IMG/VR virus record: IMGVR_UViG_3300047994_000094
Location: 1-48,891 of that record
Strand: one strand, 5' to 3'
Length of the DNA: 48,891 bases
Source: a virus
In this document: one piece after another, positions 1 to 48,891 of the stretch
How the letters are laid out: each line of letters begins with the position of its first letter
How positions within the stretch are numbered: position 1 is the stretch's first letter
Notes under the pieces: model-generated
The model's input: the letters and a program-made list of their open reading frames with translations, nothing else
Told to the model about the DNA's origin: nothing
Database searches by the model: none
Translations under genes and position numbers: made by a program

Positions 1-75
1 AAAGCGAAGCCTTTGGTGAAGCGTGTGGAGGGTTACGGCGACACGCCACCCGGCCCGCCGGGCGAGGACACCTAG
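1..75 (+). CDS. C-terminal end of a truncated gene
   Basis: An open frame runs in from the left edge and stops at TAG 73-75. Only 24 residues are visible, ending in a proline- and glycine-rich tail (PPGPPGEDT). The next gene is a VWA/metallopeptidase-like protein of the DUF2201 type; in bacteria these usually follow a MoxR-like AAA+ ATPase gene, so this could be the end of such an ATPase. No ATPase motif is visible in the fragment, so the identity is only a guess from context. Confidence 0.4.
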   Translation, partial: KAKPLVKRVEGYGDTPPGPPGEDT

Positions 76-103
76 ACAAAACCTAGACAAAACCTAGACG
101 AAA
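71..103. repeat. three 11-bp direct repeats
   Basis: CCTAGACAAAA occurs twice in tandem, followed by CCTAGACGAAA. The array starts at the stop codon of the truncated first gene and ends 28 bp before the next start codon. It could be a small iteron-like protein-binding array or a leftover of slippage. A similar TTAGACAAAG lies near 44782. Confidence 0.75.
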
Positions 104-131
104 CCCCCTAACTCCCTGCCAGGAGATTACG

Positions 132-1439
132 ATGACTTTCCCTACCGAAGTGAAACTCACGTCTGAACAGGACCGCGACATGACAGTTGCGCGCGTCGGC
201 TTCATGAACGCCTGCCCATTCTTCGCGCACTATTATTATGCCGAAATGAGGGAAGTGCCGACGATGGATGTTCCCAGCGCGGCGACCGATGGCCGGCATA
301 TCTTCTACAATCCGGTCTATCTCTCCAGTCTCAAACCCATCGAGCGCGTGTTCGTGCTCGCCCACGAAGTCGCGCATGTGATTTTCCGCGATGTGCAGCG
401 GGCGTCCACATACCGCAAGGCCGGCACGCTCAAGGGCAAGCCCTATGACGATGCACAGATGAACGTCGCGACCGACTATCGCATCAACGCGGCGTTGATC
501 GAGCAGGGCATCGGGCAGATTAACCCGGACTGGCTCTATGACAAGCGGTTCAACGGCGACCATCTTCCCGAGGACATCTACCCGATCATCTACAAGAAGC
601 TGCCTACTGGCAACGATGGGATGGGCATCGGGCAGCCGGGCCAGGGTCAGGGTCAGGGCAACTCCACCTTCCGCGGCAGCGGCAACGCACCCAAGGGCGC
701 CAAGGGCGATCCTACCGCGGCCGGCCAGGGCGGCGGGTTCGACACGCTCATGGAGCCGCCGACGGACCCGGTGACGGGCAAGGTGGACCTGCCCGACGAG
801 GCGACGTTCAAGGAGGCTGTGGCCCGCGCCAGCGCGGCGGCCAACGCCATGGGTAAGATGCCAGCCGGCTTGCAGCGCATCGTGGACGAGCTACTCCAGC
901 CGCAGGTGGACTGGCGCGACCATATCCGCCTCGTGATGACCGGTATCTTCGGCAGCCGCGGCGAGACCTGGACGCGGCCCAACCGCCGGCGCCTGGTGCT
1001 CAACCCGCTGGTGATCCTGCCCGGCCGCCGTGGCAACGGCGCCGACACCGTGGTGGTGGCGCGCGACACGTCAGGGTCGGTCAGTGCCGCCGAGCTGGCG
1101 GCCTACACCGCCGAGATCGCCGGCATCTTGGCCGACGTGCGCCCCAAGCGCGTGGTGCTCATCGACTGCGACGCGGCAATCCAGCAGGTGCAAGATCTGC
1201 ACAGCCTGGATGACGCGGCCGATGCCCATGCCCGCGGTGCGAAGGGCGGCGGCGGCACGAGCTTCGTGCCCGTGTTCGACTGGATCGCGAAAAACTTGGA
1301 TCGCGAACCCGACGCACTCGTCTATTGCACAGATATGATGGGTTCTTTTCCGAGCGAGGCGCCGAGCTATCCCGTGGTGTGGGCGGCGACGACGGATCAC
1401 AAGGCGAAGTTTGGTGATCATATCAGGTTGAAGGCGTAG
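132..1439 (+). CDS. VWA-like / putative metallopeptidase protein (DUF2201 type)
   Basis: This 435-residue protein has two recognisable parts. The N-terminal part carries the zinc-peptidase-like motif HEVAH at residues 78-82. A Gly/Gln-rich linker follows near residues 165-190. The C-terminal part is a von Willebrand A-type fold with the metal-site motif DTSGS at about residue 312, a later GGGGTS stretch and a YCTD strand. This is the layout of the DUF2201/VWA-like family, usually partnered by a MoxR-type AAA+ ATPase and thought to act as a chaperone-like pair. The ATG at 132 has AGGAG 7 bp upstream. A near match to the dispersed palindrome overlaps codons 3-7. The phage function is unknown. 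Confidence 0.85.
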   Translation: MTFPTEVKLTSEQDRDMTVARVGFMNACPFFAHYYYAEMREVPTMDVPSAATDGRHIFYNPVYLSSLKPIERVFVLAHEVAHVIFRDVQRASTYRKAGTLKGKPYDDAQMNVATDYRINAALIEQGIGQINPDWLYDKRFNGDHLPEDIYPIIYKKLPTGNDGMGIGQPGQGQGQGNSTFRGSGNAPKGAKGDPTAAGQGGGFDTLMEPPTDPVTGKVDLPDEATFKEAVARASAAANAMGKMPAGLQRIVDELLQPQVDWRDHIRLVMTGIFGSRGETWTRPNRRRLVLNPLVILPGRRGNGADTVVVARDTSGSVSAAELAAYTAEIAGILADVRPKRVVLIDCDAAIQQVQDLHSLDDAADAHARGAKGGGGTSFVPVFDWIAKNLDREPDALVYCTDMMGSFPSEAPSYPVVWAATTDHKAKFGDHIRLKA

Positions 1440-1448
1440 GAGGGTGGC

Positions 1449-1679
1449 ATGGCGCGCAAAGCTCGCGAGCCTCACACTGGTAAGTCCTACACAAACATCC
1501 TCGCAGTTAAGCTATACGAAGCTGGCGCGGGTGCTGTGTTCAATCGGGTCTTAAACGTTATGCGCGACGGCCCGCGCTTCACCGTTACCTTCACCGACCT
1601 ATCAGAGATAGAAATACCCGCAACCGAATGGTGCGGCGACGCGGCAATCGCGCGGGTTGTTCTGTTCGCCCCTACGTAG
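1449..1679 (+). CDS. small hypothetical protein
   Basis: A 76-residue basic protein of unrecognised family. AGGAGGGTGGC directly precedes the ATG, a strong ribosome-binding site. It follows the VWA gene by 9 bp, so the two are likely cotranscribed. Its TAG stop lies inside the perfect palindrome CCCTACGTAGGG at 1670-1681, which also holds the ribosome-binding site of the next gene. Confidence 0.7.
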   Translation: MARKAREPHTGKSYTNILAVKLYEAGAGAVFNRVLNVMRDGPRFTVTFTDLSEIEIPATEWCGDAAIARVVLFAPT

Positions 1680-1681
1680 GG
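1670..1681. repeat. dispersed palindrome CCCTAC/GTAGGG, no spacer
   Basis: A perfect 12-bp palindrome at a gene junction. It contains the TAG stop of the upstream gene (1677-1679) and the TAGGGA that serves as ribosome-binding site for the gene starting at 1690. Confidence 0.85.
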
Positions 1682-1689
1682 AAATCGTT

Positions 1690-2226
1690 ATGCCTGATTT
1701 AATCCCGCACACGTTCCAGGAAGCGTTAGATATTCAAGCAGCATATCTGACACAAGCCGGCAAGCACGCGGCCGAACATGGTTATATAGTCACCATCAAC
1801 GCGAATGTTAAAGACATAGCCCCCAACACAATACGCTTCCCGTTTTCTTTCTTCAACGGTGCGTTGGACGAGTTCGTAAAGGAGTGGAACAAGGCAAAGG
1901 GTTCCCACATATTGATCGTCGGTCTTGTTCCTGGCGACCAGAACGTAAATTCGTTCTACTGCAACATACCCAACCGTTTCTGGTCAAAAGGTCTTGTTGC
2001 GTCTATTGAGATTTTAAGTAGGACTAGGAAAGGCGGTCACGATAAGCCAACGTCTGCGCAGGGTTCTAGCCTATTCGATATGGTGCAGTTCACCACTCAT
2101 TATCGCGTAACAGGAATGGGTAATAACGCGATCAAGAGTTTTTTCAACATGCTCGACATGCCGCATAACCGCGCTATGCTGCTCGGTAAAGGCCGGCGGG
2201 AGCTACTCAACTCAGAAGGGAATTAA
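1690..2226 (+). CDS. hypothetical protein
   Basis: A 178-residue soluble protein with no family I recognise. The start MPDLIPH at 1690 is preferred over an upstream in-frame ATG at 1657, because that one lies inside the preceding gene and TAGGGA sits 7-12 bp before 1690. Base composition is visibly more AT-rich than the flanking VWA and polymerase genes, which hints at a separate origin. It lies just ahead of another unknown gene and the DNA polymerase. Confidence 0.7.
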   Translation: MPDLIPHTFQEALDIQAAYLTQAGKHAAEHGYIVTINANVKDIAPNTIRFPFSFFNGALDEFVKEWNKAKGSHILIVGLVPGDQNVNSFYCNIPNRFWSKGLVASIEILSRTRKGGHDKPTSAQGSSLFDMVQFTTHYRVTGMGNNAIKSFFNMLDMPHNRAMLLGKGRRELLNSEGN

Positions 2227-2230
2227 GACC

Positions 2231-3070
2231 ATGGGTGTTTGGAAACTTGGCAATGTGGTAAAGAGCGCCATACAGGCACATGCGAGATACTACGCTGAGA
2301 AGCATATGCACCTTGCGGCAAACCAGTGCCCGCTCACGGCGCGCACCATCGAGCGCGCGTTTAACACGCCGGAGGCGATCGACGCTGTAAACGCCGCACG
2401 GGCAAAAGGCTATAACGTCGGCCCGCATTATACCCATGTGAACCTCCTACTGTCCAAGGATGACGTGCCTGGTGTCATCCGCGACGCGATGTTGGTATTC
2501 AATTTCGATCCTGGCATATTGTCGCAGGTCGATCTGAGTGGCTATAACTATGGCGTTGATTGTGATGGTAGAATGGACGTTGCGAAAGCAACGGCGAAAA
2601 AATACCTGACGCCATTGAATACGTCCAATATGGACGATGCCGACATCGCAGCCTTGGCCAAGTGGGTCAATGCTTTTGTCCGCGCCAGACGCATGAATAT
2701 CATGGTGGAAAACACGGTGACTTATGTCCTGGCACGGACCCAAACGACGGCGGAGCTGCATGCTACCTGGCCGTTGTTGACCACGCTGCTGGACGGTCCG
2801 CAGGCTGCCACCATCCTCGGCAAGCACCGCAGCCGCTTTATGAATTACATGCGGAGCCCGCCACGCGACTTGACAAACTACGCGCCCAGCACTAGCTTAA
2901 TCGAAACATGGGGCCAGTGCATGCGTGCATGCGAGACCGTCATACACCAGGGCATGATGCTCACGATCGAGGATAAGTTCCAGAAACGGGATGGTATGTC
3001 CGGCGTATCGCTTCACGCATGGTCGCCGCTCTCGAATGACCCGTCATTCACATCAAAAGTCCACACTTAA
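2231..3070 (+). CDS. hypothetical protein
   Basis: A 279-residue protein, probably helical, with no recognised domain. It begins 4 bp after the previous stop; AAGGGA lies about 13 bp upstream of the ATG. The stop TAA (3068-3070) is followed at once by a dispersed-palindrome site that supplies the ribosome-binding sequence for the DNA polymerase. The gene sits in the replication block, but its sequence gives no role. Confidence 0.7.
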   Translation: MGVWKLGNVVKSAIQAHARYYAEKHMHLAANQCPLTARTIERAFNTPEAIDAVNAARAKGYNVGPHYTHVNLLLSKDDVPGVIRDAMLVFNFDPGILSQVDLSGYNYGVDCDGRMDVAKATAKKYLTPLNTSNMDDADIAALAKWVNAFVRARRMNIMVENTVTYVLARTQTTAELHATWPLLTTLLDGPQAATILGKHRSRFMNYMRSPPRDLTNYAPSTSLIETWGQCMRACETVIHQGMMLTIEDKFQKRDGMSGVSLHAWSPLSNDPSFTSKVHT

Positions 3071-3073
3071 TAT

Positions 3074-3086
3074 CACAACGGTAGGG
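3074..3086. repeat. dispersed palindrome CACAAC-G-GTAGGG
   Basis: Exact match to the family pattern with a 1-bp spacer. It lies in the 24-bp gap between the gene ending at 3070 and the DNA polymerase gene, and its GTAGGGA is the best ribosome-binding site for the polymerase start at 3095. Confidence 0.85.
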
Positions 3087-3094
3087 ATTGCTTC

Positions 3095-5035
3095 ATGATC
3101 GTGACATTGGATTTCGAGACCTACTACTCCAAGGATTACTCGCTCACGAAACTGAGCGAGGCCGACTATATCCTGGACCCGCGGTTTCAGACGATCATGT
3201 GCGCGATCAAGATCGGATCGAACCCGTCCAAGATTGCGATAGGGCATGACCAGTGCGCGCAGGCGTTCGCCGAGATCGACTGGTCGCGCGCCGCCCTGCT
3301 GGCGCACAACACCCGCTTTGATGGATCGATCCTGTATTGGATATATGGCTATACGCCGGCGATGTATCTGGACACGCTCGGCATGGCGCGTGCGCTGACC
3401 CACGCGGTTCTGGGTAAGTCTTCGCTCAAAGCGGTGAGCGACTATCTGGGGCTGCCCGCCAAGGGTGAGCAGGTGCACCAGGCCATCGGCAAGCGCCTGG
3501 AGAATTTCACGCCCCAGGAGCTTCTCGATTACGTCGATTATTGCCTACGCGACAATGATAATTGCTATGATATATTCCAACGCTTCAAGCGCGTGTTCCC
3601 TACGTCGGAGCTGGTTGTGATCGACGCGGTGCTGCGCATGTTCATCGAACCTAGGGTGCTGCTCGAACCGAATGTTTTGGCGCTGCATCTGGCCCAAACA
3701 AGGGCCGAGTTCGCACAGTGCCTGAACCGCGTCGCCCATATCGACAAGAAAGTATTTAGCTCCAACGCACAGTTCGCGGAGCTGCTGGAGCAGCACGGCG
3801 TCGATGTGCCGATGAAGATCAGCCCGACGACGGGGTTGGAAATCCCCGCCATCGCCAAGAATGATCGCGAGTTCAAGGAGCTTTGCGCCGACGATAGCCA
3901 ACCGATGATCGTGCAGACGCTGCTGGCCGCCCGCGTAGCCACTAAATCCACCATCGAGGAAACCCGCACCGCCAAGATGTTGGCTATCAGCCTCAAGCAG
4001 TGGCCGGTCCAAGGCCAGGGCTGGCTGCCGGTGCCGCTGCGCTACTACGGCGCCCATACCGGGCGTCTATCGGGCGACGGGGGCATCAATCTCCAGAACC
4101 TCAAGCGCGGCTCCAGGATCAGGGAGGCGATCCAGGCTCCGACCGGCTACCGCATCGTGCACCGGGACAGCTCGCAGATCGAGGCGCGCATGGTCGCCTG
4201 GCTGGCGCAGTGCCTGAAACTCCTGGATGCGTTCGCGAACGGTCGCGATGTTTATTCCGAGTTCGCGTCAACGTTCTACCGGATGAATGTGACAAAAGCC
4301 GATAAGATCAGAAGGTTTGTGGGCAAAACGTCCATCCTCGGTCTCGGCTATGGCATGGGTGGCCCGCGCTTCCGCCACACGCTGTTCATCGGCAACGGCG
4401 GCGTCAGCGTCGCCATCGACTTCCAAGAAGCTAATCGCCTCGTCTATCACTACCGTCGGGAGTATCCCGAAATCCCGAAGCTCTGGGAAAATGCGGGGTG
4501 GATGCTGGAGTGGATGATCAAACAGCTCCAGCCCATCGATCCAGCGGTAGTGGTGCGTTCTTTAATCCGCGCCGAAAGCCATGGGTTCAGCTCTGTGATA
4601 CGGCCCAGCGCCGAGGGTCTGTGGTTGCCGAACGGGTTGTGTATCGCCTACCCCAACCTGCGCCATCACCAATCGCTACAGGCTGACGGCAGCACGCGGC
4701 GCGAAGTGGTTTATGACAACCCATACGGCATACCGAAAAAACTTTTTGGTGGAAAAGTTGTCGAAAACGTCAGCCAAGCCTTGGCACGCATAATAATCAC
4801 TGACATAGTTGTTCGCGTGAAAGAGCGGACGAAATGGCTGCCGTTCATGACAACCCACGACAGCCTGGATTATTGCGTGCCGGAGAGCGAAGCGCAGCTA
4901 TTCGATGATCTGCTTGATCAGGAATTTAGGGTCCGGCCGGCATGGGCGCGCGACCTGCCTTTGGCGAGCGAGGGCGGGTTCGGGCGCAACCTGACGATCG
5001 CGGAGAACGAACATCATGCGGAGCATAATTCGTGA
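3095..5035 (+). CDS. family A DNA polymerase with 3'-5' exonuclease domain
   Basis: This 646-residue enzyme should replicate the phage genome. The N-terminal DnaQ-like exonuclease shows the first acidic motif DFE at residues 6-8, HNTRFD near residue 71 and a YCLRDND motif near residue 150. The polymerase domain shows motif A as RDSSQIEAR near residue 355, motif B with K and YG around KTSILGLGYGMG near residue 411, and motif C as HDS near residue 588. The length fits phage PolA proteins that lack a 5' nuclease. It ends in a GTGA overlap with a tiny ORF. Two dispersed-palindrome sites (3598, 4448) lie inside it. Confidence 0.95.
   Translation: MIVTLDFETYYSKDYSLTKLSEADYILDPRFQTIMCAIKIGSNPSKIAIGHDQCAQAFAEIDWSRAALLAHNTRFDGSILYWIYGYTPAMYLDTLGMARALTHAVLGKSSLKAVSDYLGLPAKGEQVHQAIGKRLENFTPQELLDYVDYCLRDNDNCYDIFQRFKRVFPTSELVVIDAVLRMFIEPRVLLEPNVLALHLAQTRAEFAQCLNRVAHIDKKVFSSNAQFAELLEQHGVDVPMKISPTTGLEIPAIAKNDREFKELCADDSQPMIVQTLLAARVATKSTIEETRTAKMLAISLKQWPVQGQGWLPVPLRYYGAHTGRLSGDGGINLQNLKRGSRIREAIQAPTGYRIVHRDSSQIEARMVAWLAQCLKLLDAFANGRDVYSEFASTFYRMNVTKADKIRRFVGKTSILGLGYGMGGPRFRHTLFIGNGGVSVAIDFQEANRLVYHYRREYPEIPKLWENAGWMLEWMIKQLQPIDPAVVVRSLIRAESHGFSSVIRPSAEGLWLPNGLCIAYPNLRHHQSLQADGSTRREVVYDNPYGIPKKLFGGKVVENVSQALARIIITDIVVRVKERTKWLPFMTTHDSLDYCVPESEAQLFDDLLDQEFRVRPAWARDLPLASEGGFGRNLTIAENEHHAEHNS
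4448..4460. repeat. dispersed palindrome CACTAC-C-GTCGGG
   Basis: Exact match inside the DNA polymerase gene, read there as codons CAC TAC CGT CGG. This is one of the three codon phases in which the motif occurs. Confidence 0.8.
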
Positions 5036-5139
5036 CCAAATCACAGATGCGCGTCGAGTTGGACGATATCATCAAAACCGGTCTTATGTCCGCCGACGTG
5101 CGGCGATGCACTGCGCGCATCCTGACCTGCCAGAAGTGA
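5032..5139 (+). CDS. possible 35-residue coupled small protein
   Basis: A GTG at 5032 overlaps the polymerase stop in a GTGA arrangement, as expected for translational coupling. The frame encodes 35 residues, including a short hydrophilic stretch (VELDDIIKTG) and two Cys near the end. It fills most of the gap to the next gene. No homologue is recognised and the call rests only on the overlap and position. Confidence 0.4.
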   Translation: MTKSQMRVELDDIIKTGLMSADVRRCTARILTCQK

Positions 5140-5179
5140 AGGTGGATGCACGGGATTATGGAACATAGGAGCGCCATCA

Positions 5180-5866
5180 ATGAGCCGTCGTAACTTCGCT
5201 TTCGAGCTTCCTATCCGCGGACGTGGCGCCGGCATCGCGACGTTCCGTTGTGATGGTAAAGACTGCACCGCAACGTTCCAGGTCAGCGCCATCGACGGCG
5301 GCCGCGTCAACCCCGAGTGCATCGCGAACAAAGCCAAGCAGGTAGGTTGGCAGGCGCACGCGCTTGCCGGCCCTAAGACCCTTTGCCCCGACTGCCTACG
5401 CCGTCCGTCCATCAACGACCCCGACAGCGAATTGAGAAAGGTCAAAATCTCCATGCCCGTCGCACCTATCAACGGCACACCAAAACTCCCGCCGGCCGTC
5501 ATCGAGCACGCGCCCGCCGCCACGCACGCGGCGCCGGCCGAACCTTCGCGCACCGTCACTCACGCCCAGCGCATGGCCATCCGCGACCACCTGGATAAGT
5601 CCTTCGACGACGAGCTGGGTGCCTACCGCGCCGGCATGAGCGACGCCCGTGTGGCCGAGCTGGTGGGTGTTGCCCGCATCCACGTCGAGACGATCCGGGA
5701 AACGGCCTACGGGCCGATCCGGGTGGACCCCGTGATGGTCGCCCTACGCGACGAGAACGTCGCCCTGAAGGGCGAGATCGCCGCGCTGCGGGACATGATG
5801 GACGTGGTGGGCAAAAAGTCGATGGAGCTGGGTTCGCGCATCGAGCGCGCGCTGGCGGGGAGATAG
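5180..5866 (+). CDS. putative DNA-binding protein with zinc-finger-like Cys motifs
   Basis: A 228-residue protein. The N-terminal 75 residues carry cysteines spaced like a zinc ribbon (CDGKDC near residue 24, a Cys near 49 and CPDC near 70). A Pro/Ala-rich linker follows, then a segment at about 135-180 that looks like a helix-turn-helix (SDARVAELVGVARIHVETIRE). The C-terminal 40 residues should form a coiled coil. Together this suggests a dimeric DNA-binding protein, possibly a regulator or replication accessory. AGGAG lies 8 bp before the ATG. Confidence 0.75.
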   Translation: MSRRNFAFELPIRGRGAGIATFRCDGKDCTATFQVSAIDGGRVNPECIANKAKQVGWQAHALAGPKTLCPDCLRRPSINDPDSELRKVKISMPVAPINGTPKLPPAVIEHAPAATHAAPAEPSRTVTHAQRMAIRDHLDKSFDDELGAYRAGMSDARVAELVGVARIHVETIRETAYGPIRVDPVMVALRDENVALKGEIAALRDMMDVVGKKSMELGSRIERALAGR

Positions 5867-5870
5867 GAGC

Positions 5871-6080
5871 ATGCCCCCCGACCATGACTCATACCTGGAG
5901 CCAGACATCCACTATATCGACGCAAGCGCCCTTTATGCGTCGGCCGCGATCAGCCTCAAGCGCATCGCCGACAGCCTGGCGTTCTTCGAGCTGCTCTCGA
6001 AAGAGGTTATGAAAGCCCTGGCAAACGCGCCCGACGCCACGCCGGAAATGCCGGCGATCATGAAAGCGTTGGGGCTATGA
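5871..6080 (+). CDS. small hypothetical protein
   Basis: A 69-residue helical protein with a good ribosome-binding site (GGAGATAGGAGC). Its stop overlaps the start of the Cas4/RecB-like nuclease gene as ATGA, so the two are probably translationally coupled. No family is recognised. Confidence 0.7.
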   Translation: MPPDHDSYLEPDIHYIDASALYASAAISLKRIADSLAFFELLSKEVMKALANAPDATPEMPAIMKALGL

Positions 6081-6754
6081 GCGACCTGACCTCTCAGGGC
6101 TTCGCCTGGTCATACAGCGCGCTCAAAAACTTCGAGACCTGCCCGAAGCGTTATTTCCACTATAACGTTTCTAAGGACGTGAAGGAGCCCGAGACCGATC
6201 AGCTTCGCGAAGGGAACAGATTACACCAGGCGTTCGACGCCCGGCTGGCGAAGGGCACCCCACTACCGTTGGGAATGGGGCATCACGAAAAGCTGCTCGC
6301 AAGGATCGCGAACGCGCCCGGCGAGACGATCAGTGAGCGCAAGCTGGCGCTCACGTCCACGTTCCAGCCGCAGACCTATTTCGGCAAGGGGGTGTGGTTC
6401 CGCACGGTCATCGACGCCGCGAAAATCCTGGCACCCATCGCGCGCGTGTTCGACTGGAAAACGGGCAAGCCGGCTGAAGACCTGACCCAGCTCCAGCTTA
6501 TGGCGTTGACGATCTTCGCACATATGCCGACGATCAGCCGCGTCAAAGCGGGCCTGGTGTTCGTAGCGCACGATCACGTGGAGCCGGCCGAGTTCGACCG
6601 GGCCGACGTGACCAGCCTATGGGGGGAAATCCTACCCCGCGTCGCGGCGGTCAAGCGCGCCCGCGAAACCTACACCTACCCGCCTAAGCCGAGCGGGTTG
6701 TGTAAGAAGTATTGCGCCGTCGTGAGTTGCCCGTATCATGGGAAGGGGATTTGA
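6077..6754 (+). CDS. Cas4/RecB-like PD-(D/E)XK nuclease with Fe-S cysteines
   Basis: A 225-residue protein of the PDDEXK_1 (RecB/Cas4-like) type. Visible features are the N-terminal WSYSALKNFETCPKRYF motif with C22, a conserved His near residue 50, D113, and the core D-x-K of FDWKTGK (D126, K128). Three C-terminal cysteines (209, 213, 218) with C22 give the four ligands typical of the iron-sulphur cluster in Cas4/AddB-type nucleases. It probably processes DNA ends during replication or recombination, alongside the VRR-NUC and SNF2-like proteins downstream. ATGA overlap with the preceding gene. Confidence 0.88.
   Translation: MSDLTSQGFAWSYSALKNFETCPKRYFHYNVSKDVKEPETDQLREGNRLHQAFDARLAKGTPLPLGMGHHEKLLARIANAPGETISERKLALTSTFQPQTYFGKGVWFRTVIDAAKILAPIARVFDWKTGKPAEDLTQLQLMALTIFAHMPTISRVKAGLVFVAHDHVEPAEFDRADVTSLWGEILPRVAAVKRARETYTYPPKPSGLCKKYCAVVSCPYHGKGI
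6261..6273. repeat. dispersed palindrome CACTAC-C-GTTGGG
   Basis: Exact match inside the Cas4/RecB-like gene, read there as CCA CTA CCG TTG GGA, a codon phase different from the site in the polymerase gene. Confidence 0.75.
6723..6748 (+). repeat. 26-bp direct repeat, copy 1
   Basis: TGAGTTGCCCGTATCATGGG plus AAGGGG is repeated at 7036-7061. This copy encodes the last Cys ligand region (SCPYHGKG) of the nuclease and contains the ribosome-binding site of the next gene. Confidence 0.9.
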
Positions 6755-6755
6755 C

Positions 6756-7034
6756 ATGAGCGAAAACGATAAGCCTATCGAGTTGCGTGTTCCGGCCAAT
6801 GACGCAGAGCATCATGAGGATGATCCGACATGGCCGACTGACATGCGCGTCAGAGACCTGGTGTGGTTCCTGGAGAACGAGGCGACCACCTGGCACCTGG
6901 ACGTGATGGAGGCCGCGCGTGATGCACTTATGCACTGCGACATCCGCGTCGCCGGCGACGGAACCATGCACGTCGCGAAGAAGCTGCTGGAGGACGCCAT
7001 TGTCGAGTATGACAATATGAAGCGCGGTGTGTGA
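6756..7034 (+). CDS. small acidic hypothetical protein
   Basis: A 92-residue protein with a His/Asp/Glu-rich N-terminus, unrecognised. The start at 6756 (MSENDKP) is chosen over an ATG at 6738, because GGAAGGGG lies 6-13 bp before 6756 and 6738 lies inside the nuclease gene. It ends in a TGATG overlap with a 10-residue mini-ORF generated by the 26-bp repeat. Confidence 0.7.
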   Translation: MSENDKPIELRVPANDAEHHEDDPTWPTDMRVRDLVWFLENEATTWHLDVMEAARDALMHCDIRVAGDGTMHVAKKLLEDAIVEYDNMKRGV

Positions 7035-7066
7035 TGAGTTGCCCGTATCATGGGAAGGGGGCGTGA
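7034..7066 (+). other. orphan mini-ORF copying the nuclease C-terminal tail
   Basis: ATG at 7034 overlaps the preceding stop (TGATG) and encodes MSCPYHGKGA. This is the C-terminal Cys-containing tail of the nuclease at 6077-6754, reproduced by the 26-bp duplication at 7036-7061. It is probably a by-product of duplicating a ribosome-binding site, though it could be translated. Confidence 0.5.
7036..7061 (+). repeat. 26-bp direct repeat, copy 2
   Basis: Identical to 6723-6748. It brings GGAAGGGGG in front of the gene at 7068, so the same ribosome-binding block serves two neighbouring genes. Confidence 0.9.
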
Positions 7067-7067
7067 T

Positions 7068-7313
7068 ATGGCACTGTATGGCCAGCCCAGTCTTAGCCCT
7101 CTGAATAACTGCGATATAATAAACCGCTTGCACCACCAACTGCCCGAGGGCCTTCGCGGCAAATTCTTTTTCCGTGTCGAGTCCGACGCCTATAGGCTCA
7201 AGTGGTTGGTCGCTCTCGTTGAAGTCGAAACCTCAAAAGTCTGGCGTAGTGAGTTGGATGAAAACGGCCTTCTTCCGAGAGAATTTATCGCGAGATTGTG
7301 CATACTTACTTAG
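7068..7313 (+). CDS. small hypothetical protein
   Basis: An 81-residue protein of unknown family. The start MALYGQP at 7068 is supported by the duplicated GGAAGGGGG block 7-15 bp upstream; an in-frame ATG at 7050 lies inside that block. The gene is more AT-rich than its neighbours, as is the next one. Confidence 0.65.
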   Translation: MALYGQPSLSPLNNCDIINRLHHQLPEGLRGKFFFRVESDAYRLKWLVALVEVETSKVWRSELDENGLLPREFIARLCILT

Positions 7314-7322
7314 GAGCGTTCT

Positions 7323-7754
7323 ATGACGCCGGATGAAATGCTGAAAAAACTCATGGCGCAGCAAACGACTATAGTGCCTCCAAACGCCGGCACGCGTAAC
7401 CACTTACAGAGCGTCGCTTATGCTACTGACGTGAATATATGGGACGACCTGCTCAATCAGGCAAAGGTCCACAAAGCTACGACGATGGTCAACCCGGCCG
7501 TGCAGCAAAACGTCCCGGTCGAAATACTCGGCGTAAGACCTATGATGGTAAAAGCCGAGCGCGCTATCAGCCGCATCGCGGATGTTCTACCTTTCAGCAT
7601 TGTGTCGAAAATCAACCGCGTCGCCTTGCAGCGCACCAACAACACTTTGCACTTTACCGTCATATTTTCGAACGACAAGTTCATAGACTTCTACGATATT
7701 GAAAATTTCCCGAACGACGCGCAGATCGGCCGCATCGCGATGGAGTGCCCCTAG
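7323..7754 (+). CDS. hypothetical protein
   Basis: A 143-residue protein with no recognised domain and a helical N-terminus. TAGGAG lies 6 bp before the ATG, a strong ribosome-binding site. It directly precedes the VRR-NUC gene, with 2 bp between the stop and the GTG start. Confidence 0.68.
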   Translation: MTPDEMLKKLMAQQTTIVPPNAGTRNHLQSVAYATDVNIWDDLLNQAKVHKATTMVNPAVQQNVPVEILGVRPMMVKAERAISRIADVLPFSIVSKINRVALQRTNNTLHFTVIFSNDKFIDFYDIENFPNDAQIGRIAMECP

Positions 7755-7756
7755 CC

Positions 7757-8092
7757 GTGACACCCGAGGGAAAAGTTAAAGCCGAGATTAAGAAACTCCT
7801 TGACTTCTACAAACCCGATCTATATTATGAAATGAACGTGCCTACGGGTTACGGCAAGTCGGGTCTGGATTTTATCGGCATCTACCTGGGCGCCGGCTTC
7901 GCGATCGAGGCCAAGCGCACGGGCAAGGAACCCTCACTGCGCCAGGAAGGCACACGCGAGGATATTACGAAGGCCGGCGGCAAGGTATTCGTCATCGCCG
8001 GCGAAGGTCAGACGGGTCCGCTACGAGAATGGCTCGAACGGCTAAAAGCCCGACGTGCAAGTTTTCTTCTGGCCCAACAACCACAACGGTAG
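7757..8092 (+). CDS. VRR-NUC domain nuclease
   Basis: A 111-residue stand-alone VRR-NUC (PD-(D/E)XK) protein. The start MTPEGKVK at GTG 7757 matches the usual beginning of phage VRR-NUC proteins. Catalytic residues are visible as D38 in GKSGLDF, E51 and K53 in AIEAKR, with a following SLRQ. Family members cut branched or flap DNA. It sits between the Cas4-like gene and the SNF2 helicase, suggesting a recombination or replication-repair module. Its TAG stop lies in a dispersed-palindrome site. Confidence 0.9.
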   Translation: MTPEGKVKAEIKKLLDFYKPDLYYEMNVPTGYGKSGLDFIGIYLGAGFAIEAKRTGKEPSLRQEGTREDITKAGGKVFVIAGEGQTGPLREWLERLKARRASFLLAQQPQR

Positions 8093-8094
8093 TA
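8082..8094. repeat. dispersed palindrome, one mismatch, CACAAC-G-GTAGTA
   Basis: One mismatch at the last base. It spans the VRR-NUC stop codon (TAG 8090-8092) and lies 5 bp before the SNF2 helicase start; no other ribosome-binding sequence is visible for that gene. Confidence 0.7.
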
Positions 8095-8098
8095 GATA

Positions 8099-9667
8099 AT
8101 GCTCCACGTATCGCAGGATGGTTTGAAAATAATGATGCCGTGGCGCCAGGATGTGGCGTCTGTCATCCCACATGCCCGCGAATTTCAGTTCCAGGGCAAC
8201 CGAATGTTGATGGTGCCGAACGGCCAGACGGAAGCTCGCGTGTGCCGCAACCTGGGCGTGCCGGTGCCGGCGCCGATTTTGACGCGCTATGACTGGCGCG
8301 GCTCCAAGCCGTGGGACATCCAGCGCACCACGGCGGCCATGCTCACCGAGCAATCGCGTGCCTACGTGCTCAATACGATGGGCACGGGCAAGACGCGCTC
8401 CGTGCTCTACGCCATCGACTACCTGATGCTCTCGGGCGCCGTCACCGGGCCGGCGCTGGTCACGGCGCCGCTGTCCACCCTGACGCCTGTGTGGGAGGCC
8501 GAGGCGTTCCGCGTGCTGCCCCAGCGCCGCGTGCGGGTGCTCCACGGCACCCGCGAGAAGCGGCTCAAGCTGCTGCGCGAGAAAGCCGACATCTACGTGA
8601 TCAACCACCACGGGCTCATGCTCTTGAAGAAGGAGCTTATCTGCAAGGGCTTCTCGATTTTCTGCATCGATGAGCTGGCGGTGCTGCGCAACAAGCAGAC
8701 CGACCTGTGGCGCGCGGCCTTCGCCATCGAGCAATCCCCCAGCGTCGCGAAAGGGTATGCGTGGGGCCTGACCGGTTCGCCGACGCCCCACTCGCCGACC
8801 GACGCCTGGGCGCAGATCAAGCTGCTGACGCCGAGCAACACCACGCGCACGTTCGGCCAATTCAGCGACCAGACGATGCGGCGCATCACGCAGTTCAAGT
8901 TCGAGGCGCGCGAAGACGCCAACGCCGTTGTGCACCGCGCCATGCAGCCGGCCGTCCGGTTCACGATCCAGGATGTGATGGAGTTGCCGCCGACCGTCTA
9001 TCTGGACAAGATCATCAAACTCGAACCGCAGGCATTGAGCGCCTACAAGATGCTGTTCGGCAAGGCGCGCATGAACACCGGCGATGGCAGGTCCATCACC
9101 GCGGTCAACGAGGGCGTGCTGCACAACAAGCTGCTCCAGGTCGCGTGCGGCTACATCTACACGGACACCAGCACAATCTACGAGCTACCGCACCAGTCGC
9201 GCCTGGATGCGCTGCTGGAAACCGTCGAGGAAGCCGACGGAAAATTCATCGTATTCTGCCCCTACACACATGCGTTGAACGGGGTCGCGGGTTTTCTGCG
9301 CGGTAAGAATTACAACATCGCGACGATATCGGGCACCACGTCGCGCGGCCAGCGTGACCGAACCTTCACGTCGTTTCAGGACGATCCCGTCGCGATCCAG
9401 GGCATCGTCGCGCACCCCGGCACGATGGCGCACGGGCTCACGCTCACTGCGGCCGACACGATCATATGGTATGGTCCCATACAATCCCTGGAAACTTACG
9501 ACCAGGCGAACCATCGCATCATCCGCCCCAGCCAGACCAAGAAAACTCGCATCGTGCATCTGTTCGGCACGGGCGTGGAGCGTGTTACCTACGCCCGTCT
9601 CAAGGCACGCGCGAAAATGCAAGGCGCGCTCCTGGACTTGTTTCACAAACAGGATATAGAGTTCTGA
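8099..9667 (+). CDS. SNF2/DEAD-type superfamily 2 helicase
   Basis: A 522-residue SF2 DNA helicase or translocase. Visible motifs are Walker A MGTGKT near residue 97, TAPLSTL (motif Ia), the Walker B box DELA at D191, TGSPTP (motif III), the C-terminal GLTLTAADT (motif V) and QANHRIIR (motif VI). The pairing with VRR-NUC and Cas4-like nucleases is typical of phage replication clusters. The start ATG at 8099 lacks a canonical Shine-Dalgarno; a degenerate palindrome sits there instead. Confidence 0.92.
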   Translation: MLHVSQDGLKIMMPWRQDVASVIPHAREFQFQGNRMLMVPNGQTEARVCRNLGVPVPAPILTRYDWRGSKPWDIQRTTAAMLTEQSRAYVLNTMGTGKTRSVLYAIDYLMLSGAVTGPALVTAPLSTLTPVWEAEAFRVLPQRRVRVLHGTREKRLKLLREKADIYVINHHGLMLLKKELICKGFSIFCIDELAVLRNKQTDLWRAAFAIEQSPSVAKGYAWGLTGSPTPHSPTDAWAQIKLLTPSNTTRTFGQFSDQTMRRITQFKFEAREDANAVVHRAMQPAVRFTIQDVMELPPTVYLDKIIKLEPQALSAYKMLFGKARMNTGDGRSITAVNEGVLHNKLLQVACGYIYTDTSTIYELPHQSRLDALLETVEEADGKFIVFCPYTHALNGVAGFLRGKNYNIATISGTTSRGQRDRTFTSFQDDPVAIQGIVAHPGTMAHGLTLTAADTIIWYGPIQSLETYDQANHRIIRPSQTKKTRIVHLFGTGVERVTYARLKARAKMQGALLDLFHKQDIEF

Positions 9668-9740
9668 CGATGGAACCTAAACCCATTCGCGATGGTCCTA
9701 TATAATACCTACGAGCTTCACAACCTGCCAGGAGATACAC

Positions 9741-10208
9741 GTGACAAAGACCGCTACCGTAGTGCCATTTCCGGTGCCTACACCCGCGCCGGACGCATCC
9801 TCGCCGACCGGGCTGCTTTCAGCCGATGTGATGGTGGATAAATATCTCAAACTCCGCGATAAGGTCGCGGAGATCAAAGATCGCCATAAAAAAGAGCTTG
9901 AGCCATTCGCGAAAGTAATGGAGGCTCTGGAAAACATGCTTCTCGATACGCTCAACAAGGCGGGCGTCGAAAGCATGCGCGCGCCGACCGGCACGTTCTT
10001 CAAGGTCAAGCACACGAGCTGCAAGGTCAACGAGTGGTCGAAGACCTTGGAGTTTATCAAGGAGCACGAGTTCTGGGAGCTGCTCGAAGCGCGCGTCTCC
10101 AAGACGGCGGCGCAGGAAATCCTCAAATCTACTGACAAGCCGATCCCCGGCGTGGTGTTTTCCACCTATGCCGAAGTGAACGTCCGCCGGCCCACGGCGA
10201 AGGACTAA
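9741..10208 (+). CDS. conserved-looking phage protein in the replication cluster
   Basis: A 155-residue protein with a Pro-rich N-terminus, a charged helix at about 35-75 (KLRDKVAEIKDRHKKELEPF) and a mixed C-terminal domain. Its position between the SNF2 helicase and the Cys-cluster protein suggests a role in DNA metabolism, but no catalytic motif is visible. The start is GTG at 9741, with CCAGGAG upstream. A near match to the dispersed palindrome (9752-9764, one mismatch) lies in codons 4-8. A TATAAT at 9701-9706 could be a -10 box, but no good -35 is present. Confidence 0.72.
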   Translation: MTKTATVVPFPVPTPAPDASSPTGLLSADVMVDKYLKLRDKVAEIKDRHKKELEPFAKVMEALENMLLDTLNKAGVESMRAPTGTFFKVKHTSCKVNEWSKTLEFIKEHEFWELLEARVSKTAAQEILKSTDKPIPGVVFSTYAEVNVRRPTAKD

Positions 10209-10264
10209 ACCCTTGCCTACAGACTGACCTGTCAACTACTATCTTCGTGAAAGAGGACAACACC

Positions 10265-11479
10265 ATGAACCAGATTGCCCCCCTCCAAGCCGGCGGCGTT
10301 CCGTCGCTGTTCCAGTCCATGGCCAACCTGCCCGACATGGCCGCGGCAGCACGCGCGGGTATTTCCGCCGGCTTTGCCGTCGTCGGCTACAAGGGCCGCA
10401 ACTGGCGCCTGAAATATGCCGGAGAAGACGAGCTGTTGAAGGACGAGCGCGGCGTCCCCTTCGCCACCCTGGACGTGGTGATCGTGGGCATCAGCCCGAA
10501 CATCAGCAAAATCTGGTATGAGAAGCGGTTCGTGGAGGGCGACGATGCGGCGCCCGACTGCTGGAGCGTGGACGGTATCACGCCCGACGTGAGTGCGCCG
10601 AAGCGCCAGGCCAGCGTGTGCGCGCAGTGCCCGCGGGCCGTCTGGGGCTCGCGCATCACCGATGCGGGCAAGAAGGGCAAGGAATGCCAGGACAGCCGCC
10701 GCATCGCGGTCGTGCCACACGGCGATATCGTGAACGAGGGCTACGGCGGCCCGATGCTGCTGCGCATCCCGCCCATGAGCTTGGGCAACCTGGGCGCCTA
10801 CGCGAAGGAGATCAGCCGGTTCGGCGCGCAGCCGTTCATGGTCCGCACGCAGTTGGGCTTCAACTATGACGTGGCCTACCCCGAGATCACCTTTCGCGCC
10901 CTGGGCTGGCTGGATAGCGAGGATGCCGAGGCGGTTATCGAGCAGATGCAGAACCCGCTGGTCGAGCGCATCCTGCACGATGAGGCGCCCGCCACGGCTG
11001 CCGCCAAGCCCACCCAGCCGCCCGGTGCCGACACTAGCGCCTTGTCGGGCGGTCCGCCGACGCACCTGTCTGGCGGCGGCGCGGCGCCCGGCCCCAGCCA
11101 GGCCGACCTGGAACGCGAGAAAGTCGAGGCACAGGCCAAGGCGCAGATAGAGGCTCAGGCCGCAGAGAACGCCCGCCTGATGGCCGAGCTGGAGCGCCAG
11201 AAGGCCGAGCTGGAGGCCAAGCTGGCGCAGGCGCGGGCACCCGCTGCTGCGCCTGCCGCCACGCTCGCCACTACGTCGGGAAAGAAGGCGTCGCCCTTTG
11301 GCGCCAAGACGACGCCGGGCGTCGCCGCGAAAGCGGCACAGACGGCGACGATACCGATCGATCAGCGCCCGGCCGGTCTGCCGGGCCAGAATTTCCTGGA
11401 CGCGCCCGTGTCGAGCCCGGCGGTTGTGAGCCCGGCGCCGACGGACATGGAAGCGGCGATCAACGCGCTGCTGGACTGA
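10265..11479 (+). CDS. Cys-cluster, coiled-coil replication-associated protein (possible ssDNA-binding)
   Basis: A 404-residue protein. The N-terminal 230 residues form a compact domain with conserved-looking cysteines (CAQCPRAVWG and a KECQDSRR downstream), probably metal-binding. The C-terminal part is low-complexity with a long Glu/Gln/Ala coiled coil near residues 275-325. Similar proteins next to phage polymerases are sometimes annotated as single-strand DNA-binding, but I cannot confirm that by motif. ATG 10265 (MNQIAPL) is preferred over GTG 10247 because AAGAGGAC precedes it. A strong terminator follows. Confidence 0.72.
   Translation: MNQIAPLQAGGVPSLFQSMANLPDMAAAARAGISAGFAVVGYKGRNWRLKYAGEDELLKDERGVPFATLDVVIVGISPNISKIWYEKRFVEGDDAAPDCWSVDGITPDVSAPKRQASVCAQCPRAVWGSRITDAGKKGKECQDSRRIAVVPHGDIVNEGYGGPMLLRIPPMSLGNLGAYAKEISRFGAQPFMVRTQLGFNYDVAYPEITFRALGWLDSEDAEAVIEQMQNPLVERILHDEAPATAAAKPTQPPGADTSALSGGPPTHLSGGGAAPGPSQADLEREKVEAQAKAQIEAQAAENARLMAELERQKAELEAKLAQARAPAAAPAATLATTSGKKASPFGAKTTPGVAAKAAQTATIPIDQRPAGLPGQNFLDAPVSSPAVVSPAPTDMEAAINALLD
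11269..11280. repeat. dispersed palindrome CACTAC/GTCGGG, no spacer
   Basis: Exact zero-spacer match inside the Cys-cluster protein gene. Confidence 0.75.
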
Positions 11480-11494
11480 TTTAAGCCACGGCTG

Positions 11495-11525
11495 GGGCGG
11501 GTGCCGAAAGGCTCCCGCCCTTTTT
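11495..11525 (+). terminator. rho-independent terminator
   Basis: GGGCGGG-T-GCC, loop GAAA, GGC-T-CCCGCCC, then TTTTT. The stem is 10 bp with one T-T mismatch and a stable GAAA tetraloop. It splits the plus-strand early block after the Cys-cluster gene, so the primase-helicase block is reached by read-through or from its own promoter. Confidence 0.92.
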
Positions 11526-11547
11526 GCCTCCTGTCGATGGGGTCTTC

Positions 11548-14500
11548 ATGGACACAGCGCAATTCCTTGCCAGAGCAGTTGCCCCCGGAAACTATCTTGC
11601 CATAGCCGTCGATACGAAGGACGGGACTAAATTCGCGTGGAAAACCCGGTTATATCCGCATACGGTTCAAGGCCGCCGCGACGCCGCGAGCTATCTTGCC
11701 TGGTGCGCCGCCGATAAGAAGAAAAACGGTGACGCGAAAACACCTTGGGACGCCTATCACGCGCAGGCGTCCTATACGATGGCCATCGCCGAAAACGATG
11801 CTTACGGCCACACGTATTACAAAGGCTCGCGAAAACCCGACAATCTCCAGGCGCTCAAGTCGTTCTGGATAGACATCGACGTAAAACGCGCAGGTGACAA
11901 GAAAACCGGCGCGACCAGCTATCCGACCCAAGCCGACGCGATCCAGTGGCTCGCCGGGTTCCGTCGCACGATGGGGCTGCCGAAAATCTCGATGCTGGTC
12001 AGTTCGGGCTACGGCTTGCACGCCTACTGGATACTGGAAGACCCGGTGACGCTTGGGGTGTGGGAGCCCTACGGCGCTGCACTACGTAGTGCGCTCATTG
12101 CGCATGGGTTTAGATGCGATCCCGGCATATCGTCCGATGCGATCCGCATCCTGCGGCCACCCGGCACCGTTAATATGAAGTCCGGCACGCCGGCACCCGT
12201 CACGTCGCTCATGTCGGGACCGGACGTGCCCAACACGCTCATGTTCGCCGCACTCCAGCCCTACGTCCAGCTCGCCGCCGCCAAGCCCGCCGCGCAGGCC
12301 GCCCAAGGGCAGGCGCAGGTGGTGGGCGCCACATCGGCGCTCTCGGGCGGCACAGTCAGCCCGATCTTTGCCAACGCCCCCAACATGGCGGCTGCCGCGC
12401 AGGCCAACATGCCAATCAGCCGGCGCGAACGGTCATTCGCGCTCATGGCAGCGCCTGGCGGCTGCGAGCAAATCCGCCTGTCACTCGCGAACCACGGCAA
12501 CGGCGACCAATATCCGCTCTGGTATCTCGGCCACCTGACGGCGGCCTACTTCACCACGGACGGGCACCAGTTCGTGCACCCGATCAGCAACGGCGACCCG
12601 CGCTACACCGCGCAGGCGACCGACGCCGCCGTGGCCCGCATTGCCGCGGAAATGGTCGCGAAGAAGCGCGGTTGGCCGAGCTGCACCCACTTCGAGCGCA
12701 CCCGCCCGGCGACCTGCCTGGCGTGCCCACACCGCGGCCGGATCAGCAGCCCTCTGGACCTCGCCGTGGACAGTGGCGATCTGCCCGACGGCTACCGGCG
12801 GGCTAAGGGCGCGATCGAGACCTGGGTCGAGACCAAAGACGGCGGCTACTGGACCAAAATCATCCTCGGCGATATCTATGCGCCCGTGCTGGATGAAAAT
12901 TATTTCAGTGGCTTTACGTTGCTGTTCAAACACGAATTTAGTGGTAGTGTGCATGACATCGCCATTCCTGCGGATAGTCTGAGCACCGACACGTCCGCGA
13001 TCTTCAAGCTGTTCCAACGCCAGAAAATGATCCTCCATCCAGGCACTGAGTTGCGCGTGAGGGCCTTCATCTTGGATTACATCACACTGCTTCGGACCAA
13101 ACGCGCGCAGCGCACCGAGAACATCCATGCGTTCGGCTGGGCGACCGACGGCCCAAAAACCATAGGCTTCGCGCACGCGGGCACGCTCTACCGCGCCGAT
13201 GGAAGCGTCGAGGCGGCACCAGGCGGCGACCGGGTGATCCTCTCGATGCACGAGGCGCAGGGCGACTTGCGGGAATGGCAGAAGGCCGCGGCGTTTGTCA
13301 TGGCCGGCCGGGTGGACATGCAGGTCATCGTGGCGTCGGCTTTCGCGGCACCGCTCGTGCGCCTGGCCGGCCAGAAAGGCTTGCTGGTGTCCGCGTGGTC
13401 GAAAGACAGTGGTGTTGGCAAAACATCGGCGCTGACCGTGGCGCAGACGGTATGGGGTGCGCCTGGCGTGGGAATGTCGCTGACCGACACGCATAATTCT
13501 GTCAGCCATAAGATCGGGCAGACACGCAACCTGCCCGCGTTCTGGGATGAAATGCGCGTCAGCGGTTCCGAAGATGACAAGGCGCGCATGGTGAATTTCG
13601 TGTTCAACTTGAACCAGGGTAAGGAACGCGCCCGCCTGACGCGCGACGCGACGTTGCAGCCAATCCACGAGTGGGAAACGCTTCTATGCGCAGCGGCGAA
13701 CGCGCCCCTCATGGACGTGGTAGTCGCTAACTCGCAGAACACCGACGCGGGTGCGCAGCGTGTGTTCGAGTTCGCGATTACACGTCCAAAGATGCCGCAG
13801 AGTTCCAAGGCTTCCTCAACGATCAAGCTCGCGACACAGCATTTTGGACGGGCCGGGCACATCTATGCAGCGTGGCTGGGCACGAACCACGCCAAGGCCG
13901 AAGCCATGGTCGAGCTACTCACCGATCAGTTCATCACCCAGACGCAAGCCGAACAAGGCGAACGCCTGCACACGGCGGCGATGGCGACGCTGCTGGCCGG
14001 CGCGATTGTCGCGAACAGGCTGGGCATCGTGCAGTTCGATATCCCCGCGCTGCGCACCTTCCTGGTGCAGACGTTCTTTTCCCTACGGTCGGCGCGGTCC
14101 AACGGCAACACGCTGGCCACGGGCAAGGGCTACGATCTACAAGAGCTGCTCGCGCAATTCTGGGCTGACAACTGGCGCAACCGCATCGTGACGGATCAGC
14201 TCGCCTGGGGCCGCGGCAGCGTCAATGTGGTGCTGGTGGCGCAGAACCCGTCGAGCATCGATATGCAGGTCGGCCAGAGCGACAAGATGATGCGGATCGG
14301 CAAGGCCAAATTCATGGAGTTCATCGGCCGCAAAAGGCTCTCCACGTCCGATGTGCTCGCTGAAATGTCGGCGCGATGGGGCGCCACGATTGCGCGGCGC
14401 ACGATCGGCGGCGGCACGCCCTACGGCGCTGGCGGCGCGATCTGGTGCATCGAGATACCGCTCATCGCGCCGGAGCTGCAAAGCTACCTGCAAGGCGCTC

Positions 14501-14607
14501 CCACGCCGCCGGCGGCGTCCACCCAGACCACGCGCGCCGCAGCACTCCAGGCACCCGCGCCGGCTGCCGTGGCGGCAATGCAGAACCAGCCAGGAGCAAC
14601 ACCATGA
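11548..14607 (+). CDS. primase-helicase (AEP-like primase plus DUF927-like helicase)
   Basis: A 1019-residue protein. The N-terminal third looks like an archaeo-eukaryotic-type primase: the DxD pair in FWIDIDVKR (D109, D111), SGYGLHAYW with its basic His, and DAIRILRPPGT. A Cys cluster (CTHFERTRPATCLACPH) follows near residue 380. The C-terminal half resembles DUF927 helicases: Walker A SGVGKT near residue 622 and Walker B-like FWDEM about 45 residues later. It should prime and unwind DNA for the family A polymerase. ATG 11548 is preferred over TTG 11524, which lies in the terminator tail. Confidence 0.9.
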   Translation: MDTAQFLARAVAPGNYLAIAVDTKDGTKFAWKTRLYPHTVQGRRDAASYLAWCAADKKKNGDAKTPWDAYHAQASYTMAIAENDAYGHTYYKGSRKPDNLQALKSFWIDIDVKRAGDKKTGATSYPTQADAIQWLAGFRRTMGLPKISMLVSSGYGLHAYWILEDPVTLGVWEPYGAALRSALIAHGFRCDPGISSDAIRILRPPGTVNMKSGTPAPVTSLMSGPDVPNTLMFAALQPYVQLAAAKPAAQAAQGQAQVVGATSALSGGTVSPIFANAPNMAAAAQANMPISRRERSFALMAAPGGCEQIRLSLANHGNGDQYPLWYLGHLTAAYFTTDGHQFVHPISNGDPRYTAQATDAAVARIAAEMVAKKRGWPSCTHFERTRPATCLACPHRGRISSPLDLAVDSGDLPDGYRRAKGAIETWVETKDGGYWTKIILGDIYAPVLDENYFSGFTLLFKHEFSGSVHDIAIPADSLSTDTSAIFKLFQRQKMILHPGTELRVRAFILDYITLLRTKRAQRTENIHAFGWATDGPKTIGFAHAGTLYRADGSVEAAPGGDRVILSMHEAQGDLREWQKAAAFVMAGRVDMQVIVASAFAAPLVRLAGQKGLLVSAWSKDSGVGKTSALTVAQTVWGAPGVGMSLTDTHNSVSHKIGQTRNLPAFWDEMRVSGSEDDKARMVNFVFNLNQGKERARLTRDATLQPIHEWETLLCAAANAPLMDVVVANSQNTDAGAQRVFEFAITRPKMPQSSKASSTIKLATQHFGRAGHIYAAWLGTNHAKAEAMVELLTDQFITQTQAEQGERLHTAAMATLLAGAIVANRLGIVQFDIPALRTFLVQTFFSLRSARSNGNTLATGKGYDLQELLAQFWADNWRNRIVTDQLAWGRGSVNVVLVAQNPSSIDMQVGQSDKMMRIGKAKFMEFIGRKRLSTSDVLAEMSARWGATIARRTIGGGTPYGAGGAIWCIEIPLIAPELQSYLQGAPTPPAASTQTTRAAALQAPAPAAVAAMQNQPGATP
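12080..12091. repeat. dispersed palindrome CACTAC/GTAGTG, no spacer
   Basis: Perfect 12-bp palindrome, extended to 14 bp by flanking G and C (12079-12092), inside the primase-helicase gene. Confidence 0.8.
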
Positions 14608-14795
14608 GCGAGGAAATCATCCTGGCGGCAGGAGACGACGGCAGCATCTGGGGTTTTATCGAGGAAGGTGCGTTTGTCTCGCTCCCCAAACGCCCTATGG
14701 TTCTGGCGAACATGGGTCCGCCGCCGTTCGACGTGACCCTACCGTCGGGAGAAGTTCGCCATATTATTTTGGAGCCGTGCCATGATCAACCTTGA
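14604..14795 (+). CDS. small hypothetical protein
   Basis: A 63-residue protein starting in an ATGA overlap with the primase-helicase stop; CCAGGAG lies 7-13 bp upstream. It also overlaps the endolysin start by 14 bp, so the three genes are tightly coupled. An exact dispersed-palindrome site lies near its 3' end. No family recognised. Confidence 0.7.
   Translation: MSEEIILAAGDDGSIWGFIEEGAFVSLPKRPMVLANMGPPPFDVTLPSGEVRHIILEPCHDQP
14737..14749. repeat. dispersed palindrome CCCTAC-C-GTCGGG
   Basis: Exact match in the small gene at 14604-14795, read as ACC CTA CCG TCG GGA. It lies 33 bp before the endolysin start. Confidence 0.8.
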
Positions 14796-15216
14796 ACCCG
14801 GCCCGATGGACATGCAGGAAGTCGCAGCGCGCACGGCCTGGGGTGAGGCGCGCTCCGGCGGTGCGGACGCGATGCACGCGGTTCTCAACACCGGCGGCAA
14901 CCGCCTCAAACATCCGTCGTGGATGGGTAAAGACCTGCGCAGCATCTTTCTGATGCACGCTCAGTATTCTACATGGATCAAAGACATATGCACGGGCTCG
15001 AATTATCTGGCGATGATGCGCGTGGATGTGACCGATCCGTTATTCCATATCGCGATGGAGTTGGCAGGATGGTTGGTCGATGGCTCGCTGCCCGATATCA
15101 CCGATGGCGCGGACAGTTATTACGCCGCCGGGACGCCGGTGCCGACTTGGGCGGCGAAGGCGAATTTCACGAAGCAGGTTGGACCACATTTGTTTTTCAG
15201 GACGGTGCGGTCATGA
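14782..15216 (+). CDS. SleB-type cell wall hydrolase (endolysin)
   Basis: A 144-residue protein of the Hydrolase_2/SleB family. ARTAWGEARSGG holds the likely catalytic Glu (E22). AVLNTGGNR and the C-terminal SYYAAGTPVPTWA-type stretch are characteristic. No signal peptide is visible, so it should need the holin encoded at 47125-47619 on the other strand. It probably degrades peptidoglycan at lysis. The stop overlaps the next start as ATGA. Confidence 0.88.
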   Translation: MINLEPGPMDMQEVAARTAWGEARSGGADAMHAVLNTGGNRLKHPSWMGKDLRSIFLMHAQYSTWIKDICTGSNYLAMMRVDVTDPLFHIAMELAGWLVDGSLPDITDGADSYYAAGTPVPTWAAKANFTKQVGPHLFFRTVRS

Positions 15217-15545
15217 ACGATCCGAAAGAGCTGGAGCCCAGCATCCGCACCTTGTCTGTGCATTTTGCTTTCGCCGTGATGTGCGCCATGGGTGGCATCG
15301 TCACGGGTGAAAGCCCGGTCAGCGCGCGCGACCGTGGCATGAAGATCATGGTGTCTATCCTTGGTCTATGCACTATCTACAAAAACCAATGCGACAAAAA
15401 CCCGTTCGCGATAGTGCACCATGCGATCGCGGATAACACCGCGGAAAGCACTGCGGATTACTGCGTCGCGATGCTGCTGGATTGCTGGGTGGAAGACTGC
15501 ACCGCGCTGCCCAAGGAAATGCTTGAGCCCCATGACGGCGCCTGA
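15213..15545 (+). CDS. hypothetical protein
   Basis: A 110-residue, mostly helical protein with several cysteines. It is coupled to the endolysin through ATGA. A hydrophobic stretch (VHFAFAVMCAMGGIV, about residues 16-30) could enter a membrane, but the rest is soluble-like. No family recognised. Confidence 0.65.
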   Translation: MNDPKELEPSIRTLSVHFAFAVMCAMGGIVTGESPVSARDRGMKIMVSILGLCTIYKNQCDKNPFAIVHHAIADNTAESTADYCVAMLLDCWVEDCTALPKEMLEPHDGA

Positions 15546-15885
15546 TGAAAAAACATTTCAGGTTCGTATAAGCAAGGTCCGCTTCAAAGACGGGTCGAGC
15601 GACCTTGTGATGCTCCCGAACCGAGAAGTGATGGATGAAGACGCGGACACGCGCGGGTTCATCTGGACGCTGGTGTGGCTGTTGCAGCATGCGCGCGCCG
15701 GCCGCGTGCTGGCCTACGGCGGGGGCGCGATCGTTAAGATCGATGACCGCTATAAGGAAATCGAGTTTGGCCAGTGCGAGTATCCCGGCGACCGGCTGGA
15801 GCTGGTGGGCTTGCTTGAAGCGGCGAAGCTGCGTATATTGCGCGAAGCAGTGGCCGCGGCCGGCGTGCCGATGCCTCTCGCCTAA
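15532..15885 (+). CDS. hypothetical protein
   Basis: A 117-residue mixed alpha/beta protein and the last gene of the rightward block. The start at 15532 (MTAPDEK) overlaps the preceding gene by 14 bp; AAGGA lies about 13 bp upstream. No known domain seen. Confidence 0.65.
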   Translation: MTAPDEKTFQVRISKVRFKDGSSDLVMLPNREVMDEDADTRGFIWTLVWLLQHARAGRVLAYGGGAIVKIDDRYKEIEFGQCEYPGDRLELVGLLEAAKLRILREAVAAAGVPMPLA

Positions 15886-16072
15886 CGCCGCCCACATCGA
15901 GTCATAATATAGCCAACGCCGCCTTCCGTCAGAGTCGTAGAAGGTAGATTATGCCAATTCAAATCCCCGCCGGGGGATAACATGGGGTCCCGCCCGCATC
16001 GCGCGGCGACGGGATACGGAAGCCGGGCCAAACGTCAGGGCGTAGGGCGTGACAGGAGGGAGAGACCCCACA
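15886..16072. other. convergent intergenic region with possible structured RNA
   Basis: The 187-bp gap between the rightward and leftward blocks holds no convincing gene. A small hairpin CCCC-GCC-GGGG lies at about 15965-15975 and a GC-rich inverted repeat follows near 15988-16015, but there is no T-tract on either strand. AGGAGGGAG near 16053 is not followed by a start codon. It is a natural place for a bidirectional terminator, but the sequence does not show a classical one. Confidence 0.4.
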
Positions 16073-16528
16073 TTACCCCTTCGCCCGCCTGACCTGCGCC
16101 CGCAACGGCGACGTGACGTGCAGCCGGCCCGCCGTGGTGACGTGCTTGCCGATCACCTTCTCGGCCTGCTTGTGGGTCTGCGGCGACGTGACCGCCTCGC
16201 TGACCACGTTGCCATGTTTGTCCAGCGCCTGCACCACGAGCGCCTTCTTCGGCGCTTTCAGTGCGCTATCCTTCGACGGTATGCCCAGCAGCTTGCCCAC
16301 GCCGGCATCGGTCGTGCCCTTGGCAAAACTCTTGGCCTTGGCAGCGTTTGTCGTCACCAGGCTACCCTCGGGCCGGGTCAAGGTCACACCTGGCCGCTTC
16401 GCCGGCAGCGGCGTCCCGCGGGCGACGAACGCCGCATCCTTGGGGTGCTTTTTATCGGCGACGGCATCGAGCTGCGCGGCCACATCGCGCGCTGGCTCGC
16501 GCGTGGTCGGTCTGACCGGAGCTTTCAT
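16073..16528 (-). CDS. hypothetical protein
   Basis: A 151-residue basic, Ala/Lys-rich protein, the last gene of the leftward virion block. It overlaps the HNH gene by 4 bp. The C-terminal half could be a small beta fold. No family recognised. Confidence 0.65.
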   Translation of the reverse strand: MKAPVRPTTREPARDVAAQLDAVADKKHPKDAAFVARGTPLPAKRPGVTLTRPEGSLVTTNAAKAKSFAKGTTDAGVGKLLGIPSKDSALKAPKKALVVQALDKHGNVVSEAVTSPQTHKQAEKVIGKHVTTAGRLHVTSPLRAQVRRAKG

Positions 16529-16779
16529 CGGTCATACTTCTTGCGGTTCGCGGTCTGACTAACGACGCGGGTGTTGCCCTTGCCGTTCCCGCCGCCCTTG
16601 GACAAGGGCGTCTTATGGTCCACTTCGCGTGGATCATCCTGACCGTTTAAGCGGCCATCCTTCACCGCCTCGGCCCGCGCCTTCTGGCGCACGGCGCGCT
16701 TGGCCTTGGCCTCCGGCGTGCGTTCACGCGCGAGATAGTAGGCCCGGTTCTTTTCGTAGTCCTTCGGATCGACAGGCAT
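16525..16779 (-). CDS. HNH endonuclease-like protein
   Basis: An 84-residue protein. After a charged helical N-terminus, the C-terminal half shows an HNH core: VDHKTPLSKGG (D54, H55), N69 and N78. This matches small phage HNH proteins, which may nick DNA near terminase or act as homing-type nucleases. Its position far from the terminase, at the end of the virion operon, is unusual. It is coupled to the downstream gene by a 4-bp overlap. Confidence 0.82.
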   Translation of the reverse strand: MPVDPKDYEKNRAYYLARERTPEAKAKRAVRQKARAEAVKDGRLNGQDDPREVDHKTPLSKGGGNGKGNTRVVSQTANRKKYDR

Positions 16780-16783
16780 CAGA

Positions 16784-17179
16784 TCATACTACCGTCGTGA
16801 TTGATGATGGATCGTAGTCGGCCACCACTTGCAGCTCGCGGTCACGCGATGCGTCGATCGTCTCACGGATCGGCCGCGCCATGATGATGCAGCCGTCGCT
16901 CGCCGTATGGTTCATCGCGGCGTTGTCGCCGTGGATCAGGAAACTGCCCCGGCCGTGCATGACGTTGCGCGGGTCCGGGACCAGGTGCATCGATACAGGG
17001 CCGGTCACGGCATCCGTCAGCGCGTAGGCGATCGTGTATTTCCCTACCGGTAGGGGGCCGACGTTCTTCGCAAATTCGTCGGCGGGGTTGTTGAGCCCCT
17101 CGCCATGGCCCGCGTAGCCGGTGCCGACCAGCACCAGGTCATGGTAGAGTTCGCCCGTCTTCTGCACATATGTCCACAT
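16784..17179 (-). CDS. L,D-transpeptidase-like (DUF2778/Tlde1-type) cell-wall protein
   Basis: A 131-residue protein resembling the DUF2778 family, a relative of YkuD L,D-transpeptidases that includes the type VI effector Tlde1. The key residues H83 (FLIHGDN) and C97 (ASDGCI) are present, with LPVGKYTI upstream. It lies next to the giant ejection protein, so it may act on peptidoglycan during entry or release. No signal peptide. A 14-bp version of the dispersed palindrome lies at codons 42-46, and a one-mismatch site (16787-16799) overlaps the stop. Confidence 0.78.
   Translation of the reverse strand: MWTYVQKTGELYHDLVLVGTGYAGHGEGLNNPADEFAKNVGPLPVGKYTIAYALTDAVTGPVSMHLVPDPRNVMHGRGSFLIHGDNAAMNHTASDGCIIMARPIRETIDASRDRELQVVADYDPSSITTVV
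17042..17055. repeat. dispersed palindrome CCCTAC-CG-GTAGGG, 2-bp spacer
   Basis: Perfect 14-bp palindrome inside the L,D-transpeptidase-like gene; the only site with a 2-bp spacer. Confidence 0.8.
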
Positions 17180-17182
17180 GAT

Positions 17183-20100
17183 CTAGCTCCCTATGTTCGC
17201 GAAGCGGCCCGCCTGCGCCAGAGCGGCGGCGGCCTTGGGCGGCAGGCGAAGCCCGAAACTCTGCGTCGCAGGCTGGTGCGCGACTTGGGCGCGCTGCCGC
17301 AGCGCCGAGACGAGCTGCGGCATCGTGATTGCCTGGCCGGGATGCGTTGCGTTGAATTGGCGGATGCTGCTCATGACCGCGGCGCGATCATCGCCCTCGG
17401 CCTCTAGCCACGCCGACACCAGGCTCGACCGGGCCGTCTTGGCTTCCTGTTGGGCTTCGCGCACCGCCGCCTGGCCCTCTCGAAATTCCGAGACCTCGGC
17501 GGGTTGGAAGCCCACGGCCTGCGCGATGGTCGCGAAGGTGCTGATCTTGTCAGCCGGCAGACCAACATGACCTTTGCTGTCCACCACCCCGTTGTCGGCA
17601 CGTTGCAGGGCCGTCAGCGGATCGCGCAGAACACGCGGCACCATATCATGCACCGCGCCCACCCAATCCCCTTGCAGACCCTTGTGGATGCCCTGCGCCA
17701 TCGTGGACGCGTCCTCGCCGGACGCGCCCATCGCCATCGTGGCCAGCATCTTCTCGATGCCCTTGGCGTCGAAGCTCTCCAGGTCGGGCAGCTCAAGCAA
17801 ATTGGCCAAACCCACCCGGCGGTGAATATCGATGCCGACGGCGTGCGGCACACCGCGGGCCACGATCTCGCCCAACTCAGGGCCGAACGTGTCGGAGAGG
17901 AACCCGCGCACATCGTTCTCGTAATCATGCGGCCCCTGCGCGCCCGTCACCCAATCATAGAGCCCGCCGATCAACCGCAGCGGATCGCTCAGCAGGGTCA
18001 GGCTACCCGCCATCAGCGCGTGGGTGGCGAGTATGCCGGCGAAGGCGCGGCGGGCCTCACGCCGCGTCTGAGGGTCGGCACCATGCAAGCTCTCGCGCAG
18101 CATGTTTGCCATGACACCATACATATGGATGCCATACTGCTTGAATTGCGTGATAGGCCCTGCAAACGGTCCGAACACACCCTTATCGGTCGCGATGCGT
18201 GCCTTGTTGCCATAGTTGTAATTCGGCATCGCGTCGCGAAGCGTATCGAGCGCACGCTGGATCGACACCGCCTCACTGCCGCCGGACTTTCTCATTTCAA
18301 GATCGAACGCTGCTTTGAGGATCGCGGAGCGGTTGGCGACATCGACCGAATGAGCACCGACCGCGTTCATATCGAGGAACCGGCCCCAAATTCTCCCTAC
18401 CGTTGTGGTCGCCAGGCCGGGCTGCGCGGCGTTGCGCAGGTCGCGATCATAGGTGTGATCGATCAGACCAGCCTCGTCCGCCGCGCCGAACAACCGCTGC
18501 ATCTGGCCGGCGTCGGCGCCTGCCGCCACCAGGCGCGCACGGGCCGCGTCGCCCAGGTTCCAGTCGGCCTGTTTCAGCCCCTGCCCCATCGCTTTCATGG
18601 ACGCTTGGAAGCCCTGGCGCAGCAACGCCGGGCTCACATCCGCCAGTGCGCGCGTCAGCGCCGCGGCGGCTTTGCCCGCGCCATGCCGGGCGCCCAGGAT
18701 CGCGGCGCTGTTGGAGTGCGCTTCGATCGAGCTGGTGATAGCGTGGCTGGGGCTCATAAGGGACTGGATGAACCCGAGGTTCGACGCGCGCCGGGCGAGC
18801 GCCGCGATCCCGCCGTCGGCGCCTGACGTGGCGGCGGCACGCTGCTGGAGTTCCTGCACGACGCTTTCGGCGCGTATCTGCTCGCCTGCGCGGCCCAGCC
18901 TCCCCAGCTCGTCAGCGACCAGGCGCATGTCGGCCAACGCCCGGCTACGGTCCCCGCCATGTTCCAGGTAGCCCATGCGGACGCTGTGCGCGAGAAACTC
19001 GGTCGCATCGATCTTCGGCGCATCGATGCTCGCGCCCTTGACCCCGCGCCGGCGGGCGCGCGTGCGCGTCAGCTCGGACCGGCTCATGTTCTCGATCAGG
19101 ATGTTGTCGATCAGACGCCTAAATTCATCGGCGTCCCCGGCCAGGCGCGTGTTCCCCTTCACCGCGTTTTCCAGCTCGTCGGCGAGCGCCACGTTCTCTA
19201 GGCTGCCGCGCCCGTTGTAATCCTGCCGGCGCAGGTTCACCGGGCTCACGTCATCCACACCCTGCTGCAAGAGTTCGGCGCGGCGGGCTTCAGCCTCGTG
19301 CTTTTTCTCGAACCGCTCGACGCCATACTGCTCCGGGTCGGTCCGGTCGCCGTAGCTCACCACATAATCGCCGAACCGGCGCAGCGGGAAATAGTCACCC
19401 TTCACGAAACCCGTCTTCTGGATTTTCGCGATACCGCGCAGGAGCTGGCGGTTTTTCTGCCAGTCGGTGCCGAACGCCTGCGCCAGCCCGCTGGTGTCCG
19501 GGTTGGCCAGAAACGCCTCGATGGAGCTGAGCGACTTTACTGTGTGGGCGAGTGCGGCGCGCTGCGCCGGCGTGCTGTCCCGCATTACCATGCCGACGAT
19601 GGCGCGGCGTTGGGCGTCCCGCTCCGCATACTGCATGCCGGCGTAGTGGTCGCGACGGTCTTTATAGAGCTGCTGATCGGCCGGCGTCAGCGCGTCGAAA
19701 CGCCTTTGGAGTTCCTGGAGCGCGGCGCGGTCGGTCACATGATCGTTCGCGTTCGGATCGTTCGAGCCGAGTTTAACGCCCTCGATGGTGGCATCGTTCA
19801 TGAGCTGCGCGAGTTCGTCGCGGCCGGCCATGCGCCTGGTGATGCTGTTCACCCGGTCGGACCAACGCGACATGACCTGCGCCTGGGTGTGGGAGATTTT
19901 CTCCTGCGCGGCGCGGAACGCCTCCAGCGGATTGTGCCGCATCGCCAGCGTCGCCATAGCGCGGGGCAGCGGGCGAAACAGGTCGCGGTTCCATTTCACG
20001 ATATGGTCGAGCGCGCTGGCCTGGAGCAGCCCACGACGCAGGCTGTCTTTCATCGCACCCAGGTCGGCCTGGCGCACGGCCTGGTCCAGCACGTCGCGAC

Positions 20101-23100
20101 TGTTCCCTACCGTAGCAAAAGACCGGGTAAACGGCTCGGCCATGTCGCGCACCACAGGATCGGCCGGCAGCCCGCGGTTGAACCGGTCGGCACGATCGAA
20201 AATCTCTGTGCCCGGCCCCATGATGTGGTCGAACAGGGTGCGGCCCGAGGCGCTGTTGTGCGGCCCAAGGCCAAGCGCGCGGCGCGTCCAATCCACGAAA
20301 TGCGACCATATGGAGCGTGTCGGCGCCCCCGGCTCGAACCCCAGGTTGGACATACGGGCGCGGAATTGCGCGCTGACCGGTGTGCGCCGCATCAGGTTCT
20401 GCAAAACCGGATCGGTCATCATCATCGTGTGGAGTTCATGAAAGTCAGGGTCATCGAGCGCGTGGATGACCCGCGACAATTCCTCGTTGGTGACACCTTC
20501 GACCTGGCCGGTGCTGACTTTCGCCACCAATTCGTTGCGTATCGCCTCCAACGCGCCAAGGTCGCGATGGGTTGGGTTTATCTCTCGCAGACGATCGAGA
20601 TACCGGCTGGTGACATGGTGCGACGCTTCGTGGAGGATCGTTGCCGCACGGCCGGGATTGTTGATGATGCTGTCAGATGGCGCCGTGTTGATGACGATAT
20701 GGTCGGGCGACGATCCGCTGTCATACCGCGCATACTCGCCGTGTTTCCTTTCTACGTCCCAATCTTTGATAAGCCCGAGATCGGCGGCGCGCGCGACGGA
20801 GTTAACGTCGATATTTTTGGCTCGGAGTTTGAGCACGCGCGCCAGCCAGCGCAGCGGTGAACCAGCATCACCATTGCCGCGATAGTTCGTGATCATATCC
20901 AGGAGATCGTGCAGCTTCACCGTGCCGTTGCGGCTTATATGGTCTGCCAACATCCTGTCGAGATCAGGATTTTTTGACGCTTCGACAAAAGCGGATTTGG
21001 CACCTGGCGGAAGGCCATCGGCGCGTGGCTCTGATGCGCTGCTGAAAGTTTTCGGCTTCTCGGCCCGGCGCGGGGATATTTTGGTCTCGGCTTTCTTCTT
21101 GGCGCGCGCCTTGCTCTCACGCTGCACCGCGTCGCGCACCGGGTCTGCCAGCTCCGCACGCATGGCACGAAGGTCGGCCAGCCGCGCCTCGGGTCCGCGC
21201 AGCGTCAGGTTGCCGTCCCTCTGTGTGCGGATCAGGCGTTCCAGCTCGGTCTCCGGCGTGCCGATCTCAGCTTCGGCGCGCTTGATCTCCGCGTCCAGGA
21301 ACGACGCGAGATAGCGGTTCTCATCGATGGGCGGCGGTCCTGCCTTGAGCTTGCCGTTGGGCAGCCGCGGGCGCTCCCAATCAAACTCGCGGGACGCTTC
21401 GAGCGCGGTCATGCGCCCTTCCCGCACCTTCTGGATCAGGTCGCGCGCCTTGCGCTCGCGGTTGGTGGTGTCCTCGGAATACTCCTTGCTGCCGCCAAAA
21501 TCCTGCACGCCCTGCGAATGTTCCTCGCCCTCGGCGGCGGTCTCGGTCAGCGCCGGCGACGCGGGCACATCTTCGGCATCCGTCACCTGGGCCTGGGTGG
21601 GGTTGTCCCGGTCCAGGTCTTTGGCGTGGCTGGCTTCCAGGTCGGCTTTGCGTGCCAAGCCCTCGCTCTCGTGCACGTTCGCCTGACGCGACGCCTCGGA
21701 CCTGGCTTCGATCGCGGCACGTTCCAGGCGCGCGGCGCCCATCGGCTTGCCGGTCATGAGCCGCATCATGTCGTCGGCCACATCGACACGGCGCGTCTCC
21801 GTGCCCGGTATCAGCGTGGGCTTCCCCCACTTCTCGATCGCGTCATGGACCGCTTCGGGGGTGTTGTTTTTGGTATCCACCAGGTCGCTGATTTCGCGCA
21901 TCGCCATCGACACGGCTTTAGCGACATCGTTGCCCTTGCGGACCTTGATGATCTTGGCACCCACCTGGGCCATCCTGGCGCGCAGGTCGGCCATCGTGTC
22001 GGCGCGCGTGGGGCCGGCGGGCGCCTCGGGCTCAGGCTCTGCGGCGGCTTCCGCGGTGTCGGGCGCGACGTAAGCCTGGGGTTTGATCTTCTCGCCGGGC
22101 TTGGCCTGCTGCGCCTTGCGCAGCGCACGGGCCTGGCGTGCGGCCTCGACCTTAGCGTCCAGGGCCGCGCGTGGTGTGGTGGGCTCGGTGATGGCGTTGC
22201 CGGCGTGCTGGCCGCTGTAGGCTTCATATCCCGGCACATCGTCTGTCGGTCCAACCGGGGTTGACTCCACGGGCGGCGCGGGTGCAGGCTCTCCCTCGTT
22301 CCCCGCTGTGCGGGGATGACCCGTGGCGTTAGATACTGCATCGGGTTGCAGGTTCCCCGCTGTGCGGGGATGACCCGTGGCGTTAGATACTGCATCGGGT
22401 TGCAGGTTCCCCGCTGACGCGGGGATTTCGGGCTCCGGCCCGTGGATCGAAACATCATCTAGGCGTTTTTCGACGCCGGAAGCCGCCGCAACCGGCGCGC
22501 TCGGCTCAACCGTGTCGGTGATCCTCGACACAGGAGCAACGGCCGGTTGCGGCGGTTCCGCGGCCGGCGCCTGACCCCGTGCAGGCTCCGGTGCGGAAGG
22601 GGTGCTTGGCGCGCGTTGGGCCGCGATCTGGCTCTGCACGTCGGCAAGGTTTTGCGGCGGGCTCGGCGCAGGCGCACTCCCGACGGTAGTGTTTGATGGA
22701 GGCGTCTGCGCGCCGCTCTGGTCCGGTAGCGGGATCACGCCACTCTGGTCCGGCTGCGCGATTACGTCGGGCGTCTGCGCGGTGTTCGCGTTCCCCCGAG
22801 GCTGCGGCGCGGGCAACGCCTGCATCCGAAGGTTGGGCGTAGGGGCAGCTTCGGGCGCGGGATTAGGCGGCAACGCGCCCTGGATCGCCACGGCCACGTC
22901 CGGCGGGACATCCGTGGGCATCGAGATCGTGCGGTAGGAGCCTTTCGTCTGGGCGTTCGGCGGGACATCCGTGGGCATCGAGATCGTGCGGTAGGAGCCT
23001 TTCGTCTGGGCGTTCGGCGTGCCCGGCACCGCGTTGGGTTCCTCGGTCAGCGTCGGCTTGACCCAGGCTTTCTTGATCGGATCGTAGGTCAACGCCAGCG

Positions 23101-24322
23101 GCGGGGTCTGGGTCTGACTTTCCTGGTCAGATTGTCCTACCGGGTCGGTATGACCGCCATGGAGCGCGCCAAAGCCCGCGCCGATGGCGCCGCCGCTGAG
23201 CGCCCCCGAGACAGCCGCCATCGCGGTCTCTGACGGATCGAACGTCTTGCCCGTCGCCTGGCCCTGGAACTGCTGATCCGCGGCGTTGTCGGCGGCTGCC
23301 TGCGCGCCCATGGTAGCAGCACCCTCGGTGCCGCCCACCATCGCCCGCTGGAACAAAGACAGGCCCTTGGGGAGCAGCTTGCCCGCGGCCATGGAGCCCA
23401 GGCCGGCCCCGCCCACAGTCCCGGCCGCCATGTGCTCCGCGGCCATGGTGGGCGCGAGTATGCCCAGCATATCCTTGCGGGCCTCGACATCGGATTTACC
23501 CTGATCGCGGAGCTGCTTATAGACCGGCGACGACATAAGCTGGTCGGGCGTCGCCGCGTCGATCTGCTTGATCATGTCGTTATAGGCGCCGCCGGCGTCC
23601 AGCAGGCCGAACGTCGTCGCCTTGGCCACGTTGGCGGCGATGCCGCCCGGCAGCACCGCCAGTGCCAGCGAGGGCAGCGCATCGGCTGCAACGCCGGACA
23701 GCCAACGGCCATAACCCGCATCCGCGATGGATGGTATGTTACTACCGTCGGGAGCCTTACCGCCGAACGGATGCAGGATGCTGGCCTGGAGCGCGAGTTT
23801 GCCCTGGGGTGAGAGATCGTCCAGCGTCGCCTGGATATGGCTCTCCACGTCGCGCTTCTGGTTCTCAATCCACGCGACGGTGCTAGGGTCGGCGTCCATG
23901 GCGCGCGCCGCGGCCGAGACTACACCCTCGGCGGCCAGGCCGGTCTGGAGCGTGCTGGCCCATAGACGGTCGCCAAAATCATGGATGGCGCCGTGTTGCG
24001 GCCCGGACTTGGGCAAATCCGCGTAGATCTGGTCCGGGTTGTCATCGCGCGGCCGGGTCGGATCATAGTAAGCCGCGTGGTCCGCCTCGGCTTTCTGCCG
24101 CGCCGCCATGATCTGTTGCTGAAAGGCGGCGAGCTGCTGGAAGTTGGTGATATCGGCCGGAGTTGTCGGCGCCGCCGGCTGAGGGCTTAGCTGAGGGTTC
24201 GGCTGCGGGTCAGGCGCTTGCTGAAGCGCGCCCGCCTGCTGCCGGGCTTCGAGCTGATCCTGGTAGTCCGAATTGGTAGCGTCGCTATCGAGCGTGCTCG
24301 GGTCGCTAGTGGTGTCGCTCAT
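17183..24322 (-). CDS. giant internal ejection / polyvalent protein with PLxRFG motif
   Basis: A 2379-residue protein encoded after two other ejection proteins. Residues about 205-390 are Gly/Ala-rich and hydrophobic, suited to crossing or lining membranes. Residues about 400-800 are a Pro-rich linker with two internal tandem duplications. A zincin-like ILHEASHH motif lies near residue 1227. FPLRRFGDY near residue 1642 matches the PLxRFG motif of large polyvalent proteins, which are injected with phage DNA. The C-terminal third is helical. I infer that it is packaged and injected. It starts in an ATGA overlap with the transglycosylase gene. It contains no polymerase motifs. Confidence 0.85.
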   Translation of the reverse strand: MSDTTSDPSTLDSDATNSDYQDQLEARQQAGALQQAPDPQPNPQLSPQPAAPTTPADITNFQQLAAFQQQIMAARQKAEADHAAYYDPTRPRDDNPDQIYADLPKSGPQHGAIHDFGDRLWASTLQTGLAAEGVVSAAARAMDADPSTVAWIENQKRDVESHIQATLDDLSPQGKLALQASILHPFGGKAPDGSNIPSIADAGYGRWLSGVAADALPSLALAVLPGGIAANVAKATTFGLLDAGGAYNDMIKQIDAATPDQLMSSPVYKQLRDQGKSDVEARKDMLGILAPTMAAEHMAAGTVGGAGLGSMAAGKLLPKGLSLFQRAMVGGTEGAATMGAQAAADNAADQQFQGQATGKTFDPSETAMAAVSGALSGGAIGAGFGALHGGHTDPVGQSDQESQTQTPPLALTYDPIKKAWVKPTLTEEPNAVPGTPNAQTKGSYRTISMPTDVPPNAQTKGSYRTISMPTDVPPDVAVAIQGALPPNPAPEAAPTPNLRMQALPAPQPRGNANTAQTPDVIAQPDQSGVIPLPDQSGAQTPPSNTTVGSAPAPSPPQNLADVQSQIAAQRAPSTPSAPEPARGQAPAAEPPQPAVAPVSRITDTVEPSAPVAAASGVEKRLDDVSIHGPEPEIPASAGNLQPDAVSNATGHPRTAGNLQPDAVSNATGHPRTAGNEGEPAPAPPVESTPVGPTDDVPGYEAYSGQHAGNAITEPTTPRAALDAKVEAARQARALRKAQQAKPGEKIKPQAYVAPDTAEAAAEPEPEAPAGPTRADTMADLRARMAQVGAKIIKVRKGNDVAKAVSMAMREISDLVDTKNNTPEAVHDAIEKWGKPTLIPGTETRRVDVADDMMRLMTGKPMGAARLERAAIEARSEASRQANVHESEGLARKADLEASHAKDLDRDNPTQAQVTDAEDVPASPALTETAAEGEEHSQGVQDFGGSKEYSEDTTNRERKARDLIQKVREGRMTALEASREFDWERPRLPNGKLKAGPPPIDENRYLASFLDAEIKRAEAEIGTPETELERLIRTQRDGNLTLRGPEARLADLRAMRAELADPVRDAVQRESKARAKKKAETKISPRRAEKPKTFSSASEPRADGLPPGAKSAFVEASKNPDLDRMLADHISRNGTVKLHDLLDMITNYRGNGDAGSPLRWLARVLKLRAKNIDVNSVARAADLGLIKDWDVERKHGEYARYDSGSSPDHIVINTAPSDSIINNPGRAATILHEASHHVTSRYLDRLREINPTHRDLGALEAIRNELVAKVSTGQVEGVTNEELSRVIHALDDPDFHELHTMMMTDPVLQNLMRRTPVSAQFRARMSNLGFEPGAPTRSIWSHFVDWTRRALGLGPHNSASGRTLFDHIMGPGTEIFDRADRFNRGLPADPVVRDMAEPFTRSFATVGNSRDVLDQAVRQADLGAMKDSLRRGLLQASALDHIVKWNRDLFRPLPRAMATLAMRHNPLEAFRAAQEKISHTQAQVMSRWSDRVNSITRRMAGRDELAQLMNDATIEGVKLGSNDPNANDHVTDRAALQELQRRFDALTPADQQLYKDRRDHYAGMQYAERDAQRRAIVGMVMRDSTPAQRAALAHTVKSLSSIEAFLANPDTSGLAQAFGTDWQKNRQLLRGIAKIQKTGFVKGDYFPLRRFGDYVVSYGDRTDPEQYGVERFEKKHEAEARRAELLQQGVDDVSPVNLRRQDYNGRGSLENVALADELENAVKGNTRLAGDADEFRRLIDNILIENMSRSELTRTRARRRGVKGASIDAPKIDATEFLAHSVRMGYLEHGGDRSRALADMRLVADELGRLGRAGEQIRAESVVQELQQRAAATSGADGGIAALARRASNLGFIQSLMSPSHAITSSIEAHSNSAAILGARHGAGKAAAALTRALADVSPALLRQGFQASMKAMGQGLKQADWNLGDAARARLVAAGADAGQMQRLFGAADEAGLIDHTYDRDLRNAAQPGLATTTVGRIWGRFLDMNAVGAHSVDVANRSAILKAAFDLEMRKSGGSEAVSIQRALDTLRDAMPNYNYGNKARIATDKGVFGPFAGPITQFKQYGIHMYGVMANMLRESLHGADPQTRREARRAFAGILATHALMAGSLTLLSDPLRLIGGLYDWVTGAQGPHDYENDVRGFLSDTFGPELGEIVARGVPHAVGIDIHRRVGLANLLELPDLESFDAKGIEKMLATMAMGASGEDASTMAQGIHKGLQGDWVGAVHDMVPRVLRDPLTALQRADNGVVDSKGHVGLPADKISTFATIAQAVGFQPAEVSEFREGQAAVREAQQEAKTARSSLVSAWLEAEGDDRAAVMSSIRQFNATHPGQAITMPQLVSALRQRAQVAHQPATQSFGLRLPPKAAAALAQAGRFANIGS
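18395..18407. repeat. dispersed palindrome CCCTAC-C-GTTGTG
   Basis: Exact match inside the giant ejection gene, read on the minus strand as ACA ACG GTA GGG. A partial site (CCCTAC-C-GTAGCA) lies at 20105-20117 in the same gene. Confidence 0.75.
22298..22432. repeat. 54-bp tandem repeat carrying a type I-E CRISPR-like hairpin
   Basis: Three hairpins start at 22298, 22352 and 22406, each beginning GTTCCCCGC. Copies 1 and 2 have stem CCCCGC-TGT-GCGGGG, then ATGACCCG; copy 3 has stem CCCCGC-TGAC-GCGGGG, then ATTTCGGG. The two 28-nt stretches between them are identical, so this is an in-frame tandem duplication (18 codons per unit) inside the giant ejection gene, not a working CRISPR array with diverse spacers. 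The GTTCCCCGC...GCGGGGAT frame is nevertheless that of type I-E repeats. Confidence 0.9.
22679..22691. repeat. dispersed palindrome CCCGAC-G-GTAGTG
   Basis: Exact match in the giant ejection gene. The 19 bases at 22681-22699 are identical to 39110-39128 in the scaffold gene; both encode PSNTTV in Pro-rich linkers. Confidence 0.8.
22902..23019. repeat. 57-bp tandem repeat, about two copies
   Basis: A 57-bp unit starts at 22902 and again at 22959 with no differences visible. It encodes two identical 19-residue blocks beginning with NAQTKGSYRT in the linker of the giant ejection protein. The lack of divergence points to a recent duplication or an unstable tract. Confidence 0.9.
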
Positions 24323-27300
24323 GGCGGCGCCCCTGGATACGCGGGCACCGCCGCCGACGCATACACGCTCGGCTGGGCCGGCGCCGGCGGCGGTTTCCGC
24401 GGCTGTGGAACACCAAAGACACGTTCGGCGATATTCGACGGCAGGTAGGCCAGCGTGCGCCCGCGCGCTTTGTCAACGATCGCCGCGCTGCCGTCTTTTT
24501 GCGGCACCGGCGTATATTTTCCCGTCGCAGCGCCCGCCGCGATTTCATATGCAGTCGGCGGCGGCATCGTGCCCAAAGCGGAATTATGCCGCGCGGAGCT
24601 GTAAATCAGCGATGCGTCACTGAGCTGCTGCGCAGTCATAGGCTGGTTGTCATAGGTCGATCCAGGCGCAAACAAGCTCTGTGCTTCTTTGTCCACGGCG
24701 CCCGCCTTGGTCGGGTCCATGGTGAGCGCGCCTGTGTTTTTGCTCGTCAGGAGCCGCGTCGCATCCGCCGCGGCGGCTTTCTGCTGATCCTCGGCGAGCT
24801 TCTCGCGCGCCTCCTTGAGACGGTCGATCTCGGCCTGGCGCCGCGTGTCAGCCATCTCCTTGTAGTAGTCGCCATGCTGTTGCAGGAACGCCATCTGCGC
24901 GTTGGACGCCTGCTGCTCCTTGACGGCGGCGAGATATTTTACCGGGTCTTGGGTGACGATCATCTGCGGTTGCAGGTTTTGGCGCGTGACCATGAACTGC
25001 GGGCCGAGTGCCTTGGTCGGGTCATGATCATCGAACATCTGCGCCCATACCTGACCCTTGCTGTCCACGCCGAACCGCCCCATGGCGCCATCGGGCACGA
25101 AGGCATGAGCGCGCGCGAGTTGTGCGGCTGCGGTCGCACCATCGCCGCCGGCGAGCGCACGATCGGCGTTCATCAGGGCCATGCTGGCACCTTGGCGCGA
25201 CATGGTCATAATATCTTCTTGGACCTGCTGGGCTCCCGCTGTGTCCCCGACAAGTAGCCGTGCATAGACACCGGAGATTTCGGCTTTACGCCACGCATCC
25301 GTGAGTGGCGCGTTAGCTTGCGCAGCGGTCGTTGCCAGGTATTTCAACGCACCATCCGGGCCGGATTGTATAGCGGCGTGCAGCGCCGTAGGGTCCACGT
25401 CGGGTTGTTTATAGAGCATATTGGGCGTGATGTTTTTTGTCGCGTAGTATTTTTCAACATAATCGCGAACTTTTTGTGGAAGCATTGACCAGTCTTGTGC
25501 GTTGTAGGCTTTCGCAACTATGCCAGTGCCGGTCTTTGGATTTCCTATGCCAGCGTTATATGCCGCGATGCTCCAAGGACTATCTTGGCCATAAGTATCA
25601 TCGCACTGCTTAATATATTTTGCGCTGATCTGAACGTTATGCTGCCAGTTTCGAAGATCGAGCGTGTGCGCAGGGTCCACTATATCGTGGGTTCCTGGCA
25701 GCACTTGCATCATACCAACTTCACCAGCCCTACCGTCGGGAGCATCGATGTGGGCGCCACTTTCGACCCACGCAGTCGCGGCCAGGCGCTGCGGCGACAC
25801 GCCTTCGCTGGCTGCTGCCTGTGTGAAAACTTTGGCTTCTTGCGGGTGGATTTTTTCCATACTCGCCAGCGGCCATAACAGGACGGGCGGCGTGACCTTG
25901 GTCGGCGTCGCCTCGCTCTGGTCGGTCGCACCCTTTTGGTCAGGCGCGACTTTCGCGGACGGCGCCGTGGTCGCGACCGCGGGTGACGCCGCGGGTATCG
26001 GTTTGGTGTCTTTCTGGTCTGCGGCGGGCACCGGCGGCGTGTCGCCGTCAGTGTCGATTTTCGCCGGCGGGAGCTTGGCGTCGGCACGCCTGGCGTCATT
26101 CGTGGCGCCGGCGATCGTGTCGCCATAGGCTGCTTGAACCGGGTTGAAAAACCCTATGACTTTTGACAATGCCGACGCCGGCGCGCTGGAGGCGCTGGCA
26201 CCGCCAAGAGCCGAACCGGGCTTGGTTATCCCGGTCATGGTCTCAACGTCGGCGTTTTTGCCAGTGTCAGGGTTGACGACGGGCGTGCCTGCGGCCCCGA
26301 CGGTAGGGGCCGTCGTGAGCGTGCTCACATCGGCGTTCTGGCCGGTATCGGGGTTGACGACGGGGGTGCCGCTGGCCGGCCCCAACGCCGTGCCATAGGG
26401 CTTGGGCGCTTGAGGCGAGTCGGGACCGCCCACCATCTGGGTAAACGTCCCACCCGTCGAGGGCTGGCCACCTGCCATCGTGGGGGGCGCCTGGCCCGGC
26501 GTGCGCGGCGGTCCGCCCACGGTGCCCGTCGCCGGGTTATATTGGATGCCCTGCGCCGATGGGTTTGTGGGCGGCTGACCCGCCGCGTCAATTTTGCCAG
26601 TCGCTGGATTGTAAGCGAACGTAGGTTGTGATGGCTGCGCAGATACCGGCGATCCAGCAGGTGGTTGGCTGCCCGTGACAGGGCCGCCCGTGGCCGCGGC
26701 AGGAGAGGTCGGAGGGGTCGTAGCGGGTAGCGCGGGGTATGCCTGAGCAACGGCCGGTGCGGGTGCGGCAGGTGCAGGCAACGGCGATCCGTCATACTGT
26801 AGCGGCGACATTTTCGATATTGCTGCCGCGGCCACGGGCGGCCCGCTTGGAAGCGTCGGAAGCGTCGGCGCTTGCCAGTATGACGTAGGATCATCGACCG
26901 GCGTAGTTTTCTTAACCGCGTCGGCCGCTGCCGTCAGCTCTTTCTTTGTGGTGCTGTCCGATTTGTTGGGTTTATCACCGGCAACCGCAGCCGCAGCAGG
27001 ATGCTTACCCGAAGACTTCTCCGCGTCCGTGGGCGTGACCGCCATCGGATCGACCAGCGAACCGCTGGACGCGCTCGCGCCGGGAGGCGGCAACGCCTGC
27101 TGCGTGACTGGTCCTACCGTGGAATTTCCGGGTATGACACTCGGATCGTTGGTCGAATTGCCGGCTGCGTCGGTCGCGCCGCTCGCCGTGGTGCCCGTCG
27201 ATGGGCTGCTGGTCTTGAGCGCCGTCCCGCCGGTCGGCTGACTATCTTGCGCACCCTGGAGCGTCATCGCCGCTTTACGGTCGGCGGCAGCTTGGCGCTG

Positions 27301-27402
27301 TGCAAGCTGCGTATCCCACTGGTTCCACATCTGGCCAAGCTGCATCGTCTGCTCGGCCGCGTTGAAAAACCCGTTGGTAAAGCTACCCAACATGAAGGGC
27401 AT
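24319..27402 (-). CDS. internal virion protein with lytic transglycosylase (SLT) domain
   Basis: A 1027-residue protein. The first 480 residues are Pro/Ala/Thr/Gly-rich, with short repeats such as VVNPDTG and YNPATG. An SLT-type lysozyme-like domain spans about residues 530-660: AWVESG with the likely catalytic Glu, GEVGMMQVLPGT and SIAAYNAG. The C-terminal part is helical and charged. This matches ejectosome proteins that open the peptidoglycan during genome entry. TGATG and ATGA overlaps link it to its neighbours. Two exact dispersed-palindrome sites lie within it. Confidence 0.88.
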   Translation of the reverse strand: MPFMLGSFTNGFFNAAEQTMQLGQMWNQWDTQLAQRQAAADRKAAMTLQGAQDSQPTGGTALKTSSPSTGTTASGATDAAGNSTNDPSVIPGNSTVGPVTQQALPPPGASASSGSLVDPMAVTPTDAEKSSGKHPAAAAVAGDKPNKSDSTTKKELTAAADAVKKTTPVDDPTSYWQAPTLPTLPSGPPVAAAAISKMSPLQYDGSPLPAPAAPAPAVAQAYPALPATTPPTSPAAATGGPVTGSQPPAGSPVSAQPSQPTFAYNPATGKIDAAGQPPTNPSAQGIQYNPATGTVGGPPRTPGQAPPTMAGGQPSTGGTFTQMVGGPDSPQAPKPYGTALGPASGTPVVNPDTGQNADVSTLTTAPTVGAAGTPVVNPDTGKNADVETMTGITKPGSALGGASASSAPASALSKVIGFFNPVQAAYGDTIAGATNDARRADAKLPPAKIDTDGDTPPVPAADQKDTKPIPAASPAVATTAPSAKVAPDQKGATDQSEATPTKVTPPVLLWPLASMEKIHPQEAKVFTQAAASEGVSPQRLAATAWVESGAHIDAPDGRAGEVGMMQVLPGTHDIVDPAHTLDLRNWQHNVQISAKYIKQCDDTYGQDSPWSIAAYNAGIGNPKTGTGIVAKAYNAQDWSMLPQKVRDYVEKYYATKNITPNMLYKQPDVDPTALHAAIQSGPDGALKYLATTAAQANAPLTDAWRKAEISGVYARLLVGDTAGAQQVQEDIMTMSRQGASMALMNADRALAGGDGATAAAQLARAHAFVPDGAMGRFGVDSKGQVWAQMFDDHDPTKALGPQFMVTRQNLQPQMIVTQDPVKYLAAVKEQQASNAQMAFLQQHGDYYKEMADTRRQAEIDRLKEAREKLAEDQQKAAAADATRLLTSKNTGALTMDPTKAGAVDKEAQSLFAPGSTYDNQPMTAQQLSDASLIYSSARHNSALGTMPPPTAYEIAAGAATGKYTPVPQKDGSAAIVDKARGRTLAYLPSNIAERVFGVPQPRKPPPAPAQPSVYASAAVPAYPGAPP
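25728..25740. repeat. dispersed palindrome CCCTAC-C-GTCGGG
   Basis: Exact match inside the SLT domain region, read on the minus strand as GAC GGT AGG within PDGRAGE. A one-mismatch relative (TACTAC-C-GTCGGG) is at 23740-23752. Confidence 0.8.
26296..26308. repeat. dispersed palindrome CCCGAC-G-GTAGGG
   Basis: Exact match in the low-complexity half of the transglycosylase gene, encoding APTVG on the minus strand. Confidence 0.8.
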
Positions 27403-28229
27403 CAGATAGCTCCTGACAGTTTGGCGACGCCAAGCGCACCGCCCACGAGCCCGCCCAACCCACTCGCGAAATTCTCGCTCTCCTGTTCGCCCAACTGGTC
27501 CGCGCCAAGCTCGTCATTGAAGCCCGTATTAAGCGCGTTGGTGGCACCCCCGTAGGCGCTCTGCGACAGCGCACCATAGGACGTGGGATTGCCCATCAGC
27601 GTGTTCCCCGACAGGCTCTCGTTGATGCCACCTTGAACCGCGGAGTTGCCGGCGTTGAGCGCGCCGGCGTAGCTCTGCGCCACGTTCGAGGCGTAGCCGC
27701 GGCCGGTGTTGATGGCGTTGCCCTCCAGGGAGAGGCCCTCCATCTGTGTGTTCAACCGCGATTGGGTGCCTGCGGCCGCAGTGGCCGCCGCCTGTTGAAC
27801 TTGAGTGCCCATATCCAGTGCGGCAAAGCGGGTCTGGCTGGGGTCGATACCGTAGCTCTCCAGGCTGGAGAGTGCGCTGGCCCGCGACGCATCGAACTGA
27901 GTGGCGACCTGGGCGTCGGCGGCACCTGCCTGCTGGTTTGCGTTATCCGCATTGTCGTAGTTGGTCGCCTGGCTGGCGAACTGCTGCTCGATCGGCAGAT
28001 AGGTGGAGTTATAGACGTTCTCCTGCTGCTGCGCGATCTGGGTCTGAGCGTTCTGCTGGTTAGCCTCGGCCGCCAGGATGGGCTGCGCCTCGGCGTTGGT
28101 GGTGTTGAACTCCTGCTTGGCCCACGCGAGCTGCTGGGCCTGGGTCTGAGCATCGATCTGCGCCGCCTGCACGTCGCTGTTCGCGATCGGGGTGTAGTCA
28201 GGCGCGGCTGGCGTAGAACTCTTTCCCAT
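27402..28229 (-). CDS. putative internal virion (ejection) protein
   Basis: A 275-residue Ala/Gln/Asn-rich protein with a long helical coiled-coil middle (about 20-130) and a Gly-rich C-terminus ending in a hydrophobic segment. Composition and position just before the transglycosylase and the giant protein match small ejection proteins of podoviruses. ATG 28229 is preferred over GTG 28235. No Shine-Dalgarno is visible; a degenerate palindrome CACTAC-GGCA-GTAGTT (28233-28248) sits there instead. Confidence 0.75.
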   Translation of the reverse strand: MGKSSTPAAPDYTPIANSDVQAAQIDAQTQAQQLAWAKQEFNTTNAEAQPILAAEANQQNAQTQIAQQQENVYNSTYLPIEQQFASQATNYDNADNANQQAGAADAQVATQFDASRASALSSLESYGIDPSQTRFAALDMGTQVQQAAATAAAGTQSRLNTQMEGLSLEGNAINTGRGYASNVAQSYAGALNAGNSAVQGGINESLSGNTLMGNPTSYGALSQSAYGGATNALNTGFNDELGADQLGEQESENFASGLGGLVGGALGVAKLSGAI

Positions 28230-28686
28230 TATCACTACGGCAGTAGTTATTAGATTTCAAGTTTAACCACTTGCAGTGCGCCGCGTCCATAGAAAGGATG
28301 AGCATATCCCCATCCTCATAGACCTCGGGGACCATCGCCACGACGCGGAAGCCGGCGCGCATGTCCAGCGCGATCGCTTTGGGGTTCCCCGTCGAGACCG
28401 TTGCCAGCACCTTGGCCACCTTGACCTGGTGAAAGGCGTAGTCGAACAGCATCCACAAAAGGTCACGCGAGCACCAGGTCGGGTCGCGGCCGGCCATGTG
28501 GACCACCATCGTGCGCGACGTGTAGCCCGTGAGCGCGAAGCCGCCCAGGATTTCGCCCAACTCGTTGAAATTGGCGATCGAGTGATCGCACTCGGGCCGG
28601 AACACGCCGCCCACTTCGCCCATGATCCAGCCGCCGGCGCCGGGGGAGTTGATGCGTATGTGCCTCCCTACCGTCGGGAAGGTCAT
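28198..28686 (-). CDS. GNAT-like acetyltransferase-fold protein
   Basis: A 162-residue protein. The central part ([27 protein letters not shown]) and [12 protein letters not shown] resemble the GNAT fold around the acetyl-CoA-binding and GF-R motifs. Such proteins are common beside podovirus tail genes; their substrate is unknown. The start overlaps the collagen-like fibre stop as ATGA. The first codons encode MTFPTVG and contain a perfect dispersed-palindrome site. The C-terminus overlaps the start of the ejection protein gene by about 30 bp. Confidence 0.72.
28666..28678. repeat. dispersed palindrome CCCTAC-C-GTCGGG
   Basis: Exact match covering codons 3-7 of the GNAT-like gene, 5 bp after its ATG. 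Confidence 0.82.
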
Positions 28687-29873
28687 GACAGGTTCCAGAG
28701 ATAAGCGACCGCAGGATTGGCCACTGACGCCATATTGATGCCAAACCCGATATCCGTGATAGCACCTAGCCCTGACGACGCCAAAGTAAACGACGATCCA
28801 CCGATGATATTCCAATATATATTATTTTTTGAGTTAGACACTGTTACGTTGGTGCCATCATAACTTACCTTAATCCAGTATGCACCCGAAGTATCCGTCC
28901 CCCATGATTGTTGTTTTACGTTGTATGAGTTTGGGTTCGTAGGACTCGTCCAACGTTGGACATACATATTATTGCCGTAACCACCTATCCATAGTAAAGT
29001 AGTGGTCGCGCTGTTATATAAAACGGCAAAAGGGTTGACTAGACTTTGGAAGAACCCTGCGTCGCGTTCGATAAGCCATGTTCTTGTCCAGGGTGTCGTA
29101 GTAGGCGCGGGCACTGTCGCCATTTGAAGGTCATTGCCCGTGCTGTTTGGTAAGTAGAGAACAATCGGCCCACCCATGACGGGTTGTGTCAACGTGGTTC
29201 CCGAAACGACGGCGCGCAGCGTGAAGCTGCTCAACGCGGGAACGCTTAAGGTCGGATTGACGCCCAGGATTGGCCCGCTATTGGTGCCTGACGCGCCCGC
29301 CGGCCCCGCGGGGCCGGTCGCCCCTGTGGCGCCCGTAGCGCCCGTCGGACCAGTTGGACCAGCCGGGCCTGTTGGCCCTGCGGGGCCGGTCGCGCCCGTA
29401 GCGCCAGCCGGGCCAGTCGCACCCGTGGCACCGTCCGCACCCGCCGGACCAGTTGGCCCTGCCGGTCCCTCGGGACCAGTCGCACCCGTGGCACCGGTCG
29501 GACCGGACGGGCCTTCTGATCCTGCCGGTCCTTCTGATCCTGCCGGTCCTTCTGGTCCTGCCGGTCCTTCTGGTCCTGCCGGTCCTTCTGGTCCTGCCGG
29601 CCCCGCGGGGCCAGTCGCACCCGTAGCACCTGTGGGACCCGCGACGCTCGCCGGCACGATCAAGCCCGATGCCAGCTTGACGAACCCTAGATTGGATAGG
29701 TCATTGAACGTCACCGCGCGGTTCTGGATCGGCCCCACCTGGCCCGCCAAAGAGCCGATCGCCTGTTTCACGTTGACCATCGCCGACGCGAGTGAGACCG
29801 GATCGGTATTGGCCTGCTGGATCGCAGGCACATTCTTGTTCGGCAGGAGCTTGATCGCGTTCGCGCTAGACAC
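28683..29873 (-). CDS. collagen-like tail fibre protein
   Basis: A 396-residue fibre protein. The N-terminal 80 residues probably attach to the tail. Residues about 80-200 are G-X-Y collagen-like repeats ([20 protein letters not shown]). The C-terminal 190 residues form a beta-rich domain likely to bind the host surface. That part is clearly AT-richer than the rest of the operon, suggesting exchange of the receptor-binding end. The start is GTG at 29873, with AGGAG upstream, overlapping the stop of the propeller-like gene. Confidence 0.88.
29512..29601. repeat. five 18-bp collagen-repeat units
   Basis: CCTTCTGRTCCTGCCGGT is repeated five times in tandem and encodes the [12 protein letters not shown] triplets of the fibre. 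It can expand or contract by six residues without shifting the frame. Confidence 0.88.
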
Positions 29874-31641
29874 GCTTCAGCTCCTGCATTGTCTCCGCGA
29901 CCTCGATGCCGTAGATTTCCACGGTCGAGACGATCTCGAACTGCCAGTCGAACACCTTGAAGCCGCTCGGCAGCCGGAAGATCGAGCGCGGACTGGTCAG
30001 GTTCACCGTCGTCATCAGCACGCCATGGGCATAGACGCTGCACGTCGCATTGACGCCCGTCGGTAAGACCAGAGTGGGATCGGAGTTGGACAGCGGGGGC
30101 GTCGTAGGGTCGGGCGGCGTCAGCACATCGGTGCTCATGCTGATCTGCATGGCGCCGAAATTCGTCGGCGCCGGGAGATAGAACTCCTTCGAGCGCCAGC
30201 GATACATCAGCGGCGCCTGGCTCGGCGCATCCCATTCATAGACCTTCTGACCTGAAATTATATAGGTCGTGCCTGTATAAACATCATTCCAGACGCAGCT
30301 CACGGCCTCGAAGGTGGATAGGTCCACCATCCCCAGCCGCGGCTCGGTGTAGTCGATGAGGAAGCCCGTGCCCGTTCCACGGATCGCCAGATACTGTGCC
30401 CGGTGACGGCACGCGATGATATCGGTCGCGTTGTAGGTGGTCAGCCACTCGTTCTTCGTGACCATCGTCAGTGTCTGGTTGGTCATACCGTAGTAATTCA
30501 GCATGACCAGGCCGTTCTGGCTGGCGTAATAGACGCCCAGCAAATCCGTCACCACGCTGCCCCGCGATATGCAGGGTTCGGGCACGTTGATCGCGCTCAA
30601 CGTGAAATTGCTCGGCGCGGTGCCGGTGCCGGTCTGCGGGTAGCCCTTCGTCAGCACCACAAGGGATTGCTGCCAGAGCGCCAGGCCGACGATCTGATAT
30701 TGGCATGACAGGTCGTATTCCGCCGGCCAGGTGTGCGGGTAGTCCACTTCGGAGAAGTGCAGCGTGTTCCCCGTGAAACCCACCAGGAAGCCGCCCGGCA
30801 TCGATATCAGCCCGTCCAGCCCAGCCAGGGGCGGGCTCCATAGGGAACTCTGGAGGGGCGGGTTCGCGACCACGTCGGCGTCCAGCGTGCCGTCGATGTA
30901 GCCGCCGACGGGCGGCGGGTTGGTGCTGAAATTGAACTCGGCCACCCGATAGAACTGCGCGCCTGAGCTGGCCGACGTGACCGTGCGGTAGAGATAGCAC
31001 CCCTGCGTCGGCGGGTAATTGAAGCCGGCCACGGCCGGGGGCGCCGTGGTCTTCATTAGGATCGTCCACGTGCCATCGGATGCGCCCGCGACCGTGGTGC
31101 TCGGACTGCACGGCGAACTCTCCGCGCCGTAGGCGTCCACGAACGTCACCAGGTAGGACCGTTCGACGTAGGGTGTGACCGTCTCGTCTGTCCCGCCGGC
31201 AGCCGTCACCGTGGGCGTGTAGGAGCCGTCCGGCGTGATGAAGCCCAGGTCGAACGCCGGAGTGCCGGCCGCGATGCCGGTATAGGTGTTCCACTTGGCA
31301 CCGCCCGGATCGGTCGGGCTGATGGTGCCTGGCGGGTTGGTCCAGTAGATGCGGTTGAGCGTGTCGTTAGCCAGCGGGCTGCGCACCACGGAGCTGAATG
31401 GGCTCGGCAGCGGTAGCCACACGTCCGGGTCGGCGGCTTCTGGTCCGGGGAAGCGGTAGGCGCGCAGCACGGGGGCCGCGCTGGCGGTCAGGTCTTTGAC
31501 AAGAAGGGGTGTCGGCAAGCCGGCCAGCGTGCCGGCCGACAGGTCCACGTTAACGGCTTCCTCGGCGGCGGCTTCGGGCAGCAGTCGGGAGTTTTGGCGG
31601 GGGAACATCCCGCCAAACCCCTTGATGGCAAAACCTGCCAT
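29866..31641 (-). CDS. tail nozzle / stabilisation-like beta-propeller protein
   Basis: A 591-residue beta-rich protein. Repeated strands with [30 protein letters not shown] and [10 protein letters not shown] resemble the propeller-type tail nozzle and DNA-stabilisation proteins of podoviruses (P22 gp10 or T7 gp12-like role). It should form the hub below the portal. The start follows a palindrome whose TAGGGA sits 5 bp before the ATG. I am fairly sure of the tail role, less of the exact counterpart. Confidence 0.75.
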
Positions 31642-31645
31642 TTTT

Positions 31646-31657
31646 CCCTACGTAGTG
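31646..31657. repeat. dispersed palindrome CCCTAC/GTAGTG, no spacer
   Basis: Exact zero-spacer match at a gene junction on the minus strand. It holds the TAG stop of the 57-residue gene (31648-31650) and, read as TAGGGA, the ribosome-binding site of the nozzle gene. Confidence 0.85.
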
Positions 31658-31821
31658 GCGGGCGGGTAGGGCTCGCTATCGACCGGCCGCCACTCCCCCC
31701 GGCCGGCGCGGTTGAACCAGAGCTGGTGCAGCATCAGCTTGCCGGCCACGCGCCGGAACATCAGCCGGACCGATGGGGTCCAACCGTCGTCAGACGCCAG
31801 GAAGTCCGTTACGGTATCCAT
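31648..31821 (-). CDS. 57-residue protein
   Basis: A short minus-strand gene filling the gap before the nozzle-like gene. It begins MDTVTDFLASDDGW and includes VRLMFRRVAGKLMLHQLWFN and RGEWRPVDS. The evidence is an uninterrupted frame with tail-operon spacing on both sides and a stop shared with the palindrome. No function is visible. Confidence 0.65.
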   Translation of the reverse strand: MDTVTDFLASDDGWTPSVRLMFRRVAGKLMLHQLWFNRAGRGEWRPVDSEPYPPATT

Positions 31822-31824
31822 GGG

Positions 31825-32022
31825 TCACATACCCTTGGGCGGCAGGGTCTTCTTAGCCAGCGCCTTTTTGAGCGACACCGGCCCACCCGTCTTGGTGGCG
31901 CCGGGGATCGGTCCCTGCGGCATCGACTTACCGGGGTTGCCGCCGGAGTTTTTCGCCGGGTTCGAGCCTTTGGATGCCGGGTCCACGCTCGTGCCGCCGG
32001 GCTTACCCCTGCCCATGGCCAT
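31825..32022 (-). CDS. small Gly/Pro/Lys-rich protein
   Basis: A 65-residue, low-complexity basic protein. The ATG at 32022 overlaps the stop of the previous gene (TGATG); GTG 32025 is an alternative. GGGGAAAAAG precedes it. It may be a minor virion or DNA-associated protein, but the sequence does not tell. Confidence 0.65.
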   Translation of the reverse strand: MAMGRGKPGGTSVDPASKGSNPAKNSGGNPGKSMPQGPIPGATKTGGPVSLKKALAKKTLPPKGM

Positions 32023-32141
32023 CACTTTTTCCCCTTCTTGGAGGCGACCATCTTCTTAATCTTGGCGTCCTCCTTCTTCATCATCGCCGCATCCTGCTTG
32101 GCGTCGGCTTTCTTGGTGAAGGGCATCGGCTTCTTGGCCAT
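32022..32141 (-). CDS. 39-residue Lys-rich protein
   Basis: MAKKPMPFTK at the start and many Lys residues throughout (about one third). A strong AGGAG lies 7 bp upstream of the ATG. It could bind DNA non-specifically or be a virion cement peptide. The short length and good ribosome-binding site argue for a real gene. Confidence 0.7.
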   Translation of the reverse strand: MAKKPMPFTKKADAKQDAAMMKKEDAKIKKMVASKKGKK

Positions 32142-32167
32142 GGGGCGCTCCTGGTTCGACTGTATGC

Positions 32168-32180
32168 TACGACGATAGTG
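32168..32180. repeat. degenerate dispersed palindrome TACGAC-G-ATAGTG
   Basis: Two mismatches to the family pattern, in the 44-bp gap between the fibre gene and the Lys-rich peptide gene. It is followed by TTTAAT, like the TTTGAT that follows the sites at 22679 and 39108. Confidence 0.55.
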
Positions 32181-32185
32181 TTTAA

Positions 32186-34027
32186 TCAGGAATGGATTTT
32201 GACGCCATCCCAAACATAGATGCCCAGCCCGATCGTGAACGTCTCGATGTTGCTGGTCACGCTGGTCACGGTATGGTCGCGCACCTGGATCGTGTGGGTG
32301 CCTGACACCACGACGGGGCCGGTGCCCGTCCAATCCGCTCCTGGCGTATAGGTGACAAGCGGCGTCCAGGAGCCGGCGTCCAGTGCGTAATCCATGGCTA
32401 CCGCGATGGTCCCGGCGTTGGTGCCGGCGAGCGCCACATTGGCGCCAATTCCGCCCGCAGATGTAATGACCAGAGCTTCGGCAACCGGGGTCGTGTCATA
32501 GACAACCAGGTTGCTGACGAGCATACGAAATGTCGCACTCGCTGCGAGCTGTTCTTCTTGTGCGATAAGTGAAAATTCACTTATATGACCTATCGCGTCA
32601 GTAACTACACCGCTATCAAACAGTATTCCTCCATTGACTTTTATGACAACGCGCATAGTATTTGTAGAGGCATATTTGTCGAAAGCAATCGACATAAAAC
32701 CACTATTTGGAACTTCCGCGTATACTGGAGAAGTTGTTACTCCATTAACTGCTATTAAACCGACGCCATTTTGAACTGGCGACGGGTATCCAGTATTCCG
32801 GCAGAACGTCACAGTTATATAGTATGGATCATCGCTTGCGTTGTTTGTGAACGGGCTAAGGCCGATACTGCTCGGGTCTGGAAGCACAGACCCATTACTC
32901 GGCATGACATCCCCGACCTGGTAGGAAAATTGCCACAAGACGTGCTCGCTCGATCGAGCGAGCTGATGAACGGCATATCCAGAAGGGAAATAACCGTTAG
33001 CCTCTTTAACTCCTATCGAAAGCGTGCCGCCGGTTGCCCATGGCTGGAGCGCATCAGATACGCCGGGTTCGATGGAATAACCGGCCGCAATCATCGCGGC
33101 CGGGCCACCTTCCATAAACGTGTCGGTGAACAGGATGGTAGAACCGAAAGGCGCAGACGGGGTCAAACTAAACGTCACCGGCGGCGATATGATCGACGTA
33201 TTGGTATGATCACGAATAATGATCGCGCCGTAGGCCGCGTTGAACGTTGGGCCTTCTGCGGTCCAAGACGCCTCCGCGGTGTAGGCAGTGCACGCGGCCC
33301 AGGTTGTTCCGCCATCGATGGAATAATCCAGCGCCGACGCGATGCCGTTGGTCGTGGTGCCCACGATCACCATGGGAGACCCGGACGTGAGCGAGACCGA
33401 CGTAATGGTGATCTGCTCGGCACCTGGCCAGTCGCCGAACAGCGCCGGCGGCGTGTGCACGAAAGCGTTCTGGCCGAAATTAAACGTGATCTCCGACGTG
33501 CCCTCATAACCCGAGACGAACGGCACCAGTGGCGTGGGGAACCCACTCAGGCTGACGCCGCCGACGCCCGTGGCTGGGTCCGCGGTGCTGCTATCGTTCC
33601 ACTCGCCGCCGTTGAGCCGGAACCAGATCAGGTTCGGCAGCGACACGGCGATGCCGATCACATCGCCCGCGCTCGGCGCCCCAAGCTGGATACCAGCAGC
33701 ACCGCCGTTCTTCACCACCTGGGAATTGGCGTTATTGCCAACGACGCAGTAATCGACAGACGAGTAGAGAACGCCGGCCGTCGCGCTCAATCCGGTTGAG
33801 GGGCAAACACCGAAATAATAGGAATTTGTCCCTGAAAACGCGTTAAGCGTGGCCTCAAAATAGAACGATCCGCTCGATAGCGGGTTGTCGCCGAACGCCT
33901 GGCCTGAACTTGTGCCGGTCCCGATATCGGTGAATGTCAGCGCACCGTTGGTCAAAGTAAACCGGATGCCTGGCACCGCCGGGATAGCGCCGTTGCATGT
34001 CGGCGTCAGGATGGTCGGCGTTGTCAT
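32186..34027 (-). CDS. SPRY-like receptor-binding / tail fibre protein
   Basis: A 613-residue beta-rich protein. The N-terminal 200 residues resemble an SPRY/B30.2 beta sandwich (YYFGVCPSTG, WFRLNGGEWND). A repeated Ig-like block (VIVGTTTNGIASALDYSIDGGTTW and a second similar block near the C-terminus, AGTIAVAMDYALDAGSW) frames a middle domain (about 295-510) that is AT-richer and likely to be the exchangeable receptor-binding part. Confidence 0.78.
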   Translation of the reverse strand: MTTPTILTPTCNGAIPAVPGIRFTLTNGALTFTDIGTGTSSGQAFGDNPLSSGSFYFEATLNAFSGTNSYYFGVCPSTGLSATAGVLYSSVDYCVVGNNANSQVVKNGGAAGIQLGAPSAGDVIGIAVSLPNLIWFRLNGGEWNDSSTADPATGVGGVSLSGFPTPLVPFVSGYEGTSEITFNFGQNAFVHTPPALFGDWPGAEQITITSVSLTSGSPMVIVGTTTNGIASALDYSIDGGTTWAACTAYTAEASWTAEGPTFNAAYGAIIIRDHTNTSIISPPVTFSLTPSAPFGSTILFTDTFMEGGPAAMIAAGYSIEPGVSDALQPWATGGTLSIGVKEANGYFPSGYAVHQLARSSEHVLWQFSYQVGDVMPSNGSVLPDPSSIGLSPFTNNASDDPYYITVTFCRNTGYPSPVQNGVGLIAVNGVTTSPVYAEVPNSGFMSIAFDKYASTNTMRVVIKVNGGILFDSGVVTDAIGHISEFSLIAQEEQLAASATFRMLVSNLVVYDTTPVAEALVITSAGGIGANVALAGTNAGTIAVAMDYALDAGSWTPLVTYTPGADWTGTGPVVVSGTHTIQVRDHTVTSVTSNIETFTIGLGIYVWDGVKIHS

Positions 34028-34033
34028 CGCGGG

Positions 34034-35179
34034 TTAATTCCCCTTTGCGGTCCAGTCGAACGCGACCGGGCCATAGGGCGTGCCGCCCGATCCGGTGCTG
34101 ACAGAGAACCCGTTGACCGTCTTGTTGAAGACCAAAATCTCGTTGCCGCCGGACGTGCTCGTGCCGGCGACCGTGAGCTGCACGTTCGTGATGGCGCTTG
34201 GAAACGGTGTGGCAAACGTGACCGTGGTCTGACCGGAGCCCGACGTAGTGGCTGACCCCCACTTCTCGATATTCCCGTTCGGCCAGTTTTGAGAGAACGC
34301 GGTGCCTGAGAGGTTCCCCGCCGTCACCACAGGCTGGCCGCCGATATCCAGGCTGCCGACGCTGGCCAGGTCTATCACCGTCAAACTCGTGAAGGTGCCG
34401 TCGGTCGCATCCAGGTCATCCACGGTCGCACCGCCGGTCACATTCAGGCCGGTCTCCAGCGAGGTCGAACCCGTCACGGTCAGGTTGCCATCTACGGTCA
34501 GGTTGCCCCCTACCGTAGTAGAGCCCGTGATCGTGGTGCTGGCCGTGGCCGGCGCCCACGCCCCGGCGATATATTCGTAGAGCTGACCCGGTGCGACCGT
34601 GTTGTAGTAGAGGTCGCCCGACTGGAGCGCCCCGCCGCCGATGCGCGTGCTGGGCGCCACGGCATAGGCGCCGATATACTGCCCCGCCGACGTGGTGCCG
34701 GTGCCCACGCTGATCGCCACCCAGCCGGCCGGCCCATACTCGAACATCTGGCCCAACGTGGTGTTGAAATAGAGCAGCCCGGCGACCAGGCTGGTGCCCG
34801 CATTGGTAGTCGTGGGCGCCGTGGCGAAGGCTCCCAGATAGAGCTGCGTGGACGCGCCGGATGTCTCTGCCAGGCCCTGGATGGTGCCGGCGGTGATGCG
34901 GTTGGACACGATCACGCCGGCCGCGAACGATGCGGGCGATACTGTGCCCTCCTGTGCCCGCACTACGGTGAACACACTGCCGACGCGGCCCGTGACCTTG
35001 ACGATCTCGCGCACAACCGGGTTCTGGGTGCGATCCTCCAGCGTCGCCATGAAGTAGTCATCGGCCGCGACGGGTTGGGGGAATTTATTGGCGTCGGCCG
35101 TCTGGATCGTCAGCGCGGTCGCACCCGTCACGAACGGGTTGAGCAGCGTGCTGACCGCGTTGTTACTGCACAACAGCAT
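34034..35179 (-). CDS. tail fibre protein with duplicated module and gp53-like C-terminus
   Basis: A 381-residue fibre. An N-terminal tail-attachment domain is followed by two copies of a module of about 45 residues (YLGAFATAPTTTNAG and YIGAYAVAPSTRIGG, each ending in YEY-aGxW). A triplet-repeat shaft (GNLTVDGNLTVTGS) comes next. The C-terminal 90 residues (NGNIEKWGSATTSG) resemble the gp53-like fibre tip. An exact zero-spacer palindrome and a near match lie within it. Confidence 0.82.
   Translation of the reverse strand: MLLCSNNAVSTLLNPFVTGATALTIQTADANKFPQPVAADDYFMATLEDRTQNPVVREIVKVTGRVGSVFTVVRAQEGTVSPASFAAGVIVSNRITAGTIQGLAETSGASTQLYLGAFATAPTTTNAGTSLVAGLLYFNTTLGQMFEYGPAGWVAISVGTGTTSAGQYIGAYAVAPSTRIGGGALQSGDLYYNTVAPGQLYEYIAGAWAPATASTTITGSTTVGGNLTVDGNLTVTGSTSLETGLNVTGGATVDDLDATDGTFTSLTVIDLASVGSLDIGGQPVVTAGNLSGTAFSQNWPNGNIEKWGSATTSGSGQTTVTFATPFPSAITNVQLTVAGTSTSGGNEILVFNKTVNGFSVSTGSGGTPYGPVAFDWTAKGN
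34239..34250. repeat. dispersed palindrome CCCGAC/GTAGTG, no spacer
   Basis: Exact zero-spacer match in the gp53-like fibre gene; a one-mismatch site (CCCTAC-C-GTAGTA) is at 34508-34520 in the same gene. Confidence 0.75.
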
Positions 35180-35525
35180 TGGGCGGTCCTACCACGGTCA
35201 TTTGAAGCTCGATCGCCTGCTGGCGGGTGGATGTCCCGGTAGCGACGAACTGGATTTGGTAGGCATACCCAGGACTGCCTTGGGACATGAAAAGCTGCAC
35301 CTGCGTGCCGCTGCCGATGACGAAACTGCTGTCCACCACAAGCGGGTTCGGATCGGGTGGCGGCGTCGCCACGGCGTCATAGGGTATCCCCGACAGGTAG
35401 AGGATGTTGGTCACGACTGGCGTCGTGAACCCGGTGATGGTCTCACCGCTGTCCAACCAGCGGCTGAAATCGACCGTCGCGCGGCGGATGTCCAACGGCT
35501 CTTTTGTCTGCCTGCCGACTAGCAT
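35163..35525 (-). CDS. phage tail-region protein
   Basis: A 120-residue beta-rich protein (FVIGSGTQVQLFMSQGSPGYAY near its middle) in the tail cluster. It overlaps both neighbours by a few bases. Similar small proteins accompany fibres in podovirus-like genomes; the role is not known. Confidence 0.65.
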   Translation of the reverse strand: MLVGRQTKEPLDIRRATVDFSRWLDSGETITGFTTPVVTNILYLSGIPYDAVATPPPDPNPLVVDSSFVIGSGTQVQLFMSQGSPGYAYQIQFVATGTSTRQQAIELQMTVVGPPNAVVQ

Positions 35526-35773
35526 TGGCGCCTCCCCGGCGGGACATAGAACAGATCGCGAATAGGGGCTATTTTGTAGATATCGGGCACCGGCGGGACG
35601 CAGAAAATATCGCTCACCCCGATCGCGCCCAGCCCGACGAACGTCAGCACCAGGTCATACAGCGCGCCATCGAGCACGTCGGGCGCCAGCGTCACGTTGA
35701 GCGCCTCGGCGCCGTCCACTTCAACGACGTTGAACTCGACGCCGCCGGGCTCGAAGGCGAGGGAGCCGCTCAT
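35519..35773 (-). CDS. small tail-region protein
   Basis: An 84-residue acidic protein with a hydrophobic middle (YDLVLTFVGLGAIGV). The start overlaps the preceding stop as ATGA. Unrecognised. Confidence 0.65.
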   Translation of the reverse strand: MSGSLAFEPGGVEFNVVEVDGAEALNVTLAPDVLDGALYDLVLTFVGLGAIGVSDIFCVPPVPDIYKIAPIRDLFYVPPGRRQC

Positions 35774-36201
35774 GGCCGCCATATCCCCGCCGTGTTCCAC
35801 GATATCGTCGTGAGCGTGTTGATCGGCGTGGCGCCGAACCCCACACCCTCATCCAGCAACAGGAGCAGCTTATCGGTCTCCTGCGGCGCGCGAATTGGGC
35901 CGGAGCCTGGCGCGCTGATACTCAGATAGGTCAGCAAGATCGCCGCGATCGGCGCGTCGGTAGATATCGTTCCGAACGATAGAGTGGGCGCCGCGGCGGC
36001 GTAGCCGCCCGATGCAACGAGGTCGGTCAGTTGGACCGAGGATGATAGAAGCGCGCCCGAGGGGACGTTCCCTACCGTTGTGTCGGTCTCGAAGTTAGGA
36101 ACATAAGAAGCACCAACCAGGGTCGCAAAAACCCGCGCCGTGCTCCAGGTCAGACCGCCCGTGAGCAAAGTCTGTCTGGCAGCCGCATAAAGACTGCTCA
36201 A
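35770..36201 (-). CDS. tail-region protein with a TTG start
   Basis: A 143-residue protein starting at TTG 36201, which overlaps the previous stop (TTGA). GGGAGG lies about 7 bp before it, so this rare start is well supported. The sequence has a helical N-terminus and a beta-rich remainder. An exact palindrome site at 36070 encodes TDTTVGN. Role unknown. Confidence 0.7.
   Translation of the reverse strand: MSSLYAAARQTLLTGGLTWSTARVFATLVGASYVPNFETDTTVGNVPSGALLSSSVQLTDLVASGGYAAAAPTLSFGTISTDAPIAAILLTYLSISAPGSGPIRAPQETDKLLLLLDEGVGFGATPINTLTTISWNTAGIWRP
36070..36082. repeat. dispersed palindrome CCCTAC-C-GTTGTG
   Basis: Exact match in the gene with the TTG start; a zero-spacer one-mismatch relative (CACTAC/GTAGTA) is at 36905-36916 in the adaptor gene. 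Confidence 0.78.
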
Positions 36202-36809
36202 TTTTTCCGCCTCCCAGACGAGAAGTAGGGAAATCGGAAATTCGACTGGCCGGAGTTGAGCTGCTCGGCCTCGGCCCGTGCCAGGTTGATGCCTACCCGA
36301 TACCGCTTCATATGGTATTCGGCCATCGACGGGTTGCTGTAGGGCCGCGCCGGGTGCGCCATGAGACGGGCCTTGGTGCCATCCATCATGCACTCGAACC
36401 AGCGGTTGAACAGGTCATCCGGCAGGTCACACCCAAAGCTGACCGGCTTTAGCGCCAGGAGCGCCATGCCGGAACGTGCCGCCTGGATGCCGGCGCTGCC
36501 GTCCACCAGGATCGCCGGGGGATTGACGCTGTAGATCGGCAGCCCCAACACCTTGAGCACCTGGAACGCCACCTGCGAGCCGTCGAACGGATTGAAGTCA
36601 TATTCACGGACGTAAGGCGACATCGCCCACGGCGCCCGCGCACGGTAATAGGTGGAGCGCAGCGCAAATTCCTCGATCGCGTTCCACAGCTCCATGCGGA
36701 TCACTTCGAGCAACACACCCGGCATGGTGGCCTGGATGTTATCGTAGAGGCGCGCTGCCTGGCTGTCGGACGTGAGATAGTCCGGGGTCATACTCGATGC
36801 GCCACTCAT
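36198..36809 (-). CDS. tail or head-tail adaptor protein
   Basis: A 203-residue helical protein (LYDNIQATMPGVLLEVIRMELW near the N-terminus). It lies between the capsid/adaptor and fibre genes and overlaps the adaptor gene by 4 bp. Its size and position fit a tail tubular or adaptor protein below the portal, but no diagnostic motif is seen. Confidence 0.65.
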   Translation of the reverse strand: MSGASSMTPDYLTSDSQAARLYDNIQATMPGVLLEVIRMELWNAIEEFALRSTYYRARAPWAMSPYVREYDFNPFDGSQVAFQVLKVLGLPIYSVNPPAILVDGSAGIQAARSGMALLALKPVSFGCDLPDDLFNRWFECMMDGTKARLMAHPARPYSNPSMAEYHMKRYRVGINLARAEAEQLNSGQSNFRFPYFSSGRRKN

Positions 36810-37213
36810 GCCGCGGCCTGCATGAGCTGGGACGTGAATTTGTTCATCAGCGCGATCGCGCGCGAGTTGTCGCTGAATGTATCTTCGCGCAGCTCGGCCC
36901 GGCCCACTACGTAGTAAACCGCCGCCATGAAATACTGCTCATCGAGCGGGAATGCCGTGCTGGCCACGGGCGGGCTCGCGCTCGGATTGCCCAGGTCGGC
37001 CAGCGTGTAGAGCGGCAGAGGGGTGCGCAAGCCGTAGGCCAGGAACAGGTCAGGCCGCAGCCGGCGGGCCTCGATCATGGCGCCGTTGAAATTATCCATT
37101 ATATCCTGATCGCTATAGCGATAGGATGATGCGACGGTCTCAACCGTGTCCTGGAGCAAGGTTCGCGCTTGCTGGACCACCTGGTCGATCGTGCGCGATG
37201 TGCTCCCGGACAT
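36806..37213 (-). CDS. head-tail connector/adaptor protein
   Basis: A 135-residue helical protein immediately downstream of the major capsid gene. YRYSDQDIMDNFNGAMIEARRLRPDLF resembles phage adaptor proteins that bind beneath the portal. A GC-rich hairpin lies between it and the capsid gene, probably lowering its expression relative to the capsid. Confidence 0.72.
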   Translation of the reverse strand: MSGSTSRTIDQVVQQARTLLQDTVETVASSYRYSDQDIMDNFNGAMIEARRLRPDLFLAYGLRTPLPLYTLADLGNPSASPPVASTAFPLDEQYFMAAVYYVVGRAELREDTFSDNSRAIALMNKFTSQLMQAAA

Positions 37214-37222
37214 GGGCGCCCA

Positions 37223-37243
37223 GGGGGGCCTGGCAGGCCCCCC
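37223..37243. terminator. GC-rich hairpin after the capsid gene
   Basis: GGGGGGCCT-GGC-AGGCCCCCC is a perfect 9-bp stem with a 3-nt loop, 5 bp after the capsid stop. There is no T-tract, so it is more likely a processing site or partial attenuator than a full terminator. Confidence 0.7.
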
Positions 37244-37248
37244 TCCCC

Positions 37249-38202
37249 TTAGTTGGAACCGCGGGTCGCGTAGAGTTCGGCGAGCGCGATGCCGTCGAGC
37301 ACCTTGCTGCCATAGACCTGCAAGCCGCGCAGCAAGCGGCCGAACGTCTGCTCGGAGTCCATCGTTTGCAGCTTGGAAATCTGGCTGGCAAACGTCAGGC
37401 CATGGGGATGCCCCGCGAAGATGCGGAACGCCGTGGCCGAACCCTCGGTCGCCGTCGGCAGCAGGTTGGACGCATAGAGCGTGAAACGGTCGATCATGCC
37501 GATGCGGCCATTGCGCAGCAGGGACACGCCATCGCCCGAGATCGACGCTTCGCGCAGGTCGGACTTTTTGACCACGCCGGCAAACCAGGGTGGGACCACG
37601 AGCCAGCGGCCCGTCTCCGGGATGTTCTGCTCATCGAGCACGGTGCCCAGGTCCACGATGTTGTCCAGCACCGTCGAGCTGCTCACGACAACCGGTGCGC
37701 CGGTTGCGCCAAGCACCAGGTTCTGGCTGATCGCGCCAGCGGTGTTGCCCTTGTTCGCGGCGGCGACGCCGGCGTCGATCGTGGCCAGCACCGCCGTGTC
37801 AATGTTGATCTTCATCTGCTCGGCGGCATCGTCGGCCCACATCGACATCAAATTGAGGTCGGACTGGACCTCCATGATATCGTCCTGGATGCAGTTGAAA
37901 TACTTCGCGTGGTCGATCGTCAGCTCGATGATGTTCGAGCTGGGGCGCTGGACCACGAGCGGCATATCAACGGAATAATCGCTGATCGTGATGGTGGGCT
38001 TGCTACGGATGATGACCGTATCGCCTTGGTTCTTGATCTCGCCTTCGTAGTCAGTGTTGGCGATCGCCGACAACACCGTCGCGGCGTAGAACTTTTCGAT
38101 GAGCTTGCCCGACCAGATTTGCGGGATGAATACGCCAGAATAAGGCGGGTTCGCACCGGTGCCCGCGCCACCATAGGGCGGGTTCGCAACAGTAATGCTC
38201 AT
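37249..38202 (-). CDS. major capsid protein
   Basis: A 317-residue HK97/P22-type coat protein. SGVFIPQIWSGKLIEKFYAATVLSAIANTDYEGEI near the N-terminus and VIIRSKPTITISDY are typical of podovirus coats, and the position directly after the scaffold gene agrees. It should assemble the procapsid around the scaffold. Expected to be the most abundant virion protein. Confidence 0.9.
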   Translation of the reverse strand: MSITVANPPYGGAGTGANPPYSGVFIPQIWSGKLIEKFYAATVLSAIANTDYEGEIKNQGDTVIIRSKPTITISDYSVDMPLVVQRPSSNIIELTIDHAKYFNCIQDDIMEVQSDLNLMSMWADDAAEQMKINIDTAVLATIDAGVAAANKGNTAGAISQNLVLGATGAPVVVSSSTVLDNIVDLGTVLDEQNIPETGRWLVVPPWFAGVVKKSDLREASISGDGVSLLRNGRIGMIDRFTLYASNLLPTATEGSATAFRIFAGHPHGLTFASQISKLQTMDSEQTFGRLLRGLQVYGSKVLDGIALAELYATRGSN

Positions 38203-38213
38203 GAGAGCATGAC

Positions 38214-39296
38214 CTAGATGGTGACGCGGCCCTCACGGACGGCGGCGTTTATCTCGGCTTCTCGCCGGGCGTAGCCCTGCGGATTATGCCGAAATTTGCC
38301 CTTCGTTACGTCCGAATAGAACTGCGCAATTTCCTTTTGCGTAACATACACCGGAGTAGGGGCAGCGCCGTTGCTTGTCGGTGCCGAACGGCCGGCGCCG
38401 GGTGCTGCAAAAGTCTCCAGGGGGATCGTTCCCGCGCCCGGTGTGGGCGTATGGGCCGGTGTCTCCACGCTGGGATTTTGCACGGTATGCTGTGCACGCC
38501 AGGTGTTAAAAAACACGGCGACGCGCTGAGCGTCACCACTGTTGTAGGCTTGGTGTAGCAAAGGCATACGAACTTGACCAGAGATAAAATCACGTTCGTT
38601 GAGCCAAGCAATAAAGCCTGGATCGTTGTTGGTATCGTTCCAGTCTGGCCCGACCATACTCGCGAGCATGCCATCGACGTTGCGGCGGTTGGCTTCCAGG
38701 GTCGTCTGCTGCACCCGGAGGGTGTTGTTCTGCGACTGTGCCGAGAGCTGTGCCACCTGGCGGCGCAAATCCTCGACTTCCGGCTGCAATTCGGCGCGGG
38801 CGCTGCGGCGCGCGGCACCTAGCAAATCTTCGCCCCACGTCTCGATATCTTTCGGATCGAGCGTCGCCTGCTGCTGCTGCGGTGCAGGCTGGCGCGTCGC
38901 CGCGTTGAGCTTCTGTGTCAGGTCGGCGACCTGACCTTGGAGCGTGGCGATATGCGCAGCACTCTCGCGCGCCGTGCGCAGCTCCTGCGCCTGGACATTG
39001 AACCGGCCTTCCAGCGAGCGAAACTTCTGCTCCCAATCCTGCTGCGGTGCGGGTGTGGGTGCGGGCGTGGAAGACGCGGGAGGGTTCCCTACCGTTGTGG
39101 GAGCGGTCACGACGGTAGTGTTTGATGGTGCCGCAGGTGCGGGCGCCGGGCTCGGGGCCGGGGCCGGGGCCGGCTGCGGGTTGTAGGTGGCGGCTTGCAG
39201 GGCTTCGGCGTCCGCTGCGATCTTGCGGACGGCGGCGGGGATTTTCGGCGCGTAGCGGGCGTTCGCGTCCGCCGGCGGTGCCAGGGTCTCAGACAT
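38214..39296 (-). CDS. scaffolding protein
   Basis: A 360-residue protein rich in Pro/Ala at the N-terminus, with a long coiled coil at about 90-190 (QELRTARESAAHIATLQGQV). This is the usual build of podovirus scaffold proteins. It lies directly upstream of the capsid gene. Two exact dispersed-palindrome sites lie 8 bp apart in the Pro-rich region. Confidence 0.82.
   Translation of the reverse strand: MSETLAPPADANARYAPKIPAAVRKIAADAEALQAATYNPQPAPAPAPSPAPAPAAPSNTTVVTAPTTVGNPPASSTPAPTPAPQQDWEQKFRSLEGRFNVQAQELRTARESAAHIATLQGQVADLTQKLNAATRQPAPQQQQATLDPKDIETWGEDLLGAARRSARAELQPEVEDLRRQVAQLSAQSQNNTLRVQQTTLEANRRNVDGMLASMVGPDWNDTNNDPGFIAWLNERDFISGQVRMPLLHQAYNSGDAQRVAVFFNTWRAQHTVQNPSVETPAHTPTPGAGTIPLETFAAPGAGRSAPTSNGAAPTPVYVTQKEIAQFYSDVTKGKFRHNPQGYARREAEINAAVREGRVTI
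39087..39099. repeat. dispersed palindrome CCCTAC-C-GTTGTG
   Basis: Exact match in the scaffold gene, only 8 bp from the next site; the closest pair in the genome. Confidence 0.8.
39108..39120. repeat. dispersed palindrome CACGAC-G-GTAGTG
   Basis: Exact match in the scaffold gene; shares 19 bases with the site at 22679. Confidence 0.8.
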
Positions 39297-39594
39297 TCAC
39301 CAGGTCTCCCAGCGGGTCGGCGGCTTTGCGCACGGACGCACCCGTGGTCGGACGCTTGGCGACGTTCTTCTGATGCGTCTCCGTCGTCGCGGCCTCGATG
39401 GCGATCCATAGATCGCGCAGCCCGCGCGCGTAGGCGGTGTCCTCGATGCGGCGCGCGGGGTCGCTGCCGATCGCCTGGTCAACCGCCTTGTCGGCGGCGT
39501 CGCCGAGAGCGGCACGGAACCGATCCCATTGATCAAGGCCGCGCAGCGCGCGGCATGCTTGAATACCCTCGTTGCCTAGGTTGATGCTACTCAT
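39289..39594 (-). CDS. hypothetical protein
   Basis: A 101-residue helical protein between portal and scaffold, overlapping the scaffold start by 8 bp and the upstream stop by 4 bp. Could be a minor head protein; no motif seen. Confidence 0.65.
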   Translation of the reverse strand: MSSINLGNEGIQACRALRGLDQWDRFRAALGDAADKAVDQAIGSDPARRIEDTAYARGLRDLWIAIEAATTETHQKNVAKRPTTGASVRKAADPLGDLVNV

Positions 39595-39926
39595 GATAGA
39601 TCGGGGTCTTTCGTCGCGTCTGGATTAGCCGGTCCCATGGCACCCATCGTGCCGGGGCCAAGCCCGCCAAATTTCGGATGTGTCTTCATGCCGCCGGAGC
39701 CGCCACGGATTTCCGACACGCCGGGGTGCGGCATGCCGGGGCCGGACGCGCCCTCGCCACCTGACGCCAGATAGGCCGGCGGCGTCTTGCTGTAGTTGCC
39801 CATCATACGCGGCAAGGCGGCGCTGCCGGTGATGCCGTCCTTCTCGCCGCGGCCGAGGAACTGGTGGGCGATGCTCTTACGGATCGCGCCGGTGCCCGCG
39901 GCGGCGCCCTTGCCGGGCTTCATCAT
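39591..39926 (-). CDS. Gly-rich hypothetical protein
   Basis: A 111-residue Gly/Pro/Met-rich protein of low complexity, in the head cluster. Probably a small virion component; not recognised. Confidence 0.62.
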   Translation of the reverse strand: MMKPGKGAAAGTGAIRKSIAHQFLGRGEKDGITGSAALPRMMGNYSKTPPAYLASGGEGASGPGMPHPGVSEIRGGSGGMKTHPKFGGLGPGTMGAMGPANPDATKDPDLS

Positions 39927-39929
39927 GGA

Positions 39930-40220
39930 TCAATCCTCACCCTTGCCGACGCCATCGGTCGCATAGCCGGTCGCCTTGACGTTCATGGGGTTGAAGTCGG
40001 GCGACATGCTCGGCCCCTTACCCTTGGGATAGTCGCGGCTGCTCTCGGTCGGACCGGACGTGCCGGTCTTGCCGCCGCCTTTGATCATGTCCATCGGCTT
40101 TTGCGAGATATCCTTACCCTGGTCCATCGTCGGCCCTTCCATCGGCTTGTTGGTAGGTGTCTTGCTGTAATCCTGATTGTCGCTCGTGTCGGTCAGGAGG
40201 TCTTTGGGGAACCCGGCCAT
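39930..40220 (-). CDS. hydrophilic hypothetical protein
   Basis: A 96-residue Lys/Asp/Gly-rich, probably disordered protein just downstream of the portal gene. Unrecognised. Confidence 0.62.
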   Translation of the reverse strand: MAGFPKDLLTDTSDNQDYSKTPTNKPMEGPTMDQGKDISQKPMDMIKGGGKTGTSGPTESSRDYPKGKGPSMSPDFNPMNVKATGYATDGVGKGED

Positions 40221-42425
40221 CTAGTGAACAACTCCCGGCATGGACTGGCTCTGGTTGCTGGGCGGCGCCGCATCGGCCAGTTGTGACGGCGCCGGATGCG
40301 GCGGCTGCGCGCCCTGGGTCTGCGCCGCCGGATTGCTGTTAGGCTGACCGGGTTTGCCCGGCGGCTGACCAGGTTGACCGCCAAGCTGACCCTGGGGGTT
40401 CATCGCCGCCTGTTGCGCCGCCTGGGCCTGCTGCTGCTTCTGCTCGGCCTGGAGCGTCTGGTCATCCGGCACGATATCGTCGGGCAGCCCAAGCCCCTGT
40501 GCGACGGAGCGCAGCACACGCGCCCGGCCAACCACGCCGACGATGGGGGCGTCGATGGGGTTCCCCGTGATCTGGAGGAACTGGAGCTGCTTCTGGCGCT
40601 CGGTGTCCTTCTCGATCGCCACATTGACGCCGCGGACGTTGACTTCCTCGTTACCCGTCAGAAGCCCCGACGTATCCGTCAGCATGATGAGATCATAGAC
40701 ATCATGCAGGAGCGGCTCCATCACATCGCCGTCCACATTGCCGGCGACCGTCTGGAGCATGTTCTTGGAGTTATCCATGAGCATGGACAGACCCGAGGCG
40801 GTCCGGCCGGCGCCGCCGGCGTTCGAGCCGGTGATGTATCGGGGGATCGCCGACGCCTCATCGCAAAGCTGCGACACGGCGTTATAGACCGCCAGCAAAG
40901 CCTGCGAATTGTCTTGCGGTTGGAAGAAACTGACGGGTTCGCGCGACACGCCCATGGGGTCCATGGTGATGTGCCAACGCTTCCACGGATACAGCTCGTC
41001 CGCGTCGGTCCCCGGTGTGACCACTTCGTCATTGATGACAACCTGGGGGCCGGACGCGATCGACATATTGTTCACCAGCGCGCGGTAGGCGGCGTTGGCG
41101 ACTTCCTGGTGATCCTCCAGCATGTCACACAGGCCATGGCCCGCGATGGTGCCGGGCACCTTCTCGAAGCTGGTGACGTAGTAGGGATGCCGCTGGCGCG
41201 GGCTGGGGTTCATCTGGACCTTGATCACGTAGCGCCCGATCAGCCACGCCCGCACCGAGTAGTCCATGTCGGGATCGGCGATCTGCGCCGCGGTCATACC
41301 GTAGCGCATGAGCATTTCGCCCTGCACCATGCCGTTGAACTCCAGCCCTTCGATATACTCGGACTGGTTGAAATTCGGGTCTTCGCGGTTCTCCAGGTAG
41401 GCGCGCTCGGAGTCGTTGCTGTCCAACCACTCACGTAATCCGTGCGCGTAATCCGTGAGCACGGCGCGGATCGCAGCTTCGTCATACCCTGGCAGACCGA
41501 TCAGATTATTCAGGTCAGACCGCGTATAGCGCCGCCGCTCCAGCGTATCGGCCTGCTCGATGGTGCTGGCACCCGGCGACCAGTAGAGATCGAATGGGCT
41601 GATGCGCTCCCAAAACATCTGCGGGATGCGCTTGATCGACGGGGTGTTGCCGTTCCAGACCAGCTTGTTGGTCATCTTGACCGTCGGCCCCTTGAGCACC
41701 GCGAAGGGGAACAGGGGCAGGTCGGTGCAGAACTCGGTCAGCGCCTCGTAGAAGCCGCCGTCGCGCAGGATATCCTCGATCTTATCCTCGGCGGCATGCG
41801 CCTGTGCGATCGCGTTGCGGCGCGCGGCCTGCTGGGCGGCGTGCATGAGCCCAACCACGCGCATATGCACCTGGCTGTCCATCATCGGCTGGTTGGCCTG
41901 CTTCGCCGATTGAACCTCCGACGACACGAGCTGCATGATCTGCGCCGAGATTTCAGGCGGCACCGGCGGGTCCGGTTGGGGATCGATGCCCCATGGCCGA
42001 TCGGGTCCGAGATAGACCTGGCGCAACAGGCTGGTGGCGCCGCGGCACTTGCCGGCCACCATGCGCGAATAGACTTCTGAGCCGCCGAACTTCTTGATCC
42101 AGTGCAGCTTGTCGGGGTCATATTTCCCCTCGAACATACGCTGCGCGCGGATCAGACGGTCATTCAACGGATTGTTGCCGTTGTTCCGCTGGTTGCGAAA
42201 TATATTCCATAAATTGCGGATGAATGATCCGATATCGGGGATCATCGGCGCCGGGCGGTTGGCGGTGCCCTGCGCTTGGGCCTGAGCCTGACTATCCTGC
42301 CGGTCCAGCTCGCTGCCCGATACCAGGCGCAGCAATCCGCCGCTGCGACCGTTCACAGTCGCACCAGGCGCCCGCGAGTAGGCGGGTGGCGTGGAGTTGG
42401 ACCGGCCGGGCAAAGCTGTGGGCAA
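40221..42425 (-). CDS. portal protein
   Basis: A 734-residue podovirus-type portal. The N-terminal 80 residues are Pro/Gly/Gln-rich. The helical core includes IRNLWNIFRNQRNN, SEVYSRMVAGKCRG and GTIAGHGLCDMLEDHQ. A Gln/Pro-rich C-terminal tail closes the protein. It sits at the head of the leftward virion operon, downstream of a predicted promoter in the divergent gap to the Tad2-like gene. It should form the DNA-entry vertex and dock the terminase. Confidence 0.88.
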   Translation of the reverse strand: MPTALPGRSNSTPPAYSRAPGATVNGRSGGLLRLVSGSELDRQDSQAQAQAQGTANRPAPMIPDIGSFIRNLWNIFRNQRNNGNNPLNDRLIRAQRMFEGKYDPDKLHWIKKFGGSEVYSRMVAGKCRGATSLLRQVYLGPDRPWGIDPQPDPPVPPEISAQIMQLVSSEVQSAKQANQPMMDSQVHMRVVGLMHAAQQAARRNAIAQAHAAEDKIEDILRDGGFYEALTEFCTDLPLFPFAVLKGPTVKMTNKLVWNGNTPSIKRIPQMFWERISPFDLYWSPGASTIEQADTLERRRYTRSDLNNLIGLPGYDEAAIRAVLTDYAHGLREWLDSNDSERAYLENREDPNFNQSEYIEGLEFNGMVQGEMLMRYGMTAAQIADPDMDYSVRAWLIGRYVIKVQMNPSPRQRHPYYVTSFEKVPGTIAGHGLCDMLEDHQEVANAAYRALVNNMSIASGPQVVINDEVVTPGTDADELYPWKRWHITMDPMGVSREPVSFFQPQDNSQALLAVYNAVSQLCDEASAIPRYITGSNAGGAGRTASGLSMLMDNSKNMLQTVAGNVDGDVMEPLLHDVYDLIMLTDTSGLLTGNEEVNVRGVNVAIEKDTERQKQLQFLQITGNPIDAPIVGVVGRARVLRSVAQGLGLPDDIVPDDQTLQAEQKQQQAQAAQQAAMNPQGQLGGQPGQPPGKPGQPNSNPAAQTQGAQPPHPAPSQLADAAPPSNQSQSMPGVVH

Positions 42426-42432
42426 CGAACCC

Positions 42433-42453
42433 CCAATAACTACTACGCTTGTG
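42433..42453. promoter_or_regulatory. degenerate palindrome in the divergent promoter region
   Basis: CACAAG-C-GTAGTA (minus strand) is a two-mismatch relative of the dispersed palindrome. It lies just downstream of the predicted leftward -10 (42459-42464), near the likely transcription start of the whole virion operon, where a repressor would act. Confidence 0.5.
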
Positions 42454-42458
42454 TTTTA

Positions 42459-42488
42459 TACATAGCGTGGGGTTTAATGGTGACGCAA
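42459..42488 (-). promoter_or_regulatory. candidate leftward promoter for the virion operon
   Basis: On the minus strand TTGCGT, an 18-bp spacer and TATGTA form a sigma70-like pair ahead of the portal gene. The -35 is weak. It lies in the 81-bp divergent gap, the only obvious place for a virion-operon promoter. Confidence 0.4.
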
Positions 42489-42506
42489 GTCTTATAGGGC
42501 ATGATC

Positions 42507-42806
42507 ATGGATGAAACGCGAGACGTTCTGCCGGACGCCGGTTTTGATTTCGCGCTGGCGTGGCTGAGAGAAGGGCGCCGCGTTGCCCGGCAGGGCTGGA
42601 ACGGCAAAAGGATGTTCATCTTCCTTGTTTCAGGTAGCACCTTCAAAGTCAGCCGGCCGCCGCTCCTGGGGATATACCCGGAAGGCACTGTCATACGCTA
42701 CCACGCCCATATCGATATGAAGACGGCCGACGGCATGGTCGTGCCCTGGTTGGCCTCTCAGACTGACATCCTCGCCAACGACTGGATGCTGCTTCCCGAA
42801 AGCTAA
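42507..42806 (+). CDS. Tad2-like (DUF2829) anti-Thoeris candidate
   Basis: A 99-residue protein matching the DUF2829 pattern: a short N-terminal helix, then RRVARQGWNGKRMFIFLVSG, and a C-terminal MKTADGMVVPWLASQTDILANDW. These blocks mark the Tad2 family, whose members bind and sequester signalling nucleotides made by Thoeris defence. It should act in the cytoplasm early after entry. ATG 42507 is favoured over 42501 because AGGG is 8-11 bp upstream. It starts the rightward terminase block. Family assignment is strong; the activity here is inference. Confidence 0.85.
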   Translation: MDETRDVLPDAGFDFALAWLREGRRVARQGWNGKRMFIFLVSGSTFKVSRPPLLGIYPEGTVIRYHAHIDMKTADGMVVPWLASQTDILANDWMLLPES

Positions 42807-42808
42807 CC

Positions 42809-43327
42809 ATGTCTGCATCACTCACAACCGTAGGGAATGTTACGCCCGCCGGCCCGGTCGTGCCCACGCATGCCATGGACATCCCCATCAACTCCCTGGT
42901 GGATGACCTGGCGCGGAAAATTCACCCGGTATCGACCATTGCGGCGCGCTATTGCCTGACGCTGCCGGAACTCTATGCGATCCTCCAGCGGCCGGGCGTC
43001 CAGCGCATGTATCGCCAGCGCAAGGCGGTATGGGAGAGCGACGCCAGCTCAGGCGAACGCCTGCGCACCTATGCCGAGGTCGGGCTCATCGAGGTCGCGC
43101 CCGACGGGTTCCAAGCCGTCAACGATAAGAGCGAGCCGGCGCAAATCCGTGCGGAATGGCTGCGCACCTTCGCCAAGATTATCGGCGATGGACCATCCAA
43201 AACGAGTTTGGACGGTCCCAAAGCGGCGCAGTTTTCCATCAACTTCATTTTCCGCGACCACCCGCGCGAGGCGTTCGTCGGCAACGTCGGGCAGTCGCCC
43301 CTCGTCATCGAAGCCAATCCTGAATGA
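42809..43327 (+). CDS. terminase small subunit
   Basis: A 172-residue protein directly upstream of the large terminase, overlapping it by ATGA. LARKIHPVSTIAARYCLTLPELYAIL is a plausible helix-turn-helix for packaging-site recognition, followed by a helical oligomerisation region. An exact palindrome site overlaps codons 6-9. Confidence 0.82.
   Translation: MSASLTTVGNVTPAGPVVPTHAMDIPINSLVDDLARKIHPVSTIAARYCLTLPELYAILQRPGVQRMYRQRKAVWESDASSGERLRTYAEVGLIEVAPDGFQAVNDKSEPAQIRAEWLRTFAKIIGDGPSKTSLDGPKAAQFSINFIFRDHPREAFVGNVGQSPLVIEANPE
42823..42835. repeat. dispersed palindrome CACAAC-C-GTAGGG
   Basis: Exact match inside the start of the small terminase gene, 12 bp after its ATG. Confidence 0.8.
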
Positions 43328-44721
43328 GCCTGGTCTATGAGCCGCCCCGGACGATCGAGCGTTTCATGTTCGACCAGTCTCTCGTGCGGTGCGTGGTCGG
43401 ACCGATCGGCTCCGGCAAGTCGATGGGCTGCATCATGGAGCTGCTCCGGCGCTCGCAGCAGCAGGCGCCCGATCACAGCGGGATCCGGTTCACCCGATGG
43501 GCCATCGTGCGCAACACCCTCCAGCAGCTCCGTCAGACGGTGCTGGCCGACGTGGTGCAATATCTGGGGCCAATGGTGCGGTTCTATGTGACCGATGCCA
43601 CCATCCAGCTTCGCGTGCCGCTGCCGGATGGCACGTTCCTGCACAGCGACTGGCTGCTCATCCCGCTCGATACGCCGCAAGACGTTAAACGGTTGCTCTC
43701 CATGCAACTCACCGGCGCCTGGATCAACGAGATCAGGGAAGTCCCGATCGGCGTCGTCGCGGCGCTCATCGGCCGGTTGGGCCGGTTCCCCTCCAAAATC
43801 CAGGGCGGTCCGACGTGGTTCGGACTGGTGGCAGACACCAACCCCTGGGATACCGACAGCCCCTACCATGACCGGTTCGTGCTCAACCCTGATGCGAAGT
43901 GGAAGCTGTTTCACCAGCCGTCCGGCATCGCGCCGGACGCCGAGAACGTCGAAAATCTCCCCGACGGCTACTACAACAACCTTATGTCGAACCGCGATGA
44001 AGGGTGGGTCTCGGTTCATGTCGAGAGCGAGTGGGGCACCAGCAACGCCGGCCAGGCGGTCTTTAGGCGGTCCTTCCACGCACCAACGCACGTGCGTGAC
44101 ATGCAGGTGGTCATCAATCCCGCGCGGCCGGTCATCGTCGCGATGGATTTCGGGCGCACCCCCGCGGCCTTGATAGGCCAGGCCGACGTGTTCGGCCGGG
44201 CGCTCATTTTCGATGAAGTCGTCACAACCGACATGGGGCTCTACGCCATGGTCGGAGACATCCTTAAGCCAAAGCTCCAGCGCGACTATTCCATCCATCG
44301 CATGTTCATCGTGGGCGACCCGGCCGGCAAGCATAAATCCCAGCTCTCCGAGGAAACCGCGTTCAAGGTGTTGGAGAAGTGCGGCTTCGCTGCCTACGCC
44401 GCCAGCACCAACAACATCGATCCGCGACTCCGGTCCGTCGAGCGCCTCATGCGCGCGCAGATCATGGGCGAGCCCGGCCTACAGATCAGACGCGCCGGCT
44501 GCCCCACGCTCATCCAGGCGCTCGGCAATAAATATCGCTACCGTAAGAAGCGCGACGGGCAGCTCGAAGACATGCCTGAGAAGCTACACCCATGGTCGGA
44601 CGTGGCCGACTGCCTCCAGTATTTTTCGCTGGGCATGGACCAGAACCTGGCGGCGAAGCACATCAGCCGCAGCAGCCCGGTCGCGCGCTATGCCACACCC
44701 AACAAGGCAGGGTGGACTTAA
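43324..44721 (+). CDS. terminase large subunit
   Basis: A 465-residue packaging ATPase and nuclease. Walker A GPIGSGKS is at residues 26-33, and NEIREVP near residue 138 holds the Walker B acidic residues. The nuclease domain shows VAMDFGRTP with a catalytic Asp near residue 275, FIVGDPAG near 335 and WSDVADCLQY near 425. It cuts concatemers and drives DNA into the portal. No homing insertion or frameshift is seen. Confidence 0.93.
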   Translation: MSLVYEPPRTIERFMFDQSLVRCVVGPIGSGKSMGCIMELLRRSQQQAPDHSGIRFTRWAIVRNTLQQLRQTVLADVVQYLGPMVRFYVTDATIQLRVPLPDGTFLHSDWLLIPLDTPQDVKRLLSMQLTGAWINEIREVPIGVVAALIGRLGRFPSKIQGGPTWFGLVADTNPWDTDSPYHDRFVLNPDAKWKLFHQPSGIAPDAENVENLPDGYYNNLMSNRDEGWVSVHVESEWGTSNAGQAVFRRSFHAPTHVRDMQVVINPARPVIVAMDFGRTPAALIGQADVFGRALIFDEVVTTDMGLYAMVGDILKPKLQRDYSIHRMFIVGDPAGKHKSQLSEETAFKVLEKCGFAAYAASTNNIDPRLRSVERLMRAQIMGEPGLQIRRAGCPTLIQALGNKYRYRKKRDGQLEDMPEKLHPWSDVADCLQYFSLGMDQNLAAKHISRSSPVARYATPNKAGWT

Positions 44722-44795
44722 CGCAACGGGCATTTTAGGGTTTCGAGTCCGCATTGGGCGGAAGGAGTCGCGAACAGTGACTTAGACAAAGTAAA

Positions 44796-44829
44796 GGCTG
44801 GCCTCCCGCACACCGACGAAAGACCAGCC
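44796..44829 (-). terminator. second stem of a tandem leftward terminator
   Basis: GGCTGG and CCAGCC pair around a 22-nt loop, extended by CT/AG with one mismatch. Read leftward it follows the main terminator and is succeeded by TTTACTTTG, giving a back-up stop before antisense transcription reaches the terminase gene. Confidence 0.6.
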
Positions 44830-44881
44830 AAAAAAAAAATAATCCCCATCAAAGAACACTGCCAGGCGTTCGATGGGGATT
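44830..44881 (-). terminator. leftward rho-independent terminator
   Basis: On the minus strand AATCCCCATC and GATGGGGATT form a perfect 10-bp stem around a 21-nt loop, followed by A and ten T (44830-44839 on the plus strand are ten A). This should end the leftward right-end operon. Confidence 0.85.
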
Positions 44882-44958
44882 ATGGGGGCGCCAGATGATT
44901 TTGGCAACCCCCTTTGCGGGTTTGGATAGGTGCGCGCCGTGTCAGCCATGGAGACACC

Positions 44959-45444
44959 ATGGAAGACCCAAAAGCGTTCATCAAAGCCGTCGATCGTGCC
45001 CGTCGTGACAAGCTGAAATTTGAAGGCAAGGGCGTCACCGCCCTGCACTGCAAGATCGCGGTGAGCCTGGCCTACTCGCGCCAGGCACATCCATCGCATC
45101 GATCATTGGCCCGGCGTGCCGGGTGCTCATCCCGCACCGTGCGCCGCGCCCTGCGCATCCTCCACGGCCTCGGCCTGCTGACCTGGACCCGGCGTGTGGT
45201 GCAGGGCCAGGGATGGCGCGCGCAGGTCTCCAACGCCTACCAGCTTCTTTCTTGTAAGCCTTTATCTTTCTTAGGTATTAAAAGCTCGGCCAGCTTGTCC
45301 GCATCAGGCGGGACGAGTGACGCGCAACAGCGGGCCAGGGATGAGCTGGCCCGTGTGCGGGAGGCGCGACTCGGTATTATTCGTCCTCATAGCCATCGAC
45401 CTGGTTGTAAACCTGGTCGATCTCAGCCGTGGGCAGTTTCTTAG
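44959..45444 (+). CDS. helix-turn-helix protein, replication/regulatory type
   Basis: A 161-residue protein. A winged-helix-like domain at about 25-95 includes HPSHRSLARRAGCSSRTVRRALRILHGLGLL, the layout of phage HTH proteins related to replication initiators. The C-terminal 65 residues are low-complexity. GGAGACACC precedes ATG 44959. Its last 68 bp overlap, antisense, the small gene at 45377-45517. It could regulate late functions; no operator is proven. Confidence 0.78.
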   Translation: MEDPKAFIKAVDRARRDKLKFEGKGVTALHCKIAVSLAYSRQAHPSHRSLARRAGCSSRTVRRALRILHGLGLLTWTRRVVQGQGWRAQVSNAYQLLSCKPLSFLGIKSSASLSASGGTSDAQQRARDELARVREARLGIIRPHSHRPGCKPGRSQPWAVS

Positions 45445-45517
45445 CCAGCTCTAACGCCAGCTCTAACGCCAGCTCGGGGTCGGCTTCGTGAAGCTCGGCC
45501 CACGGCCGGGTGCTCAT
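45377..45517 (-). CDS. 46-residue acidic protein
   Basis: Begins MSTRPWAELHEADPE and contains an internal LALE repeat from a 12-bp tandem duplication. The start overlaps the RHH gene's stop as ATGA, strong evidence of coupling. Probably a small partner of the RHH protein, as in toxin-antitoxin-like pairs, but no toxin motif is visible. Confidence 0.68.
   Translation of the reverse strand: MSTRPWAELHEADPELALELALELAKKLPTAEIDQVYNQVDGYEDE
45444..45475. repeat. 12-bp tandem repeat, 2.7 copies
   Basis: GCCAGCTCTAAC in tandem inside the 46-residue acidic gene, giving repeated LALE. Confidence 0.85.
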
Positions 45518-45921
45518 GGCTTGGGCTTCTTCACGGCAGGCACATGCCCCAGGTTGGTCATGAGCTGCTTCACCAGGAGCCGTTTGGCGGTCCTGGCGCC
45601 GGGTGTCGTCGGGCCGATCTGGGCCAGCAGCTCATACGCCGCCTGTAGCTCGCCCATGGACACCCTGGGCGGCGCCTCCACCACTACCGTCGGGACGGGC
45701 GCGGCCAGCGGGATGGGCGCGATGACCGCCGGCGAGCGTTCCTCGTTGATCTCGGCCTTGACCATGCGCAGGATGTTGCGTGTGAGCCACTCGCCCTGTG
45801 TCATGCGCTGGCGGGTGGCCGCGGCGATCGCGGCGTTGCGCGCCTCGATCGAGACGCCTTTGATCGTCCATGGCTTGGGATCATCGATATCGACCACGTT
45901 GGCCGATGCGGTTTGGGACAC
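45514..45921 (-). CDS. ribbon-helix-helix-like DNA-binding protein
   Basis: A 135-residue protein. WTIKGVSIEARNAAIAAATRQRMTQGEWL near residues 15-45 is a ribbon-helix-helix pattern of the kind seen in many alphaproteobacterial small regulators. The rest is helical, with a Pro-rich stretch. GTG 45921 is chosen because AAAGG lies 9-13 bp upstream and it opens right after a large inverted repeat. RHH dimers bind short palindromes, so this is the best local candidate for recognising the dispersed palindrome; that link is inference. Confidence 0.78.
   Translation of the reverse strand: MSQTASANVVDIDDPKPWTIKGVSIEARNAAIAAATRQRMTQGEWLTRNILRMVKAEINEERSPAVIAPIPLAAPVPTVVVEAPPRVSMGELQAAYELLAQIGPTTPGARTAKRLLVKQLMTNLGHVPAVKKPKP
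45682..45694. repeat. dispersed palindrome CACTAC-C-GTCGGG
   Basis: Exact match inside the RHH-like gene itself. Confidence 0.78.
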
Positions 45922-45922
45922 G

Positions 45923-45962
45923 GGTATGACCTTTCTGACGGGTGTGGTCAGACGGTCATACC
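45923..45962. promoter_or_regulatory. inverted repeat upstream of the RHH-like gene
   Basis: Arms GGTATGACC and GGTCATACC match perfectly; inside them TCTGAC pairs with GTCAGA, leaving a 7-nt loop and unequal 2/1-nt bulges. It covers the ribosome-binding site of the RHH-like gene, so it could be an operator for autoregulation or an mRNA hairpin controlling translation. Confidence 0.72.
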
Positions 45963-45980
45963 GTTTCGGTCCTACCCGAT

Positions 45981-46250
45981 CTAGTGTCCGATCGATGTCA
46001 GATGGAAAAGAGCCGCGATCGAAGCAGCCGCGATCGACGCCCCGCCGATGGCGGTCCATAAAACCTGCACCGTCTTGAGGCCGCCGGCGCCCTGCGCGAG
46101 CTGCGTCGTCATCCGATCCAGCTTATCGTTGATCTGAACGACCTGCTTGCCGATCCAGTCTTCATGCCGCGTCATCCGTGCGTCGAGCATTTCAACCTTC
46201 CCCACCAGAACGCCGTAGTTGAAGTCCGGATTAGGGTCGGATGGTGGCAT
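45981..46250 (-). CDS. coiled-coil protein with one C-terminal TM segment (holin-like/XhlA-type)
   Basis: An 89-residue protein from ATG 46250 (GTG 46259 is possible). A charged helix near 15-55 (EMLDARMTRHEDWIGKQVV) is followed by one TM segment near residues 62-86. This resembles XhlA/haemolysin-type holin accessories. It lies in the holin operon, two genes away. No canonical Shine-Dalgarno; a strong hairpin lies just upstream. Confidence 0.72.
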   Translation of the reverse strand: MPPSDPNPDFNYGVLVGKVEMLDARMTRHEDWIGKQVVQINDKLDRMTTQLAQGAGGLKTVQVLWTAIGGASIAAASIAALFHLTSIGH

Positions 46251-46270
46251 AGCGGGCACTCACAAACAAG

Positions 46271-46302
46271 TGAGGGGAGGCACGTAATCGTGTCTCCCCT
46301 CA
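46271..46302 (-). terminator. leftward hairpin terminator-like element
   Basis: TGAGGGGAG-G-CACG, loop TAAT, CGTG-T-CTCCCCTCA: a stem of about 14 bp including one G-T pair. The following leftward sequence (CTTGTTTG) is only moderately T-rich. It separates two genes and could attenuate transcription. Confidence 0.75.
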
Positions 46303-46327
46303 AATAAAACCGCAGTCGTTTCGTGAT

Positions 46328-46678
46328 CTAGCTGGGAACGACGGCGACGGCTGCCGCGACGTTGAGGTCCAGCTCCGTAGCCACCAGGTCGGCCACCACG
46401 TCCACGGCCAGCGTCACGCCTATCAGGCCGGCGCTGTCCGTCAGGGTCAGCGTCTCGGTCGCGCTGGTGACGGCATGCCCGGCCGAATTGATGACCACGG
46501 CGGGTGCGCTGCCGTCCGGCATCATGCCAACCGAAAAGAGGCTGCTATCGGTCGCGCCGATGCTGTTGGTCACGGTGAAGGTGTCTCCCGACGGTAGGGC
46601 GACGGGCTGGCCCGCGACGTTTAATGCCTCGATGGGGACATAGTAATTCTTGGTGTTGACGGCTTCAAAGTTGGGCAT
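46328..46678 (-). CDS. beta-rich hypothetical protein
   Basis: A 116-residue protein with alternating Val/Thr/Ala strands (Ig-like; VTSATETLTLTDSAGLIGV). A strong ribosome-binding site GTAGGAGG precedes its ATG. A head decoration or Ig-like surface protein is possible; no motif proves it. An exact palindrome site lies at codons 27-31. Confidence 0.7.
   Translation of the reverse strand: MPNFEAVNTKNYYVPIEALNVAGQPVALPSGDTFTVTNSIGATDSSLFSVGMMPDGSAPAVVINSAGHAVTSATETLTLTDSAGLIGVTLAVDVVADLVATELDLNVAAAVAVVPS
46587..46599. repeat. dispersed palindrome CCCGAC-G-GTAGGG
   Basis: Exact match inside the Ig-like gene, read as CTA CCG TCG GGA on the minus strand. Confidence 0.78.
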
Positions 46679-46689
46679 GGTTGATCCTC

Positions 46690-46974
46690 CTACTTGGCCT
46701 CGGGTGCCGGTTTGGTGACGGGATTGACCCCGGCCTGGTGCACCGGGCGAACAGGGCGAGCCCCGGCCGGCGTGTTCGCCACTGCCGGCGTGATGGTGGA
46801 CGGCGCGGGCTTGGCCGCCGGCACGGTCGCGGCATGCACGTGGGTGTGCAGCTCCAGATGCGCGGCCTGGAGCGCCATGTGCGACTCCGCGAGTGCAATA
46901 TGGGACTTGGTGACGCTCTCCAGCTTCTCTGCAAGCTCCGCGACCGCGGCGCTCTCCTTACGCAACCAGGCCAT
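46690..46974 (-). CDS. coiled-coil hypothetical protein
   Basis: A 94-residue protein with a 45-residue helix of heptad-like Leu/Ala (ELAEKLESVTKSHIALAESH) and a Pro/Ala-rich tail. AAGGAG lies 8 bp upstream of the ATG. No function seen. Confidence 0.68.
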   Translation of the reverse strand: MAWLRKESAAVAELAEKLESVTKSHIALAESHMALQAAHLELHTHVHAATVPAAKPAPSTITPAVANTPAGARPVRPVHQAGVNPVTKPAPEAK

Positions 46975-47128
46975 CTTTTTTCTCCTTCGTGGTGAGTTTG
47001 ACCGTGCTCTGTCCGTCCACCACGTCGATCACGACGTAGGGCAGCTCGGCCGGAGGCTCGGGCTCCCATATCCAGGACCACAGCTTCATGATCAGGGTGG
47101 GGGCGTAGGGCGACCGGCGGCGTGTCAC
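46958..47128 (-). CDS. 56-residue hypothetical protein
   Basis: Starts at GTG 47128 in a GTGA overlap with the holin stop (ATG 47089 is the alternative, giving 43 residues). It contains MKLWSWIWEPEPPAELPYVV near its middle. It overlaps the next gene by 17 bp. The GTGA coupling supports a real gene. Confidence 0.6.
   Translation of the reverse strand: MTRRRSPYAPTLIMKLWSWIWEPEPPAELPYVVIDVVDGQSTVKLTTKEKKDGLVA
47030..47041. repeat. dispersed palindrome CACGAC/GTAGGG, no spacer
   Basis: Exact zero-spacer match inside the 56-residue gene. Confidence 0.75.
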
Positions 47129-47619
47129 GATGTCGCCGCGCGAGACGTGGCACTGGCCAGCTTGGCGGCGCGGACGGCGACGGATGTGGCGCCGTTACCG
47201 GCGAGCCCTTGGGTCTTCTCGATGGTGCGGTAGGCACCCAGGCCCAGCATCGGCACCAGGATCGCCATGGTGGCGTTCGTGTCGAACACCGGCGGCGCAG
47301 TGTGCGCGCCGCACAGCGACGCGACGTAGCCGATGGCCGGCCCCAGGAATATCTGCCAGGCCAGGCCGACGCCGCCAACCCAGCCGATGAAGGGTCGCCA
47401 GCCCGACACGAAGACGCTCTCGTTGGACGCCTCGGCCTGGTTGATGGTGGCCTGCTGCTGCGTCATGGCGGCGTCGGCCGCCATCACCTTCTCCTGAAAT
47501 TCCTGGAGCGCCGCAGCCTTTGCCGCCGGGTCAGGGATCAGGTCGGCAAGCCGCGACACCACTGGCCCAAGTAGGGCGCTGATGCCGCCTGTCGCGAGAC
47601 TGAGAATGGTGCCGCTCAT
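47125..47619 (-). CDS. holin (3TM type)
   Basis: A 164-residue protein of the Holin_3TMs type. The N-terminal MSGTILSLATGGISALLG and the central SVFVSGWRPFIGWVGGVGLAWQIFL and TMAILVPMLGLGAYRTIEK blocks match that family, and hydrophobic segments near residues 2-20, 70-95 and 120-140 fit three membrane passages. It should open the inner membrane for the endolysin. ATG 47619 has no Shine-Dalgarno and lies at the predicted transcription start, so the transcript may be leaderless. Confidence 0.85.
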   Translation of the reverse strand: MSGTILSLATGGISALLGPVVSRLADLIPDPAAKAAALQEFQEKVMAADAAMTQQQATINQAEASNESVFVSGWRPFIGWVGGVGLAWQIFLGPAIGYVASLCGAHTAPPVFDTNATMAILVPMLGLGAYRTIEKTQGLAGNGATSVAVRAAKLASATSRAATS

Positions 47620-47626
47620 GGTCGCA

Positions 47627-47655
47627 ATTATGGCACGTGACGATAAGAACCACAA
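47627..47655 (-). promoter_or_regulatory. candidate promoter for the holin gene, overlapping a palindrome
   Basis: On the minus strand TTGTGG, a 17-bp spacer and CATAAT. The -10 ends about 8 bp before the holin ATG. A one-mismatch relative of the dispersed palindrome (CACAAG-C-GTCGTG, 47651-47663) overlaps the -35, as a repressor site would. Confidence 0.5.
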
Positions 47656-47686
47656 GCGTCGTGATTGGAATACGACCGCCCGTAAA

Positions 47687-47730
47687 CCCTACCTTCGTAG
47701 TTATTTTTAGGTGCCTAAAAGACCACCTAA
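47687..47730. promoter_or_regulatory. AT-rich intergenic inverted repeats
   Basis: Upstream of the holin gene lie CCCTAC-CTTC-GTAGTT (a wide-spaced palindrome relative) and TTTTAGG-TG-CCTAAAA (47705-47720), the latter with perfect 7-bp arms. TTAGGTG at 47707 also pairs with CACCTAA at 47724. Possible operators; no T-tract terminator is seen. Confidence 0.5.
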
Positions 47731-47750
47731 CCTATTAGAAACGATGGATT

Positions 47751-48080
47751 TTACGACCGGTTCCCACGTGCGTTGATCATTTTATTGACCGCCATAAGGA
47801 GCTGGCGCACCGCCGCGAGGGCGGTGTCGTCGCGGCGCCGGCGGCCGGAGCGCACATGGGTGAGAGCTTTCTCGACCGCGTTCTGTAGGATCGTCAGGTC
47901 TTTCTCGGTCTGCTCCAACGTGTCCAGGCACACACGCACCTGCACCCGCCTGTCGCCTCTAGCTGCAATGATGATGGCGTTACTGACTTTTTCCAGGTCC
48001 GCGGTGTCGCGATTTGATGAGGCGGCCGGCGGCGGGCTTTTCGTCGGAAAATCTATTACCTTAGTGAATGTTCGTTGCAT
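47751..48080 (-). CDS. hypothetical helical protein
   Basis: A 109-residue basic protein with a helical core (ADLEKVSNAIIIAARGDRR and TLEQTEKDLTILQ). Possibly a small regulator. GGGATGACTAAGT precedes the ATG, giving only a weak ribosome-binding site. Confidence 0.68.
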   Translation of the reverse strand: MQRTFTKVIDFPTKSPPPAASSNRDTADLEKVSNAIIIAARGDRRVQVRVCLDTLEQTEKDLTILQNAVEKALTHVRSGRRRRDDTALAAVRQLLMAVNKMINARGNRS

Positions 48081-48156
48081 ACTTAGTCATCCCATCTGTA
48101 ACGCGGACCCTACACACAGGATGGTAACATAAGCCTATATTTCATTCATATATCAA

Positions 48157-48567
48157 TTACGCGGCCCTGACCTCCCGCCCATCACCCTCGGCGATACGCA
48201 TCAGTGCCGTGGTCGGCCGCACATATTTCACCTGCACGATGCTCTCTCGCGACGAGACGTTGCCCGGCGCCGTCTCGACCTGGATGACCACCAGGTTCCT
48301 GAGCATCGACGTATTGATGCAATTATCGAGACCCCACTCTGAGCATCCCACGTGTTTCGCGAGTAGTTTCCGGTCCGGGAACGGCATGGCGCGGCGGTGC
48401 ATTTCCACGAGCGTCGCGAGTATGGCCGCGGTGTGTTTCGGAGGGCGCCGACTACCATAGTGATCTGCTATATAGTTCTTAATACGTTCGCACATCGCGC
48501 GGTCTATCTTCGGAAGGTTGGTAGGCTCTGCCTCTTTCGCAGCCTTCGTTTTAGGTGCCATCGTCAT
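48157..48567 (-). CDS. putative winged helix-turn-helix protein
   Basis: A 136-residue protein, first in the leftward right-end block. MPFPDRKLLAKHVGCSEWGLDNCI near residue 70 resembles a helix-turn-helix, with a following strand (VVIQVETAPGN). It could regulate the nearby genes. ATG 48567 is used; ATG 48561 is also possible. Confidence 0.68.
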   Translation of the reverse strand: MTMAPKTKAAKEAEPTNLPKIDRAMCERIKNYIADHYGSRRPPKHTAAILATLVEMHRRAMPFPDRKLLAKHVGCSEWGLDNCINTSMLRNLVVIQVETAPGNVSSRESIVQVKYVRPTTALMRIAEGDGREVRAA

Positions 48568-48834
48568 ATTTCTCGCTTGTCACATTTACACGCAGGGTCG
48601 TGGTTGTTCGGGAGCTTCTAATTTTTGCGACTCGGCTGATGTAAACGACTAGATCATAGACTCATCCTGTCATGTCAAGTGCGGCTTATACCTACTAACG
48701 TAAGCGTTATTATTTATCACTATCATAGTATTTAGTCGTTTTGTATTGTGGGGGTGTCGTGTCTGAGCGGTTTACCTAACGGGGGCGTGCCCGCCCACCC
48801 CCCTGTCCATATGCCCACCCCGGCCCGCGGCCAG
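48568..48834. other. AT-rich intergenic region at the right end
   Basis: This gap has no supported gene. It holds a possible leftward promoter (TTGACA at 48673-48678; TATGAT at 48653-48658 with an unusually short 14-bp spacer), an ACTAT-C-ATAGT palindrome near 48721-48731 and AACG-TAAG-CGTT near 48697-48708. It then turns very GC-rich. It may be a control region between the leftward right-end genes and a rightward gene cut by the left edge. Confidence 0.45.
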
Positions 48835-48891
48835 GCGCACCCGCGCACCCGCGCACCCGCGCACCCGCGCACCCGCGCACCCGCGCACCCG
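48835..48891. repeat. 8-bp GCGCACCC tandem repeat at the window end
   Basis: Seven full units and one extra base, running into the window edge. An open plus-strand frame beginning at ATG 48810 reads through the array as AHPRTRAP repeats, but it cannot be confirmed. The array may be why the assembly stopped here. Confidence 0.9.

Follow-up and report, generated by a model that had tools for sequence, protein, structure and literature searches.

The Tad2-like gene and its neighbors

The window analyzed here, which comes from a podovirus, is the whole 48,891-nt stretch of the IMG/VR virus record IMGVR_UViG_3300047994_000094. On its plus strand, at 42507-42806, it carries a gene for a Tad2-like protein (PF11195/DUF2829) of 99 aa, recognized by Pfam, PHROG and PDB matches and by AlphaFold2 (AF2) modeling with Foldseek. 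An AGGG at 42496-42499 (+), read from the sequence as a probable ribosome-binding site, is separated by 7 nt from the ATG at 42507 and by 1 nt from an in-frame ATG at 42501. The latter ATG is too near the AGGG, and thus the ATG at 42507 is favored as the start. No second PF11195 match was found in the 48.9-kb record.

The portal gene (40221-42425, minus strand; phrog_332, E=2.9e-70; Pfam SU10_portal, E=6.9e-16), whose product is 54% identical to the portal of Rhizobium phage RHph_TM27A, starts at 42425 and is divergent from the Tad2-like gene and the two terminase genes behind it. To judge from the gene orientations, the intergenic stretch between portal and Tad2 (42426-42506) presumably serves both the portal operon and the packaging operon as a bidirectional promoter region. 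A search ahead of Tad2 found no sigma-70 consensus promoter. The best copies elsewhere of 20-mers from the intergenic stretch carry 4-5 mismatches, so there is no sign of a phage promoter that is repeated. The TerS-like gene (42809-43327, +; phrog_36773, E=7.8e-8), homologues of which at 30-31% stand directly before TerL in related phages, follows the Tad2 stop by 2 bp and overlaps by 4 bp the gene of the terminase large subunit TerL (43324-44721, +; phrog_2, E=1e-19), which has relatives at 62-67%. A sequence-only reading had placed the Tad2-like gene in the divergent gap ahead of the terminase, and the order portal (-), Tad2 (+), TerS-like gene and TerL is confirmed.

Some further features of the window were recorded. 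The divergent gap contains, at 42428-42474, an imperfect inverted repeat (AACCCC...ACGC / GCGT-GGGGTT, read by eye) that is possibly an operator, and a helix-turn-helix protein (HTH_36) is encoded downstream of TerL at 44914-45444 (+). In the structural block, an ORF of 2379 aa (17183-24322, -) includes the large polyvalent protein associated domain LPD39 (PF18858, E=4.6e-11) and adjoins a gene for an SLT transglycosylase protein (24319-27402).

Family membership, fold and pocket residues

The motifs VARQGWNGKRMF, KTADG and PWLASQTDILANDW are all present in the translation of 42507-42806 (+), so that the coordinates and the DUF2829 motifs named in the sequence-only reading are exact; its assignment of the protein to the Tad2-like family also stands, with Pfam, PHROG and fold all in agreement. 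The curated PF11195 profile matches over positions 3-72 of 73, i.e. most of its length, with E=1.3e-22 and 80.6 bits against a gathering cut-off of 25. Two function-unannotated PHROG families are matched as well, phrog_1048 (E=1.1e-26) and phrog_872 (E=6e-26), and a search of NCBIfam matched no family. In IMG/VR, 125 relatives were confirmed and 80 were retained, approximately 62-78% identical. Every significant match in the PDB sequence search was a Tad2 or its synonym AcrIIA7, the best being ModTad2 (6e-16). The window protein is a genuine Tad2 family member, well beyond chance.

A single-chain AF2 model was built from 37 sequences, of which one was the window protein and 36 were relatives taken from the fetched loci, and reached a mean pLDDT of 88.9. 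When the model was compared with the PDB by Foldseek, all 24 matches at E<=0.001 were Tad2 structures, and the next match had E=0.13; the top one was 9eib, ModTad2 with His-ADPR (E=1.1e-9, TM 0.76/0.86). The comparison with known Tad2 structures that had been proposed beforehand, made here with the monomer, thus returned nothing but Tad2 at this threshold, and the model has the Tad2 monomer fold.

Loss of the ligand-pocket residues had been named as an outcome that would speak against a Tad2. The pocket was compared at the level of sequence columns and loops, and by this measure all 19 residues that are invariant in the ModTad2, SPO1, Spt and Hgm proteins are kept in the window protein (F13, A16, L20, G23, V26, R28, G30, W31, N32, G33, K34, M36, F37, W81, S84, D87, A90, D92 and W93). 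The beta1-beta2 loop contains W31-K34 (WNGK), and W81-D87 belong to the beta4-alpha3 loop/helix, where the W..S..D..A.DW segment is retained; these two elements are said to line the gcADPR pocket (PMC12043709).

Among the characterized proteins, ModTad2 from a Myroides odoratus prophage (9EIB with His-ADPR, 8V3E apo) is the best match in both sequence and fold, and it shares WNGKxMF and W..S..D.LA.DW with the window protein. However, the two are about 35% identical in the structural alignment and fall on different branches of the tree; ModTad2 reads WTPSVSD where the window protein has WLASQTD, and it lacks the RPPLLGIYPEGT loop. The founding anti-Thoeris Tad2, that of SPO1 (Gp34.65; 8SME, 8SMF, 8SMG and 8WJE), has the same fold and likewise a short loop, but is about 35-38% identical, has another loop sequence and forms a long separate branch. 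HgmTad2/AcrIIA7 (8KBI-8KBM, 8WJC and 9KZR) and SptTad2 (8WJD) also have this fold, together with a WLASQTD identical to that of the window protein, and HgmTad2 has LANDW in common with it too.

Subfamily residues and the predicted ligand

We consider it fairly probable that the gene encodes a Tad2-type sponge of an ADPR-derived Thoeris signal, which was gained as cargo and is now the first gene of the packaging operon. An anti-Thoeris function of the protein is inferred as likely. Which signal would be bound is a narrower question, as the solved Tad2s differ in their ligands: gcADPR for SPO1 Tad2, His-ADPR for ModTad2 (structure 9EIB), and cADPR plus cyclic dinucleotides in other cases.

When 154 Tad2 domains were placed in a tree, the window protein fell in a subfamily of 109 rows, mostly from proteobacterial phages and prophages, which is over-represented because the window protein itself was the seed of the search. 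The support of this branch, 93/95, is slightly under the bar of the tool. None of the four solved Tad2s is in the subfamily, and as far as we searched, no solved or tested member of it was found. Eleven residues of the window protein are fixed in the subfamily, that is, present in at least 90% of 37 aligned members, and are not found in any of the four solved Tad2s (S44, F46, V48, R50, L53, L54, I56, T61, H68, D70 and P80). The beta2-beta5 loop and the strand behind it hold nearly all of them, and the loop as a whole is strongly conserved within the subfamily. With no solved member and with solved Tad2s that bind different signals, the exact ligand can not be read from the family, and the eleven residues suggest that it may differ from the ligands of the solved proteins.

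One version of the sponge reading, compatible with the main explanation, is that the subfamily binds a new ADPR-like signal whose specificity is set by this loop. The clustering of the eleven residues in the loop and next strand of a separate subfamily points in this direction; however, the loop motif could be structural, and the branch support falls short as stated above. We give this version some weight as a minority possibility.

The length of the same loop bears on the class of ligand. The span from MF to the following strand comprises 27 residues in the window protein, near the 25 of ModTad2 and the 24 of SPO1 Tad2, whereas SptTad2 has 36 and HgmTad2 42. HgmTad2 and SptTad2 additionally bind cGG and other cyclic dinucleotides, and the site is their long beta2-beta5 insertion (PMC12043709), which the window protein lacks. 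That the main target is instead a cyclic dinucleotide or trinucleotide, of CBASS or a similar system, might be argued from the structural match to these two proteins and from the conservation of the beta2-beta5 loop in the subfamily, which probably has some role. We regard it as improbable, for the span is close to that of SPO1 Tad2, which does not bind 3'3'-cGAMP, and far from that of HgmTad2. The short span favors an ADPR-type (Thoeris) ligand over a cyclic dinucleotide, and the predicted ligand of the sponge is probably His-ADPR, gcADPR or a close isomer.

Among 30 genomes with a member of the subfamily, only 7 have genes for ThsB-type TIR proteins, a count that is not interpretable because it has no baseline rate. 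Six subfamily members (L048, L051, L052, L056, L061 and L078) are extended at the N terminus by about 50-60 aa, possibly a second domain, in which they share a GY.S(W/F)(S/C)P motif.

The terminase site and the proposed role of the gene

Megablast of 40000-48891 against named phages gave no match, and relatives were therefore sought with protein searches. The TerL search gave 20 metagenomic relatives (47-67% identity). For 17 of them, the fetched DNA includes the portal as well as TerL; several of the 17 are near-identical, so that they represent about eight lineages. The divergent portal/TerL layout is the same in all 17, and none has a Tad2 in the gap between portal and TerS. Measured between ORF starts, the portal is separated from the TerS-like gene by approximately 51-104 bp in the lineages measured, L089 apart, versus 383 bp in the window. 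Judged by TerL (43%), portal (54%) and DNA polymerase (37%), the named phages closest to the window phage are the Rhizobium phages RHph_TM3_14A, RHph_TM27A, RHph_TM27B and RHph_TM29, which have the same divergent arrangement of portal and TerS-TerL. However, RHph_TM3_14A, the nearest by TerL and polymerase, has no Tad2 or other gene between the portal and the gene before TerL, only a gap of 58 bp. The placement, called notable in the sequence-only reading, is indeed unusual within this phage clade.

L089 has another insert between portal and TerS, namely a minus-strand ORF of 237 aa (3710-4453 of that locus), suggesting that the slot takes varied cargo. Given the gaps without Tad2 in the 17 relatives and the Rhizobium phage, the Tad2-like gene is best read as a lineage-specific insertion that heads the packaging operon, in a slot that takes cargo.

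Across the subfamily, terminase is a recurrent but not a constant neighbor. The Tad2 gene stands immediately ahead of TerL in four other IMG/VR loci, where TerL belongs to phrog_2 (L010 and L020), phrog_38 (L023) or phrog_9 (L035), and directly behind it in a fifth (L072). In 26 non-redundant contigs of at least 15 kb with a phrog_2 TerL and a Tad2 of the same subfamily, Tad2 and TerL are within 4 kb of each other in 14, against 6.3 expected by random placement (P=0.001). Among contigs of at least 30 kb, 4 are near TerL against 2.3 expected, which is not significant. The closeness of Tad2 and TerL in the subfamily is thus above chance, but only moderately so. Other members lie among replication genes or distant from TerL, and the immediate neighbors include TerL, portal, an internal virion protein, GroES, ribonucleotide reductase, thymidylate synthase and endolysin, which argues against a single partner gene. 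Counts of these immediate neighbors are rough, as the simple gene caller mis-called the TerS and TerL of the window itself (shadow ORFs).

A role in packaging or head assembly, for example as a terminase accessory factor, would explain the position in the terminase operon. It draws on the location of Tad2 directly ahead of TerS/TerL, on the subfamily members adjoining TerL of three PHROG families elsewhere, and on the enrichment within 4 kb. We hold it to be very improbable, since the relatives keep the portal-TerS-TerL block without Tad2, other members are found away from TerL, and the enrichment is lost in the longer contigs; the linkage to terminase was accordingly rejected as proof of such a role. 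The involvement of several TerL families points to repeated insertion rather than a common packaging function, and as the subfamily adjoins terminase in several unrelated phages, placement alone is no argument for a special function. An AcrIIA7-type anti-CRISPR that blocks Cas9, a reading prompted by the deposition of HgmTad2, which has the same fold, as AcrIIA7 or inhibitor of type II CRISPR-Cas, is extremely improbable, because reports of AcrIIA7 activity conflict (PMC13131331), the solved AcrIIA7 complexes hold nucleotides, and the window protein is without the AcrIIA7 insertion.

Under the preferred reading of a Thoeris sponge, we infer that the small protein would form a tetramer and bind an ADP-ribose-derived alarm molecule made by a TIR (Thoeris) enzyme of the host. 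With the signal soaked up, the Thoeris effector would stay off, and the cell would not be shut down before phage progeny are made. On this reading, the gene entered as cargo at the point where the portal and terminase genes diverge; as the first gene of the packaging operon, it would probably be co-expressed with TerS and TerL, at about the time when capsid proteins appear. In Staphylococcus and Streptococcus, it is the major capsid protein that activates Thoeris (PMC12578639), although the cases of capsid sensing considered here come from Gram-positive hosts only, and the nearest named kin of the window phage infect Rhizobium. The unusual site would then be useful, as a sponge made together with TerS/TerL would appear at about the same time as the capsid protein. 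Going further, the fixed RPPLLGIYPEGT...HIDMKTA loop of this widespread subfamily might read a TIR signal that the solved Tad2s do not bind, and several phages might independently have placed the sponge in the packaging operon, timed with the capsid proteins that trigger Thoeris; this is a speculation to which we attach a rather low probability.

The presence of a Tad2-like gene is not new in itself, since P015 of Sinorhizobium phage AP-20-A, another alphaproteobacterial podovirus, has been reported as a putative Tad2-like protein and is also closest to ModTad2 (PMC13299392); that phage has other structural genes than the window phage. What is well supported here is a Tad2 member that has newly taken up a place before the terminase and belongs to a subfamily without a solved or known tested member. 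Tad2 is a recognized class of phage counter-defense, and the solved proteins lie outside the largest branch of our search, a branch that is over-represented by the window-seeded search and is spread over many, mostly proteobacterial, phages and prophages. For this branch the window protein provides a clean representative whose subfamily-specific residues are defined, so that its ligand is directly testable. In addition, the gain of a gene at an exact point of a conserved block, just before terminase, neatly illustrates how cargo can be slotted under a phage operon that already exists, and the site offers a way to test whether the timing of some sponges matches a late alarm triggered by capsid.

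Tad2-like genes also occur at other sites in this group of phages. In the records of the 20 relatives, many of which are fragments, one other PF11195 gene was found, in the record of L103, a relative at greater distance from the window phage. It is a divergent, approximately 27% identical Tad2-like gene with a shortened beta2-beta5 (L185, 1507-1692, minus strand), and lies about 4.9 kb beyond TerL. Two sister phages (L017 and L018; TerL 47%) carry a Tad2 of the same subfamily as the window protein at another site, 2.7-3.9 kb from TerL and on the opposite strand.
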